From NCBI GenBank assembly GCA_905181635.1, contig CAJIYM010000003.1, positions 124,001 to 188,000 of the forward strand: 64,000 nucleotides of DNA, read 5' to 3'. Each line of letters starts with the position of its first letter. Position 1 is the first letter of the stretch. The stretch is from an uncultured Flavobacteriales bacterium (lineage in GTDB: Bacteria > Bacteroidota > Bacteroidia > Flavobacteriales > BACL11). The translations under genes were made by a program, and so were the position numbers. Below are positions 1-64,000 of this stretch, piece after piece. The notes beneath the pieces are model-generated. The model did no database searches, had not been told where the DNA came from, and was given only the letters and a program-made list of their open reading frames with translations.

Positions 1-1890
1 ATCATAAGTATGATAACCATATGATTTGTTAAAGAATATTTTACCCTCTTTTGCTATAAGAACCTGACAACCAGGAATTGCTTTTTCAGAAATAGCATTT
101 TCAGCAATACTATCTATTTGATAAAGAAATTCAGTGTTTAAACCTATTTCTTCAGCACTCACATAATTCATCCTTACTGCTTTTGTATTTATTCCTAAAT
201 TTATTTCATAATGTTTAGTTGTTACTGGTATTTTACCACTTATTCCTATTCCTCCAAAAATTGCTTGTGCAACTTGTTCTTGTGCAATCTTAGAATTTTG
301 ATATCCTAACAAAATAGCATCAAAATTATTAGTAAACAAAAAGGAATTTATACTATAAGGATTGGCAAAAATTGGCACAATTACTTTAGATTGCAAAGCA
401 ATTGATTGCAAAAGAATATCAGCTTTTTTATTAATTTCGTAAGCTTTCCAAGCATTTGCATTAGACTTATGCACACTGGCTATCACTAAATTATATTTTG
501 ATAATTTACTCAATAGAACTGCTTGCTGACCTATAGATGCTTTTTCAGAAATTGTAAAATGAGTAATAGAAGAATAATTACTTAACATATTTTGAAAATC
601 AATGGATTCCCCTCCAATACCTACTGAAGCAATTCTTAAAGTATCTAAGCGTTTTAGTGGTACTATATTATCATAATTTTGCAATAATGTTATTGAAGAT
701 TTTACTAATTTTTTATCTAATAGCTTTGTTTCAACAGTAATAATCTCATCTTCTACTTTGCTTACATCAATAGCCTTATAATGATCCAATCCCATCCATT
801 TTTTTGCCATTAATATCTTATGGCACCTAGCATCAATTTCGGTTTGTGAGATTTTATTTTCTTTAATTGCTCTCTTTATTTCCTCAATTGCTTTAGGTAC
901 ATTTTCAGCAAAAAGTAACACATCATTTCCAGCTAATAATGCTTTTACATCAACCTCTCCTGGCTCATAAAACTGACTTACTCCCTGCATATTTAGTGCA
1001 TCAGTAATTGTAAGACCAGTAAATCCCATTTCATTTTTCAGCAATCCATTAACAACATTAGGCGATAAGGATACTGATAAATCTTTAGTGTCATCCAATA
1101 CTGGGATATTAATGTGAGCTACCATAATAGAACCCAAACCATTATTAATTAATTTTTTAAAGGGGACTAACTCAACTTTATCCAAACGATACCTCAAATG
1201 TTTAACAACAGGTAATGTTTTATGTGAATCAGCATCCGTATCTCCATGACCAGGGAAATGTTTAGCACAAGCTAACACATGATTATCTTGCATTCCGTTC
1301 ATGTAAGCCATTCCCATTTGAGCCACTTTATAAGGATTCTCACCAAAAGAACGATTATTAATAATTGGATTTTTAGGATTAGAATTTACATCCACAACAG
1401 GAGCAAAATTAATGTGAACACCTAAAAGTTTACATTGTCGAGCAACCTCTACTCCCATTTCATAAATCAAAGCAGTATCCTCAATTGCTCCAAGAGTCAT
1501 TTGCCAAGGAAAACGTAAAGCCGAATCTAGACGCATAGACACCCCCCACTCTGCATCAATTGCAATCATTAATGGAACTTTAGCATGCTGCTGCAAATAA
1601 TTTGTAAAATGAGCTTGCCTTGACGGACCCCCTTGTAAAAACATTACTCCACCAATTTTATAATTCTTAACTAAATCAGTAATTTTTTGCTTATGCAATT
1701 CATCTTTATTAGAATAAGCTGCAACCATGAAAAGCTGAGCAATACGCTCATCAATAGAAAGAGTAGCTATTAAACTATCAGCCCATTGAGTAGAATCACT
1801 TAAAAAAACAGCTTTATTTTGTGCCTGTAAAACATTAGAAAGGCTAATAAAAATACTAGTAAAAATAATTAGAAATAATATTTTTCTCAT
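1..1890 (-). CDS. Glycoside hydrolase family 3 (NagZ/BglX-like) protein with the start of a C-terminal serine-hydrolase (beta-lactamase family) region; truncated by window start
   Basis: Manual minus-strand translation from ATG at 1888-1890: signal peptide MRKILFLIIFTSIFISLSNVLQAQ, GH3 motifs ...IDAEWGVSMRLD..., KHFPGHGDTDADSHKTLPVV, ...GLTITDALNMQG; open to the window edge. Not in the ORF track. Confidence 0.85.
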   Translation of the reverse strand, partial: MRKILFLIIFTSIFISLSNVLQAQNKAVFLSDSTQWADSLIATLSIDERIAQLFMVAAYSNKDELHKQKITDLVKNYKIGGVMFLQGGPSRQAHFTNYLQQHAKVPLMIAIDAEWGVSMRLDSALRFPWQMTLGAIEDTALIYEMGVEVARQCKLLGVHINFAPVVDVNSNPKNPIINNRSFGENPYKVAQMGMAYMNGMQDNHVLACAKHFPGHGDTDADSHKTLPVVKHLRYRLDKVELVPFKKLINNGLGSIMVAHINIPVLDDTKDLSVSLSPNVVNGLLKNEMGFTGLTITDALNMQGVSQFYEPGEVDVKALLAGNDVLLFAENVPKAIEEIKRAIKENKISQTEIDARCHKILMAKKWMGLDHYKAIDVSKVEDEIITVETKLLDKKLVKSSITLLQNYDNIVPLKRLDTLRIASVGIGGESIDFQNMLSNYSSITHFTISEKASIGQQAVLLSKLSKYNLVIASVHKSNANAWKAYEINKKADILLQSIALQSKVIVPIFANPYSINSFLFTNNFDAILLGYQNSKIAQEQVAQAIFGGIGISGKIPVTTKHYEINLGINTKAVRMNYVSAEEIGLNTEFLYQIDSIAENAISEKAIPGCQVLIAKEGKIFFNKSYGYHTYD

Positions 1891-1996
1891 AGACGGTAAA
1901 GGTAAAAATTGTTTGTTAGTTTTAAAACAATTCTCAATTTGAAAATCATTACTTATTAACGAAAATTATTAAAACCATTTTCTTTATTTTCGCATT

Positions 1997-2236
1997 ATGC
2001 AAGCACCTAAACTACCTTCTTTCTTTAAAGCCCCTAACACAAAATACTTTTCTTTTAAACCAAGGTACTATAACGAAAGAAAAGAAAGAAGAGAGAAGCT
2101 TTTGAAAGAAGAAAAATCTACTTTAAAATTTAAAAGAAATAACATCAAATACACTTCACAAAAAGCGAGAAAATTTAGGATTATATTTCTGATTATTATT
2201 TTATCTTTGCTAGCTTACAAATTAATAATCACTTAA
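1997..2236 (+). CDS. Small conserved hypothetical protein with C-terminal TM helix
   Basis: 79 aa ORF; basic N-terminal part then IIFLIIILSLLAYKLII; directly upstream of mutL. Confidence 0.6.
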   Translation: MQAPKLPSFFKAPNTKYFSFKPRYYNERKERREKLLKEEKSTLKFKRNNIKYTSQKARKFRIIFLIIILSLLAYKLIIT

Positions 2237-2248
2237 GCCTAAATAGCA

Positions 2249-3988
2249 TTGGATATTATACAATTATTACCTGACCATGTGGCTAATCAAATTGCTGCAG
2301 GAGAAGTCATCCAAAGACCTGCTTCTGCTGTAAAAGAAATGCTGGAGAATGCATTAGATGCAGGAAGTAGTGAAATAAAGCTATATGTAAAAGATGCTGG
2401 CAAAACCTTACTTCAAGTAGTAGACAATGGCTGTGGCATGAGCGAAACAGATTTACGTATGTGTTTTGAACGACATGCTACTTCAAAAATAAAAAGTGCG
2501 GATGATTTGTTTATTATACAAACTATGGGATTTAGAGGTGAGGCAATGGCCTCAATTGCTGCAATAGCTCATGTAGAAGCAAATACAAAGTTAACCAAAA
2601 ATGAATTAGGTTCACATTTAGTAATTGAAGGAAGTGAAATTAGAGAACATACTGATTGCTCCACAGCAAACGGAACTTCAATAAAAGTTAAAAACCTATT
2701 TTACAATGTCCCAGCAAGACGTAATTTCTTAAAATCAGATACAGTTGAAATGCGTCATATTACTGAAGAATTTACAAGAATAGCCTTGGCAAATCCGGAG
2801 ATAAAAATGCAACTGTTTCATAATAACAATGAAATTTATCACCTTACAACAGGAAACTTTAGGCAAAGAATAGTAAATATTATTGGAGGAAAAAAAAATG
2901 AAACGTTAGTACCCATTGAAGAACAAACCTCACTGGTAAAATTGAACGGATTTATAGGAAAGCCAGAATCAGCTAAAAGAACTAGAGGTGAACAATACTT
3001 TTTTGTAAATGGTCGGTTTATTAAAAATCACTACTTACATAATGCTGTAAGCAAAGCTTTTGAGGATTTAATTCCAAGCAATTATTTCCCATCTTACTTT
3101 ATTAACCTTCAAATAGATCCTAAACTGATTGACATTAATATTCACCCTACAAAAACAGAAATAAAGTTTGAGGATGAACAAGCAATTTATGCTATTATTA
3201 GGGCTTGTGCAAAACGATCATTAGGACAATATAATATAGCACCTACTTTGGATTTTTCGCAGGAACTTTCCTTGGATATTAGCCAAAGCATGAGTAATGA
3301 AACAATAAAGGAACCACAGATAAAAGTAGATAATTCTTACAATCCTTTTGGAAAAGCTGATGATTTTAGACTGAATGATCATTCTATTTTACAAGAAATA
3401 CAAGTTAAAACTAAGTTTGAAGTAGAAAATATTACTAGTGATGTGATGCAAATTGGAAATAAATACATTGCTTTCACTAATGCGGAAGGCATGGTTTTGT
3501 TACACCAACGCAGAGCACATAAACGCATTTTATTTGAATATTTTAGTGGTGTGCTTTCCAAAAACAAGGGGCAATCTCAGCAGCTATTATTTCCAAAAGA
3601 AATACACCTTAACAAGAAAGATATAACAATTATCAAGCAATTGAAAGGAGATTTGTTAGCCGTAGGGTTTTCATTTAAAATTCGAAAGAATGACAGCATA
3701 GCTATACTTGGAATTCCTGCTGAATGCCAAGAAGAAAATTTACAGTTTGTAATAGAAAGTTTAATTGAACAACACAAGAATAATGAACAACTACAAACTG
3801 CCCAACATAATGGCCTAGCTAATAGCCTAGCTAATAGCCTAGCCATAAACAAACAGAAGAAACTCAGTACTCAAGAGATGCTTACTTTAAAAACTGAATT
3901 ATTAAAATGCATTACCCCAAGTGTATGCCCTTTAGGAAAAGCTACCTTAATTAATTTACAAACTGCCGACTTAGAAAAATATTTTTAA
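2249..3988 (+). CDS. mutL: DNA mismatch repair protein MutL
   Basis: IIQLLPDHVANQIAAGEVIQRPASAVKEMLENALDAG, GFRGEAMASIAAI; TTG start, with an in-frame TAA at 2240-2242 and no ATG between. Confidence 0.95.
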   Translation: MDIIQLLPDHVANQIAAGEVIQRPASAVKEMLENALDAGSSEIKLYVKDAGKTLLQVVDNGCGMSETDLRMCFERHATSKIKSADDLFIIQTMGFRGEAMASIAAIAHVEANTKLTKNELGSHLVIEGSEIREHTDCSTANGTSIKVKNLFYNVPARRNFLKSDTVEMRHITEEFTRIALANPEIKMQLFHNNNEIYHLTTGNFRQRIVNIIGGKKNETLVPIEEQTSLVKLNGFIGKPESAKRTRGEQYFFVNGRFIKNHYLHNAVSKAFEDLIPSNYFPSYFINLQIDPKLIDINIHPTKTEIKFEDEQAIYAIIRACAKRSLGQYNIAPTLDFSQELSLDISQSMSNETIKEPQIKVDNSYNPFGKADDFRLNDHSILQEIQVKTKFEVENITSDVMQIGNKYIAFTNAEGMVLLHQRRAHKRILFEYFSGVLSKNKGQSQQLLFPKEIHLNKKDITIIKQLKGDLLAVGFSFKIRKNDSIAILGIPAECQEENLQFVIESLIEQHKNNEQLQTAQHNGLANSLANSLAINKQKKLSTQEMLTLKTELLKCITPSVCPLGKATLINLQTADLEKYF

Positions 3989-3989
3989 C

Positions 3990-4727
3990 ATGTACAGACC
4001 ATCAAGCTTTAGCCAATTACCCGAAATAGTTAAAAATTTACTTATCATTAATGGTTTGTTTTTTTTAGCAACCATTTCCTTAGAAAGTTACGGAATAAAC
4101 TTTACAAAATGGTTTGCTCTTCATCAGTTTCAGTCTCAGGATTTTATGCCCCACCAGCTAATCACCCATTTGTTTATGCATGGAAATTTTACGCATTTAC
4201 TCTTTAACATGTTTGCTCTTTGGATGTTTGGCAAAACATTAGAAAATGTATGGGGAGGAAAACGATTCTTAACCTATTACATGATAACAGGAATTGGGGC
4301 AGCCTTTGTTCATTTGGCTGTTAGTCAATATGAGATATTAAGCTTACAATCTCAAATTAGCCCAAATGAATTAAGTAATTTACTAGAAAATGGCGGAGGA
4401 CTATTAGCGAACTTTCAGAACTATAGCTATCCATTAATGGGGAAACTAAACTTACTGATTAATGCTCCAACTGTAGGGGCTTCAGGAGCTGTATTTGGTA
4501 TCCTATTGGCTTTTGGAATGCTTTTTCCCAACACTCTGCTTTATATTTATTTTGCGATTCCAATAAAAGCAAAATACTTTGTTATCATTTATGGAATAAT
4601 GGAATTATACGCAGGAATAAGCAATAATCCTGCAGATAATGTTGCTCACTTTGCTCATTTGGGAGGAATGCTATTTGGCTTCATATTATTAAAATATTGG
4701 CAGAAAAATAATACTAAATTTTATTAA
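3990..4727 (+). CDS. Rhomboid family intramembrane serine protease
   Basis: HLLFNMFALWMFG, GASGAVFGILLAFG, VAHFAHLGGMLFG; multiple TM segments. Confidence 0.9.
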   Translation: MYRPSSFSQLPEIVKNLLIINGLFFLATISLESYGINFTKWFALHQFQSQDFMPHQLITHLFMHGNFTHLLFNMFALWMFGKTLENVWGGKRFLTYYMITGIGAAFVHLAVSQYEILSLQSQISPNELSNLLENGGGLLANFQNYSYPLMGKLNLLINAPTVGASGAVFGILLAFGMLFPNTLLYIYFAIPIKAKYFVIIYGIMELYAGISNNPADNVAHFAHLGGMLFGFILLKYWQKNNTKFY

Positions 4728-5605
4728 TGGATAGTATTCTAAATAACCTGAAACAGGAGTTTAAACAAGGAACGATCTTAAATAAACTCATCTATATAAA
4801 TGTTGGTGTATTTTTACTCTTCAGCATTTTAGGCGTATTCTCTTTTATGTTTCAGTTTAATTTATCGCCTATTTTAGACCAACTTTGTTTACCTGCTGAA
4901 AATAGCAAATTAATTAATCAACCCTGGTCACTCATTACTTATATGTTTCTACACAATGGCTTTTTGCATTTGTTATTTAATATGGTCTGGTTACATTTTG
5001 CAGGAAAGATATTTTTACAATACTTAAATCCTAAACAACTACTCAGTACCTATATACTTGGTGGTATTTCAGGAGGAATAATTTTTATTATTTCCTATAA
5101 TTATATTCCTGCTTTAGCTATTTACACAAAAGAAGCACAAGCTTTAGGAGCATCAGCCGCAGTACTTGCTATTATTGCAGCTATTGCAACCTACATACCT
5201 AATTACAGCGTTCGCTTACCATTTATAGGAATTGTCAAATTAAAACACATAGCTATTTTCAGTGTTATGTTAGATTTATTAAGTATTCCTAAAGGAAATG
5301 CAGGAGGACATATTGCACATTTAGGAGGAGCACTATTTGGACACCTTTATATCAAGCAATTACAAAAAGAAAATGGTTTTTCAATTGGATTTACAAAATG
5401 GATAAATAATATAGCTAATTGGTTTAAGCCTAAAAATAAACTTAAAACAGTACATAAAAGAAAAAAAACAGATTCACAATATAATACTGAAAAGTCAGCA
5501 CAACAAATAGCTGTAGATATAGTTTTAGAGAAAATATCAAAATCAGGATATGAAAGCTTAAGTAAAGTTGAAAAAGCAACTTTATTTAGTGCTAGTAAGA
5601 AATAA
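4727..5605 (+). CDS. Rhomboid family intramembrane serine protease (second, tandem)
   Basis: FLHLLFNMVWLHFAG, GASAAVLAIIAA, GGHIAHLGGALFGHL; start overlaps the upstream stop by 1 nt. Confidence 0.88.
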   Translation: MDSILNNLKQEFKQGTILNKLIYINVGVFLLFSILGVFSFMFQFNLSPILDQLCLPAENSKLINQPWSLITYMFLHNGFLHLLFNMVWLHFAGKIFLQYLNPKQLLSTYILGGISGGIIFIISYNYIPALAIYTKEAQALGASAAVLAIIAAIATYIPNYSVRLPFIGIVKLKHIAIFSVMLDLLSIPKGNAGGHIAHLGGALFGHLYIKQLQKENGFSIGFTKWINNIANWFKPKNKLKTVHKRKKTDSQYNTEKSAQQIAVDIVLEKISKSGYESLSKVEKATLFSASKK

Positions 5606-5606
5606 G

Positions 5607-6656
5607 ATGAAAGGACTTACACTAATTAATAAAATCCTTTATCTGACAAATTCTATTTGCTTACTATTTTTACTTTTATCCTACTTATCTCCTTATATAA
5701 GTCCCACATTTTTCTGGCCTATTTCTTTTTTTGGTTTGCTGTTTCCTATTTTTTATATTGTAAATTTTTTATTTCTTATTTATTGGTTTATTGGTTTAAA
5801 AAAACAAATTTGGGCAAATATTATAATATTGTTAGTTGGCATACAATACATAGGTTTATTTTTCGGCACTCAGCCTAAAAAAACTGAAAATACTGACAGC
5901 ATCAAAGTACTTACCTATAATGTTCGTCTTTTTAATCGCTATGGATGGATAGAAAAAGCTGATATTAAATCTGAAATAGTTTCTTTTTTTAAAACTGAAA
6001 ATGCAGACATACTTTGCATACAAGAATTTTATACCTCAGATGAAATTCCAACTTTAAATCACCCACATAAACACATAGGTTTACAAAGCAAAAAAAATCA
6101 ATGGCACATGGCTATTTACAGTAATTTCCCACAAATAAACAAATCGACTGTAAGCATAAAAGGGGAGCGCATGAACAATACTTGCATTTATTCCGACCTT
6201 ATTATAGGTATTGATACATTACGAGTTTACAATATTCATTTAGCTTCTAATTGGTTTAAGAATAGTGATTATTCATTTTTGCAAAATCCTAAAAAAGAAA
6301 CATTGAAAAAAGGTATACAAGGGATAGTTGAAAGGATGAAGAGTAGCTATAAAAAAAGAGCTGGAGAAGCCAAAGCAATTAAAGAACATATGAAAACTTC
6401 ACCCTATCCTATTATTGTGTGTGGAGATTTTAACGATACTCCACTTTCCTACGCTTACAACACTATTAGTAAAAACTTAAAAGATGCTTTTAAAGAGTCA
6501 GGAAAAGGAATTGGACAAAGTTTTGTAAAAATACCTACCTTACGAATCGATTATATTTTGCATAATGAAAAATTTAAAAGCTATAATTATTTAAGACACA
6601 AGCAAAAGCTTTCCGACCATTACGCTATAAGCTGTAAAATAGAGATAAATAATTAA
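5607..6656 (+). CDS. Endonuclease/exonuclease/phosphatase family protein, membrane-anchored
   Basis: N-terminal TM helices then LTYNVRLFNRYGW, ADILCIQEFY, VCGDFNDTPLSYAY, RIDYILHN, LSDHYAI. ATG at 5607 preferred over the track start at 5568. Confidence 0.85.
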   Translation: MKGLTLINKILYLTNSICLLFLLLSYLSPYISPTFFWPISFFGLLFPIFYIVNFLFLIYWFIGLKKQIWANIIILLVGIQYIGLFFGTQPKKTENTDSIKVLTYNVRLFNRYGWIEKADIKSEIVSFFKTENADILCIQEFYTSDEIPTLNHPHKHIGLQSKKNQWHMAIYSNFPQINKSTVSIKGERMNNTCIYSDLIIGIDTLRVYNIHLASNWFKNSDYSFLQNPKKETLKKGIQGIVERMKSSYKKRAGEAKAIKEHMKTSPYPIIVCGDFNDTPLSYAYNTISKNLKDAFKESGKGIGQSFVKIPTLRIDYILHNEKFKSYNYLRHKQKLSDHYAISCKIEINN

Positions 6657-7640
6657 TTACTTCTTAATCATTAAGAACTCAACCCTTGAAGGATACACTC
6701 TTTGCAACTGAATAAAGGAAGGTAAGTTCTCTATCTCAACATCTAATGATGAATTTTCGGCAGAAATAAGAGAAGCATCTACTTTTAATGTTAAAAAATC
6801 AGTTTGCAGCATACTATATTTATTTTTTGGAGCCCTAAGAGTTACTTGTACTTTCTGAGGAAATAACTTAATAGTATAACCCTTTTTAAGATTTACTACT
6901 TGGACATTGTATTCAATAAGCTGCTCCACAAAAGACTCTAACGTAATTATAACCTCAATATTTTTAATTTTACATTGCACCTCTTCAGGAATACTTAGTG
7001 ATAAATTACTGTTATTGCTTTCACTAAGGTCTGTCAATAAAAGTTCTTTTGTATCAATAAAATCTATAGTATCTAATTGTTTTTTTTCTCCATAAATAAT
7101 AACACTATCAGGAACTAAAATAATCGGATTTGCAAACCAAATATCAGACTGCAAACTAATAGTTTGATTAAGTTTAATAGCAACTTTCTTTCTGGCTTTA
7201 TTTCTAAAGGATATAACTAACCTTTCTGGGCTTATGTCAATTAATTCCATTGAACTAGAAATAATTTCAACGATAGGTTTTCGCTTAGAGTTCATTATCC
7301 AAAACACCTCACTACCTCCTTTATTAGGCTTGGTGTTTGCCTTATCAATATCCAAACTTAGTTTGGAAAAACTAAATAGATTATAAAATAAAATAGAAAA
7401 TCCAGGAGCTTTTACTCTAACCTCAACAAAATCAGCAGCTGGAATGGAAACTAATTTATCATCTGGAAAGTTACTATAAATAAGGGGTATTTTTAAGGTG
7501 GTTTCATGTTGCTTGGACAACATACTTAAAAACCAAAATGAGAAAGAAATAATGAGGAATAAAAAGTAAGTACTTAACTTTTTATTATTTGATGCTAACT
7601 TAAAAAAAATACTTATTCTGTTTTTTAAGCTCTCGATCAT
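6657..7640 (-). CDS. YbbR/CdaR-like domain-containing protein
   Basis: N-terminal TM, repeated beta-rich YbbR-like segments; located after yajC as is usual in Flavobacteriia. Confidence 0.65.
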   Translation of the reverse strand: MIESLKNRISIFFKLASNNKKLSTYFLFLIISFSFWFLSMLSKQHETTLKIPLIYSNFPDDKLVSIPAADFVEVRVKAPGFSILFYNLFSFSKLSLDIDKANTKPNKGGSEVFWIMNSKRKPIVEIISSSMELIDISPERLVISFRNKARKKVAIKLNQTISLQSDIWFANPIILVPDSVIIYGEKKQLDTIDFIDTKELLLTDLSESNNSNLSLSIPEEVQCKIKNIEVIITLESFVEQLIEYNVQVVNLKKGYTIKLFPQKVQVTLRAPKNKYSMLQTDFLTLKVDASLISAENSSLDVEIENLPSFIQLQRVYPSRVEFLMIKK

Positions 7641-7642
7641 TA

Positions 7643-7936
7643 TTATTTTTCTATACCTGACTCACCTGTCATTGAAACTGCAGTTTTAGCTACTTTTAAG
7701 TTAGTGCCCCCATGCACTTCGATAACAACAGCATCCTCCTTAACATCAGTAACTTTACCATAAATACCGCCTATGGTAACTACTGAATCTCCAGTTTTTA
7801 ATGCTGAACGGTACTCACGCTCTTGCTTTTGTTTTTTTATTTGTGGACGAATCATAAAAAAATACATTACGGCAAATATCAAACCAAACATAATTAATGA
7901 TGAAGTTCCCGTTCCTGCTGATTGTAATAATATCAT
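7643..7936 (-). CDS. yajC: Preprotein translocase subunit YajC
   Basis: FAVMYFFMIRPQIKKQKQEREYRSALKTGDSVVTIGGIYGKV. Confidence 0.95.
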   Translation of the reverse strand: MILLQSAGTGTSSLIMFGLIFAVMYFFMIRPQIKKQKQEREYRSALKTGDSVVTIGGIYGKVTDVKEDAVVIEVHGGTNLKVAKTAVSMTGESGIEK

Positions 7937-7938
7937 AC

Positions 7939-8394
7939 TTATTTTTTTTGAGGAATAATTACATTCCCATTTATAGTTATCACTTTAGTGTTTGGTATTG
8001 CATTACTCACAAAAGTAACGGTTTTATTTTGTTTTCCTGATTTTCCTGCGCTATTAAAAGTAACTTTAATCACAGCCTCTTCCCCATTTGCAATTGGATT
8101 TTTTGGCCACTCAGGAACTGTACAACCACAACTTCCTTTTGCAGCTGTAATGATTAGGTCTGCACCTCCAGTATTTTTTAAAATAAAGTCATGTGTAACT
8201 GATTCACCTTGTAGCATTTCACCAAAATCGTATCTAGTTTCTAGCATTTCAATATTAGGGGTTAATACTTTTTTAGCTATTCTATTTGCTGTAAGAGGAC
8301 TATTCACTAAGTCGGTAGTTATTGTTTTCTCATCTGATGAAGAAACACAAGAAATTAAAGTTAAGGATAATAATAATGAGATAAGTTGCTTCAT
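7939..8394 (-). CDS. DUF1573 domain-containing lipoprotein
   Basis: RYDFGEMLQGESVTHDFILKNTGGADLIITAAKGSCGCTVPEWPK; lipobox-like LISC. ATG at 8394 preferred over the TTG at 8412. Confidence 0.88.
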   Translation of the reverse strand: MKQLISLLLSLTLISCVSSSDEKTITTDLVNSPLTANRIAKKVLTPNIEMLETRYDFGEMLQGESVTHDFILKNTGGADLIITAAKGSCGCTVPEWPKNPIANGEEAVIKVTFNSAGKSGKQNKTVTFVSNAIPNTKVITINGNVIIPQKK

Positions 8395-8424
8395 TTTATT
8401 TATTTGATTCAAAAGTAAGGTTTT

Positions 8425-9354
8425 TTAAACTAAACCTCTACCAATTTTTTTAATTTTACCTTCTCTAGTATAGGTTTTTACAACATTATCTAGCAAGCCA
8501 TTCACAAATAGTTTGCTTTTTGCTGCACCATAATATTTTGAAATTTCAATATATTCATTCATAGAAACTTTTAGCGGTAAATCTTCCATTGAAAAAATTT
8601 CAGCAAAAGCCATTTTTAAGAATAATTGATCCATAATTGCGATACGATCTAATTCCCAATTTTTTGAAAATTTTACAATTATACTCTCATATTCTTTATT
8701 ATTATTTATTGTATTACGAAATAATTTTAATGCAAATTTTTCATCTGAATCATCTTTAAATACTGAAACAGGATTAACAATTTTATTTAACTTAATCTGT
8801 CCCATAACAATAGCGGCAACGAATGGTAGGTCATCAGTCCAGTAAATACTTCTTTCTTCTAAAATATGATGTACTAACTCATTGTTAAGTATAATTTCAT
8901 TTAAAGCATTGACAATAAATCTTTGATCAACATCAATTCCTTTTTCTTCAGAAGAAATATATTTAGTATATAAGTCAGACTTAAATAGTTCCGAGAATAA
9001 CTTTCTTACAACATCATGATCATTCTTCAACCAAATACCTGAAACCCTACTTACCTTATGCATCAAAGAATTATCCTCGCGGATTAGTGCAATAATATCA
9101 TTCTCAACAAATCTTCTATTAGGATTCAAATCGTTAGCAGATGGTAAGTGTTTTTTCTTACCTTCTTCATAAAAATTATCAGCATGCTTTACCAATTCAA
9201 TTAATAAAGAAATAATGACTAATTTAAGCTCTACAACTTCATCAATATGTTTAAGCATTGCACGCTCAGCAACTGGCATGTTATCTTCCTTTATTGTAAA
9301 ATAAGAATACAACGATTGCATAACTTTTAACCTGATATGTCTTCTACTTAGCAT
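8425..9354 (-). CDS. nusB: Transcription antitermination factor NusB (long Bacteroidota form)
   Basis: MLSRRHIRLKVMQSLYSY; C-terminal LKVSMNEYIEISKYYGAAKSKLFVNGLLDNV. Confidence 0.92.
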   Translation of the reverse strand: MLSRRHIRLKVMQSLYSYFTIKEDNMPVAERAMLKHIDEVVELKLVIISLLIELVKHADNFYEEGKKKHLPSANDLNPNRRFVENDIIALIREDNSLMHKVSRVSGIWLKNDHDVVRKLFSELFKSDLYTKYISSEEKGIDVDQRFIVNALNEIILNNELVHHILEERSIYWTDDLPFVAAIVMGQIKLNKIVNPVSVFKDDSDEKFALKLFRNTINNNKEYESIIVKFSKNWELDRIAIMDQLFLKMAFAEIFSMEDLPLKVSMNEYIEISKYYGAAKSKLFVNGLLDNVVKTYTREGKIKKIGRGLV

Positions 9355-9355
9355 C

Positions 9356-10444
9356 TTAAATTACGCGTTTTTTATTATTAATTCTTTGTTCAGCTATCTC
9401 TAAAGCAGCAGTATGAGTTGTTATACTCTCTAATTCTGCCTTCTTTAAGATCTCTAAAGTTGTATCGTAAATGGCTCTTGTTTGGTTGATAGCATGTTCT
9501 CTATCATATCCATTAATTTCAGAATAAACATTAATTAACCCCCCAGCATTAATTAAAAAATCAGGAGCATAAACAATTCCTTTATTTGCACACAATTGCC
9601 CATCTCTTACTTCATCAGCTAACTGATTATTAGCTGCACCCGCTATTATTTCACATTTTAATCTACTTATAGAATCGGGATTCACTGTTGCACCTAAAGC
9701 ACATGGAGCATAAATATCAATATCCAAATCATAAATAGCATCTCCCATTACAATTTCTGATCCATACTGTTGGGCAACCTCAGCCAATCTTGTTTCATTA
9801 ATATCATTAATAATTACTTTTGCGCCATCATCCGTTAAATGTTTTACTAGGTTTTCGCCTACATGACCAACACCTTGTACAAGCACTATTTTACCATCTA
9901 AATTATCACTTCCCCATTTATACTTTGCAGATGCCTTCAGACCCATAAATACACCAAAAGCAGTAACAGGTGAAGGGTCACCACTTCCACCCATGCTTTC
10001 AGGAATTCCAGTTACATGCTTGGTTTCCATACGCACATATTTCATATCTTTAGTATTCATACCAACATCCTCAGCAGTAATATATTTACCTCCTAAGCTG
10101 TCGACATACTGACCAAATTTACGCATCAATGCTTCTGTTTTTTCAGTTTTTGAATCTCCAATAATTACTGCTTTACCACCTCCTAATTCCAAACCAGAAA
10201 TAGCAGCTTTAAACGACATCCCTCTTGATAAACGCAATACGTCTTTAATAGCATCCTCTTCACAAGCATAATCCCACATACGTGTTCCCCCAAGAGCTGG
10301 TCCTAATGTTGTATCGTGAATAGCAATAATTGCTTTTAACCCTGTTGCCTTATCATTGCAGAAAATAACCTGTTCATGACCCATTAAACTCATTTCAGTC
10401 ATCACCAATCCCTCATTTTTAACTTTTTTTTCTGATAATACCAT
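9356..10444 (-). CDS. Glu/Leu/Phe/Val dehydrogenase family protein (leucine dehydrogenase-like)
   Basis: LGPALGGTRMW, LELGGGKAVIIGD, VQGVGHVGENLVKHL, CALGATVNPDSI, AGAANNQL. Confidence 0.9.
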   Translation of the reverse strand: MVLSEKKVKNEGLVMTEMSLMGHEQVIFCNDKATGLKAIIAIHDTTLGPALGGTRMWDYACEEDAIKDVLRLSRGMSFKAAISGLELGGGKAVIIGDSKTEKTEALMRKFGQYVDSLGGKYITAEDVGMNTKDMKYVRMETKHVTGIPESMGGSGDPSPVTAFGVFMGLKASAKYKWGSDNLDGKIVLVQGVGHVGENLVKHLTDDGAKVIINDINETRLAEVAQQYGSEIVMGDAIYDLDIDIYAPCALGATVNPDSISRLKCEIIAGAANNQLADEVRDGQLCANKGIVYAPDFLINAGGLINVYSEINGYDREHAINQTRAIYDTTLEILKKAELESITTHTAALEIAEQRINNKKRVI

Positions 10445-10540
10445 TTCTTTCTCTTGAGTTAAATTAAATTATTTAATCAGATAAATCTACTTTAAAAATT
10501 AATTTCTCCTAATTTTTAAATCGGACGCGAATTTACTTAT

Positions 10541-10548
10541 TATTTTTG
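10541..10548 (+). promoter_or_regulatory. Bacteroidota -7 element TATTTTTG upstream of ABC transporter gene
   Basis: Match to TAnnTTTG, 29 nt before the ATG at 10578. Confidence 0.45.
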
Positions 10549-10577
10549 GCTTTTTAAATAAAGTAACTCAACAATTA

Positions 10578-12328
10578 ATGAAACACTTATTTTACCTCAA
10601 TAAATTCTTTTGGAAATACCGAACGTTATTGGCAATAGGTACAGTTTTTATTATCATAGCCAACTTGTTTGCATTGTACCCTGCTGAATTTGTAAGAAAA
10701 GCCTTTGATGCTGTAATTCTCAGCATGAACAATGAAAACACATCTAGCACTAGTGACATACTTATTAAATATGGTAGCTTAATTGTTTTATTTGCCATAC
10801 TCAAAGGAATTTTCATGTATTGCATGAGGCAAACAATTATTGTGATATCAAGAAAAATAGAGTATGATTTAAAAAATGAAATCTATCAACAATATCAAGC
10901 TTTAAGCATCTCTTTTTATAAAAAAAATAAAACTGGTGATCTGATGAATAGAATATCGGAAGATGTAAGTAGAGTGCGTATGTATTTAGGGCCTGCTCTT
11001 ATGTACGCCATCAACATATCTATTTTGTTTTTACTAGTTATTAGCAAAATGCTAAGCATAAGTACTACTTTGACATTTTATGTAATTCTTCCTTTACCAA
11101 TACTAGCTATTTCAGTTTATTTTGTGAGTAGCACAATGAATAAAAGAAGTGAGAAAGTACAAGCACAGCTCTCAGACATCACAACCATTGCACAAGAAAC
11201 TTTTTCAGGAATAAAAATCATTAAATCTTTTAGTAATGAAAGTAATGCATTAGAGATATTTATGACTAGTTGCAAAAGCTACACCAAGCGACAATTAGAA
11301 CTTGTAAAAATTGAAGCATTATTTTTTCCTTTGATAATTTCAATGATAGGAGTAAGTAGCGTACTAACGGTTTATATTGGAGGGCTAGAAAGCTTTAAAG
11401 GGAATATCAGCACAGGAAATATTGCTGAGTTTATTATTTATGTAAACATGTTGGCTTGGCCTGTCGCTTCAATTGGCTGGATTACATCATTAGTGCAAAG
11501 AGCAGCAGCTTCACAAGAAAGAATAAACGACTTTTCTGCTGCTTACTTCAGACATTGAGAACAAAACAACAGAACACACGCCCATTGAAGGGCGATATTG
11601 TGTTCAGTGAATGTTAATTTAAGTCTATACTGACACTAATATTCAGGCCCTGAAAAACCTAAGCTTTACACTAGAAGAAGGGCAAACACCTTGGTGTTTT
11701 CGGTAAAACAGGAAGCGGGAAATCAACTATTGCCAACCTAGTTTGCCGCTTGTACGACACCTCAACTGGAAGTATTAGCTTTGGGGTTACTAATATTAAA
11801 AACTTAAACCTAGATAGTTTAAGAACTGCCATAGGATATATTCCGCAGGACGGTTATTTATTCTCTGGAACAATAAGAGAAAATATTGCGTTTTCAAGCA
11901 ACACTATTGACGACCAAAAGATAATTGAAGCCGCTAAAAAAGCAGATATTCTAGATGAAATAAATAATTTTAAAGATGGTTTGGACACTATAATAGGCGA
12001 AAGAGGTGTACAGCTATCTGGCGGACAAAGACAAAGGCTTGCCATTGCCAGAACTTTTTACAAAAACCCTACTCTATATATTTTTGATGATTGCCTATCC
12101 GCAATTGATGCAACGAAGGAACAAAGAATTTTAAAACAATTGAAATTAGAAAGTAAGGCAAAAAGCAGTATTATTATTTCGCACAGAATATCAACCCTGA
12201 AAGATGCTGATAAAATTATAGTACTTGACAATGGAGAGATAACAGAATCCGGTTCGCACAGTGAATTACTTAGCCAAAAAGGATTTTATTTCGAGATGCA
12301 TCAAATACAGACAAATAAAGAATCGTAA
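10578..12328 (+). pseudogene. ABC transporter ATP-binding/permease protein, interrupted by several frameshifts at 11530-11690
   Basis: TM domain in ORF 10578..11558; Walker A GKTGSGKST and LSGGQRQRLAIARTF in other frames. Intermediate pieces IENKTTEHTPIEG, GDIVFS, YTDTNIQALKNLSFTLEEGQ and LGVFGKTGSGKST are found in changing frames. Confidence 0.85.
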
Positions 12329-12349
12329 TTACTATTTAATATATTTTAA

Positions 12350-12357
12350 TATATTTG
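12350..12357 (+). promoter_or_regulatory. Bacteroidota -7 element TATATTTG
   Basis: TAnnTTTG match 19 nt before the ATG at 12377. Confidence 0.5.
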
Positions 12358-12376
12358 GCTTTTAAAAAAATTACAG

Positions 12377-12783
12377 ATGGCTGAAAACAGAGATATAGAA
12401 GAAATTTTTTCAAAATCGGTTCGTGCAGGAAGAAGAACTTATTTTTTTGATGTAAGATCGACAAGAGCAGAGGACTATTACATGACCGTTACTGAGAGTA
12501 AGCGTGATTTTAATGAGGACGGAACCCCTTTTTACAAGAAACATAAAATCTATCTGTACAAGGAAGATTTCGCAAAGTTCAAAGAAGCTTTAAATGAAGT
12601 AAGCGAATATATAATTAAAGAAAAAGGAGAGGAAGTAATAACAAACACACGAATGCAAAAAGAATGAAATTACTGAAAATATAGTAGAGAGCAAAAAAGA
12701 AGCTAAATTTAAGCCTGAAATAAAAGAAGAAAAATCATCAGATTTTACGGAAGTAAATTTTGATGATTTAGGAAAGGATTAAT
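12377..12783 (+). CDS. PUR family DNA/RNA-binding protein (DUF3276), C-terminus in a shifted frame
   Basis: SVRAGRRTYFFDVRSTRAEDYYMTVTESKR in frame 1. After ~12660 an open shifted frame reads NEITENIVESKKEAKFKPEIKEEKSSDFTEVNFDDLGKD* to 12783. Confidence 0.75.
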
Positions 12784-12805
12784 CCTAAAACCTAAAACAA
12801 ATGAA

Positions 12806-12836
12806 GCCCTAACAATTTATTTTGTTGGGGTTTTTT
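12806..12836 (+). terminator. Rho-independent terminator
   Basis: CCCTAACAA-TTTATT-TTGTTGGGG followed by TTTTTT. Confidence 0.7.
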
Positions 12837-12952
12837 AATATCTACTGTTTTTCTTAACAACTCGCCTATTTTGTTGATAATTAGACCTAAAAACAAGATG
12901 GATTATTAAACACTAGTATCCTACTTTTATACCTGTAAAAACAAGACTACAA

Positions 12953-13737
12953 ATGGGAAGAATAATTGCAATTGCAAATCAGAAAGGCGGAGTTGGAAAA
13001 ACAACTACTGCCATGAATTTAGCAGGATGTTTAGGAGTGCTAGAAAAAAAAGTACTCTTAATTGATGCTGACCCTCAAGCTAATGCTAGCTCGGGAGTAG
13101 GACACAACCCTAAAGAAATAGAAAAAGGAATATACGAATGTTTAACAGGGAAAGCTACGCCAAAGAATGTATAGTAGAAACTAAAAGCCCTAACCTGGAT
13201 TTACTACCTGCTAATATTGACTTAGTAGGTGCCGAACTGGACTTAGTAGACCTAGAAGAAAGAGAATATCGATTGAAAAAGGTATTGGTTCCTATCCGTG
13301 ATGAGTACGATTTTATCATTATTGATTGCGCACCATCATTAGGATTACTTACCCTTAATGCACTGGCAGCATCCGATTCGGTAATTATACCGATACAATG
13401 CGAATATTTTGCTTTAGAAGGTTTGGGGAAATTACTCAATACTATTAAAATTGTACAACAAAGACTTAACATTGATTTAATAATTGATGGCTTACTGCTT
13501 ACCATGTACGATACGCGTTTGCGCCTATCCAACCAAGTGGTAGAGGAAGTAAAAACACACTTTCAAGAAATGGTATTCAAAACTATAATTCACAGGAATG
13601 TTCGCCTTGGCGAATCTCCATCTTACGGAGAAACCATAGTTATACATGACGCTTCAAGTAAAGGAGCCATCAACTACTTAAACCTAGCAAACGAATTATT
13701 AAAAAAATTAGAAACAGTTAGTGTAGAAACAGAATAA
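12953..13737 (+). CDS. parA: ParA family ATPase (chromosome partitioning), split by one apparent frameshift near 13160
   Basis: [28 protein letters not shown]...[11 protein letters not shown] then, in another frame, [25 protein letters not shown]...[19 protein letters not shown]. Confidence 0.92.
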
Positions 13738-13738
13738 G

Positions 13739-14644
13739 ATGACAAAAAAAAGAGGATCATTAGGAAGAGGTTTATCAGCCATTTTAGGAAATACTAGCAT
13801 TGGAACAACAGCTCAAGCAAAACAAGAAAACAACCTTCTAGTAGGCAAAACACATGAAATTTTACTCATTGAAATAGAAACAAATCCTTTTCAGCCCAGA
13901 ACAGAATTTAAGCAAGAAAAACTACATGAACTTGCTTCATCCATTGAGCAGTTAGGTATTATACAACCCATAACGGTTCGTAAACTAAAGGACAATAAGT
14001 ACCAACTTATATCGGGAGAAAGAAGATTCAGAGCTTCAAAAATAGCAGGATTAGATAAAATACCTGCTTTCGTGCGTATTGCTAACGACCAAGAAATGCT
14101 AGAAATGGCTTTGGTCGAAAACATTCAAAGAGAAAACCTTAACCCTATTGAAATTGCACTAAGCTATCAAAGGCTTATTGAAGAAGTAAAACTTACCCAA
14201 GAACAGTGTAGCGAAAGAGTAGGTAAAAACAGATCAACCGTAACCAACTTTTTACGCCTTTTGAAACTCCCTTCAGAAATACAAAAAGGATTGAGTGATG
14301 GCAAAATTAGCACCGGACATGCCAGAGCCTTAATTACTGTAAAAAACAAAGTGAGTCAGCTTAATATATTTCATGACATAGTGGCAAATGGTTATTCTGT
14401 TCGTGAAGTGGAGCAACTAGTAAAGGATTTTGTAGATAATGATTATAAACGCACTTCCAAAAACAAAGTGACAAACACACCTCAACCCCTGCCTTTTCAG
14501 CATCAAAAAATGATGCATGACTTGTCACGCAACTTGGAAAAGGAAGTAGAATTGAAAAGAAATAAAAAAGGAAAAGGAAAACTGATTATTCCTTTTAACA
14601 ATGATGAAGATTTAGCCAAAATTTTTGAATTTATTAATAAATAA
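13739..14644 (+). CDS. parB: ParB/RepB/Spo0J family partition protein
   Basis: RGSLGRGLSAILG, IETNPFQPRTEF, ISGERRFRASKIAGL, ALVENIQRENLNPIEIA. Confidence 0.95.
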   Translation: MTKKRGSLGRGLSAILGNTSIGTTAQAKQENNLLVGKTHEILLIEIETNPFQPRTEFKQEKLHELASSIEQLGIIQPITVRKLKDNKYQLISGERRFRASKIAGLDKIPAFVRIANDQEMLEMALVENIQRENLNPIEIALSYQRLIEEVKLTQEQCSERVGKNRSTVTNFLRLLKLPSEIQKGLSDGKISTGHARALITVKNKVSQLNIFHDIVANGYSVREVEQLVKDFVDNDYKRTSKNKVTNTPQPLPFQHQKMMHDLSRNLEKEVELKRNKKGKGKLIIPFNNDEDLAKIFEFINK

Positions 14645-14645
14645 A

Positions 14646-15149
14646 TTGCAGCTAAAAAAACACATACTTATTGCCCTATTTTTAACATTTTCAGGAATTT
14701 GTGAAGCCCAAGAATCCTTGGTTAAAATTCCTAAACGAGCAGGAATGTATTCCGCAATTATTCCTGGTGCTGGGCAAGTGTACACTAAAAAATATTGGAA
14801 AGTACCCATCATCTATGCTGGGCTTATCACCTCCGCTTATTATTTTAAGGAAAATCATGATTTATATGACTTGTACAAAAGCACTTACCTGAATAGAATT
14901 GATGGCAATACTACTGATAATTTGGATTACAGCAATACCGACCTAATTACTTTAACAGAGTTTTACAGAAGAAACCGTGAAGTTTCGGCTTTGCTGTTTA
15001 CCCTAACTTATATATTAAATATTGTTGATGCTTCAGTGAGTGCCCATTTATTTGAGTATGATGTGACTGAGGATATCTCATTGCACTTTCAACCCATCTA
15101 TATGGCAAAAGAAAATGCAAATGGTTTGTCCTTATCAATTAAATTATAA
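14646..15149 (+). CDS. DUF5683 domain-containing protein
   Basis: Signal peptide LKKHILIALFLTFSGICEAQ, RAGMYSAIIPGAGQVYTKKYWKVPIIYAG; TTG start probable (14646), conserved position between parB and dapB. Confidence 0.75.
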   Translation: MQLKKHILIALFLTFSGICEAQESLVKIPKRAGMYSAIIPGAGQVYTKKYWKVPIIYAGLITSAYYFKENHDLYDLYKSTYLNRIDGNTTDNLDYSNTDLITLTEFYRRNREVSALLFTLTYILNIVDASVSAHLFEYDVTEDISLHFQPIYMAKENANGLSLSIKL

Positions 15150-15154
15150 ATTTG
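15147..15154 (+). promoter_or_regulatory. Bacteroidota -7 element TAAATTTG with upstream TTG, abutting dapB start
   Basis: TAAATTTG four nt before the ATG at 15159; TTG at 15126-15128. Confidence 0.45.
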
Positions 15155-15158
15155 CCCC

Positions 15159-15826
15159 ATGAAGATTGCAATACTAGGAAATGGAAGAATGGGCAAGCGA
15201 ATTAGCGAATTAGCCATTGAAAGAGGTTATACCATTGTCTGCAATTCATCATCAGAAAAACCAGCCACTAGCTTAAACTTAAGCACTGCTGATGTAGCCA
15301 TTGATTTTAGCACCCCAACCACAGCATTTGAAAATATTAGCCATGCTATAAACAGTGGTATTCCTGTTGTTTCAGGAACAACTGGTTGGCTTAAAAACCT
15401 AAAAGAAATTGAAAATTTATGCCTCAAAAACAAGGTGCTTTTTTATACGCTTCCAATTTTAGCTTAGGAATGAATATCTTTTTTGAAATCAATAAGACAT
15501 TAGCCAAGCTGATGAAAAATCAAAAATATGAAAGTAGTTTACATGAAATTCATCATACTAAAAAATTAGATTCCCCTAGTGGAACTGCTAAAACCTTAGG
15601 AGAACAAATGGATAATATTTTAGCAAACAATACACCAATAACTGCCGAAAGAATTGGAGATGTTTCAGGAACACACATCATAAAATACAGCAGTACAATG
15701 GATGAAATAGAAATAAAACATACCGCCAAAAACCGTGATGGCTTTGCAATAGGAGCCCTTATTGCAGGCAAGTGGATAATTGGTAAGCAAGGAGTTTTTA
15801 GTATGCAAGATGTTTTAGCACAATAA
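15159..15826 (+). CDS. dapB: 4-hydroxy-tetrahydrodipicolinate reductase DapB, split by one apparent frameshift near 15425-15435
   Basis: MKIAILGNGRMGKRI...DFSTPTTAFENI...VSGTTGW, then shifted YASNFSLGMNIFFEIN...EIHHTKKLDSPSGTAKTLGE. Confidence 0.93.
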
Positions 15827-15852
15827 AAAAAATAAAAATCGTTAGATAGAAT

Positions 15853-17116
15853 ATGAAAAAATTAAAAGAAATATTAGGAAAATTCTTTACAATAGTAGCC
15901 TTTATAATATTTACCATAGCATGGTCTCTATTTGTTTATGTATTGGAAGGAGAATGGTTATATTTTATTCCTTTAATTGTGGGTGATATTTTGTTTTGGG
16001 AAACCTTAAACTATAAGTTCTGGAAGAAAAGAGAAAAGAAACCTAAAAAGAAAAAATCGGAAGTAAGAAGTTGGATAGATGCCATTGGTTTTGCAGTGAT
16101 TGCTGCTACAATCCTTAGAACCTTCCTTATTGAGGCTTATACTATTCCTACTTCATCCATGGAAAAATCCATGCTAATTGGTGACTTTTTATTTGTAAGT
16201 AAAGTTGCTTATGGCCCTAGAGTACCTATGACACCTATTGCTTTTCCTTTGGTACACCACACTATGCCAATAGGTAACGGAAAGTCGTATACTGAAGCCG
16301 TAAAATTACCTTACCATAGAATGAAAGGTTTGGGCAGAAATTAAAAGAAATGATTGTGTAGTATTCAATTGGCCTGCCGAAACTTTAGGAAGACCAGTTG
16401 ACAAGAAAGAAAACTATGTAAAAAGATGCGTAGGAGTTCCTGGAGATAAAATTGAACTCATTGATGCTCAGCTGATGGTAAATGATGCGCCTCAAGAAGA
16501 GCCAGAGGGAATGAAAAAGCAATGGCACTATAACGTTAGCACAAAAGGGACCGGCTTAAATCCTAATATATTATATGAAAAATATGATATTACTGAAGGA
16601 GGTTATGGTCGTAATAAAAACGAATACAACCTTACATTAACAAATGAAAGCCGTGATGCCATACAAAATTTTACGAATGTTACTTCTGTAAAAAGGCAAT
16701 ATGAAAAAGGTGGTATTTATGCTGATTATATTTTCCCACATGACAAAAACTTCAAATGGAATGTCGATAATTTTGGTCCTATCACTGTTCCCGCAGCAGG
16801 AGAAACAGTAAGTATTACAACTGAAAACTTATCCATTTATAAGGATATCATTGAGCGTTACGAAAACAATAAATTAGAAGTTGTAGCGGGTGAAATTTAT
16901 ATTAATGATAAAGTAGCTACTACTTATACTTTCGCTATGGATTATTTTTGGATGATGGGAGATAACAGACACAACTCGGCTGATAGTCGTTTTTGGGGAT
17001 TTGTTCCTGAAAATCATATAGTAGGAAAGGCTCTTTTTGTATGGATGAGCTGGGATAAAAATGCTAAAGGACTTAAAAAAATCAGATGGAACCGATTGTT
17101 TAGTAGTGTTAAATAA
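15853..17116 (+). CDS. lepB: Signal peptidase I, split by one apparent frameshift near 16335
   Basis: IEAYTIPTSSMEKSMLIGDFLFVSKVAYGPR; shifted frame across 16340-16475 reads EIKRNDCVVFNWPAETLGRPVDKKENYVKRCVGVPGDKIE; then FWMMGDNRHNSADSRFWGFVP. Confidence 0.93.
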
Positions 17117-17723
17117 TCCGCTTTTACCAACTGCTTACTTAGCCCCTATTTCCTATTACGCAATTTTATTGCAAGACCCAAATTGCAGGATTGAACTTCA
17201 CGAACATTTTATAAAACAAAGCATCCGTAACAGATGTGATATTTATGGTGCTAATGGGAAATTACGCCTTAGCATTCCTAAACAAAGAAAAGGAAGTAGC
17301 AAAACAATTATTGAAAACCTTAAAATTTCATACAGAAACAACTGGCAAAAGCAACACTGGAATGCGATAGAATCCGCTTACAACTCCTCCCCTTTTTTTG
17401 AATATTACAAGGATGAGTTAAAACCTTTTTTTGAAGAAAAAGAAGAATATCTTGTAAACTTCAATAGCAAGTTACAAAATGCAATACTTAGCATGCTACA
17501 GCAGGAAAATATAATAAAAAATACAACTGAATACTTGCATAAAGGTGATTTTTTTGATTTAAGAAATTATACTTGGAAACTCAAAAACCAAGAAAAATAC
17601 GATCAAGTATTTATGGAAAAGCAAGGTTTTATTCCTAACCTTTCTATTTTGGATCTGCTCTTTAATTTGGGCCCTGAAAGCATAGATTATCTGCACAATA
17701 TAGACCTTAGTATTGAGCTATAA
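17106..17723 (+). CDS. WbqC family protein
   Basis: PTAYLAPISYYAILLQ, NWQKQHWNAIESAYNSSPFFEYYKDEL; GTG at 17106 likely start, overlapping the lepB stop. Confidence 0.8.
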   Translation: MLNNPLLPTAYLAPISYYAILLQDPNCRIELHEHFIKQSIRNRCDIYGANGKLRLSIPKQRKGSSKTIIENLKISYRNNWQKQHWNAIESAYNSSPFFEYYKDELKPFFEEKEEYLVNFNSKLQNAILSMLQQENIIKNTTEYLHKGDFFDLRNYTWKLKNQEKYDQVFMEKQGFIPNLSILDLLFNLGPESIDYLHNIDLSIEL

Positions 17724-17779
17724 TATTGTACCCATAAATAAGTCTATTGCCTAACTACTCATATCTAATATCAATTTTC

Positions 17780-17787
17780 TATTTTTG
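17780..17787 (+). promoter_or_regulatory. Bacteroidota -7 element TATTTTTG
   Basis: TAnnTTTG match 15 nt before the ATG at 17803. Confidence 0.45.
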
Positions 17788-17802
17788 ACAAAATTTTATA
17801 AA

Positions 17803-19434
17803 ATGGCAAACTTAGATTTCAACAAGAATGATGATAAGATGAGGTTACTCATCTCGGAGATGAAAAGAAAACATGCTATTGTTTCTTTAGGTGGAGGAAA
17901 ACAAAAAATTGACAAGCAACATGCCAAAGGAAAACTTACAGCTCGTGAGCGAATTGATTACCTAAAAGATACTGACGCTAACTTTTTAGAAATTGGTGCT
18001 TTTGTTGGGGAAGGAATGTATGCGAAATATGGAGGTTGCCCTTCAGGTGGAGTGGTTGCAGGAATAACTTATGTAAAAGATAGGCAATGTATTGTTGTTG
18101 CCAATGATGCTACCGTAAAAGCAGGAGCTTGGTTCCCTATTACTGCCAAAAAGAATTTGCGGTTACAAGAAATTGCAATGGAAAACAGGCTGCCAATTAT
18201 CTACTTGGTTGATAGTGCTGGAGTGTTCTTACCTATGCAAGATGAAATTTTTCCTGACAAAGAACACTTTGGAAGAATGTTTCGCAATAATGCTCGTATG
18301 AGTTCAATGGGAATTACTCAAATTTCTGCCGTTATGGGTGCTTGTGTTGCCGGAGGAGCTTACCTGCCAATAATGAGTGATGAAGCCCTTATTGTAGACA
18401 AAACAGGAAGTATATTCTTAGCAGGAAGTTACCTTGTAAAAGCCGCTATTGGCGAGAGTATTGATAACGAAACTTTAGGAGGTGCTACAACGCATTGCGA
18501 AATTTCTGGAGTTACGGATTACAAAGCCAAGGACGATAAAGACGCTTTGGATAAAATCCGAAATATAATGGATAAAATTGGCGATACCGAAAAGGCAGGT
18601 TTCAATAGGAAAAAAAGTGCTGAACCTAAGGAAGATCAAAGAGAAATTTATGGAATACTTCCAAGAGAAAGATCAAAACCTTATAACATGAAGGACATCA
18701 TTGCTCGCCTAGTGGATGACTCCGATTTTGAAGAATATAAAGAAGGATATGGACAAACCATTATTTGCGGATATGCAAGAGTTGATGGCTGGGCAGTGGG
18801 CATTGTTGCCAATCAGAGAGAAATGATTAAAACCAAAAAAGGGGAAATGCAATTCGGTGGGGTTATCTATTCGGATTCTGCAGATAAATCAGCTCGTTTT
18901 ATTGCCAATTGCAACCAAAAGAAAATACCATTGGTATTTCTACAGGATGTTACTGGCTTTATGGTAGGCTCACGTTCCGAACATGGTGGTATCATTAAGG
19001 ATGGAGCCAAAATGGTAAATGCTATGGCAAATTCTGTAGTACCAAAATTCACTATTATTATTGGTAATTCCTATGGTGCAGGAAACTATGCCATGTGCGG
19101 TAAGGCTTACGACCCTAGGTTAATTGTAAGTTGGCCAACGGCTCAAATGGCTGTTATGGGTGGTGCACAAGCTGCTAAGGTTTTATTACAAATTGAAAAA
19201 TCTTCCTTAAAAGCAAAAGGAGAAGAAATGGATGAAAAAGCAGAAAAGAAACTTTTAAAAACCATCACCGACAAATATGATGCACAAACCTCCCCTTACT
19301 ATGGAGCTTCTCGACTTTGGATTGATGCTATAATTGATCCTTTGGAAACTCGTAAAGTAATTTCTATGGGAATTGAAGCGGCTAATAATGCTCCTATAAA
19401 AGAAGCGTATAATCCTGGGATTATACAGTCATAA
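17803..19434 (+). CDS. Acyl-CoA carboxylase carboxyltransferase subunit (beta type)
   Basis: KGKLTARERIDYLKD, GGCPSGGVVAGITYV, VGSRSEHGGIIKDGAKMVNA, GNSYGAGNYAMCGKAYDPRL, WPTAQMAVMGG. Confidence 0.93.
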   Translation: MANLDFNKNDDKMRLLISEMKRKHAIVSLGGGKQKIDKQHAKGKLTARERIDYLKDTDANFLEIGAFVGEGMYAKYGGCPSGGVVAGITYVKDRQCIVVANDATVKAGAWFPITAKKNLRLQEIAMENRLPIIYLVDSAGVFLPMQDEIFPDKEHFGRMFRNNARMSSMGITQISAVMGACVAGGAYLPIMSDEALIVDKTGSIFLAGSYLVKAAIGESIDNETLGGATTHCEISGVTDYKAKDDKDALDKIRNIMDKIGDTEKAGFNRKKSAEPKEDQREIYGILPRERSKPYNMKDIIARLVDDSDFEEYKEGYGQTIICGYARVDGWAVGIVANQREMIKTKKGEMQFGGVIYSDSADKSARFIANCNQKKIPLVFLQDVTGFMVGSRSEHGGIIKDGAKMVNAMANSVVPKFTIIIGNSYGAGNYAMCGKAYDPRLIVSWPTAQMAVMGGAQAAKVLLQIEKSSLKAKGEEMDEKAEKKLLKTITDKYDAQTSPYYGASRLWIDAIIDPLETRKVISMGIEAANNAPIKEAYNPGIIQS

Positions 19435-19503
19435 AAAAAATGACATTCAGAACTAAGTGTGAAAACTTATAATTTATTATCAAATCATATTAAAAGTACT
19501 TCT

Positions 19504-19511
19504 TATATTTG
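19504..19511 (+). promoter_or_regulatory. Bacteroidota -7 element TATATTTG upstream of thrS
   Basis: TAnnTTTG; its last bases overlap the TTG used as start by the ORF track, favouring the ATG at 19533. Confidence 0.5.
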
Positions 19512-19532
19512 CAGGCTTTAAAACAAGAACGA

Positions 19533-21476
19533 ATGATTAATATTACTCTTCCTGATGGAAGTATCAAACAAGTAGAAAGTGGAACTTCCGCAATGGATAT
19601 TGCTATGGGAATTTCTGAAGGGCTTGCACGAAATGTGCTATCGGCTAGTGTAAACGGAGAAGTTTGGGATGCAAACCGATCTATCACTAACGACTCTACC
19701 CTTAACCTGCATACTTGGAATGATAAACAAGGTAAGATAAGTTTTTGGCATTCTTCTGCTCACATTATGGCAGAAGCATTAGAAGCTCTTTACCCTGGAG
19801 TTAAGTTAGGAATTGGCCCTGCAATTGATAGCGGATTTTACTATGATATTGATTTAGGTGATCGCGTTCTTTCCTCTGATGAATTACCAAAAATTGAGCA
19901 GAAAATGAAGGAGTTAGCTTCTCAGAAAATGTCATTTGATAGAGAGGAGGTGTCAAAAGAAGAAGCTATTGCTTATTTCACTGAAAAAGGAGATGAGTAC
20001 AAATTAGAATTATTAGATGGATTAGATGATGGAACAATTACTTTTTATACTCAAGGTAATTTCACTGATTTATGTAGAGGACCGCATATCCCGTCTACCG
20101 GAAAAATAAAAGCAATTAAACTATTAACTATTGCAGGAGCATACTGGAGAGGAGATGAAAATCGTAAACAACTTACCCGTATTTATGGAGTGTCCTTCCC
20201 AAAGCAAAAAGAACTTACCGCACACCTAGAATTATTGGAGGAAGCAAAAAAGCGTGACCACCGAAAACTAGGGAAGGAAATGGAATTATTTACTTTTTCC
20301 CAAAAAGTAGGGCAAGGTTTACCTTTATGGTTACCAAAAGGAGCACAACTGCGTGAAAAATTAGAAAATTTCCTGAAAAAAGCTCAAACAAAAGCAGGCT
20401 ATTTACCTGTTATAACACCACATATAGGACACAAAGATTTATATGTATGTTCAGGACATTACGAAAAATATGGAGAGGATTCTTTCCAACCTATCAAAAC
20501 TCCTAATGAAGGAGAGGAATTTTTCTTAAAACCTATGAACTGCCCTCACCATTGTGAGATTTATAAAGCAAAACAATATTCTTATCGCGATTTACCTGTT
20601 CGTTTTGCAGAATTTGGTACTGTTTATCGTTATGAGCAATCTGGAGAATTACATGGATTAACTAGAGTTAGAGGGTTTACTCAAGATGACGCTCATTTAT
20701 TTGTTCGTCCTGATCAAGTAAAACAAGAATTCATGTCGGTAATTGACTTGGTATTATATGTTTTCAAAGCTTTAGGATTTGAGGAATACAAAGCACAAAT
20801 CTCTTTGCGCGACACAGAAAATAAAACAAAATATATTGGTTCGGATGAAAACTGGGAAAAAGCAGAATCAGCAATTATTGAAGCAGCTGCTGAAAAGGGA
20901 TTAGAAACAGTTATAGAATATGGAGAAGCCGCATTTTATGGTCCTAAGTTAGACTTTATGGTCAAAGATGCTTTAGGTAGAGAGTGGCAATTAGGAACTA
21001 TTCAGGTAGACTACAATTTACCAGAGCGTTTTGAACTAGAATACACAGGTGCAGACAACCAAAAACACAGACCAGTAATGATTCACAGGGCTCCATTCGG
21101 TTCTATGGAACGATTTGTTGCTGTATTAATCGAGCATTGTGGAGGTAATTTCCCCCTTTGGTTAGCCCCTGACCAGTACATCATATTACCTATCAGTGAG
21201 AAATATCATGATTATGCTGAAAAAGTATCTCAAGTATTAAAAAATTACGATATTTGCGGCCCAATTGACCATAGGGCTGAAACTACCGGCAGAAAGATTA
21301 GAGATGCAGAAGTTTCAAAAGTTCCTTACATCATTATAGTTGGCGAAAGAGAGGAAAATGATGGAAGTGTCTCGGTTCGTAAACATGGAGGTGAGGATTT
21401 AGGAAGTATTTCGGTTGATGGATTAGTAACAAGAATAACAGAAGAAATAGATAATTTAATAACTTTTAATAACTAA
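19533..21476 (+). CDS. thrS: Threonyl-tRNA synthetase
   Basis: [27 protein letters not shown]-type motif ([14 protein letters not shown]), [43 protein letters not shown]. Confidence 0.96.
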
Positions 21477-21488
21477 AACGGTAACGCA

Positions 21489-22037
21489 ATCGCAAAAAAG
21501 AGACCATTCAGAGGTAGAGTAATAGAGAAAAAACTACACCGAACTAACAGAGAAATAACAGCCGCATTCGTAAGAATGGTAGGCGAAGGAGGCGAACCAA
21601 ATATTGTTTCGCTTGATGAGGCACTTAAAATTGCCAGAAACCTTAACTTAGATTTAGTAGAGATATCTCCGAAAGCTGAACCACCAGTTTGTAAAATAAT
21701 TGATTACAAAAAGTTTATTTACGACCAGAAGAAGAAGCAAAAAGCAATCAAAAGTAAAGCACAAAAGGTTGTTATTAAAGAATTAAGATTTGGCCCAAAT
21801 ACTGGAGAACATGATTTTGATTTTAAATTAAAACATGCAAAAAGTTTTTTAGAAGATGGATCAAAAGTAAAAGCATTTGTATTCTTTAGAGGTAGATCAA
21901 TCATCTTTAAAGACAAAGGACAAATCTTACTTTTAAGACTAGCACAAGCGCTAGAAGATATAGGTGTAGTTGAAACCATGCCAAAGCTTGACGGAAAGAA
22001 AATGATAATGATAATAGCACCAAAAAAGAAGAAATAA
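21489..22037 (+). CDS. infC: Translation initiation factor IF-3, probable ATC start
   Basis: In-frame extension upstream of the ATG at 21576 reads (I)AKKRPFRGRVIEKKLHRTNREITAAFVR, containing the IF-3 HRxNxxI motif; the only upstream in-frame stop is the thrS stop at 21474. Confidence 0.9.
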   Translation: MAKKRPFRGRVIEKKLHRTNREITAAFVRMVGEGGEPNIVSLDEALKIARNLNLDLVEISPKAEPPVCKIIDYKKFIYDQKKKQKAIKSKAQKVVIKELRFGPNTGEHDFDFKLKHAKSFLEDGSKVKAFVFFRGRSIIFKDKGQILLLRLAQALEDIGVVETMPKLDGKKMIMIIAPKKKK

Positions 22038-22051
22038 AATAAAGAGAAACA

Positions 22052-22246
22052 ATGCCAAAAATGAAAACAAAGGCTGGAGCCAAGAAAAGATTCAAACTTA
22101 CTGGCTCTGGTAAACTAAAAAGAAAGCATGCTTTCAAGTCACACATCTTAACTAAGAAAGAGACTAAACAAAAGCACAACTTAACTAAAACAGGATTTGT
22201 ATCGAAATCTGACACAAAAAGTGTTAAGCTTCAGTTAGGTATCTAA
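22052..22246 (+). CDS. rpmI: 50S ribosomal protein L35
   Basis: [36 protein letters not shown]. Confidence 0.96.
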
Positions 22247-22270
22247 CAAAACAAATTAGGTTATTAACCA

Positions 22271-22317
22271 GGTATATAGTTCAAGTAAGGGCACAAAATT
22301 AAAAGCCACTATACACC
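22271..22317 (+). promoter_or_regulatory. Candidate hairpin between rpmI and rplT
   Basis: GGTATATAG (22271-22279) pairs with CTATACACC (22309-22317), 8 of 9 positions complementary. Confidence 0.3.
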
Positions 22318-22332
22318 AAAAAAAATTAAACT

Positions 22333-22677
22333 ATGCCAAGATCGGTAAATTCAGTAGCTGCAAAAGCTAGAAGAGACAAAATTTTAAAAGCTGCCAAAGG
22401 ATACTTTGGGAGAAGAAAAAATGTACATACAGTAGCAAAGAATGCTGTAGAGAAAGGAATGCAATATGCATACCGTGATAGAAAAAACAAGAAAAGAACT
22501 TTCCGTGCATTATGGATTGCAAGAATTAATGCAGGAACAAGATTACACGGAATGTCTTATTCACAGTTTATGGGTAAAATTCATGCTAACGGAATAGAGC
22601 TAAATAGAAAAGTTTTAGCTGATTTAGCAATGAATCACCCAGAGGCTTTCAAAGTAATTTTGGATAAAATAAAATAA
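22333..22677 (+). CDS. rplT: 50S ribosomal protein L20
   Basis: [30 protein letters not shown]...[19 protein letters not shown]. Confidence 0.97.
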
Positions 22678-22700
22678 ATTTTTTAGTGGTGCTAGAAAAG

Positions 22701-22727
22701 AAAAGGCGAACATTTGTTCGCCTTTTT
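22701..22727. terminator. Bidirectional Rho-independent terminator
   Basis: AAAAGGCGAACATTTGTTCGCCTTTTT, between convergent rplT and YqeY-family genes. Confidence 0.85.
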
Positions 22728-22768
22728 AATTACCTCTATTTTTTACCAAACTTTAACTCAAAACCAAA

Positions 22769-23215
22769 TTAGGAAAGTTCCTCTTTAACTATTCTAGAAA
22801 TTAGTGAACCAGCTGCCTTTCCATTCAATCTTCCCATTAAAGGCCCCATACATTTACCAATATCAGCAGGTGATGATGCCCCAACACTTTCAATAACTTC
22901 TTTAACAATCTGCCTTACCTGCTCATCTTCCATCTGAGATGGCAAGTAAGGTTCAAGGTAAGCTAGTTGATTTACTTCATCAACTACCAAGTCAGGTCTA
23001 TTTTGCTCTTCAAAAATTGTAGCAGAGTCTTTCCTTTGCTTTACTAACTTAGTAATTATCTTTAAAGAAACTTCATCAGAAACTAATGAGCTACCATCTT
23101 TAGTTGCTTCTAACATAATAGCAGACTTTACCGCTCTAAGTGCAGCTAGTTTATCTACATTTCTAGCTTTCATAGCATCCTTTATATCGCTTGTAATTTG
23201 TTCTTGTACACTCAT
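22769..23215 (-). CDS. GatB/YqeY domain-containing protein
   Basis: DIKDAMKARNVDKLAALRAVKSAI, YLPSQM, IGKCMGPLMGRLNGKAAGSLISRIVKEEL. Confidence 0.9.
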   Translation of the reverse strand: MSVQEQITSDIKDAMKARNVDKLAALRAVKSAIMLEATKDGSSLVSDEVSLKIITKLVKQRKDSATIFEEQNRPDLVVDEVNQLAYLEPYLPSQMEDEQVRQIVKEVIESVGASSPADIGKCMGPLMGRLNGKAAGSLISRIVKEELS

Positions 23216-24234
23216 AATTTTTTATATTTTTTGTTTTGTAATTGCAATTGTTCTAAAGCTTCTACAGCAAAAGTATATTTAGGGTTAATCTCTATTGCTC
23301 GTTTATAATCTATTTCCGCTTGTTTTATATTTCCTAAAGTTTCAAAACAATTCCCTCTGGAATAATAAGCCTCAAAAAATTCAGAATTAGAATAAATAGC
23401 ATCTGAAAAATTATTAGAAGCCACATCATATAATCCTAATTCCATGTGGATAAATCCAATATTATAATGTCCGCTACTGTGAGTAAAATTAACTTTATGC
23501 AATTCAGAATAGGCCTCCAAAGCAGCATTCCAATTCATAGTGCTTTGATAAAACAAAGCTTTATTATAAAGAGTCATCTCATCAGTAGAATCTAATTGCA
23601 AAGCATTATTGTAATACACTACTGCGCTAGTATCTCCCTTAACATGATACATTTGCCCTAACTGAACAAGTCCTTCCTTAAACTCAGGATTGACATTTAC
23701 AGAATTTCTAAAACAATTAATAGCATTATCATCTTGCCCTAACTGCTTAAAAGCATATCCCATTAACATATGGGTTTTTGCTTGATTATATTCAATTTTT
23801 AATGAGTAATTAAAACAGTTTATAGCTTCTTTGTATTTCGCATAAGCTAACATCAACTCACCTAGTAAAGCTTGAGACTTATGATCCTTATCATCTAATA
23901 CTATTGCTTTAGTTAAATGGTTTTTGACTAATGAAGGGTACTTAGCATTTGCATTTTTCCTTTTTGAAAGCTCAAAATAAATTTCTGCAACTAAATAATG
24001 AAAATCAGGATTTAGAGAATCAAGCTTCACACATTGAGTTAAATCAAAAAGAGCGGATTCTAGATTATTAAGTTCCTTATTGTAGTTAGCTCTATCTAAT
24101 AATAGAATAGTGTTAGTAGGATCTTTTTGAATTGCTTCAGAAAGTAAAATAATTTCTGATTTTTTAGTGTTATTTTCCTTACCAACGCAAGCGCAAAGTA
24201 AAAGAACCGAAAAAAATGCAATTTTACGCATCAT
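23212..24234 (-). CDS. Tetratricopeptide repeat lipoprotein
   Basis: Lipobox-like LLLCAC; serial TPR-like motifs (AINCFRNSVNVNPEFKEGLVQLGQMY etc.). Confidence 0.85.
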   Translation of the reverse strand: MMRKIAFFSVLLLCACVGKENNTKKSEIILLSEAIQKDPTNTILLLDRANYNKELNNLESALFDLTQCVKLDSLNPDFHYLVAEIYFELSKRKNANAKYPSLVKNHLTKAIVLDDKDHKSQALLGELMLAYAKYKEAINCFNYSLKIEYNQAKTHMLMGYAFKQLGQDDNAINCFRNSVNVNPEFKEGLVQLGQMYHVKGDTSAVVYYNNALQLDSTDEMTLYNKALFYQSTMNWNAALEAYSELHKVNFTHSSGHYNIGFIHMELGLYDVASNNFSDAIYSNSEFFEAYYSRGNCFETLGNIKQAEIDYKRAIEINPKYTFAVEALEQLQLQNKKYKKL

Positions 24235-24240
24235 CAGTAT

Positions 24241-25242
24241 TTATTCTTGAGTTAAAGCTTCTTTAATTTTTTTTTCAATTTCCTGAGCAAGCTCAGGGTT
24301 GTCAGCAATCATTTGCTTTACAGCATCACGCCCTTGACCAAGTTTTGTGTCACCATAACTAAACCAGGAACCTGATTTGTTAACAACATCTAAATCTACC
24401 GCTTTATCCAAAACCTCCCCAGAACGAGAAATTCCTTCACCAAACATAATATCAAATTCAACTTTTCTAAAAGGTGGAGCGACTTTATTCTTTACCACTT
24501 TTACTCTAGTTCTGTTACCAATAATATCTTCTCCATTCTTAATAGCACCAATTCTTCTTATATCTAAACGAATAGAAGAATAAAACTTGAGAGCATTACC
24601 ACCAGTAGTTGTTTCAGGGTTTCCAAACATAACACCAATCTTCATTCTTATCTGGTTAATAAAGATAACTGTACATTGCGTTTTGCTAATTGTAGCAGTA
24701 AGCTTTCTAAGTGCTTGAGACATCAAACGAGCATGAAGTCCCATTTTGGAATCACCCATTTCTCCTTCAATTTCTGATTTTGGTGTAAGTGCCGCAACTG
24801 AATCAATTACTACTAAATCCACTGCCCCAGAACTAATTAAATGATCTGCAATCTCTAAAGCTTGCTCACCATTATCAGGCTGTGAAATATACAGATTATC
24901 AACATCAACACCCAAATTTTTTGCATATGCAGCATCAAAAGCATGTTCAGCATCAATAAAAGCAGCGATACCACCTTGCTTTTGCACCTCTGCAATTGCG
25001 TGGATAGTTAAAGTTGTTTTTCCTGAAGATTCAGGACCATAAATCTCAATTACTCGTCCTCTTGGATACCCACCTATACCAAGAGCTAAATCCAACCCAA
25101 TTGAACCTGTCGGTATAGCCTCAATATCTTCGACTACCCTATCACCTAACTTCATTACCACACCTTTTCCGTAGGATTTTTCTAACTTACCTAAAGTAAG
25201 TTCTAATGCTTTTAATTTTGCACTTTGGTCTTTTTTACTCAT
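24241..25242 (-). CDS. recA: Recombinase RecA
   Basis: [63 protein letters not shown]. Confidence 0.97.
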
Positions 25243-25317
25243 AGTTATAAATTTTATACAAATTAGAGAAATTATCTAACAAACATCTAAAAAAATTAGA
25301 CAGTTTTATTAACAAAA

Positions 25318-25953
25318 TTAATTTTTTGAGTAATACTTGCAGATAGATGTAATACCACACCTTTCACACTCTGGCCTTCTTGCCTTACAAATGTACCTTC
25401 CATGTAATATCATCCAATGGTGAGCAATATTTAATTTCTCTTGTGGGAAAAATTTTAATAACTGTAATTCAGCTTGCAAAGGATTTTTAGCATTAGTGGT
25501 AATACCAATTCTATCGGCAACTCTAAACACATGAGTATCTACTGGCATAGCTGGAATATCAAAATAAACTGAACCTACTACATTAGCTGTCTTCCTTCCA
25601 ACACCCGGTAATTTTTGTAAATCTTTAAGGTTAGAAGGAATTTCACTATTAAAATCTTGCACTAACATTATTGCCATACCAGACAAATACTTTGCTTTAT
25701 TCCTTGGGTAAGTACAGGATTTAATTAAATCAAAAATTACATCTATTGAGGATTCAGACATAACTTTTGCTGTAGGCATCTCTCTAAATAAATCCTTTGT
25801 AATTATGTTAATTCGTTTGTCCGTGCATTGAGCCGAAAGCAATACAGCAACTGTAAGCTCAAAAGCATTCGAATAGTTAAGTTCAGTTTTTGCTATAGGC
25901 ATATGCTCAGAAAAATGAGCTATAAATCGGTCAGTTCTTTCTTGTTTATTCAC
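25318..25953 (-). CDS. nth: Endonuclease III
   Basis: VAVLLSAQCTDKRIN, LPGVGRKTANVV, VDTHVFRV; [4Fe-4S] pattern CKARRPECERCGITSIC (C-x6-C-x2-C-x5-C). GTG start. Confidence 0.95.
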   Translation of the reverse strand: MNKQERTDRFIAHFSEHMPIAKTELNYSNAFELTVAVLLSAQCTDKRINIITKDLFREMPTAKVMSESSIDVIFDLIKSCTYPRNKAKYLSGMAIMLVQDFNSEIPSNLKDLQKLPGVGRKTANVVGSVYFDIPAMPVDTHVFRVADRIGITTNAKNPLQAELQLLKFFPQEKLNIAHHWMILHGRYICKARRPECERCGITSICKYYSKN

Positions 25954-25957
25954 AAAT

Positions 25958-25965
25958 CAAAAGTA
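25958..25965 (-). promoter_or_regulatory. Bacteroidota -7 element TACTTTTG abutting the nth GTG start
   Basis: TAnnTTTG on the minus strand, 4 nt before the GTG. Confidence 0.4.
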
Positions 25966-25995
25966 AAAATAAAAGAGGCCTAATAACCTCTTTTA
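25966..25995 (-). terminator. Rho-independent terminator of the sigma factor/67-aa gene unit
   Basis: Perfect 9-bp stem TAAAAGAGG/CCTCTTTTA followed on the minus strand by a T-rich tract. Confidence 0.7.
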
Positions 25996-26009
25996 CTAAA
26001 CAAAACCAC

Positions 26010-26213
26010 TTAGTTTAACGAAATTAGAATTTTATCTTTCAACTTTGTTCTAATTGCTTTCACTGAACTTGCATACGCAAGAATAATATCAATAGTTTCT
26101 TTTTTAGGCCCAATCTGGCTTTCAGAAAGGATGCTGTGTACTGATTTGTCAAATAAAGTGTATTGTTCTTTTAACAAATGATTCAACATTTTTAAAGTAG
26201 AGTTTTTTCTCAT
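26010..26213 (-). CDS. Small hypothetical protein (67 aa) downstream of sigma factor
   Basis: MRKNSTLKMLNHLLKEQYTLFDKSVHSIL...; intact ORF, same strand, followed by a terminator. Confidence 0.6.
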   Translation of the reverse strand: MRKNSTLKMLNHLLKEQYTLFDKSVHSILSESQIGPKKETIDIILAYASSVKAIRTKLKDKILISLN

Positions 26214-26283
26214 ATAGGATTTTTTTAAGTTTCATTATACATCCTAACGCAATATACTGTTTTATATTATGTAGACTAAACGT

Positions 26284-26871
26284 TTACTTCAATTGTAAGT
26301 CAATATGCTGCTTAGCAGCTAACTTCCTAAGGTTTATTAAGGCATAACGCATTCTACCTAAAGCTGTATTGATACTTGAATCAGTTAAATCTGAAATTTC
26401 CTTAAATGATAAATCTTCAAAATATCTCATCTTTAACACTTCTTTTTGATCATCAGGTAACTGTTCAATTAATATTTTCAAATCGGAATGCACCTGACTT
26501 TGTATCATTATTTCTTCTTGATTTCTATTACCATCATCTATCACATCAAAAATATCAAATTCTGAATTAGGTCTAATTTTTCTCATTTTTGACTCCTTCC
26601 TAAAATGATCAATAACTAAATTATGAGATATACGCATCATCCAAGGTAAAAATTTGCCTTCCTCGTTATACTTACCTTTTTGTAAAGAATTAATTACTTT
26701 AATGAAGGTATCCTGAAAAATATCTTCCGTAATATCACGATTTTTAACTTTTGACATAATAAAAGCAAATACCCTACTTTTATGCCTACTTAATAAAATC
26801 TCAAATGATTTATTATCACCATTTAAAAAATTTTGTACTAATAATTTATCTGATAAATTGTCTAACAACAT
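26284..26871 (-). CDS. RNA polymerase sigma factor, sigma-70/ECF family
   Basis: DITEDIFQDTFIKVI, WMMRISHNLVIDHFRKE, LPDDQKEVLKMRYFEDLSFKEISDLTDSSINTALGRM. Confidence 0.93.
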   Translation of the reverse strand: MLLDNLSDKLLVQNFLNGDNKSFEILLSRHKSRVFAFIMSKVKNRDITEDIFQDTFIKVINSLQKGKYNEEGKFLPWMMRISHNLVIDHFRKESKMRKIRPNSEFDIFDVIDDGNRNQEEIMIQSQVHSDLKILIEQLPDDQKEVLKMRYFEDLSFKEISDLTDSSINTALGRMRYALINLRKLAAKQHIDLQLK

Positions 26872-26999
26872 ATACTTTATTTTAGTTAATAAGAATTTTA
26901 AAGTAAATGTGTGACTATAGGCGAGTATGTTGTTAATTAATTATATGAATTCAGGGTCAAATATAGTAAAACAATTTTAATTATCCAAATCTAATTTAT

Positions 27000-27007
27000 T
27001 AGCTTTG
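27000..27007 (+). promoter_or_regulatory. Bacteroidota -7 element TAGCTTTG upstream of uvrA
   Basis: TAnnTTTG match 19 nt before the ATG at 27027. Confidence 0.45.
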
Positions 27008-27026
27008 CAAATTGTGTAAAAATTAG

Positions 27027-29798
27027 ATGACTAAAAAAAAAATAAATACTTCCAATAAAATTGTGATTAAGGGCGCACGCGTGCACAACCTTAAAAACAT
27101 CTCAATTAACATACCAAAAGACAAATTAATTGTTATTTCTGGGGTATCGGGTAGTGGTAAATCTTCATTAGCCTTTGATACTTTATTTGCCGAAGGGCAA
27201 AGAAGATACATTGAAAGTCTATCTTCATATGCCCGCCAGTTTCTAGGAAAATTACAGAAACCAGAAGTAGATGAAATACTTGGAATTTGCCCTGCGATTG
27301 CTATTGAGCAGAAAACAACCACCAATAACCCTAGGTCAACCATTGGGACAAGTACAGAAATATACGATTATCTAAAACTTCTTTTTGCTAGAATAGGAAA
27401 AACAATTTCACCAATTTCAGGAAAACAAGTAAAACGCCAACAAGTGTCTGATGTGGTTGACTTTATAACAAAACAGCAAAAAGAAGAAACCGTAATTATA
27501 ACTGCCAACTACAAAGGGGAAGAGAATAACAGCATACTAACAAATTTAAGACAACAAGGTTTTTCTCGGATTATACACCAAGGAAAAGTAACTAAAATAA
27601 AAGATTTACTGAAGAATGAGGAAAAAGTACCAAGCAGTAATATACAAGTAGTAATTGATCGTGTAATTATTGACAATACTGATATTAAAGGGAGAATCGC
27701 TGACTCAGTACAAACTGCCTTTTTTGAAGGAAATGGAGAGTGTAATATCTTAATTAATCAGAAGAATCACCATTTCTCTAATAGATTTGAATTAGACGGA
27801 ATACAATTTGAAAAACCGTCCACTCATTTATTTGCTTTCAATAACCCTTATGGAGCTTGCCAAAAGTGTGAAGGTTTTGGCTCCATTCTTGGAATTGATA
27901 AAAAGAAGGTGGTAATCAATGAAAACTTATCAGTATATCAAGGCGCAATAAGCTGTTGGGGTGGCGAAAAACTAAGCAAATGGAAAGAACGATTTATTAT
28001 TCGTGCCTCAAAGTTTGATTTCCCGGTACATAGGCCATACAATGAGTTAACCGAGACAGAAAAAGATATTCTTTGGAACGGAAAGGGAAAGTGCAAAGGA
28101 ATACAGCAGTTTTTTCAAAAATTAGAAAGTCAAAAATACAAAATACAAAACAGAGTACTAATTGCTAGGTATAGAGGGAAAACAGATTGTGATAAATGTA
28201 ATGGATCCAGATTAAGAAAAGATGCCCTGTATGTAAAAGTTGCAGGAAAAAGCATAGCTGATATTGTAAAGATGAATATTGAACATGCACTTTCATTCTT
28301 TGAAAACATAAAACTTGACGCTAAAGATAATAAGATTGCTGCCAGACTAACACAAGAAATTATAAGCAGATTACACTATTTAAACGAAGTGGGCTTAAGT
28401 TATCTTACTCTAGATAGAAAGTCAAACACTTTATCAGGTGGTGAGTCGCAAAGAATAAACCTAGCCACTTCTATTGGAAGTTCATTAGTAGGAGCAATGT
28501 ATATATTAGACGAACCCAGTATTGGATTACACTCAAAAGATACCGAAAGACTTATTAAAATATTGAAAGAATTAAGAGATATTGGTAATACAGTTATAGT
28601 GGTTGAGCATGATGAAGAAATAATGGAACAGGCAGACCAAATTATTGATATTGGCCCTGAAGCAGGAATTCACGGAGGAAAAATAATTTTCCAAGGAAAA
28701 TTAAAAGATATTTATAAAGAGAATAAAAGTTTAACTACCCAATATCTTGCCGGGAAGCTAGTAATTCCCGTTCCTAAAAAAAGAAGAAGCACTAAAGATA
28801 AAGTTATTATTGATGGGATTAATAAACATAATCTAAATAATATAAGTGTAGAATTCCCTTTAAACGGACTCACCTTAGTTACAGGAATGAGTGGTTCTGG
28901 AAAGTCCACATTAATCAGAGATATACTAAAACCTGCTTTAAATACCCATTTCGGTAATTTTAGCAAGACAAATAAGAATTACGAAAACATAAAGGTCAGT
29001 AAAAAAAATCTAACTAGACTGGAATTTATTGACCAAAATCCTATCGGAAAATCATCAAGGTCGAACCCAGCAACATACATAAAAGTATATGATGATATTA
29101 GAAAACTATTTGCTAGGCAACCATTAGCTGAAAGCAGAAAGTATAAAATAGGATTCTTTTCCTTTAATGTTGATGGTGGAAGGTGCGAGCACTGTAAGGG
29201 AGAAGGAGAAATAACTGTAGAAATGCAGTTTATGGCAGATGTACATTTAGAATGTGAACACTGTAAAGGAAAACGTTTTCAAAAAGAAATATTAGAAATA
29301 ACAGTTGGTGATAGAAATATATCAGATATCTTAAACTTATCTGTTTATGAAGCTATAGAGTTTTTTGAAAACAATAATGAAAAAAATATTGCACGAAAAT
29401 TACAACCATTAAAAGATGTTGGATTGAGTTATATAAAACTTGGGCAATCCTCAAATACACTAAGTGGTGGGGAAGCTCAAAGAATAAAATTAGCTTCTTT
29501 TTTAGGTAAAGGAAATACACCTGAAAAAACATTATTCATCTTTGATGAGCCAACTACAGGGCTACATTTTCATGACATAAATAAACTTCTTAATTCCTTT
29601 TATGCACTCATTGAAAAAGGACACTCTATTGTTTGCATTGAACATAATTTAGATGTCATAAAATGCGCTGACTGGATAATTGACCTTGGACCTGAAGGTG
29701 GCGATAAAGGAGGTGATATTGTATTTACAGGAACACCAGAAGAAATAATAAATTGTAAAAAATCAATCACTGGTCACTTTCTTAAAAAGAAAATTTAA
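27027..29798 (+). CDS. uvrA: Excinuclease ABC subunit A
   Basis: KGARVHNLKNISINIPKDKLIVISGVSGSGKSSLAFDTLFAEGQRRYIESLSSYARQFL; CEHCKGEGEITVEMQFMADVHLECEHCKGKRF; LSGGEAQRIKLA. Confidence 0.97.
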   Translation: MTKKKINTSNKIVIKGARVHNLKNISINIPKDKLIVISGVSGSGKSSLAFDTLFAEGQRRYIESLSSYARQFLGKLQKPEVDEILGICPAIAIEQKTTTNNPRSTIGTSTEIYDYLKLLFARIGKTISPISGKQVKRQQVSDVVDFITKQQKEETVIITANYKGEENNSILTNLRQQGFSRIIHQGKVTKIKDLLKNEEKVPSSNIQVVIDRVIIDNTDIKGRIADSVQTAFFEGNGECNILINQKNHHFSNRFELDGIQFEKPSTHLFAFNNPYGACQKCEGFGSILGIDKKKVVINENLSVYQGAISCWGGEKLSKWKERFIIRASKFDFPVHRPYNELTETEKDILWNGKGKCKGIQQFFQKLESQKYKIQNRVLIARYRGKTDCDKCNGSRLRKDALYVKVAGKSIADIVKMNIEHALSFFENIKLDAKDNKIAARLTQEIISRLHYLNEVGLSYLTLDRKSNTLSGGESQRINLATSIGSSLVGAMYILDEPSIGLHSKDTERLIKILKELRDIGNTVIVVEHDEEIMEQADQIIDIGPEAGIHGGKIIFQGKLKDIYKENKSLTTQYLAGKLVIPVPKKRRSTKDKVIIDGINKHNLNNISVEFPLNGLTLVTGMSGSGKSTLIRDILKPALNTHFGNFSKTNKNYENIKVSKKNLTRLEFIDQNPIGKSSRSNPATYIKVYDDIRKLFARQPLAESRKYKIGFFSFNVDGGRCEHCKGEGEITVEMQFMADVHLECEHCKGKRFQKEILEITVGDRNISDILNLSVYEAIEFFENNNEKNIARKLQPLKDVGLSYIKLGQSSNTLSGGEAQRIKLASFLGKGNTPEKTLFIFDEPTTGLHFHDINKLLNSFYALIEKGHSIVCIEHNLDVIKCADWIIDLGPEGGDKGGDIVFTGTPEEIINCKKSITGHFLKKKI

Positions 29799-29816
29799 TT
29801 TATCCCATGTAAAAAG

Positions 29817-29844
29817 AAAAGCCGAGTAAATACTCGGCTTTTTC
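29817..29844. terminator. Bidirectional Rho-independent terminator
   Basis: AAAAGCCGAGTAAATACTCGGCTTTT; between convergent uvrA and the Lys-rich protein gene. Confidence 0.85.
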
Positions 29845-29881
29845 ATATTTAAAATATATAACAGTTTTTATAAAATCTATA

Positions 29882-30721
29882 TTATTTCTTTTTAGATTTC
29901 TTATCCTTAGATGCTTGCTTCTCTTTAGCTTTCTTATCCTTAGCTGCCTGCTTCTCTTTAGCTTTCTTATCCTTAGCTGCCTGCTTCTCTTTAGCTTTCT
30001 TATCCTTAGATGCTTGCTTCTCATTAGCTTTCTTATCCTTAGAGGCTTGCTTAGCTTTGGCATCTTTATCAGCTTGCTTAACTTTAACATCCTTTAATTT
30101 AGCAGCCTGCTTGTCATTGGCAGCCTTAATATCTATATTTTTCTTACTAGTTTTAATTTTTTTAACCTTAGTAACTGGTTTTACTTTAAAACTTTTACTA
30201 GATTTAGATGACGTAACCGTTTTGGATTCTACTTCTTTAGCTGATTGTTTATTTACCTTTTGTAATTTTATACAACTACCACAATCAACTTTTGAATTTA
30301 ATAACATTAATGTATTTTCCCAAACATAAGCATCCTGAGCTTTAGACATACCTTCTTTAGTGAAATATGAGATTAAAAATCTGTTACTATCAAAAACCAT
30401 ATAAATAGAAGTTTCATCTTGAAAGTATAATTCTCCATTATTTCTTGATGATTCTAAATAAACTAAATCAGCATTATCTTTAATAAATTTATGCACATAC
30501 TTATATTCAACAATCAACTGACTTAAAGCAAGATTTTGATGAATATCATATGGCTGAATTGCAAGAGTAGAACTAACCTCTTCAGGTGTCATTCCTAAAC
30601 TAATATTAAATATCTTGTCTATAGTTGTATAAACATTTTTTGTTACTTTATTCTGCCCAAAGACATTAAAACTACAAGTAACTAAAAGTACAACGATTAA
30701 TTTTTTTATATTATTTTTCAT
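29882..30721 (-). CDS. Secreted/periplasmic protein with possible BamE/SmpA-like domain and Lys-rich tandem-repeat C-terminus
   Basis: Signal peptide MKNNIKKLIVVLLVTCSFNVFGQ; SLGMTPEEVSSTLAIQPYDIHQN; tail of repeated KAKEKQAAKDK. Confidence 0.7.
   Translation of the reverse strand: MKNNIKKLIVVLLVTCSFNVFGQNKVTKNVYTTIDKIFNISLGMTPEEVSSTLAIQPYDIHQNLALSQLIVEYKYVHKFIKDNADLVYLESSRNNGELYFQDETSIYMVFDSNRFLISYFTKEGMSKAQDAYVWENTLMLLNSKVDCGSCIKLQKVNKQSAKEVESKTVTSSKSSKSFKVKPVTKVKKIKTSKKNIDIKAANDKQAAKLKDVKVKQADKDAKAKQASKDKKANEKQASKDKKAKEKQAAKDKKAKEKQAAKDKKAKEKQASKDKKSKKK
29898..30060. repeat. 33-bp in-frame tandem repeat, about 4.5 copies
   Basis: Unit TTCTTATCCTTAGMTGCYTGCTTCTCTTTAGCT at 29898, 29931, 29964, 29997 and partial at 30030. 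Confidence 0.9.
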
Positions 30722-31932
30722 TATTGTTTTGTTTTTATATTAGCTCCTGCTTTAGCTTTAATTTCAAAATTTATTGTATTATCAATATCTAACAAATCAC
30801 ATAGAGAGCAATCGTCTTTAACAATTTCATTTTCATTTACTCTTTTCACCTTAATACAAGGGTCGCCTACACAGTCCTTGCTTTTGTTCAATACATAATA
30901 ATAATCTTCAGAATCACACGGGCAATATGAACATGATCCATCATCTTTAGTTGCTTGGGCATTATAATTAGTAGCTAATTTATCTGTACATCCTTTAGGT
31001 TCTGCCTTAATATTAGGGTCAGGAATACACTGTTCATTACATTGCTTTACTGAATCATAATCTGGATTTAGAACAAAAAGACAAGGACAGTAATCACATA
31101 ATGTTCTGTCATCAATATCAGCATTCTCATTGTAATTTTTAGCTTCGCTATCCATACATCCTTTAACTATAGGTTTAGCAGCATATTTACAACTCCCATC
31201 ATCTTCGGTGGCATCAACATTATAATTTAGGGCACTTCCTTTGGCATAATCTGGACGACCTAAATAATTATCATTCGTTCCATCATCCATACATCCATAA
31301 CATAACAAATAATCATCCACTACAGCGGTACATTCTAAATTATCATTAAAACACAGTAAATCATTTGCAGAATTTTTTGAATTCTCATTAATAATATTTT
31401 CTAGCAATCCATTTTTAAAAAAGACTGTAAGCTCAAATTCCTTGTCCTCGTAAACCTGTTGGCCATTTTTTAAAGCAGACTTTGAAAATTGATTCTTAGC
31501 ATTTATTTTTCTCTGCATTCTCCTGTAATGGTATACATGAATCTCACAGTTATCTTTATTGTGAAAAATTTCAAAAGGATAAATACCCAGTTTGCTTCTT
31601 ACCTCATTTTTAGACATATACTTTGTTAGAGAAGCAACATTAGAAACAGTAGTAAAAGGCTTAATAATCTTTTCTTCATACTCACAAGACCCATCATCTT
31701 TTGTAGCATTAACATTGTAGTTACTTGCCTCATTATCGGTACAACCTTTTAATGCCCTTGGATATTTACAGCATTTTTTATCAGCCCCACCTTTTACTCC
31801 ACTACAATCGTGAACAGCTGATTTATTATAATTAAGAGCTGAAACATCTAAACATCCTTGTACCTTGCAACCTGATAAAGATATTAATACTGCAAATAAT
31901 ATGGTTAATTGATAGTGAATTTTAATTTTCAT
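30721..31932 (-). CDS. Lipoprotein with five GC(T/M/L)D...NYN...DDGSC-type Cys-rich repeats and a possible BamE/SmpA-like domain
   Basis: Lipobox LSGC; GCTDNEASNYNVNATKDDGSCEY, GCTDKLATNYNAQATKDDGSCSYCPC and related copies; YMSKNEVRSKLGIYPFEIFHN. Confidence 0.75.
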   Translation of the reverse strand: MKIKIHYQLTILFAVLISLSGCKVQGCLDVSALNYNKSAVHDCSGVKGGADKKCCKYPRALKGCTDNEASNYNVNATKDDGSCEYEEKIIKPFTTVSNVASLTKYMSKNEVRSKLGIYPFEIFHNKDNCEIHVYHYRRMQRKINAKNQFSKSALKNGQQVYEDKEFELTVFFKNGLLENIINENSKNSANDLLCFNDNLECTAVVDDYLLCYGCMDDGTNDNYLGRPDYAKGSALNYNVDATEDDGSCKYAAKPIVKGCMDSEAKNYNENADIDDRTLCDYCPCLFVLNPDYDSVKQCNEQCIPDPNIKAEPKGCTDKLATNYNAQATKDDGSCSYCPCDSEDYYYVLNKSKDCVGDPCIKVKRVNENEIVKDDCSLCDLLDIDNTINFEIKAKAGANIKTKQ

Positions 31933-31972
31933 GATATAATTTATAAGTGATTTTTAAATTAGCTTCTATAAT

Positions 31973-32743
31973 CTATTGAGGGCCTTCGGAGCTACTAGGA
32001 GCTACAACCTTCTTTTCAGTTGGAGTTACAACTTTCTTTGGAGCTGCAACTTTCTTTGGAGCTGCAACTTTCTTTGGAGCTGCAACTTTCTTTGGAGCTG
32101 CAACTTTCTTTGGAGCTGCAACTTTCTTTGGAGCTGCAACTTTCTTTGGAGCTACAGCTTTATTTTTCTTTTTAACCTTCTTTTTAACCTTCTTTTTAAC
32201 CTTCTTCTTATCTGTTTTAGCTTTTGATTTTCCTCCAAAAGAGTATGCTAATCCAAACTGCATTCCATTAAAATCATATTCGCCTGATTTGAGCATGTTG
32301 TAATTAAAGCCTAAAGATAAAGCAGATGTTAGTTGGTAACTTAAACCAACGTTAGCTCCAAATTCATTAGTTGAACCTTCTACAATATCTGTACTACCAT
32401 CATCAACATCACCTATTGCATTTGCATCATAAGTTGAATCAGAAATCATGTAAATACCCATTCCTAAGTTTACAGAAAGTTTATTTGTAATTCCATAATT
32501 CAAATCAGCTTTTATAGGAATAACACCAAAACCCATTCCATAACCAACAGAACCTACTAAATCCATTTTTTCAGATAAATTTTGAGTGTAGTTTACTGCA
32601 ATAATTGTTGATCCTGTAGTTTCAGATTTTTCAATCATTGCACCATTCCACATTGCATAGTCTAAGCTTGCACCAAATCCTTGAGCAAACATAGTAGAAG
32701 TTCCTAAAACTGAAACTAGTAATAATGTGTAAAAATTTTTCAT
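31973..32743 (-). CDS. Outer-membrane beta-barrel protein with KKV-rich and AAPKKV-repeat C-terminal tail
   Basis: Signal peptide MKNFYTLLLVSVLGTSTMFAQ (ATG 32743), beta-barrel-like alternating segments ending GLAYSFGGKSK; then (VKKK)n and (AAPKKV)7. Confidence 0.75.
   Translation of the reverse strand: MKNFYTLLLVSVLGTSTMFAQGFGASLDYAMWNGAMIEKSETTGSTIIAVNYTQNLSEKMDLVGSVGYGMGFGVIPIKADLNYGITNKLSVNLGMGIYMISDSTYDANAIGDVDDGSTDIVEGSTNEFGANVGLSYQLTSALSLGFNYNMLKSGEYDFNGMQFGLAYSFGGKSKAKTDKKKVKKKVKKKVKKKNKAVAPKKVAAPKKVAAPKKVAAPKKVAAPKKVAAPKKVAAPKKVVTPTEKKVVAPSSSEGPQ
32031..32156. repeat. 18-bp in-frame tandem repeat, 7 copies
   Basis: Unit ACTTTCTTTGGAGCTGCA at 32031, 32049, 32067, 32085, 32103, 32121, 32139; last copy has one substitution. 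Confidence 0.95.
32167..32213. repeat. 12-bp in-frame tandem repeat (VKKK), 3+ copies
   Basis: TTCTTTTTAACC repeated at 32167, 32179, 32191 and a degenerate fourth copy. Confidence 0.85.
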
Positions 32744-32972
32744 AAGATATTTATTAAATTTTTGAATTTTATTTAATTCTGTGCAAACTAAAACATTATA
32801 TTTTTTATAATTGATACATAATTGATACATTTACATGCTTTTGAAGTTTTTGTATCATAATTTATAATAAAAACCCCTATTATATTTTCAATTAATGATT
32901 TTAAAATACTAATTCAAAGTTACTTTTATATATCTACTTTAAATTAAAATCGATATAAAAATTATAACTACA

Positions 32973-33383
32973 CTATTTATAATCCACATAATTCTGTAAA
33001 ATAATAGTTGCGCTTACTTCATCAACCAGTGCTTTATTCTGCCTTCTCTTCTTCTTAATCCCACTAGCTAAAATACTCTGCTTGGCAATTTTAGATGTGA
33101 AACGTTCATCAATTTGATGTACAGGGATTTGTGGATATTTTTTCTGTAAGCGTTTAACAAATCCATTTACATGTCCGCTACTATCAGTATTAGTTCCATC
33201 TAAATTTTTAGGATCACCTACGACAAAACATTCAATGCTTTCTTTTTGCACCAATTCAGCGATAAAATCATCTAATAAATGAGTAAGTACAGTCGTTAAA
33301 CCACCTGCAATAAGTTGCATAGCATCAGTAATAGCTATACCTGTTCGCTTAGTACCAAAATCAATACCAAGGGCTTTCCCCAT
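32973..33383 (-). CDS. ruvX: Holliday junction resolvase RuvX (YqgF)
   Basis: MGKALGIDFGTKRTGIAITD, VVGDPKNLDGT, VHQIDERFTSKIA, DEVSATIILQNY. Confidence 0.93.
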   Translation of the reverse strand: MGKALGIDFGTKRTGIAITDAMQLIAGGLTTVLTHLLDDFIAELVQKESIECFVVGDPKNLDGTNTDSSGHVNGFVKRLQKKYPQIPVHQIDERFTSKIAKQSILASGIKKKRRQNKALVDEVSATIILQNYVDYK

Positions 33384-36300
33384 TATTGCTTTACTACCTG
33401 GTATATTACTCCTTCAGGCAATACCTTTATAGAATAAGTCCCTGATTCATATTTCTTAATATCAAATGATGAAACACGCTTTTGATCTTTCATTTTTTCA
33501 ATTAATCTACCTAGATTATCATATATTTCAACTTCATGATTTGTAAGATCATTAAAAGAAAGACTGAAACTACCCATAGTTGGATTTGGAAATAATTCAA
33601 AATCAATTTTACTTTCAATTACGCTAGTTGGAGCAATGTACATAGGAGGAAAAACAATATAATCAATCCAGGCACAATCTTGTCCATCAGCAACCCCACC
33701 ATCCTTGTCATACTCCCATCCTAAATCATGATTCCCTAAATTAATAGGAAAAGACACAAAACTCCAGGCGTTATCAATACCTGACCACTCTCCTTGCTTG
33801 TTACCATCAATATAAAATTGTAAAAAATCATAATCTTGTTCTGATGAAACAAATTTGAAGAAAGATATGTCGCCGGCAGCAGTTACATCAATATTTATGT
33901 CAAGGTGTGAAACTTCGCCATCAGGAACATAACCAGATTTTGATGAATTAGTACCTTCATATATATTTACATTATCAATTATCCAAGGATATACAGGATC
34001 ATTGACCCATGCATAGTTTGTAAAATCTCCTGTTTCATAATCCTCATTAATAATTCCTACTATAGCATTAAATGTATGACTATAATTATATACACCATCA
34101 GTTATGTTGTAAGGAAACTCAGCATAAGTACCAACTGGAGTAATTGCATCAACAGTAATATTAAATACAGTAGCTTGCTGCTGATTTGGATTAAGAGATA
34201 TCACATTCGACGAAACTGTATTAATTGTAATGTATGGTGATAAACTAACTAGTACAGCTGATAAATTATCTACATCAGCATGACCTGAATTTTTTACATC
34301 TATTATAAGGTCTAAAGTTTCACCAGCATCTAATCTTCCGTTTCCATTTCCTAAAGCCGCATCATTAATTGTAAAGGTGGTGTGTTCTAATACAGGAGCA
34401 TTTAACAAAACATTAATTGTTGAGCTCCAAGTGTTGCCTAAATTATCAATCATATCTAAAGTAAAGATAACTACATGTTGATCAGCTATGTCATTTGCAA
34501 CCTGGAAGGTAAATACATTAGGAATACTTAAAGTTTGAGATGGATTAATTATAGTCATTACTGATGAATTATTAATTACTGTAACTGCTGGATCATTAGT
34601 TGACAAGGAAATATTAACTAAATTAGCATTTGCTGAACCTACATTTTGAACATCAACACTCATACTAATTAATTCATTGTAATCTACTAAAGAATTATTA
34701 TTACCTGCAACATCATCGATTGTATTTGTTGCATAGATTACATATGGGCCATTAGGTGAAATAATTTGAATTGTACCTTGATATGGTTGTTTAAATTGTT
34801 TAGTAACCACTATATCAGCGACACCAACAACCGAGATAGATGGAAAAGATAAATTCACAATTCCATTAATATCAGCTAATTGAGCATCTAAAAGCACACC
34901 ATTCATTGAAATAGCTACATACGCATTCTCTTCCGCATTAACTGACAAATTAGTTGTACCAACAGGAGAGGCAGAAACATGAGAAACAGAAAGTGTTGTA
35001 GGAACTCCAATATAAGGCATTAAAGATGGATCTCCCATTACATGGTATATTTCCCAATAATATTGTTCAGAACCACCTGCTTGGGTAACAGCTAAATTTC
35101 CGGAATGAATCATTTGCCCTGCAGTAATAAACCAATCTGCTTGCTGTTCACCATTTTCGTGCATTATACAATCAAAAAGCGCTAATCCTGTTCCTGCATA
35201 TGTAGGATTTGCAGATATACTTCCATTACCAACAGCCCACCAAAAATCTTCATTCCAATAAGTATTGTTTGAACCGCCGATATAACCTACAGCACCTTTA
35301 TTATTTGCTCTTAAAAGTCCCTCACCAAAACAAACAGGAACATCAAATTTATTAGACTGACAGCAATTACCCACCATAAAGCCATATTGATCATTATTTT
35401 GTAAGCCTGCAATATCAGAAGTAGAAAAACTAGGATCTGCCCAACCACTAGATCCACAATGAGCTGTATAATTTGCGAAACCAACACCAGCACTAACATC
35501 TGCAATAATAGCTGCTGAAGCTGCTGACATATCTGATGTGATTGGTGTACCAGAACCATACAAATAATTATAAACCGTTAATCCATGAGCTGTATTAAAA
35601 TAATTATCTGTTCCATAATTAATTTGTCCATTCCCATAAGTAGGAGCCATAGATGCGTCGACACCAGCAACCAATACTATCTCATCTAAGAAAGAAGGAT
35701 CAGAAAAAAGATATTTTTCATGAGTTAATGTTTTATTAACTTGCACTTCCACTTCTTCAGCAATAGTAGCTGAAAATCTTCCGTAATACATTTCCGGATA
35801 GAAATCACCATTTCCATCAAACTCACAAAAGTACATGTCTGACAAGTGATTACCATTATCAAAAGAAGGTATCTCCCCATCATCCCCTACAAATAAAACA
35901 TACGTTGGAGAAATTCCATCTGAAGGATTATTATACATGTCTTTTAAAAAAGTATGAATGGAAGCTGTTGTATTACCAACAGCAGGATCATTCGTATAAG
36001 CCTCAACTACATGAAAACCTTTTTTAGATTTCCATTGTACTAATGGCTGTAATGCAGATTGAAAAGCAGGATCAGAAACAATTACATATTTAACAGGGTA
36101 AGTTGTGATAACATCCTTTTCCTGCATTGGCATATAATTCAAACAACTTTTATACAAATGTTCAAATTCAGGAGAATAATATCTTTTTTTGTTCTTAAGG
36201 TGTGCTGAAATATCAGTATTTTTAAATATTACTTTTACCTCTATTTTAGTAATTATCTTAAGCTCATTAGTAATAGGATTGTATTGAAAAGGAGCAATTG

Positions 36301-36817
36301 AAATTCTAGCTAATTGCTGCCCTCTCATTTTACCTAAATATTCAGTTGTAATTAATTTGTGTGTATAAAAATCATTCTTCGTATAATACTCCTCATTAAA
36401 GTAAAAAGGAACATCTTCAGCATTCTCTCCTTTTGAGATAGATGGTTGTGATGGGAAAATTAAACTATAAATTCCATAGTCGGATAAAGAAATTATTTTC
36501 TCTTCTTTATTTATAATTTTAACACTCACTTCTGAACCTAAAGGAATATTAATTAATTCCTCTAAAACAGGTAATTCAGCATTTCCTTTTAGTGCGTTTT
36601 CACCATAACCTGAAACGATTAATTTTACAAAATCTCCAGCATTGGTTTTTACATTCATAGTCTGAATATCAGAAAGATGATTTATAAAAGTAAATTCCGT
36701 GAGGGTTTTCTCTGTTATTGTAAGCTGATTACCAGTGTCAGTAAGTTTAATATCAGTTGCTGATACCGTTAGACTTAAAGCAATACTCATTACTAAAAAT
36801 AGATTTGTAAATTTCAT
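33383..36817 (-). CDS. C25 family (gingipain-like) cysteine peptidase with T9SS type A sorting domain
   Basis: Candidate catalytic segments YTAHCGSSGWADP and MVGNCCQSNKFDVP; C-terminal FELFPNPTMGSFSLSF...YDNLGRLIEKM...YESGTYSIKV. Confidence 0.9.
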   Translation of the reverse strand: MKFTNLFLVMSIALSLTVSATDIKLTDTGNQLTITEKTLTEFTFINHLSDIQTMNVKTNAGDFVKLIVSGYGENALKGNAELPVLEELINIPLGSEVSVKIINKEEKIISLSDYGIYSLIFPSQPSISKGENAEDVPFYFNEEYYTKNDFYTHKLITTEYLGKMRGQQLARISIAPFQYNPITNELKIITKIEVKVIFKNTDISAHLKNKKRYYSPEFEHLYKSCLNYMPMQEKDVITTYPVKYVIVSDPAFQSALQPLVQWKSKKGFHVVEAYTNDPAVGNTTASIHTFLKDMYNNPSDGISPTYVLFVGDDGEIPSFDNGNHLSDMYFCEFDGNGDFYPEMYYGRFSATIAEEVEVQVNKTLTHEKYLFSDPSFLDEIVLVAGVDASMAPTYGNGQINYGTDNYFNTAHGLTVYNYLYGSGTPITSDMSAASAAIIADVSAGVGFANYTAHCGSSGWADPSFSTSDIAGLQNNDQYGFMVGNCCQSNKFDVPVCFGEGLLRANNKGAVGYIGGSNNTYWNEDFWWAVGNGSISANPTYAGTGLALFDCIMHENGEQQADWFITAGQMIHSGNLAVTQAGGSEQYYWEIYHVMGDPSLMPYIGVPTTLSVSHVSASPVGTTNLSVNAEENAYVAISMNGVLLDAQLADINGIVNLSFPSISVVGVADIVVTKQFKQPYQGTIQIISPNGPYVIYATNTIDDVAGNNNSLVDYNELISMSVDVQNVGSANANLVNISLSTNDPAVTVINNSSVMTIINPSQTLSIPNVFTFQVANDIADQHVVIFTLDMIDNLGNTWSSTINVLLNAPVLEHTTFTINDAALGNGNGRLDAGETLDLIIDVKNSGHADVDNLSAVLVSLSPYITINTVSSNVISLNPNQQQATVFNITVDAITPVGTYAEFPYNITDGVYNYSHTFNAIVGIINEDYETGDFTNYAWVNDPVYPWIIDNVNIYEGTNSSKSGYVPDGEVSHLDINIDVTAAGDISFFKFVSSEQDYDFLQFYIDGNKQGEWSGIDNAWSFVSFPINLGNHDLGWEYDKDGGVADGQDCAWIDYIVFPPMYIAPTSVIESKIDFELFPNPTMGSFSLSFNDLTNHEVEIYDNLGRLIEKMKDQKRVSSFDIKKYESGTYSIKVLPEGVIYQVVKQ

Positions 36818-36989
36818 AATTAATTTTATTTTTTACAAAAATAAGCTATTTTAATTCTGATAACTAATCTCAGATCAATAAATCTTATGCATTCAAAGAA
36901 TATTTAACAACCTTATAACTTTTATGTAGACCAATCAACCAAAAGGATGGGCTTTTTTAACAGTTACCCTTGTTTCCTAAATAAACAAA

Positions 36990-39776
36990 TTATCGCTTAC
37001 ATATTGACTTGTAGTCACACCATTCACAAGCCTTAAAATCAACTGCTTGAGTGAAATCTTCATTCTTAATTTGACTTAGAATAAATTCCAATTGCTCTTC
37101 CACATCATCAATGACATTAGCATTAATGTTAATTACTTCCTTTTGCCTGTTTCCAGTTTTTTTACACACTTTAATTAGTCCTGATTTCAAGTTCTTAAAT
37201 GCAAAATTCCCAGCAACCACCTCTACATCCATGTAGTGTTGGTTCATTTTTAAATACAAATAAGCATACATCAATAACTGAAAAGCTTTTGCTTTTTTAT
37301 TATTAGAAGTAAGTTCATCATATTCTGCAAAGGAAACATCATTTTCTTCTACTTTTCCTGTCTTGTAATCTATAATTCTAAGGATATCTCCCTCAAAATC
37401 TACTCTATCCGCCTTTCCAATCAATTTAAAATTAAGCCCATCAACAAGTAAGTCATGCACCAAAAACTCCTCTTTACTTATTAACTTAATTTGCTTATTA
37501 TTTACATTTGCTTCTTTAAGTAACTGCTTCTCTAAATTTAAAAAATCCTTTGTTAATTTTTGAGCAATCTGCAGACTTAAATAATTTTTACCCTCCTTCA
37601 TTCCTTGCTTAGAAAGGGCAGCAATAAAATTACCCTCTATGTCTTTAAGAATTGCAGGGCTAATTTCCTTTATGATTTTTTCAGTAAGCACACCAATAGG
37701 ATAATATTTTTCCAACGCATCATGAATAGCTGTACCCAAAATACTGGAATCAGCATACTCCTCTACCTGATCTTCTATCCTAATTTTAGCCAAATAATGA
37801 TAGTAAAAGGACAAACTACAATTTGTGTACTTATTTAATGCAGACGGAGAGACTCCTTTCTCAGCCCAAGCCTCAATCTCCTTTTCTAATCCTTCATTTT
37901 TAATTGTAATAGATACTGTATTGCTAACCACCAAGTCATCTCCTTTATAAACTAATTCCTTAATCTCACCAGCATATTCAGACAATAGTTGAGTAATAAA
38001 TCTACTTTTTTCACCGGAACCAAAATCATCCGTTACAGAATTATAAATAAGCGTAATATTTTTTGCCCTTTGCAATAATCGGTAGAAATGATAAGAAAAT
38101 ACTGCATCACTCTCGTTATAAGTAGGTAATTTAAAGTAGCGCTTCATATCATAGGGAATAAATGAATTGACCGACTTTCCTTTTGGTAATTTTCCTTCAT
38201 TCACGCTTAACATAATTATATTTTTAAAATCAAGCGTTCTACTCTCCAGAATACCCATTAGCTGCACCCCCTTCAAAGGCTCTCCTTTAAAAGGAATACT
38301 TTCTTTGGCCACCAATTGCTGCATAATAATTTGCAAAGTTTTTAGTTCAATTGCAAAATTATTTTTTAAAATTAGATTTTTTAAAATTGCAAGTGAATTG
38401 TAAAATGCCGCTAATATTTCTGATTCAATAGAGCCTTTTTTACCCAATAAAGGTAATTTCAATTCCTCAATTAAATTATTAAAGGTCTGCAAAGCATCAT
38501 CAACACTATTCCAAAGAAGAAATATAAGTTTTGCAGTTTTACTATTCTCAAAATATCCGTCAATATTATGCCGTGTAACAAACACAATATTACTTTTAGT
38601 AATAAAACGCATAAACGCAATTCTATCATTTATTTTAGTAATCTTTGAAAAATATGGATGCTCAATAATTGCAATAACATCTTTGAAATAAAATGCCTTC
38701 CGATTATACTTTACTGAATGAATTTGCAATTTAAAAATTGCTTCCACTAAAGAAAAGAGAGCGGTATTTTTAAGAGGACTACCCATGGTAACATTCAATT
38801 GTTTTATCTCAGAAGGCAAATTATATAATACCGGGAAAAGCAAAGCTTCATCTGCCAAAACAATAGCTGTATTGCTATTATCCAAATCTGATGAATCAAA
38901 CCCTTTAACCACCTCAGCTGCAACCTTTGCTTGCGTAATATTTTTAGGACAAGCAATCACATTAAAACTTTCCTTTTTCTTATTAAAATAATCTCCTACT
39001 CCATTAAAATCAATTTCCGACCATTTCTCTCTTTGTTTCCTTAAAAAACCTCCGGCTTCATGCTGAGAATTATCATAATAGAAACTATCTGCATCCCAAA
39101 ATACCCTTGCAATATCTTCTTTTTTTAGGTAATCAATAATTTCATGTTCTGACTTTGTAAGTGCATTTAAACCTACAAACCAAACTTTATTCCATTTCAC
39201 CTGAGCATTAGAAATGTTTTTGGCTGCAAACTTATATGCCATTCCTTGGTAAGCTAATTTTTCTTCTAAAAGTAAATCATTAAACTGTTTATACCAATCC
39301 AACATGCCTTCAAAAAAACTAATATAATCGAGCTGCATATTAGAAAGATTATCTTCAGACAAACTCCAATTATCGACACCCCAATCTTCTAACTCCTTTA
39401 CATTCTTTAAATTTGTATAGATAGATTTTGCATCTACCAAGTTTCTATCTATCTCATTAAAATCATGCAACAGAACGTTACTCCAACTTAAAAAATCGTC
39501 AAATGAATCAATTTTTTTAGGAGGAAAATTAAGATAAGATTGATATAATTTAAATTGCAAAGAGATATTATCTAAAACGGATAGGCCTGAAAGTTTTTCA
39601 GTAAATTCCTCAATAGAATAAAAATCAGGAAGGAAAATAGGATGTTTAATTTTTTGTGACAAATAGTGTTTTAAGAATACTACTGAACGCTTTGAAGGTA
39701 ATACAACTGCAACCCCCTCCATACTAACAGGGTATTTACTAAGCAATCTATCTGCTATTTTATCTAAAAATGCCAT
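36990..39776 (-). CDS. PD-(D/E)XK nuclease family protein (AddB-like)
   Basis: C-terminal SALNKYTNCSLSFYYHYLAKI, LRIIDYKTGKVEEND, CEWCDYKSIC. Confidence 0.85.
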   Translation of the reverse strand: MAFLDKIADRLLSKYPVSMEGVAVVLPSKRSVVFLKHYLSQKIKHPIFLPDFYSIEEFTEKLSGLSVLDNISLQFKLYQSYLNFPPKKIDSFDDFLSWSNVLLHDFNEIDRNLVDAKSIYTNLKNVKELEDWGVDNWSLSEDNLSNMQLDYISFFEGMLDWYKQFNDLLLEEKLAYQGMAYKFAAKNISNAQVKWNKVWFVGLNALTKSEHEIIDYLKKEDIARVFWDADSFYYDNSQHEAGGFLRKQREKWSEIDFNGVGDYFNKKKESFNVIACPKNITQAKVAAEVVKGFDSSDLDNSNTAIVLADEALLFPVLYNLPSEIKQLNVTMGSPLKNTALFSLVEAIFKLQIHSVKYNRKAFYFKDVIAIIEHPYFSKITKINDRIAFMRFITKSNIVFVTRHNIDGYFENSKTAKLIFLLWNSVDDALQTFNNLIEELKLPLLGKKGSIESEILAAFYNSLAILKNLILKNNFAIELKTLQIIMQQLVAKESIPFKGEPLKGVQLMGILESRTLDFKNIIMLSVNEGKLPKGKSVNSFIPYDMKRYFKLPTYNESDAVFSYHFYRLLQRAKNITLIYNSVTDDFGSGEKSRFITQLLSEYAGEIKELVYKGDDLVVSNTVSITIKNEGLEKEIEAWAEKGVSPSALNKYTNCSLSFYYHYLAKIRIEDQVEEYADSSILGTAIHDALEKYYPIGVLTEKIIKEISPAILKDIEGNFIAALSKQGMKEGKNYLSLQIAQKLTKDFLNLEKQLLKEANVNNKQIKLISKEEFLVHDLLVDGLNFKLIGKADRVDFEGDILRIIDYKTGKVEENDVSFAEYDELTSNNKKAKAFQLLMYAYLYLKMNQHYMDVEVVAGNFAFKNLKSGLIKVCKKTGNRQKEVININANVIDDVEEQLEFILSQIKNEDFTQAVDFKACEWCDYKSICKR

Positions 39777-42700
39777 TATAATACTTCAACTTTTATTTCA
39801 TCATCAATATACACCAAAACACGCTTTGTATTTTCATATCCCATATCATTTAAAGCAGATGCATAATCAGTAATTTGTGATTCATGATCTGTACTCTTTA
39901 CTCCAGTTTTATAATCTATTACTACTACTTCATCAGTATTTTTCGCAAATAACAACCTATCAGGAATGTAAGTTCTCCCATTTTCCATTAAAATTTCTTT
40001 TTCGGTTTTTACTGTCCAATTTTCATCAAAGTAAGGAACTATATTTTTATTTCCCAACAATTGATCAATCGTTATTTTTAACTTTTCAGCATCTTCTTTT
40101 GAACATCTACCCAACTTGTAAAAACCCTCAACAACCTTTTCCTGTTGATCCAAATAATGAATTTCCGAAAGCACTAAGTGTAATAGTTTTCCCCAATCCC
40201 TTTTTGCATTTGCTGACTCAATATCCCAAATTTCTTCAGAAGAATGCTTTAATGAAAGAACTTCTTTCCAATCTAATTTATTACGTTTTTTTACTAAAAA
40301 GGAATCTTCTATTTTCGTATTATATTCATGCATCATATCTGCATCTCCAATTTCAATTGGAAAATTATCATCATATGCATATAAAAAAGAATTGAGATCT
40401 TCTTTCTTCTTAAAATCATCAGAAGGTTTGTCAGGAAAATACTTTGAGAAAATATACAAACGCTCTTTAGGGCGTGTCATTGCAACATAGAGTTTATTTA
40501 AGCTATCCAATAAGCTCATTTCTTTCTCTTTCTGATATTCTGAACTAAAATAAGATTGCTCTAGTTGCTTATTCCCATTAATTAATGCAGATGGTAATTG
40601 TTTATTAAAACAAGTAGAAGTGTCTACCCAAATATCAGTTGTTTTTTTTCTATCCTCCCAATTAAAAGGAATCATAACAACATTAAAAGCCAAACCTTTT
40701 GACTTATGAATAGTCATGATCTGCACGGCATTAGTTCCTTCAGGAATTACAATTGATTCTTTACTCTTTCGTTCTTCCCACCACAATAAAAATTCAGAAA
40801 GACTACTTCCTTTTTTTTCAGTATAAGCCAACACTACATCCAAAAAGAATTGCAGATAAATATCTTCATCAAATCTAAATAAACGAATAAGCTGCTCCAC
40901 CATTTCATACAAGGGCTCTTGTAATAATTTTTCAGCATTAATAAATATTTTAGCTTTCTTAAGTACGTTAATGAATCCTACTTCAGTTTTAACTTTTAAA
41001 TTTAAGGTATGTAAATTTTCGTCCGATAAAATATGTAAAAATAGATATACTGAAATTACTGATTTAGAAATAGCATCTTTAGGATTTTGCAAATAACACA
41101 ATAGAGCAATTAAGACATTAACTTTATCGGACTTACTAAGTAATAAACCTTCATTTGAAATTACTGGTATTTTTGCTAAAGAAAATGCCTCAGCTACCAA
41201 AGCAACTCTTTTTCTAGTATTACATAGTATAGTTACATCATTATAACTGTAGTTATTTTCATTTACAAGCTTATTAATTTCATCTACCATCTTTTCCAGA
41301 ATTAACTGCTTAAAATCATGTTCTTTATCTCCAAAAAGCTCAATCCGCACATAACCTCCATCTTTTGAAAAGTCGCTTTTCTGCTGCTGATCATCATAAA
41401 TATCAATAATATCATTAGAAAGCAATGATTTTGTATTTTCAAAAAACTGATTATTAAACTCTACAATATGTTTTCTACTTCTAAAATTATTCAATAAATT
41501 ATCTGATTCAAAATGAAATTCTAATTTTTGTTCCCAATCCTTTTTAAAAAGCAAACCTTCTCCTTTATAAATTTTTGGCAGTTGAGAGAACTGCTCTACC
41601 TCCCCTCCTCTCCATCTGTAGATAGATTGTTTTCCATCTCCGACAACTAAGCTTTTCCCATAATCTAATGAGTCAGTAATTAAAGGCAATATATTTTGCC
41701 ATTGCAAAAGGGACGTGTCCTGAAATTCATCAATTAAATAATGATTATATCGCTCCCCTAACCGTTCATAGATAAAAGAGGAAGGCTGATTGGTTACTAA
41801 CTTATGTATCTTCTTATTGAACTCTGAAATTTGTTCAATATTATTTTCTTTTTTAAAGGTTCTTATCTCACCCATCAATTCGTTAAGAATAGCAATAGAA
41901 TAAATATTTTTAAGTATTGCTTTTATAGAATTATACTCATTGAGCAAATTCATTATCTCTGTAAAAAATTGTTTCAAATTAGATTTTAGACTATCAACTA
42001 AATCTTTAATTTCAACCTTCTTCCCATCTGCATACCAAATATCATTCGCTATATTTCTAAGCATTGCATCAGAAGGAATCCATTTTTTATCTTGGCTATG
42101 ACCTAAATTTTCAGTAAAATACTTGTAAAAAGTTCCTCTTAAAAAATGATCTTTTGTTAGCCCATTAACATCAAAAAATACGCATACTCTATCAGCTAAA
42201 CTCTCAACTTTTAGTTTTATTCGCTCTTTATCTAATTGCAAATCCTTTTTCACTTGCATGCATTGCTTAACTGTCAGTATTTTCCCATCTGTAAAAGCAG
42301 CAACTTCTTCTTTTAACAATTGCATAGAAAACTCTTCCAAATCTCGCTCAATATTTGTACTCTTTCCATCCTCTGCTTTTTGCATTGCAAAGTTTACTAG
42401 CGCATTAGAAAAATCACCTCCTGAATCAGACATTTTACCTAAAAGCAAAGCCACAACAGGCTGAATGATCTTATAGGAATCCATTTCTAAATCAAAATTA
42501 TTTGCCAAACCTAAATCGGAAGCAAAAGTTCTAACAATTTTATAGGTAAACTTATCAATGGTTGAGATTCCTAAATCAGCATAATGATGTAAAATATGCG
42601 TATGAACAACAGCTGCTCTTTTAAAAATTTCCTCTTTATCTAAATTAGTTTTTTCTAGCAACCAATCCAATACACCATCTTTATCTTCTTGTTTTGATAA

Positions 42701-42898
42701 CTTATCCAAATATTCCAGCACCCTTTCCTTCATCTCAGTTGCTGCCTTGTTGGTAAAAGTAATGGCTAATATTTTCCTGTAATAATCAGCATATCCAAAA
42801 CGTCCACCTTGTAATGCTAAAGCTATAAAGCTTAAGGAAAGCGTATAAGTTTTTCCACTACCAGCTGAAGATCGAAATACTTGAAAATTTTTATTCAA
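39776..42898 (-). CDS. UvrD/Rep-family helicase with C-terminal nuclease (AddA-like)
   Basis: FRSSAGSGKTYTLSLSFI, LAITFTNKAATEMKERVLEYL, LIDEFQDTSLLQW, VVGDGKQSIYRWRGG, IMTIHKSKGLAFNVVMIP, VVVIDYKTG. Confidence 0.92.
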   Translation of the reverse strand: MNKNFQVFRSSAGSGKTYTLSLSFIALALQGGRFGYADYYRKILAITFTNKAATEMKERVLEYLDKLSKQEDKDGVLDWLLEKTNLDKEEIFKRAAVVHTHILHHYADLGISTIDKFTYKIVRTFASDLGLANNFDLEMDSYKIIQPVVALLLGKMSDSGGDFSNALVNFAMQKAEDGKSTNIERDLEEFSMQLLKEEVAAFTDGKILTVKQCMQVKKDLQLDKERIKLKVESLADRVCVFFDVNGLTKDHFLRGTFYKYFTENLGHSQDKKWIPSDAMLRNIANDIWYADGKKVEIKDLVDSLKSNLKQFFTEIMNLLNEYNSIKAILKNIYSIAILNELMGEIRTFKKENNIEQISEFNKKIHKLVTNQPSSFIYERLGERYNHYLIDEFQDTSLLQWQNILPLITDSLDYGKSLVVGDGKQSIYRWRGGEVEQFSQLPKIYKGEGLLFKKDWEQKLEFHFESDNLLNNFRSRKHIVEFNNQFFENTKSLLSNDIIDIYDDQQQKSDFSKDGGYVRIELFGDKEHDFKQLILEKMVDEINKLVNENNYSYNDVTILCNTRKRVALVAEAFSLAKIPVISNEGLLLSKSDKVNVLIALLCYLQNPKDAISKSVISVYLFLHILSDENLHTLNLKVKTEVGFINVLKKAKIFINAEKLLQEPLYEMVEQLIRLFRFDEDIYLQFFLDVVLAYTEKKGSSLSEFLLWWEERKSKESIVIPEGTNAVQIMTIHKSKGLAFNVVMIPFNWEDRKKTTDIWVDTSTCFNKQLPSALINGNKQLEQSYFSSEYQKEKEMSLLDSLNKLYVAMTRPKERLYIFSKYFPDKPSDDFKKKEDLNSFLYAYDDNFPIEIGDADMMHEYNTKIEDSFLVKKRNKLDWKEVLSLKHSSEEIWDIESANAKRDWGKLLHLVLSEIHYLDQQEKVVEGFYKLGRCSKEDAEKLKITIDQLLGNKNIVPYFDENWTVKTEKEILMENGRTYIPDRLLFAKNTDEVVVIDYKTGVKSTDHESQITDYASALNDMGYENTKRVLVYIDDEIKVEVL

Positions 42899-43011
42899 AA
42901 ATGTAATAATTTATTAAAATAATAATAGAAAAAAATTAAGAAAAATAAGGCAGAAATAATAAAATATTACTAACATTATTTAATATTATTCTTTGTTATT
43001 AAAAAAAAATA

Positions 43012-43019
43012 TAATTTTG
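43012..43019 (+). promoter_or_regulatory. Bacteroidota -7 element TAATTTTG
   Basis: TAnnTTTG match 15 nt before the ATG at 43035. Confidence 0.45.
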
Positions 43020-43034
43020 TAAAAAATTATCAAA

Positions 43035-43859
43035 ATGAATAAGCAAAAGCTTAGAGAAATTATTTTTGGCTACAGAACTAAAGCTGGTAAAAGGTTCGAT
43101 GTCATTTTACTATTAGCAATTATCGTATCAGTGGTGGCTGTTATGCTAGACAGTGATAAAGAAATACACAAACAATATGGCTGGCTGCTTTTAATAGCTG
43201 AATGGGTTTTTACTTTATTATTTACTATTGAGTATGTATTACGAATATACTGCTCAACTGATAAAAAAAAATATACCCTATCATTTATGGGAATCATAGA
43301 CTTATTATCTATAATTCCAACTTATTTAATAATATTCTATGCTCCAATCGTAGCTTTAATTGATATTCGTGTGCTTAGATTAATACGTATATTTAGAATA
43401 TTTAAACTATCACCTTATCTTAGAAGTGGACATACAATGCAAATAGCATTAAGATCGTCTAGGCCTAAAATAATTGTATTTATTCTTTCAGTTTCATTAG
43501 TTGTAATAATTCTTGGGACTCTTATGTATATAGTTGAAGGCCAGCAAAATGGTTTTGACAATATCCCTAAATCTATTTATTGGGCAGTAGTCACCCTTAC
43601 TACTGTTGGATATGGAGATGTAGTACCCATTACTACTCTAGGAAAAACAGTAGCTGTATTTATCATGTTGCTTGGTTATGCTATTATTGCTGTTCCTACT
43701 GGAATTGTATCTTCAGAAATGAGTAAAAATAGAACTGATAAAGAACAACTAGAAAACCAAGAAGAAATTTTAGAAAAGGAGGAAGAAATAATAGCTAAAG
43801 ACAACGAAATTTTAAAAAAGCTTGAAGCTCTTGAAAAGAAAATAGATCAATTGAAATAA
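43035..43859 (+). CDS. Voltage-gated potassium channel-like ion transporter
   Basis: S4-like RVLRLIRIFRIFKLSPYLR, selectivity filter TLTTVGYGDVVP, C-terminal coiled coil. Confidence 0.93.
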   Translation: MNKQKLREIIFGYRTKAGKRFDVILLLAIIVSVVAVMLDSDKEIHKQYGWLLLIAEWVFTLLFTIEYVLRIYCSTDKKKYTLSFMGIIDLLSIIPTYLIIFYAPIVALIDIRVLRLIRIFRIFKLSPYLRSGHTMQIALRSSRPKIIVFILSVSLVVIILGTLMYIVEGQQNGFDNIPKSIYWAVVTLTTVGYGDVVPITTLGKTVAVFIMLLGYAIIAVPTGIVSSEMSKNRTDKEQLENQEEILEKEEEIIAKDNEILKKLEALEKKIDQLK

Positions 43860-43892
43860 TATCTATTTTAAAAAATAATGAATAGAAAAAAA

Positions 43893-45227
43893 TTATTCCA
43901 CAACTATTTTTCTTTCAACAGATCCATTATTATAAATATTTATAAAGGGTTTATTACTTGATGGAATTACATTTTTACCTAGAAAATCTACTGATTTAGT
44001 TAGTTTCATATCATTTAAATTAACACCTTCATTAACAGCACTTATTTGGGTTAACGTACCATACAAAAAGTGTACTTCACGCTCAGTAGATGCAGTATAA
44101 ACAACTGAGAAATTTCCTAAATAAGGACCTCCATAAGTGATATCAGGTTCAATTTTATGTCCAAAAGTAGCTATATCTGAAATTATACCATTATATAAAC
44201 TTTTACCATCACTTCCAATTACACTATAGAAGCATTCCTTATTCCCATTTCTGTTTTCCTCCCAAACACTAATAAAATAATTTAAATCTGTAGCAATTTC
44301 TGCTTTATCTTGTAAAGGACTTCCTGCTGACTCTACTTGAGAAAAATAAGATTTTTGCAAATCATCTGCGTTAACATTAGACTTATACAGCTCATTTACA
44401 CCAGAACCCCCATTACGCCTTACAACCATAATACTATCGCCGAGTACTGCACCAACTGGTGAAGAAGTAGGACAGGAATTGAACACCCAATTTATATCAT
44501 CTAAATCCTGAGCAGTTGTAAAAGTCAAGCCTTCATCAGTTGATTGAGCGATATAAGAGTTTCGTACATTATTCTCATTATTTCTAAATAACAAATACAC
44601 ACTATTTTCATTAGTAACCAAAGTAGACTGACAACAATCACAAGGCTCACCAGGAGCTAAAGCACTAACATCTGCTGCAGGGGAAAAACTCATTCCAAAA
44701 TTAAAGGAGGTTTTTACTACTTGTTTCCAATCTGTCCAATTTGGCAAACATTCCATATAAGAAACAATAGGGTTTCCGTCCTCACGAACAGATATATTTG
44801 GCATTGCAAATTTGTGTGTATTTGAATTATCTGAAACTCTGATTGTATCAGAGAAAGTAAAGCCTCCATCAAAAGAACGCTTTAAATAAATAACATGATT
44901 GTTATGCAATAAAGATTCAAAAATAAGATAAATAGTATCTCCATTTGCAGCAATTTCAGGACCTATAAAACCAGTTGGCATCAAATCAGAATTTACCAAA
45001 TCAAAAGCACTATCAAAATCAGTTCCATTCCATTTTCTAGCTTTTATTGCTTTTGGTGTAGATGGTTTTGACCAAATAACAAAAGGACTATTATTAGCAG
45101 CTAGTACTACTCTTGGTCTATCATAGCCTTCGGAAGGACCACTACTAATTATGTAAGTAGCACTTGGATTAAAGTATTGTCCAGATGAAAAAATGGGTAA
45201 TAACAGAAAAAATATAAAAGGTTTCAT
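43893..45227 (-). CDS. Secreted sialidase/BNR-repeat-like protein
   Basis: Signal peptide; repeated YLKRSFDGGFTFSDTIRVS and AQSTDEGLTFTTAQDL (BNR/Asp-box-like); C-terminal INIYNNGSVERKIVVE. Confidence 0.6.
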   Translation of the reverse strand: MKPFIFFLLLPIFSSGQYFNPSATYIISSGPSEGYDRPRVVLAANNSPFVIWSKPSTPKAIKARKWNGTDFDSAFDLVNSDLMPTGFIGPEIAANGDTIYLIFESLLHNNHVIYLKRSFDGGFTFSDTIRVSDNSNTHKFAMPNISVREDGNPIVSYMECLPNWTDWKQVVKTSFNFGMSFSPAADVSALAPGEPCDCCQSTLVTNENSVYLLFRNNENNVRNSYIAQSTDEGLTFTTAQDLDDINWVFNSCPTSSPVGAVLGDSIMVVRRNGGSGVNELYKSNVNADDLQKSYFSQVESAGSPLQDKAEIATDLNYFISVWEENRNGNKECFYSVIGSDGKSLYNGIISDIATFGHKIEPDITYGGPYLGNFSVVYTASTEREVHFLYGTLTQISAVNEGVNLNDMKLTKSVDFLGKNVIPSSNKPFINIYNNGSVERKIVVE

Positions 45228-45260
45228 AGTAATGATTTCTTGCGTAAATATATATTAAAG

Positions 45261-48258
45261 TTAACGTATAATAAAAATAGGGCCTTTATCTTGATGCTTC
45301 CAGCCTTCAAAATCTTGGAAATATACTTCATAAATATAGGTTCCCATAGGTAAATCATTTCCTGTTTTATAATGCTTACCATCCCAACCATTTTCATTTA
45401 AGAAACACTCTAAGTCAGCAATATTTTCAGTAGCATATACTAAATTAGAAAAACGATCATAAACATTAAAATAAAAAGTAGCCTCTCTAATCCCATGATG
45501 TGTTAAACAAAATAAATCATTAATTCCATCATAATCAGGTGTGAATGAATTTGGAATATACATCCAATAATCATCTGCAACCCATAGTTGTTTAAATGTA
45601 GTGTCGCTACAACCGACATCATCTGTAACAATTAAATTCAATTGATAAATTCCTATTGAATCTTTAAAAACATGATAAGGGCTTGAAGTATAATCATTAG
45701 GCGTATTATCTCCAAAATCCCAATTCCAAGCTACTATATTTCCTATCGAAATATCATTTAATTGTACAGAAGGATATAAAACAGACAAAGTATCGCTAGT
45801 GTTGCAAAAAGTGCGGTAGGTGATTCTAAAACTGTAACTAAAGCAGAACCATTAATACTACCACTGTTATTAGCATCTGAAAAATATGTCAATGTATATA
45901 CTCCATCTTGTTTGGGTTTAATATAATAAGGATTATCACTTGTAGTGATAGCTTGACTGAGCTGACACCATTAATGGCATAAATAAAAGTATAGGGCAAT
46001 AAGCCTGAAATAAAGGAAACCTTAACATCAGCCTGAGCTAAACTATTATCACAAACTACTTCATCTCCAGAAATAAATGCTGCTAGTGGAGGAATTAAAC
46101 TAATTACTAATTTAACAGTATCATTATATGCTGAAACAAAGGAATTAACCTCAGTATTACCATTTAACATAGTAATACTATCATAATCCCAACTTACAAA
46201 AGAATACAAAGGATCGATATTAGGTGTTAATGTAATGTTCTCATTATTATAATAAATTGCACTAGTTGGGAAAATACTCGTATTTATACCATTAATATCA
46301 ATAGTTGTTGTCGTTCCAGTTGGGAAAACATCATAGATAATTGTTGGTTTTTTATAAATATTTAATCTTACAGTATCAGAAGATGTAACATTAAAAGAAG
46401 CATTAGGAGATACATTACTAGGGAAAATTGTAACACTATTTGAACTCCAAGATGTAAAACCATACAAAGGATCAATAGTAGATGAAATATTTACAGGAGA
46501 ATCAATATAATAATCTGCAGAAAATGGAAAGGCACTAATCACTTGACCATCTACAGTAATAGTAGAAGTAGTCGATAAATCATTAAGAGTATAAACTACT
46601 CTAAATCCTAATCTCTGATGTACAATTGAATTAATAAACAGGGTATCACAACCATCAATTTCAAATATTGGGTAGGAAAATAAACCTGTATCTGATGGGA
46701 TTAAAAACCATACTATCTGCTGCCATAGATAGTATCATATGTATTATTAATTGTAAAGCTACCAGGTGTCATACTCATTTTCCATACAAAAATATCTTTC
46801 TTCCTGCCTGTTGCATCCAAAATAGTGCCATCAAAATCTGCTAAATCTTCAAAAAAACCTATAGCGTATACATTGCCAAAACCATCAGGACAAATATCAC
46901 CTGTTCTATCATCATCATCTGTAGCAGAACCACCCATCTTTGCCCAAACCCAATCTCCATTGTTAGAAGCCCCATCTATCTGAGCTACCCAAGCAGATAA
47001 AGTAGTATCACCAGCAATCTGGGCATCAACTACTAATCCATTTGAAAATGTCATTTCTCCTCCTAGCAGTACCACAAACAAAAACTTGCTTATTAGCATC
47101 TACAGACATTTGATAAGGCTTATCTGTTCCTTGCACTCCTTGCTCTTTTTGCCCATTTCCAATCTCCTTGATTATTCATCTTTGCAACAAAAACATCTCT
47201 TTTTTGCTTATGACTTAAAGTATCTGTATTATTTGAAGCATTAGCCCCAGGAAATACCATAGGGTTACGATATTCTCCTGTAATATAAATATCATCACAA
47301 ACATCAATAGCTATACTATTTGCTCTATCTGTTTTATTACTACCAAATCCTTCTGCCCACAGCCAATTACCATCCTTATCCATCTTAAAGATAAAAGCAT
47401 CCCACTCACCATTAGAAGTAATAGAATAAGGCCCATAATTACCTGTCCCCTGAAATCCACCTACAACATAAATATTTGAGAATTGATCAATAGCCAATCT
47501 ATTATCACGTGAACCCCTCTGATCTTTAATACCATCAAAATTATCTACCCAAACCAATTACCGCTAGGATCTAATTTACCAATGTAACCTTGTGGCTGAC
47601 AATTTACCCAATTTGGATTATTCAATGTAAATCCTCCAATAAATTCGGCTTCATCACCTGAAAAGAAACCAGTTATATAAATAAATCCATCATCATCCAC
47701 TTTCACATCATATGAATGATCATCTGAAGAATAAATACCACCACCACATGCAGGTGAAAAAGTATTATTATCATCAATTATAGATATAACGAATTCACAA
47801 TTGCCATCTTTATCAATCTTAGTTAACATAGAATTGTCAGCCCCATTACTAGACGAATTTGTTACAGCACCTGGTGTGTTGTAGGGAAATTCAATATCTG
47901 CCCAAAATGTTCCGGTTAAAAACACATCACCTGCTGGAGTTACATGCATTCCTAAAGCTCTATCATCATAAGGACCTCCACCTCCTGAAATAGCCCATAT
48001 AACAGTGCCAAACGAATCAAGTTTAGCAACAAACATATCTTTATTGTTATTTTGACTACCATTATAAACAAGATTAAAAGGTCCGAAATCAGCATTATTA
48101 TTAAAAAACCCACTGATGTAAATAAAACCTAATGAATCTGCTCCTATTGAAATACCTTTGTCAGATTTTGAGCCCCCAAATGATTTCACCCAATCAGTTG
48201 TTTGAGAAAATACATTAACACTAAAGAAAATAAATAAAAAAATTAAAGTTTTGTTCAT
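45261..48258 (-). CDS. T9SS substrate paralog B: N-terminal SBBP-like repeats, two InlB/Listeria-Bacteroides-like repeats, PKD-like domain, gliding motility-associated C-terminal (type B) domain; several frame breaks
   Basis: ORFs 47545..48405 (real ATG 48258), 47120..47557, 46713..47099, 45889..46542 and 45261..45788 are collinear with copy A. Confidence 0.75.
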
Positions 48259-50550
48259 AAATATATGTTTAACGTATGATAAAAATAGGGCCTTTATCTT
48301 GATGCTTCCAGCCTTCAAAATCTTGGAAATATACTTCATAAATATAGGTTCCCATAGGCAAATCATTTCCTGTTTTATAATGCTTACCATCCCAACCATT
48401 TTCATTTAAGAAACACTCTAAGTCAGCAATATTTTCAGTAGCATATACTAAATTAGAAAAACGATCATAAACATTAAAATAAAAAGTAGCCTCTCTAATC
48501 CCATGATGTGTTAAACAAAATAAATCATTAATTCCATCATAATCAGGTGTGAATGAATTTGGAATATACATCCAATAATCATCCGCAACCCATAGTTGTT
48601 TAAATGTAGTGTCGCTACAACCGACATCATCTGTAACAATTAAATTCAATTGATAAATTCCTATTGAATCTTTAAAAACATGATAAGGGCTTGAAGTATA
48701 ATCATTAGGCGTGTTATCTCCAAAATCCCAATTCCAAGCTACTATATTTCCTATCGAAATATCATTTAATTGTACAGAAGGATATAAAACTGACAAAGTA
48801 TCGCTAGCTGTAGCGAAAAGTGCAGTAGGTGATTCTAAAACTGTAACTAAAGCAGAACCATTAATACTACCACTGTTATTAGCATCTGAAAAATATGTCA
48901 ATGTATATACTCCATCTTGTTTGGGTTTAATATAATAAGGATTATCACTTGTAGTGATAGTTGACTGAGCTGACACCATTAATGGCATAAATAAAAGTAT
49001 AGGGCAATAAGCCTGAAATAAAGGAAACCTTAACATCAGCCTGAGCTAAACTATTATCACAAACTACTTCATCTCCAGAAATAAATGCTGCTAGTGGAGG
49101 AATTAAACTAATTACTAATTTAACAGTATCGTTATATGCTGAAACAAAGGAATTAACCTCAGTATTACCATTTAACATAGTAATACTATCATAATCCCAA
49201 CTTACAAAAGAATATAAAGGATCGATATTAGGTGTTAATGTAATGTTCTCATTATTATAATAAATTGCACTAGTTGGGAAAATACTCGTATTTACACCAT
49301 TAATATCAATAGTTGTTGTCGTTCCAGTTGGGAAAATATCATAGATAATTGTTGGTTTTTTATAAATATTTAATCTTACAGTATCAGAAGATGTAACATT
49401 AAAAGAAGCATTAGGAGATACATTACTAGGGAAAATTGTAACACTATTTGAACTCCAAGATGTAAAACCATACAAAGGATCAATAGTAGATGAAATATTT
49501 ACAGGAGAATCAATATAATAATCTGCAGAAAATGGAAAGGCACTAATCACTTGACCATCTACAGTAATACTAGAAGTAGTCGATAAATCATTAAGAGTAT
49601 AAACTACTCTAAATCCTAATCTCTGATGTACAATTGAATTAATAAACAGGGTATCACAACCATCAATTTCAAATATTGGGTAGGAAAATAAACCTGTATC
49701 TGATGGGTTAAAAACCATACTATCAGCAGCATAGATAGTCTCATATGTATTATTAATTGTAAAGCTACCAGGTGTCATACTCATTTTCCATACAAAAATA
49801 TCTTTCTTCCTGCCTGTTGCATCCAAAATAGTGCCATCAAAATCTGCTAAATCTTCAAAAAAACCTATAGCGTAAACATTCCCAAAACCATCAGGACAAA
49901 TATCATTTGTTCTATCATCATCATCTGTATCAGAACCACCCATCTTTGCCCAAACCCAATCTCCATTGTTAGAAGCCCCATCTATCTGAGCTACCCAAGC
50001 AGATAAAGTAGTATCACCAGCAATCTGTGGAGGCGCAACCAATCCACTATTGAAAAGTCATTTCTCCTTTCGCCGTACCACAAAAAACACTTGCTTATTG
50101 ACATCAACCGACATTTGATATGGTTTATCTGTCCCAGATCTTCTTGCTCTTTTTGCCCATTTCCACTCTCCTTGATTATTCATCTTTGCAACAAAAACAT
50201 CTCTTTTTTGCTTATGACTTAAAGTATCCGTATTATTTGAAGCATTAGCCCCAGGAAATACCATAGGGTTACGATATTCTCCTGTAATATAAATATCATC
50301 ACAGACATCAATAGCTATACTATTTGCTCTATCTGTTTTATTACTACCAAATCCTTCTGCCCACAGCCAATTACCATCTTTATCCATCTTAAAGATAAAA
50401 GCATCCCACTCACCATTAGAAGTAATAGAATAAGGCCCATAATTACCTGTCCCCTGAAATCCACCTACAACATAAATATTTGAGAATTGATCAATAGCCA
50501 ATCTATTATCTCGTGAACCTCTCTGATCTTTAATACCATCAAAATTATCT
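45261..50550. repeat. Direct repeat: 45261-47545 nearly identical to 48269-50550
   Basis: Line-by-line comparison shows long identical stretches with scattered substitutions and 1-nt indels; spacing about 3.0 kb. Confidence 0.9.
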
Positions 50551-51269
50551 ACCCATAAGCCAATTACCGCTAGGATCTAATTTACCTATATACCCATAGG
50601 CTGACAATCCACATCCCAATCAGGATTTGTAATAGTAAACCCATCAAAATCTGCATCAAAACCAGAGAAAGAATCCTGTAACATAAATAAATCCATCATC
50701 ATCTACTTTCACATCATATGAATGATCATCAGCATCATAAATTGGATAAGGACAGCCACCAGAAGTATTATTCCCTCCAAAACCAATTACCCATTCAGGA
50801 TTTCCATCTGTATCAATTTTAGCAAGTAGAGAATTATCGTGATTATTTATTCCAGTAGTTGCAGTTATAGTGCCAGGAGCTCCATTAACACCCAATTTAT
50901 AAGAACTCCAAAAGGTGCCAGTAATAAAGACATCTCCCCCTGGTGTAACATGCATTCCTAAAGCTCTGTCATCACAACAACCACCTGATTGATTACCACC
51001 TGGAATAGCCCACAACACATTTCCATTTGAATCCAGTTTAGCAATAAAATTTTCTTTATTAGTGCCTGGATTTCCATTAGAAAAAGTAATAGCCCAAATG
51101 TCGCTTCACTATTATAAAAACCACTTATATAAATAAAACCTAAGGAATCTGTACCTATACTTATTCCTTTGTCTGAATTTACACCTCCAAATGATTTTAC
51201 CCAATCAGTAGTTTGAGATGTTAAATTTAAACTTAAAAAGACTAAAATAAACAATATTATTTTTTTCAT
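48269..51269 (-). CDS. T9SS substrate paralog A (tandem copy of the previous gene); several frame breaks
   Basis: ORFs 50958..51269, 50656..51018, 50058..50501, 48945..50042 and 48269..49036 are collinear. WNWDFGD...PYHVFKDSIGIYQLNLIVTDDVGCSDT (PKD-like) and YIPNSFTPDYDGINDLFCL (type B CTD). Confidence 0.75.
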
Positions 51270-51273
51270 TTTA

Positions 51274-53232
51274 TTAGTAAATTACATTAACATTACCTGA
51301 CTTAACAAATAAATTACCATCTTCCCCATATACCTCTATTTTATAATAGTATGTACCCTGCTGAACCTTACTATTGTTAAATGCTCCATCCCAATGCTTT
51401 TCTATTGAATTACTTTCAAATAACTCCTCACCCCACCTGTCAAATATCTTTAAATTAAAAATAACAATATGTTCTCCAGTAACAACAAATAACTCATTAT
51501 GTTCATCATCATTTGGAGTAAACGAATTTGGAATAAAAAGCTGGGTAATTGGGACAAGATTAACTACAGCAACATTAGACAGAGCAATACACCCATTTCC
51601 ATCTGTTACCTGCACATAAAAATTTCCTGAATCAGTAATTTCAAGAACTTCTTCATTACTGATTAACATATTATCTGTACTATACCATTCATAAAAAGCA
51701 TAATTACCTACAGTTAATTCTACTTCTTCATTTTCATAAATGGTTATTTCTGATGGCGAAATAATAGCTTCTGGCATTGGAAAAACTGTAAGGTTTACTA
51801 CTCCGCCTAAAATATCTGCTTCACAACCATTAATGTCACTTACTAAGACTATTTCATAATCCCCTTCATCGCTAGTAATCAATGTAAAATCTGATGTGTT
51901 AATATTAAAAATTGATTCATTTACTGAACCATTTGAATATATTAAATCCCAAGGCAATAATCCATTGAATTCAAACGTAATATTTAATATTGATCCATCA
52001 TCACATATTTCACCCCCTCCGGATATTTGAGAGATTGGAGTAATATCTTGTATGATAGTAACTTGATCGTTTGCAATACATCCATTTACATCAGTAACAA
52101 TCAAATCAATTACTCCATCACTAACGGTAATATTAGAAGCTGAAGATCCGTCACTCCACTGATAGTAATAAGGAAAATTTCCACCTGAAAGAATAGGATC
52201 AATAAGAAAGGTAGATCTACATGGAATCGTTTGATCTATTCCTAATGATAAAATCGGAACATCATTTACAATAATATTTTGATCTTTAGTGTCAGAACAT
52301 CCATTAGCATCAGTTATATCATAGGTGATAATATTTGAACCCAATAAACTTACATCAGGAGTAAAGATCCCAGTACTAACTCCATTACCAAAATAAGTTC
52401 CTCCCGATGGAGTTGCTGAATTTAAATTTATCGCATTAGCATCACTACATACTTCACTAAATGCAGGAAAATTAATAATAGGATCAGCATTAATATTAAT
52501 AATTAAATTAGCCGTATCATCAGGACAGGTAACTGTTGCTCCAGGCACTGGGATTCCAGGAACAATATAAGAAAAAATACCACTAGAATATAATGAAGGG
52601 TCAAAAATATTACCACCAAAATTTGTCCATAGATCATCATACCAAGCACCCCCTGGGTTAGGTGAACCAATTAATTGATTTTCCATAATAAATATAGGAT
52701 CACTATTACAAAAATCTACAGTATTATCAAGACCAGCATCACCAGCAAGACAACAACTTGTTGACCCTAAACCTCCTGTTAAAGAAAAATCAATATTACA
52801 TGATGCATTTGAAAAATTAGTAATTAATAAAATATAATATTCTCCAATTACTGCATTTGCAATGTCACAAACCTCAATAGGAGCTGGAGAGTAACTACAG
52901 TCTTCTGTATTTACAGCTGTTAGATTATCACACATCGTTGTAGGATCTGTGAAAGGACCCCAACAAATAAAATCAATATCTAATAATGGTGTACTTTGCA
53001 TAGTTATTGATAGATTGCCTGGTTGATCAATCTGCAAAAAATAGAATGCAGGATTGGGTTGTGTCAATAAACACCCATAATCAGGGCCTATTGGTGCGGT
53101 TGTATTAGTAGATGCTGGAAAACCAATAGGAGTACTTGTACAAAATGGTTGTGAATTTATACAGTCACTTGATTGAGAATACATTAAAATACAACTAAAT
53201 ATTGTAATAAATAATAATAATTTTTTTTTCAT
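51274..53232 (-). CDS. T9SS type B sorting (gliding motility-associated C-terminal) domain protein, intact
   Basis: Signal peptide; C-terminal LFIPNSFTPNDDEHNELFVV...NLKIFDRWGEELFES...WDGAFNNSKVQQGTYYYKIEVYGEDG. Confidence 0.85.
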   Translation of the reverse strand: MKKKLLLFITIFSCILMYSQSSDCINSQPFCTSTPIGFPASTNTTAPIGPDYGCLLTQPNPAFYFLQIDQPGNLSITMQSTPLLDIDFICWGPFTDPTTMCDNLTAVNTEDCSYSPAPIEVCDIANAVIGEYYILLITNFSNASCNIDFSLTGGLGSTSCCLAGDAGLDNTVDFCNSDPIFIMENQLIGSPNPGGAWYDDLWTNFGGNIFDPSLYSSGIFSYIVPGIPVPGATVTCPDDTANLIININADPIINFPAFSEVCSDANAINLNSATPSGGTYFGNGVSTGIFTPDVSLLGSNIITYDITDANGCSDTKDQNIIVNDVPILSLGIDQTIPCRSTFLIDPILSGGNFPYYYQWSDGSSASNITVSDGVIDLIVTDVNGCIANDQVTIIQDITPISQISGGGEICDDGSILNITFEFNGLLPWDLIYSNGSVNESIFNINTSDFTLITSDEGDYEIVLVSDINGCEADILGGVVNLTVFPMPEAIISPSEITIYENEEVELTVGNYAFYEWYSTDNMLISNEEVLEITDSGNFYVQVTDGNGCIALSNVAVVNLVPITQLFIPNSFTPNDDEHNELFVVTGEHIVIFNLKIFDRWGEELFESNSIEKHWDGAFNNSKVQQGTYYYKIEVYGEDGNLFVKSGNVNVIY

Positions 53233-53237
53233 TTTTT

Positions 53238-55601
53238 TCAATAAATTATACTTACAGTCCCTGATAATTCCACAATTATATTATCATCTCCAAGAACCTT
53301 AACATTATAATAATACGCTCCTTCTTGAACTTTTTTATTAGCAAAAGTTCCATCCCAACTTTTATCAATTGATTCACTCATAAACATCAACTCTCCCCAT
53401 CTATTAAAGATCTGAATATTAAATGTTTTTACATTTATCACCTAATTATTACAAACAATTCATTATGATCATCACCATTAGGAGTAAATGTATTTGGAAT
53501 AAATAAATTAGTATAAGGTTGAGTATTCACAATAGCATATCTGAAACATCATCACAACCATTGAAATCTATTACTTCAACATAAAAATTCCAGAATCAGA
53601 AACGGTTAATGTAGAGAAAGTATCTAAATCTAAGCCTTCATCACTATACCAATGGTACATTGCATAATCACCAACCTCTAACTCAATAGTTTCATCCTCA
53701 TAAATAAAAGATTCAGAAGGAGAGATATTGCCACTGGTAAAGGATGAACTATGACCTTGTGCAGTTCCAACAATATTTGCAAGACAATCATTAATATCAG
53801 AAGCAGAAACAACATCATAAATACCTTCATTAGAAGTAGTAACTAAATAATTAGAATAGTAATACCTTGAATTGTTTGAGTTACTTAAACCATTTGTAAA
53901 TTCTAAATCCCAAGGCAATAAACCATTAAAATTAAAATTCATATCAGTAAAGTCCATTATCACAAATTGAACCACCACCACTTAAAGTAACGTTCCTGGA
54001 ATATCTTCTGTAATCATCTATATCATCCGAAGCTGAGCAATTCCAAAAATCTGAAACAGTAAGTGAATAAATTCCCTCCGAAAAGCTAAACTTGAATTTA
54101 TTGATCCATCATTCCATGCATAAGAGTAAGGTGGAGTACCTCCAACTATATTGGGAATAAGAGTTGTAGTTGTATTACATGCAATAGCATAATCTAAACC
54201 TAAATCAATACTAGGAGGAGGATCATAAGTAATTGAAATACTTGAAGTATCTCCACACCCAAATAAATCCGTAATTATTAAATCATAATTACCCTCACCT
54301 AGAGTCTGTGAGCTAAGAGTTGAACCATTACTCCAAGAATAAACATATGGAGCTGTTCCCCCTAAAACATTAGGAATAAGTAGGTAAGATGAATTACAAG
54401 CAATAATAGTGTCAACACCTAAATCAACATTTGGAAAATCTCCTTCAATAACTCTCAAAGTATCAGAAAGTATAGCACATCCTGAAATATCTGCAGAAAC
54501 AACATAAATTCCTTCACCAACAGTTATACTTGAATCAGTACTAATAACTAAAGAAGTAGAATCAAACCACTGATAAGTAGCGCCTACTCCTCCATTTGCA
54601 GTTAGTGTAACAGTTGAATTGCAAGGAATACTCATAACTGCCGAATCTATACCTAAATCATCTATAATTGATAATGGAGGAGAATAAAAACTTCCTGCTT
54701 CCAGCCAAACATAAGAACTTAAACCACCATCAGTACCATCAGCAATTGCCAAGCGAATATGATATATTTCTCCACATTGAACTAATGCACTTGCAGTAAG
54801 TACAGTAGTAAACCCATCAGCATCAGCAATTGTACTTAAGCCATTCTGATTATCGACAAAATACTGTGGATTCATAATTGCAGGAGGGAAAGCACTTGGA
54901 TCGTTACAAACGGATGAAATAGTAATAGGTAAAGGTGGGACTGTGTTAGGTACAACTGCAAGATTAATCGAACCAAATGGATTAGGTGTTGGTGGTACTG
55001 TTAATACAATAGGTGGTGCATAATATGGACCTGAAATTCCAGGGCCTGACAGAAAAAAACCAAATACATCATTATACTGACTATTCTCAAATGCAAAATA
55101 TTCTTGAGATCCAAAAGCATATTTAAAATTTAAAGAATCAGATGTAGGAATAAAATCAAATTCTAAAATAGCAATATCATTTACTGAACTTACAGTGAAA
55201 GATTGCCCAATCATTCCCGGAACAGATTGCGCAACATTTAGTAAATCAGGATCAGTAACACCAGGAACTGGCATAGTAACTCCTACTCCTAAATTTATTG
55301 GATCTAGATTATAAATATCACCTGTACTCATTACAATACCACTATCAATTCCTAAACTAGTATTAACTGCATTAAACCAACCAATTTGAGCAGGAGCTCC
55401 CTGATAATTAGGAGACAGATAAGGTGTTGGTGGAAATCCAGTTGGCCCAAGAAGAGGTACAAGAGTAACACCACCACCTAATAATTGATTGTTAATTAAA
55501 TAATTAATATTATCATAAGGAGGATTGTTATCTATTACTATTTGCGATTTTAACATAAAAGAAGAAGAAATCAATACTAGAAGTATATTTAATTTATTCA
55601 T
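53238..55601 (-). CDS. Choice-of-anchor L domain protein with T9SS type B C-terminal domain, multiple frame breaks after ~54080
   Basis: N-terminal GIVMSTGDIYNLDPINLG..., DVFGFFLSGPGISGPYYAPP (54018..55601); continues in other frames through 53571..53981 to FNIQIFNRWGELMFMSESIDKSWDGTFANKKVQEGAYYYNVKV (53238..53441). Confidence 0.75.
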
Positions 55602-55604
55602 ATT

Positions 55605-58600
55605 TTATTTTATAATCAATTTAAAGATTACTTTTTCTTTCTGTTCCACTTCAATTTCTATAAAGTAAATACCACTTGCTTTATTTTCTCTTTTTAGGAT
55701 ATGTTTATCTGTATCTATAACATTATACTCCTCTATTAATTTACCAAACACATCTACTAACTTAATACTTGCCTGTTTTACCTGTTTCCCAAAATCAACT
55801 GTCGTCTCTTCTCTAAATGGATTAGGATAAATACTTAAAGCTATCCCAGAAGATAATTGACCAGCACCTGTTGATATATTATCAAAAATGTTTGACTCTA
55901 CAGTACATCCGTTCCCATCAGTTACAACAACATAATAAACACCATAATTAGCAACAATATATGTTACACTAGTACCTATTGAAACAAATGGATTAGACTG
56001 TTCTCTCCAAGAGTATGAGAATGGTGCTGTACCTCCTAATGGAATCCCTGAAGTTAACACATATGAACTCTCCGTAATATTCACACTTAATGCTTCTGGC
56101 TCTGTTACACTATAAGTAAACTCACGCTCACAACCATTACCATCTGTAACTGTTAGTGTATCAACACCTACAGTTAAATTACTCGCTAATGCAGATGTTT
56201 GACCTGAATTCCAAGTATAACTATAAGGAGGTATTGTTCCAGAAGATGAAGCCAATATACTACCCGTACTTTCCCCAAAACAATCTACGTGCTCTATTGT
56301 AACAGTATTCGTTATTGCTGAATACTCTACAACCTCTAAAGTATCACTTACACTACAGCCAAGCGTATTATTATAATTAGCTAATAAAACATAAATACCT
56401 GCCACTAAACTATCTACCTGAACACCTGATCCAATAACAACTCCTGAATTATTTATATTCTCCCAACTGTAACTGTAACCCGGATTCAAGTTAGGATTTA
56501 AAATAGTTAACACCCCTGTTGAAGAAGCATTACAAATAGTATCCGTTAAAATAGATATAGAAGCTACAGTGTAAGTGTCATAATCAACTACCTGCTGATT
56601 TACACCCCCAGCAATAACAGAGGAAGGACAATTATTAATATCTGTTAAAGCAACTGTATAATCCCCTGAGCAAACATTTGATATATAATTATTTGCTGTA
56701 ATAGAATGAGAGGTAATAAATCCTGTCTGATTATCTGTAAGTAAAGCAGTATATAAGGCAACTCCTCCTGACAAACTATCAATCAATATAGTACCATCAC
56801 AAGCACCTAAGCAGCTTTCTGAAGTACTCACGGAAATATTAAAGGTTAGGCTAGAAGGCTCAGATAAAACAATACTTCTGTTTACCATACAGTTATTTGT
56901 ATCTCTAATGGTTACTGAATAAACTCCTGAATATAAATTATTAATTGTAGCTGTAGTAGCAGAAGAACCTCCAAACCATTGATAAGCATAAGGTGCATGG
57001 CCTCCAGAAGCGGTTACCTGTGCACCACCATCATTATAACCAAAACAACTTACTTCATTACTATCCAAACCACCACTAGAATATTGATGTAAAGAGGCAA
57101 CACTTGCATCCATACTCTCTAAATAAACACGTAAGGTATCAGTACTTGCACTAGCGATACATCCCTTCGTATCTGTAACAGTAATGGTATAAGAACTATC
57201 AGATGAATTATAATTATCTGCCAATAAAGCACTAGCAGTAGTAGTTGTTTGTGGTAAATTTAAATTGTCATCCCAAACATAAGTATAGCCTGGAGTCCCT
57301 CCATAGGCAAAAGCAGATAAACTAGCGGTATTAACACCAACACAATAAGGTAATATTGTTTGAGTATCGTCTATCTCAATCATTAATTCTGTAGGCTCAT
57401 GAGTAAATACTGTATCACTTGCACTACACCCTTTTGCATCTGTAACTACAACTATATGTAAACCTGGAGTTAGTGTATTAATCGTATCACCTACCCACTG
57501 TCCATTATCCCAATCAAAAACATAAGGCAATGTACCTCCTACTGCTGTTGCTGCTGCTAAACCATCATTAGCACCATAACAATCTATCTGATCCAACTCA
57601 AATGCCTCCATACTCAAAGGCTCTGGCTCTGAAATATAAATACTATCAACAACCTCACAACCTAAAATATCTCTAGTAGTTACAAAATAACTACCCTGTA
57701 ATAGACCTACTGCTATATCTAAATTAACACCAACAGTCTGCTGACCTTGACTCCAAAAATAAGTGTACACACTAGAAAATCCTCCAACTGAACTAATAGT
57801 AGCAATACCATCAGCATCGCCATAACAACTAACGTTCTGAATATTAGTTAAATCAGATTCTATCAAAGGGTTCTCAGAAATATAAATACTATCAACAACC
57901 TCACAACCCCAATCATCTGATAAAGTAACTGAATGATAACCAGAAGTTAAACCATCAGCAATAGATGAAGTCTCTCCATTATCCCATAAATAAGCATAAT
58001 TAACCTGACCACCAGTAGCATATAAAATAGCCTTACCTACACTATCACTATAACAAGCTATACCCTCAACAAGAACCAAACTATCTATACTTAAAGCATT
58101 AGAAGGCTCTGGAACATTAAAAGTATAATCAACAAAACATCCCCTAACATCATAAATATGTAATACATAAATACCTGCAAATAAATCAAATAAAGTATCG
58201 CGCTCGCTTGTGCTTGTTCCAGAAAACCTGCTATCCAAAGTATCCCCCTGAGAATCTAACCAATAATAAGCATAAGGACCCCAACCACCTCCAGCATCTC
58301 CAACCAACATACCCGTATTATCCCCCTTACAAGGAACACCAAATATCTGAGCAGAAGCCTGCAAGGCAACCTGAGGCTCAATAATATTAACACTAGTAAA
58401 TGTGTCACAACCATTTGCATCCTCAACAGATAAATAATAACTACCTGCAATCAAACCAATAGCAGTATCGTTATCACTAAAACTAACAGGATTACCACTC
58501 TCATACCAAGAATAAATATAACCAGGTGTACCTCCAGCAGAAGAACCAACAACAAAGCCAGAACTACCACCATAACAAACAGCAACTTCTGAAGAAGCTA

Positions 58601-60233
58601 AAGCCTGTAAAGGAAATCCAGGAGCCGAAATAGTTACTGGGATAGTAATTTCACAAAATGCATTATCACTCACCTTGACATCATAAGTACCAGTCCCTAA
58701 TCCGAAAAAGGAAGTATCAAGAGGATATGCACTAGCATTTAAAACACCGTCTAAGTAAAAGCTATATGGAGTTAACTGAACACTATTAACATCAATAGCA
58801 ATATAGCCATCATGATAATCCCAACAATTTACATCAGTACTTGAAATAGTAAAATCTATAGGAGTTAATGTATCTGAAGTCAGCGTAACTACACATTCTG
58901 ATTCAGTAGTAACATAATAAAATTGAGTACCTTGGGACAAAGATGAGCTTGGTAATGAATAAGACGTAGCGGGGAAGAAAACATTATCAAGGAGATAATA
59001 AGGACCACCTAAATTTGTAGACCCCATTAAACGATACTTAGTTGTGAGAGATGCTCCAAAAGGATGCTCCCATTCAAAATAAAGAGAACCATTACTTTCG
59101 GCAACACAACTTAATAATGTTGGAGGTAAAGAATCTCCTGCACTTGATAAAACTATTAAAGAATCAGAATAAAAAGTACAACCTGCAATTGTTGCTCCTA
59201 CAACATAAGTTCCTGCACCAACAAAAACAATAGAATCTGTGCTAAAAACGACTGAATTAGAATCGAACCATTCATAAGTTGCACTGTCACCCGCATTTAC
59301 CGTTAACATTATATTTGCATCACATTCAATTAACATTGTAGTTGAGTCTATACCTAAGTCGTCAACAACACTAACAACAGGAGAAGAAAAACTTCCTGCC
59401 TCCAACCAAACATAAGAACTTAAACCAGGATCTGAACCATCCGCAATAGCAAGTTTAATATGATATGTCGCCCCACATTGAACAGTAGAAGTAGCTGTAA
59501 GTACAGTAGTAAACCCATCAGCATCAGCAATTGTACTTAATCCATTCTGATTATCAACAAAATACTGTGGATTCATAACAGCAGGAGGGAAAGCAGCTGG
59601 ATTGTTACAAACGGATGAAATAGTAATAGGTAAAGGTGGGACAGTGTTAGGCACAACTGCAAGATTAATCGAACCATTAGGAAAAGCTAAAGGAGAAGAC
59701 CAAGGGCCTACTATACCAGGACCAGAAAGAAAAAAACCAAATACATCATTATACTGTGTATTCTCAAATCCAAAATATTCTTGAGAACCAAAAGCATACT
59801 TAAACTCGAGTAGATTTGATGAAGCCACAAAATCAAATTCTAAAATAGCTACATCATTAATTGAGGAAACCGTAAAGGTTTGTCCAATCATTCCTGGAAC
59901 AGAGTTAGCAACAGCCAATAAATCAGGATCAGTAACAGTATTAGCAATAAAAGGAAAACCTCCCCCATTTATAGGATCCAAAGCATAAACATCGCCTGTA
60001 GATAGTACAATACCCTCAGAGATATTCAAGTTAGTATTAATAGCATCAAACCAACCTATTTGAGCAGAATCTCCTTGGAAAGAATGATTAGAAGCTACAA
60101 CCCCACCACCTAGCAATACATTATCAACTAGAGAAACAGGACTATTAAAAGGGGGTGTATTATCAATTACAATCTGAGACTGCACGTTAAAAAAACAAAA
60201 CACACAAATGATAAGTAGTAGTAAATTTTTCAT
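55605..60233 (-). CDS. Choice-of-anchor L domain plus about nine SprB-like repeats and T9SS type A sorting domain adhesin
   Basis: GIVLSTGDVYALDPINGG, DVFGFFLSGPGIVGP; repeats such as VSCYGDADGIATISSVGG, IDCYGANDGLAAATAVGG; C-terminal LSIYPNPFREETTVDFG...LVDVFGKLIEEYN...ASGIYFIEIE. ATG at 60233 preferred. Confidence 0.85.
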   Translation of the reverse strand: MKNLLLLIICVFCFFNVQSQIVIDNTPPFNSPVSLVDNVLLGGGVVASNHSFQGDSAQIGWFDAINTNLNISEGIVLSTGDVYALDPINGGGFPFIANTVTDPDLLAVANSVPGMIGQTFTVSSINDVAILEFDFVASSNLLEFKYAFGSQEYFGFENTQYNDVFGFFLSGPGIVGPWSSPLAFPNGSINLAVVPNTVPPLPITISSVCNNPAAFPPAVMNPQYFVDNQNGLSTIADADGFTTVLTATSTVQCGATYHIKLAIADGSDPGLSSYVWLEAGSFSSPVVSVVDDLGIDSTTMLIECDANIMLTVNAGDSATYEWFDSNSVVFSTDSIVFVGAGTYVVGATIAGCTFYSDSLIVLSSAGDSLPPTLLSCVAESNGSLYFEWEHPFGASLTTKYRLMGSTNLGGPYYLLDNVFFPATSYSLPSSSLSQGTQFYYVTTESECVVTLTSDTLTPIDFTISSTDVNCWDYHDGYIAIDVNSVQLTPYSFYLDGVLNASAYPLDTSFFGLGTGTYDVKVSDNAFCEITIPVTISAPGFPLQALASSEVAVCYGGSSGFVVGSSAGGTPGYIYSWYESGNPVSFSDNDTAIGLIAGSYYLSVEDANGCDTFTSVNIIEPQVALQASAQIFGVPCKGDNTGMLVGDAGGGWGPYAYYWLDSQGDTLDSRFSGTSTSERDTLFDLFAGIYVLHIYDVRGCFVDYTFNVPEPSNALSIDSLVLVEGIACYSDSVGKAILYATGGQVNYAYLWDNGETSSIADGLTSGYHSVTLSDDWGCEVVDSIYISENPLIESDLTNIQNVSCYGDADGIATISSVGGFSSVYTYFWSQGQQTVGVNLDIAVGLLQGSYFVTTRDILGCEVVDSIYISEPEPLSMEAFELDQIDCYGANDGLAAATAVGGTLPYVFDWDNGQWVGDTINTLTPGLHIVVVTDAKGCSASDTVFTHEPTELMIEIDDTQTILPYCVGVNTASLSAFAYGGTPGYTYVWDDNLNLPQTTTTASALLADNYNSSDSSYTITVTDTKGCIASASTDTLRVYLESMDASVASLHQYSSGGLDSNEVSCFGYNDGGAQVTASGGHAPYAYQWFGGSSATTATINNLYSGVYSVTIRDTNNCMVNRSIVLSEPSSLTFNISVSTSESCLGACDGTILIDSLSGGVALYTALLTDNQTGFITSHSITANNYISNVCSGDYTVALTDINNCPSSVIAGGVNQQVVDYDTYTVASISILTDTICNASSTGVLTILNPNLNPGYSYSWENINNSGVVIGSGVQVDSLVAGIYVLLANYNNTLGCSVSDTLEVVEYSAITNTVTIEHVDCFGESTGSILASSSGTIPPYSYTWNSGQTSALASNLTVGVDTLTVTDGNGCEREFTYSVTEPEALSVNITESSYVLTSGIPLGGTAPFSYSWREQSNPFVSIGTSVTYIVANYGVYYVVVTDGNGCTVESNIFDNISTGAGQLSSGIALSIYPNPFREETTVDFGKQVKQASIKLVDVFGKLIEEYNVIDTDKHILKRENKASGIYFIEIEVEQKEKVIFKLIIK

Positions 60234-60293
60234 AATCCAACAAAAATACAAAAAAATAAAGTGACCTACACTAAGAATAAATTGAAAATCTTA

Positions 60294-62078
60294 CTAACTC
60301 AAAGTGTCAGATTCTTGCAAATTATACATTTTGGAATAAGCACCACCACTTTTCAATAAGTATTCATGAGTACCCTCTTCTAATACTGATCCATTTTTTA
60401 GATGCAATATTTTATCGGCCTTAACAATAGTAGATAATCTGTGAGCAATAACAATAGTTGTTCGGTCTTTAGATAGTTTTTCTAAAGCATTTTGCAACAA
60501 TTTCTCTGTTGCGGTATCAATTGATGAAGTAGCTTCATCCAAAATTAATATTTTAGGATTACGCACATACACTCTTAAAAAGGCAATTAACTGTCTTTGA
60601 CCTGATGAAAGAGTAACACCCCTCTCTCCTACCACATAATCGTAAGATTTTGGTAGAGCTTCAATAAAGCCATGTACCCCAATTTTCTTTGCAGCCTCAA
60701 TAATTTTATTTCTAGTAATATTAGAATCAAACAAAGTAATATTATTCAGAATAGAGTCAGAAAACAAGAATACCTCCTGTTGCACAAGAGCAATATTTTG
60801 TCTTAGATTTGACAATTGAATAGTATTAATATTTACACCATCAATAGCAATTATACCTTTTTGAGTTTCATAAAAGCGATTAAGTACGGAAATAATAGAA
60901 GTTTTACCTGCACCTGTTCTACCAACCAAAGCCAACATTTTTCCCGCCTTAATTTCGAAACTTAATCCCTTTAGCACCCATTCATCTTGCTTGTAATAAA
61001 AATCAACATCCTTAAAAGAAATAGCTCCCTCCATACTTTCAATTTTATTTTTGCCTGAGTCATCAATTTTTTCATCCTTATCAAGCACTTTAAAAACACG
61101 CTCGGAGCCTACAATTCCCATCTGTAAAATATTAAACCTATCAGCAAGTTGTCTAATAGGACGAAACATCATGTGGATAAACAGAATAAATGCAATTAAC
61201 TCCCCTACTGTAATATCTTTTCCTGAGAGAATACCTTGTCCACCATACCAAACAATTAAACCTATGGACATAGCTGAAAGCACCTCAACAATTGGAAAAA
61301 AAACTGCGTAATAGAAAATGGATCGTAAGTGTGCATCTCTATGAGACTGGTTAATCGTTTTGAATTTTTTATATTCAGCCTGCTCCCTATTAAAAATTTG
61401 TACGATATTCATTCCTACAATATGTTCCTGAACAAAAGTATTAAGCTGAGAAACTTGCTCACGAACATCCTGAAAAGAAGCTTTAATATTTCGCTTGAAC
61501 CAAGAAGTAGCCACTAACAAGATAGGAATCGTTAGCATAGCAATAATTGCTAAGCGCCAATCGGTATAAAACATCATAATCACTACTACTACCAATTTTA
61601 ACAATTCTGCAATAATAACTAAAAGGCCTTGGGAGAAAATATCAGCAATCGTTTCAATGTCTGAAACAGCACGCGTAACCAAAGTACCTATAGGAGTATT
61701 ATCAAAATACTTCATTTTGAGAGATAAAATATGCTTAAAAATTTTAGCTCGTAAATCTTGAATAACGTGCTGCCCTATCCAAGTGGAAAGATAAATGTAA
61801 AAAAATTGTATGAAGGCCTCAACAAACAGTAATCCCAGCAACAAGACAGTAATATCAAACAGCTTTTCATTATTGGGAATAAGGATATAATTATCAATAG
61901 CATAGTTAATTAGCATAGGACGTGCAGGCCCCAAAACAGAAAGTAGAACAGCTGCAATAGCTGCAATGGTAAATTGCATTTGATAGGGTTTGGCAAAAGC
62001 AAGAACTCGTTTTAACAATACAAAGTCAATTACATTACCCGTGTTGGATTTTGATTTATTAGTCTTAGTTTTTGACAT
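60294..62078 (-). CDS. ABC transporter ATP-binding/permease protein (exporter type)
   Basis: TM domain; ALVGRTGAGKTSIISVLNRFY; LSSGQRQLIAFLRVYVRNPKILILDEATSSID. Confidence 0.93.
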   Translation of the reverse strand: MSKTKTNKSKSNTGNVIDFVLLKRVLAFAKPYQMQFTIAAIAAVLLSVLGPARPMLINYAIDNYILIPNNEKLFDITVLLLGLLFVEAFIQFFYIYLSTWIGQHVIQDLRAKIFKHILSLKMKYFDNTPIGTLVTRAVSDIETIADIFSQGLLVIIAELLKLVVVVIMMFYTDWRLAIIAMLTIPILLVATSWFKRNIKASFQDVREQVSQLNTFVQEHIVGMNIVQIFNREQAEYKKFKTINQSHRDAHLRSIFYYAVFFPIVEVLSAMSIGLIVWYGGQGILSGKDITVGELIAFILFIHMMFRPIRQLADRFNILQMGIVGSERVFKVLDKDEKIDDSGKNKIESMEGAISFKDVDFYYKQDEWVLKGLSFEIKAGKMLALVGRTGAGKTSIISVLNRFYETQKGIIAIDGVNINTIQLSNLRQNIALVQQEVFLFSDSILNNITLFDSNITRNKIIEAAKKIGVHGFIEALPKSYDYVVGERGVTLSSGQRQLIAFLRVYVRNPKILILDEATSSIDTATEKLLQNALEKLSKDRTTIVIAHRLSTIVKADKILHLKNGSVLEEGTHEYLLKSGGAYSKMYNLQESDTLS

Positions 62079-62819
62079 TTACAGAAAAATATCTTTTGGA
62101 TACTCAATTTTACTTAAAAAAAGTGCATTTGCAGGAACTGAAGTACCTGCCATACACCTATCATTTTGAGCAATTATTTTTCTTACTTGTTCAGCTTTAA
62201 TTTTACCAATACCTACATCAAGTAAAGTACCTACTATTGCCCTAACCATATTGCGTAAAAACCTATCAGCTTTAATAGTAAAAATAAGCTCTCCATCGTA
62301 CCATTGACAACTTGCCGACATTACATTACAATTATTAGTAAATGTTTGAGTATTAGCTTTAGAAAAAGAAGTAAAATCCTGTCTTCCTAAAAGAGACTGA
62401 CACGCTAAGTTCATTTGAATAATATCTAAAGGCTTATGTACAAAATAAGCAGTTTTTTTAAACGGACTTTTCTTCTGAACAATATTGTAATTGTAAATTC
62501 TGCTCATAGCATCAAAACGAGAAGATGCGTCATCCTTTACATTAAAAAAAGAATGAACTGCAATATCATTAGGCAAAAAGCTATTGAGCTTTATAATTGT
62601 AGTGTGAAAATCAAATTCTTCATCACAATCAAAATGAGCAAACATTTGTTTAGCATGTACCCCTGCATCAGTACGACCTGCACCTACCACCTCAATTTTA
62701 GTATTTAAAATAATACTTAGAGCCTTGTTTATTTCTGCTTGCACTGTATTGGCATTGGGTTGTACTTGCCAACCATGATAATTAGTGCCCACGTAAGAAA
62801 GTTCAATGAAAAATCTCAT
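62079..62819 (-). CDS. truA: tRNA pseudouridine(38-40) synthase TruA
   Basis: YVGTNYHGWQVQPNANTVQAEINKAL, VGAGRTDAGVHAKQMFAHFD, ADRFLRNMVRAIVGTLLDVG. Confidence 0.96.
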   Translation of the reverse strand: MRFFIELSYVGTNYHGWQVQPNANTVQAEINKALSIILNTKIEVVGAGRTDAGVHAKQMFAHFDCDEEFDFHTTIIKLNSFLPNDIAVHSFFNVKDDASSRFDAMSRIYNYNIVQKKSPFKKTAYFVHKPLDIIQMNLACQSLLGRQDFTSFSKANTQTFTNNCNVMSASCQWYDGELIFTIKADRFLRNMVRAIVGTLLDVGIGKIKAEQVRKIIAQNDRCMAGTSVPANALFLSKIEYPKDIFL

Positions 62820-62824
62820 GTTTG

Positions 62825-62832
62825 CAAAAGTA
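62825..62832 (-). promoter_or_regulatory. Bacteroidota -7 element TACTTTTG abutting truA start
   Basis: TAnnTTTG on the minus strand, 5 nt before the ATG. Confidence 0.4.
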
Positions 62833-62989
62833 ATAATTTTGCTATTTACTTTTTTAGTTTTCTCTGATTTAATGTGAAATAATATTTAAGTGTTTATAAA
62901 TTTACATTACAACAAGAAAACAACTAAAAGACATATCATTATTTGAGTTTAATACTGAGTTAGATAAGCACAGGCATCATAAAAAGAAT

Positions 62990-62997
62990 TAGTTTTG
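62990..62997 (+). promoter_or_regulatory. Bacteroidota -7 element TAGTTTTG
   Basis: TAnnTTTG match 20 nt before the ATG at 63018. Confidence 0.45.
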
Positions 62998-63017
62998 CTG
63001 CTACTAAAATATAAATT

Positions 63018-63413
63018 ATGAGATTACTCGCTAAAGGATCTAAGATGTATAGTATTTTATTTAACAAATGCCCAAAGTGTCATATTGGTAACTTTTGGAC
63101 CACTAATAATCCGCTTAAAAATATGCTTTTAAACACTAAGTACACATGTCAAACATGTGAAAATTGCTCTTTAGTATATGAATTAGAAATAGGATTCTGG
63201 TATGGCTCAATGTATGTTAGTTATGCCATTAGCGTGGCAGTAATGATGCTATTTTGGACCTTAACATCCGTTTTTTTTCCACTAATTAATATTTTCAGTG
63301 AGATATTAATTATAGTTATTGCAATTCTACTAGCATCACCTCTAAATTATCATATTTCTAGATTAGTTTGGATTAATTTTTTTATTAAATATACTCCAGA
63401 TGACACTTATTAA
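63018..63413 (+). CDS. DUF983 domain-containing protein
   Basis: FNKCPKCHIGNFW...CQTCENCSLVYELEIGFWYGSMYVSYAISVAV; two C-x2-C motifs and TM helices. Confidence 0.85.
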   Translation: MRLLAKGSKMYSILFNKCPKCHIGNFWTTNNPLKNMLLNTKYTCQTCENCSLVYELEIGFWYGSMYVSYAISVAVMMLFWTLTSVFFPLINIFSEILIIVIAILLASPLNYHISRLVWINFFIKYTPDDTY

Positions 63414-63420
63414 TTATCAC

Positions 63421-63428
63421 TATATTTG
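63421..63428 (+). promoter_or_regulatory. Bacteroidota -7 element TATATTTG
   Basis: TAnnTTTG match 19 nt before the ATG at 63448. Confidence 0.5.
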
Positions 63429-63447
63429 CTAAATTAAAAAAACTAAG

Positions 63448-64000
63448 ATGAAAAAACTAATACTTACATTATTATTCTTGCCAATAATTTTACTTATCAC
63501 AACATTTGATACTAATGCTCAGACGCAGGTTGATTTCCATACAAACTATGGAGATTTCAGAATACAGCTTTACGATTCGCTTGTTCCAATTACTTCTTCT
63601 AACTTTATTAATCTTGTGAGTACAGAATTTTATGATGGGGCATTATTTCATAGAGTAATAGATAATTTCATGATTCAAGGAGGTGACGTATCACCTGTAC
63701 CTTCTGTTATAGCTGATGAATTTAACAGTTCATTAAGTAATATTCAAAAGACTATATCTATGGCCAATTCAGGACCTAATACAGGAACATCTCAATTCTT
63801 TATAAATCTTACTAATAATACTTATTTAGATTTTGACAAAGCTCCATTAACATCAAAACATCCTGTTTTTGGTATTACAATCAGTGGCTTTGATGTTGTT
63901 CAAGATATTGGTAATGTTCAGACTAACTCTAATGATATGCCATATGATGATGTGATAATGGATAGTGTACGTATTGTAAATCTACTTCTATCTAATAATA
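63448..64000 (+). CDS. Cyclophilin-type peptidylprolyl isomerase, secreted; truncated by window end
   Basis: Manual translation MKKLILTLLFLPIILLITTFDTNAQTQVDFHTNYGDFRIQLYDSLVPITSSNFINLV...YDGALFHRVIDNFMIQGGD...SGPNTGTSQFFINL. Confidence 0.9.
   Translation, partial: MKKLILTLLFLPIILLITTFDTNAQTQVDFHTNYGDFRIQLYDSLVPITSSNFINLVSTEFYDGALFHRVIDNFMIQGGDVSPVPSVIADEFNSSLSNIQKTISMANSGPNTGTSQFFINLTNNTYLDFDKAPLTSKHPVFGITISGFDVVQDIGNVQTNSNDMPYDDVIMDSVRIVNLLLSNN

Follow-up and report, generated by a model that had tools for sequence, protein, structure and literature searches.

A tandem pair of predicted type IX secretion cargo genes with distinct heads and probably gene-converted tails in an uncultured marine Bacteroidota

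Silent-cassette antigenic variation, driven by segmental gene conversion in surface-protein genes, is well known from Borrelia vlsE and Neisseria pilE. A related process, segmental concerted evolution, has been described for the homA/homB and babA/babB genes of Helicobacter pylori (PMC2795765; Pride and Blaser 2002 as cited there). In Porphyromonas gingivalis, identical repeat regions are common to adhesin and protease genes, and assembly fails there (PMC5266723). For the KLIKK proteases of Tannerella forsythia, where the reference sequence also held errors, the authors left the origin of the shared part open, suggested recent acquisition and made no test of conversion (PMC4404884). The process itself is already known; what is added here is its cast and its spread, in marine plankton, over unlinked loci whose heads are unrelated.

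The window analysed here is a stretch of 64,000 nucleotides from an uncultured Flavobacteriales bacterium (source genome G000; G003 is the genome of a sister species in the same genus, and the other G numbers denote genomes of relatives). Two genes, A and B, lie in tandem on its minus strand. Our preferred reading, drawn from sequence comparison and given a probability of about 85%, is that they are an old tandem pair whose heads have been kept distinct and whose tails have been repeatedly overwritten by intragenomic gene conversion. The features concerned are the following.

43893-45227, minus strand: flanking BNR-like gene, downstream of the pair; a neighbour kept in G003, G004, G007 and G019
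45261-48258, minus strand: gene A, the downstream copy (ORF list, frameshift-aware alignment to the G003 ortholog, Pfam)
45261-47545, minus strand: homogenised tail segment of A, 98-100% identical to B outside the island
45261-46378, minus strand: last ~1118 nt of A, common at 96% to an unlinked CotH-kinase gene (G000:C5:133113-136748)
47020-47140, minus strand: unconverted island in A (gene nt ~1116-1233; from identity and dS)
47546-48258, minus strand: divergent head of A, with the upstream G003 copy as ortholog (dS, tree)
48269-51269, minus strand: gene B, the upstream copy, with the architecture of A (Pfam and NCBIfam, intact 3' part)
48269-50550, minus strand: homogenised tail segment of B
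48269-49386, minus strand: last ~1118 nt of B, common at 97% to the same CotH-kinase gene (G000:C5:133113-136748)
50028-50144, minus strand: unconverted island in B (identity, dS)
50551-51269, minus strand: divergent head of B, with the downstream G003 copy as ortholog (dS, tree)
51274-53241, minus strand: flanking CHU_C gene (type B of the type IX secretion system, T9SS), upstream of the pair; orthologous in G003

Gene A comprises a signal peptide, an SBBP propeller, an Ig-like stalk, PKD and CHU_C. By Pfam and NCBIfam, the head is an SBBP beta-propeller (PF06739 matches the A head at 3.2e-7) and the tail carries PKD and CHU_C (T9SS type B sorting); CHU_C (PF13585) scores 46.7 bits at the C-terminus (cut-off 27) and the C-terminal signal TIGR04131 scores 35.1 (cut-off 35). 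The propeller part of the intact G003 ortholog was modelled (mean pLDDT 73), and the structure matched solved propellers, the best being the enzyme CylK (7roo, E 2e-20). SprA and PorU of the T9SS machinery are both found over cut-off in G000, and A and B are predicted to encode T9SS type B cargo. The neighbours are other predicted T9SS cargo genes, encoding BNR-like, CHU_C and choice-of-anchor-L/SprB-repeat proteins (Pfam, NCBIfam). Genes for AddB-like and AddA/RecB-like enzymes of double-strand-break repair occupy 36990-42898, immediately downstream of the pair; we set this proximity aside as probably coincidence. Elsewhere in the window, two small proteins contain short in-frame tandem repeats (29886-30052, 33 nt x5; 32020-32165, 18 nt x8).

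A self-BLAST of the window returned a single direct repeat of 3.08 kb (48225-51269 against 45205-48258). Over the first ~0.7 kb of the genes, A and B are ~61-78% identical (~47-78% per 100-nt block); identity then rises abruptly to at least 98% at 47540/50544 and, except for one island, holds to the stop codon through a tail of ~2.3 kb. The maximum chi-square breakpoint scores 383, whereas none of 2000 permutations exceeds 32; the longest identical run between A and B spans 232 nt, and chance yields no more than 143. An earlier note, made from the letters of this DNA, had described near-identical tails joined to diverged heads, a sharp boundary (~47550/50560) and a small divergent patch, and these observations are borne out: identity per 100-nt block breaks abruptly instead of declining gradually, and the patch is real and slightly wider than claimed (~47020-47140/50028-50144). 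The near-identity of the tails, which it extended to synonymous sites, is 98-99% and not perfect. Outside the island, the tails differ by 22 synonymous and 10 nonsynonymous changes, so the repeat is not a pure assembly duplicate. Within the island, A and B are 81% identical with a dS of 1.7. It begins at the same gene position in G000 and G003 (L036, gene nt 1116-1296), and in the downstream G003 copy this stretch is 99% identical to a G013 gene. Selection against homogenising the island and a separate transfer are the candidate causes. Further along the window, two adjacent choice-of-anchor-L genes (54018-55601 and 55605-60251) are 75% identical over ~950 bp, where identity reaches up to 83-88% in a core and decays to either side; they may represent an older or weaker case of the pattern seen in A and B.

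The history of the two gene parts can be read from G003, which has the same tandem pair between the same flanks. Head dS is 0.94 between A and B, 0.53 between A and the upstream G003 copy, and 0.37 between B and the downstream one; the tree joins the A head to the upstream G003 copy with a support of 99, and the head type of B is also the one present in G004 and G007. Because each of the two heads has its ortholog in a G003 copy, the pair is older than the species split. Tail dS, by comparison, is ~0.05 (0.049) within G000 and 0.004 within G003, and ~0.40 between the two species. The between-species value is in line with the usual divergence of housekeeping genes between G000 and G003 (uvrA and thrS, dS 0.38-0.64); since the within-genome values fall below it, tail homogenisation post-dates speciation. 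Head dN/dS of 0.07-0.26 indicates purifying selection; in the tails, dN/dS between A and B is 0.05-0.27 and the differences fall mostly at third positions. AU tests rejected every locus-wise tail grouping tried (p 4e-33 to 2e-74), with p values of 1e-44 and 2e-32 for the two tandem pairs. This is the pattern by which hom/bab-type evolution is recognised, in which one segment is orthologous between lineages and another clusters by genome with a lower within-genome dS.

A third locus takes part. On another contig of G000, an intact gene for a 1211-aa LTD/CotH-kinase protein (G000:C5:133113-136748), with a head unrelated to those of A and B, has its last 1118 nt (~1.1 kb) in common with them at 96-97%. 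Its tail dS is 0.11-0.13 to A and B versus 0.45 to its own ortholog, and the tail of its G003 counterpart is 99% identical to the G003 pair (dS 0.02). The tails at this locus thus match the pair of their own genome, and those of the three loci form one clade per genome. Taken together, the comparisons show that divergence is segmental, that the two sister species homogenised their tails independently, that each genome has a three-locus tail clade and that selection is purifying. The gene conversion or homogenisation that the earlier note had proposed is upheld by tails that group by genome and heads that group by ortholog in the two sister species, and by independent cases elsewhere.

These cases come from genomes in which both the SBBP and the CotH genes are assembled, compared over the last 200 codons. 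In G007, the tails are 97% identical within the genome and 68-70% identical to their orthologs, and are shared without a tandem. The tails of G004 are partly homogenised (86%) and those of G022 weakly. Conversion as a general trait of the family is ruled out, as the tails of most genomes remain specific to their locus. Several short-read MAGs have contigs that stop inside the tail and overlap exactly at their ends by 61-127 nt, as would be expected of a repeat common to several loci. DprA, considered as a pointer to natural competence, is uninformative: it is present in G013 and split in G007, and was not found in G000, G003 or G004, all of which are incomplete assemblies.

Neither A nor B is an intact ORF, a point that the earlier note overlooked. 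Frameshift-aware alignment to intact orthologs places seven single-nucleotide frameshifts in A (47552, 47125, 47061, 46721, 46696, 45956 and 45798) and seven in B (51094, 50667, 50596, 50556, 50080, 50052 and 48965). That both copies are real pseudogenes, still recombining, would account for the 14 events in total and for the one site common to A and B (45956/48965), and the frame of the downstream G003 copy is broken too, by 5 events. We nonetheless consider this unlikely: relative to intact orthologs there is no in-frame nonsense codon in A or B, tail dN/dS between them is low, and comparable noise is seen in an unrelated patch (53430-54090), where a choice-of-anchor-L/CHU_C gene (55601->53250) carries 12 frameshifts in ~650 bp against its G003 ortholog. 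This patch lies outside the near-identical repeat, and a similar one occurs in the CotH gene of G003. On the same three grounds, the frameshifts are likely to be local consensus errors. Their origin in the mixing of paralog reads at sites polymorphic between A and B is not supported, as the mean distance to the nearest mismatch is no smaller than chance (p 0.50).

As the frameshifts in both copies make plain, the consensus sequence is unreliable in detail here. The pair could be an assembly artefact, if there is really one gene only, or if the assembler or read corrector mis-resolved, duplicated or smoothed a repeat. Seven frameshifts per copy, the noisy patch at 53.4-54.1 kb and the short-read contigs that break within the tail all fit such an origin. 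Moreover, G003 appears, from its few long contigs, to be one of the FRAM18 long-read bins, for which PacBio HiFi reads were corrected with Illumina reads (PMC8254474), and in principle this correction could smooth repeats. We judge an artefact distinctly unlikely, given the head dS of 0.94, the distinct flanks and the bias of tail differences towards third positions. In addition, the tandem recurs in G003, an intact third copy stands on another contig, and G007, from another dataset, shows tail sharing without a tandem.

Exchange of heads has limited support. The leader and signal peptide follow position, but the mature heads have traded places between G000 and G003. Between G004 and G007, the head half of the SBBP gene (L038, L039; nt 90-1110) has a dS of 0.21-0.33 versus 0.7-1.7 for housekeeping genes, and looks like a transfer between species. 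The segment trees also conflict with each other. Heads may therefore have moved as well, as whole modules and between lineages. All three observations could be accommodated by switching of the antigenic-variation type, with a fixed tail and heads as exchangeable cassettes, and the earlier note had likened the pair to surface-antigen diversification systems. This likeness is not supported. No silent, 5'-less partial copies were found in the assembled part of G000 (~70% complete), where the only carriers of the tail are A, B and the C5 gene, all full-length, and the only carriers of the heads are A and B. Every copy has its own leader and stop, there are only two head types per genome, and the heads are orthologous and under purifying selection. 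What converts is the conserved tail (stalk and sorting module) and not a variable, exposed segment. Switching of this kind is highly improbable. The homogenised tail might also act as a shared recombination handle, letting this marine flavobacterial family move its display heads (propellers, kinase-like enzymes) from one position, locus or species to another. We regard this proposal as rather unlikely; if true, it would give these free-living plankton a T9SS display system that is modular and evolvable.

A recent tandem duplication followed by fast head diversification, without conversion, would fit the tail identity taken alone, but it has next to no probability and is ruled out by the comparison with G003, save for the case of independent duplications, with the same two heads, in both species, given that the A and B heads each have a G003 ortholog and the pair predates the split, that head dN/dS of ~0.2 gives no sign of positive selection, and that the tails of three loci group by genome.

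Under gene conversion between the tails of an old pair, the sequence of events would run as follows. A tandem pair of SBBP-propeller T9SS cargo genes would have retained two different head modules, and the tail halves (the rest of the propeller, the Ig-like stalk, PKD and the CHU_C signal) would repeatedly overwrite each other by intragenomic conversion. The last 1.1 kb would also be exchanged with the unlinked T9SS gene that bears a CotH-kinase head. Exchange would probably proceed by RecA-type homologous recombination, which the heads may escape by being too diverged or functionally distinct, and the tail would serve as a shared module for display and export. For uncultured marine Bacteroidota, this gives a well-tested example of unlinked loci that evolve in concert although their heads are unrelated, and it recurs in several of the family's lineages. 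There is a practical side too: contig ends or consensus failure inside the shared tail break or truncate such genes in MAGs, so that the surface-protein repertoires of these bacteria are under-counted.

Among known systems, vlsE and pilE differ in that no silent donors were found here in the assembled genome and in that the homogenised part is conserved, not variable. The KLIKK proteases of T. forsythia likewise join different catalytic heads to virtually identical T9SS C-terminal domains within one genome (PMC4404884), although the shared part is ~86 residues there and ~370-760 here. The kgp, rgpA and hagA genes of P. gingivalis belong to the same phylum and also encode T9SS surface proteins (PMC5266723); there, internal adhesin domains are shared and alleles are exchanged between strains, whereas here the whole 3' half is involved, to the stop codon. 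The closest precedent is homA/homB of H. pylori, outer-surface proteins in which the 5' segment groups by ortholog and the 3' segment of the paralogs by strain, with a highly polymorphic middle segment (PMC2795765). Unlike the hom and bab genes, for which the evidence is between strains, the present case is documented between species, and it joins a tandem pair of predicted T9SS cargo genes to a third, unlinked gene with an unrelated head.
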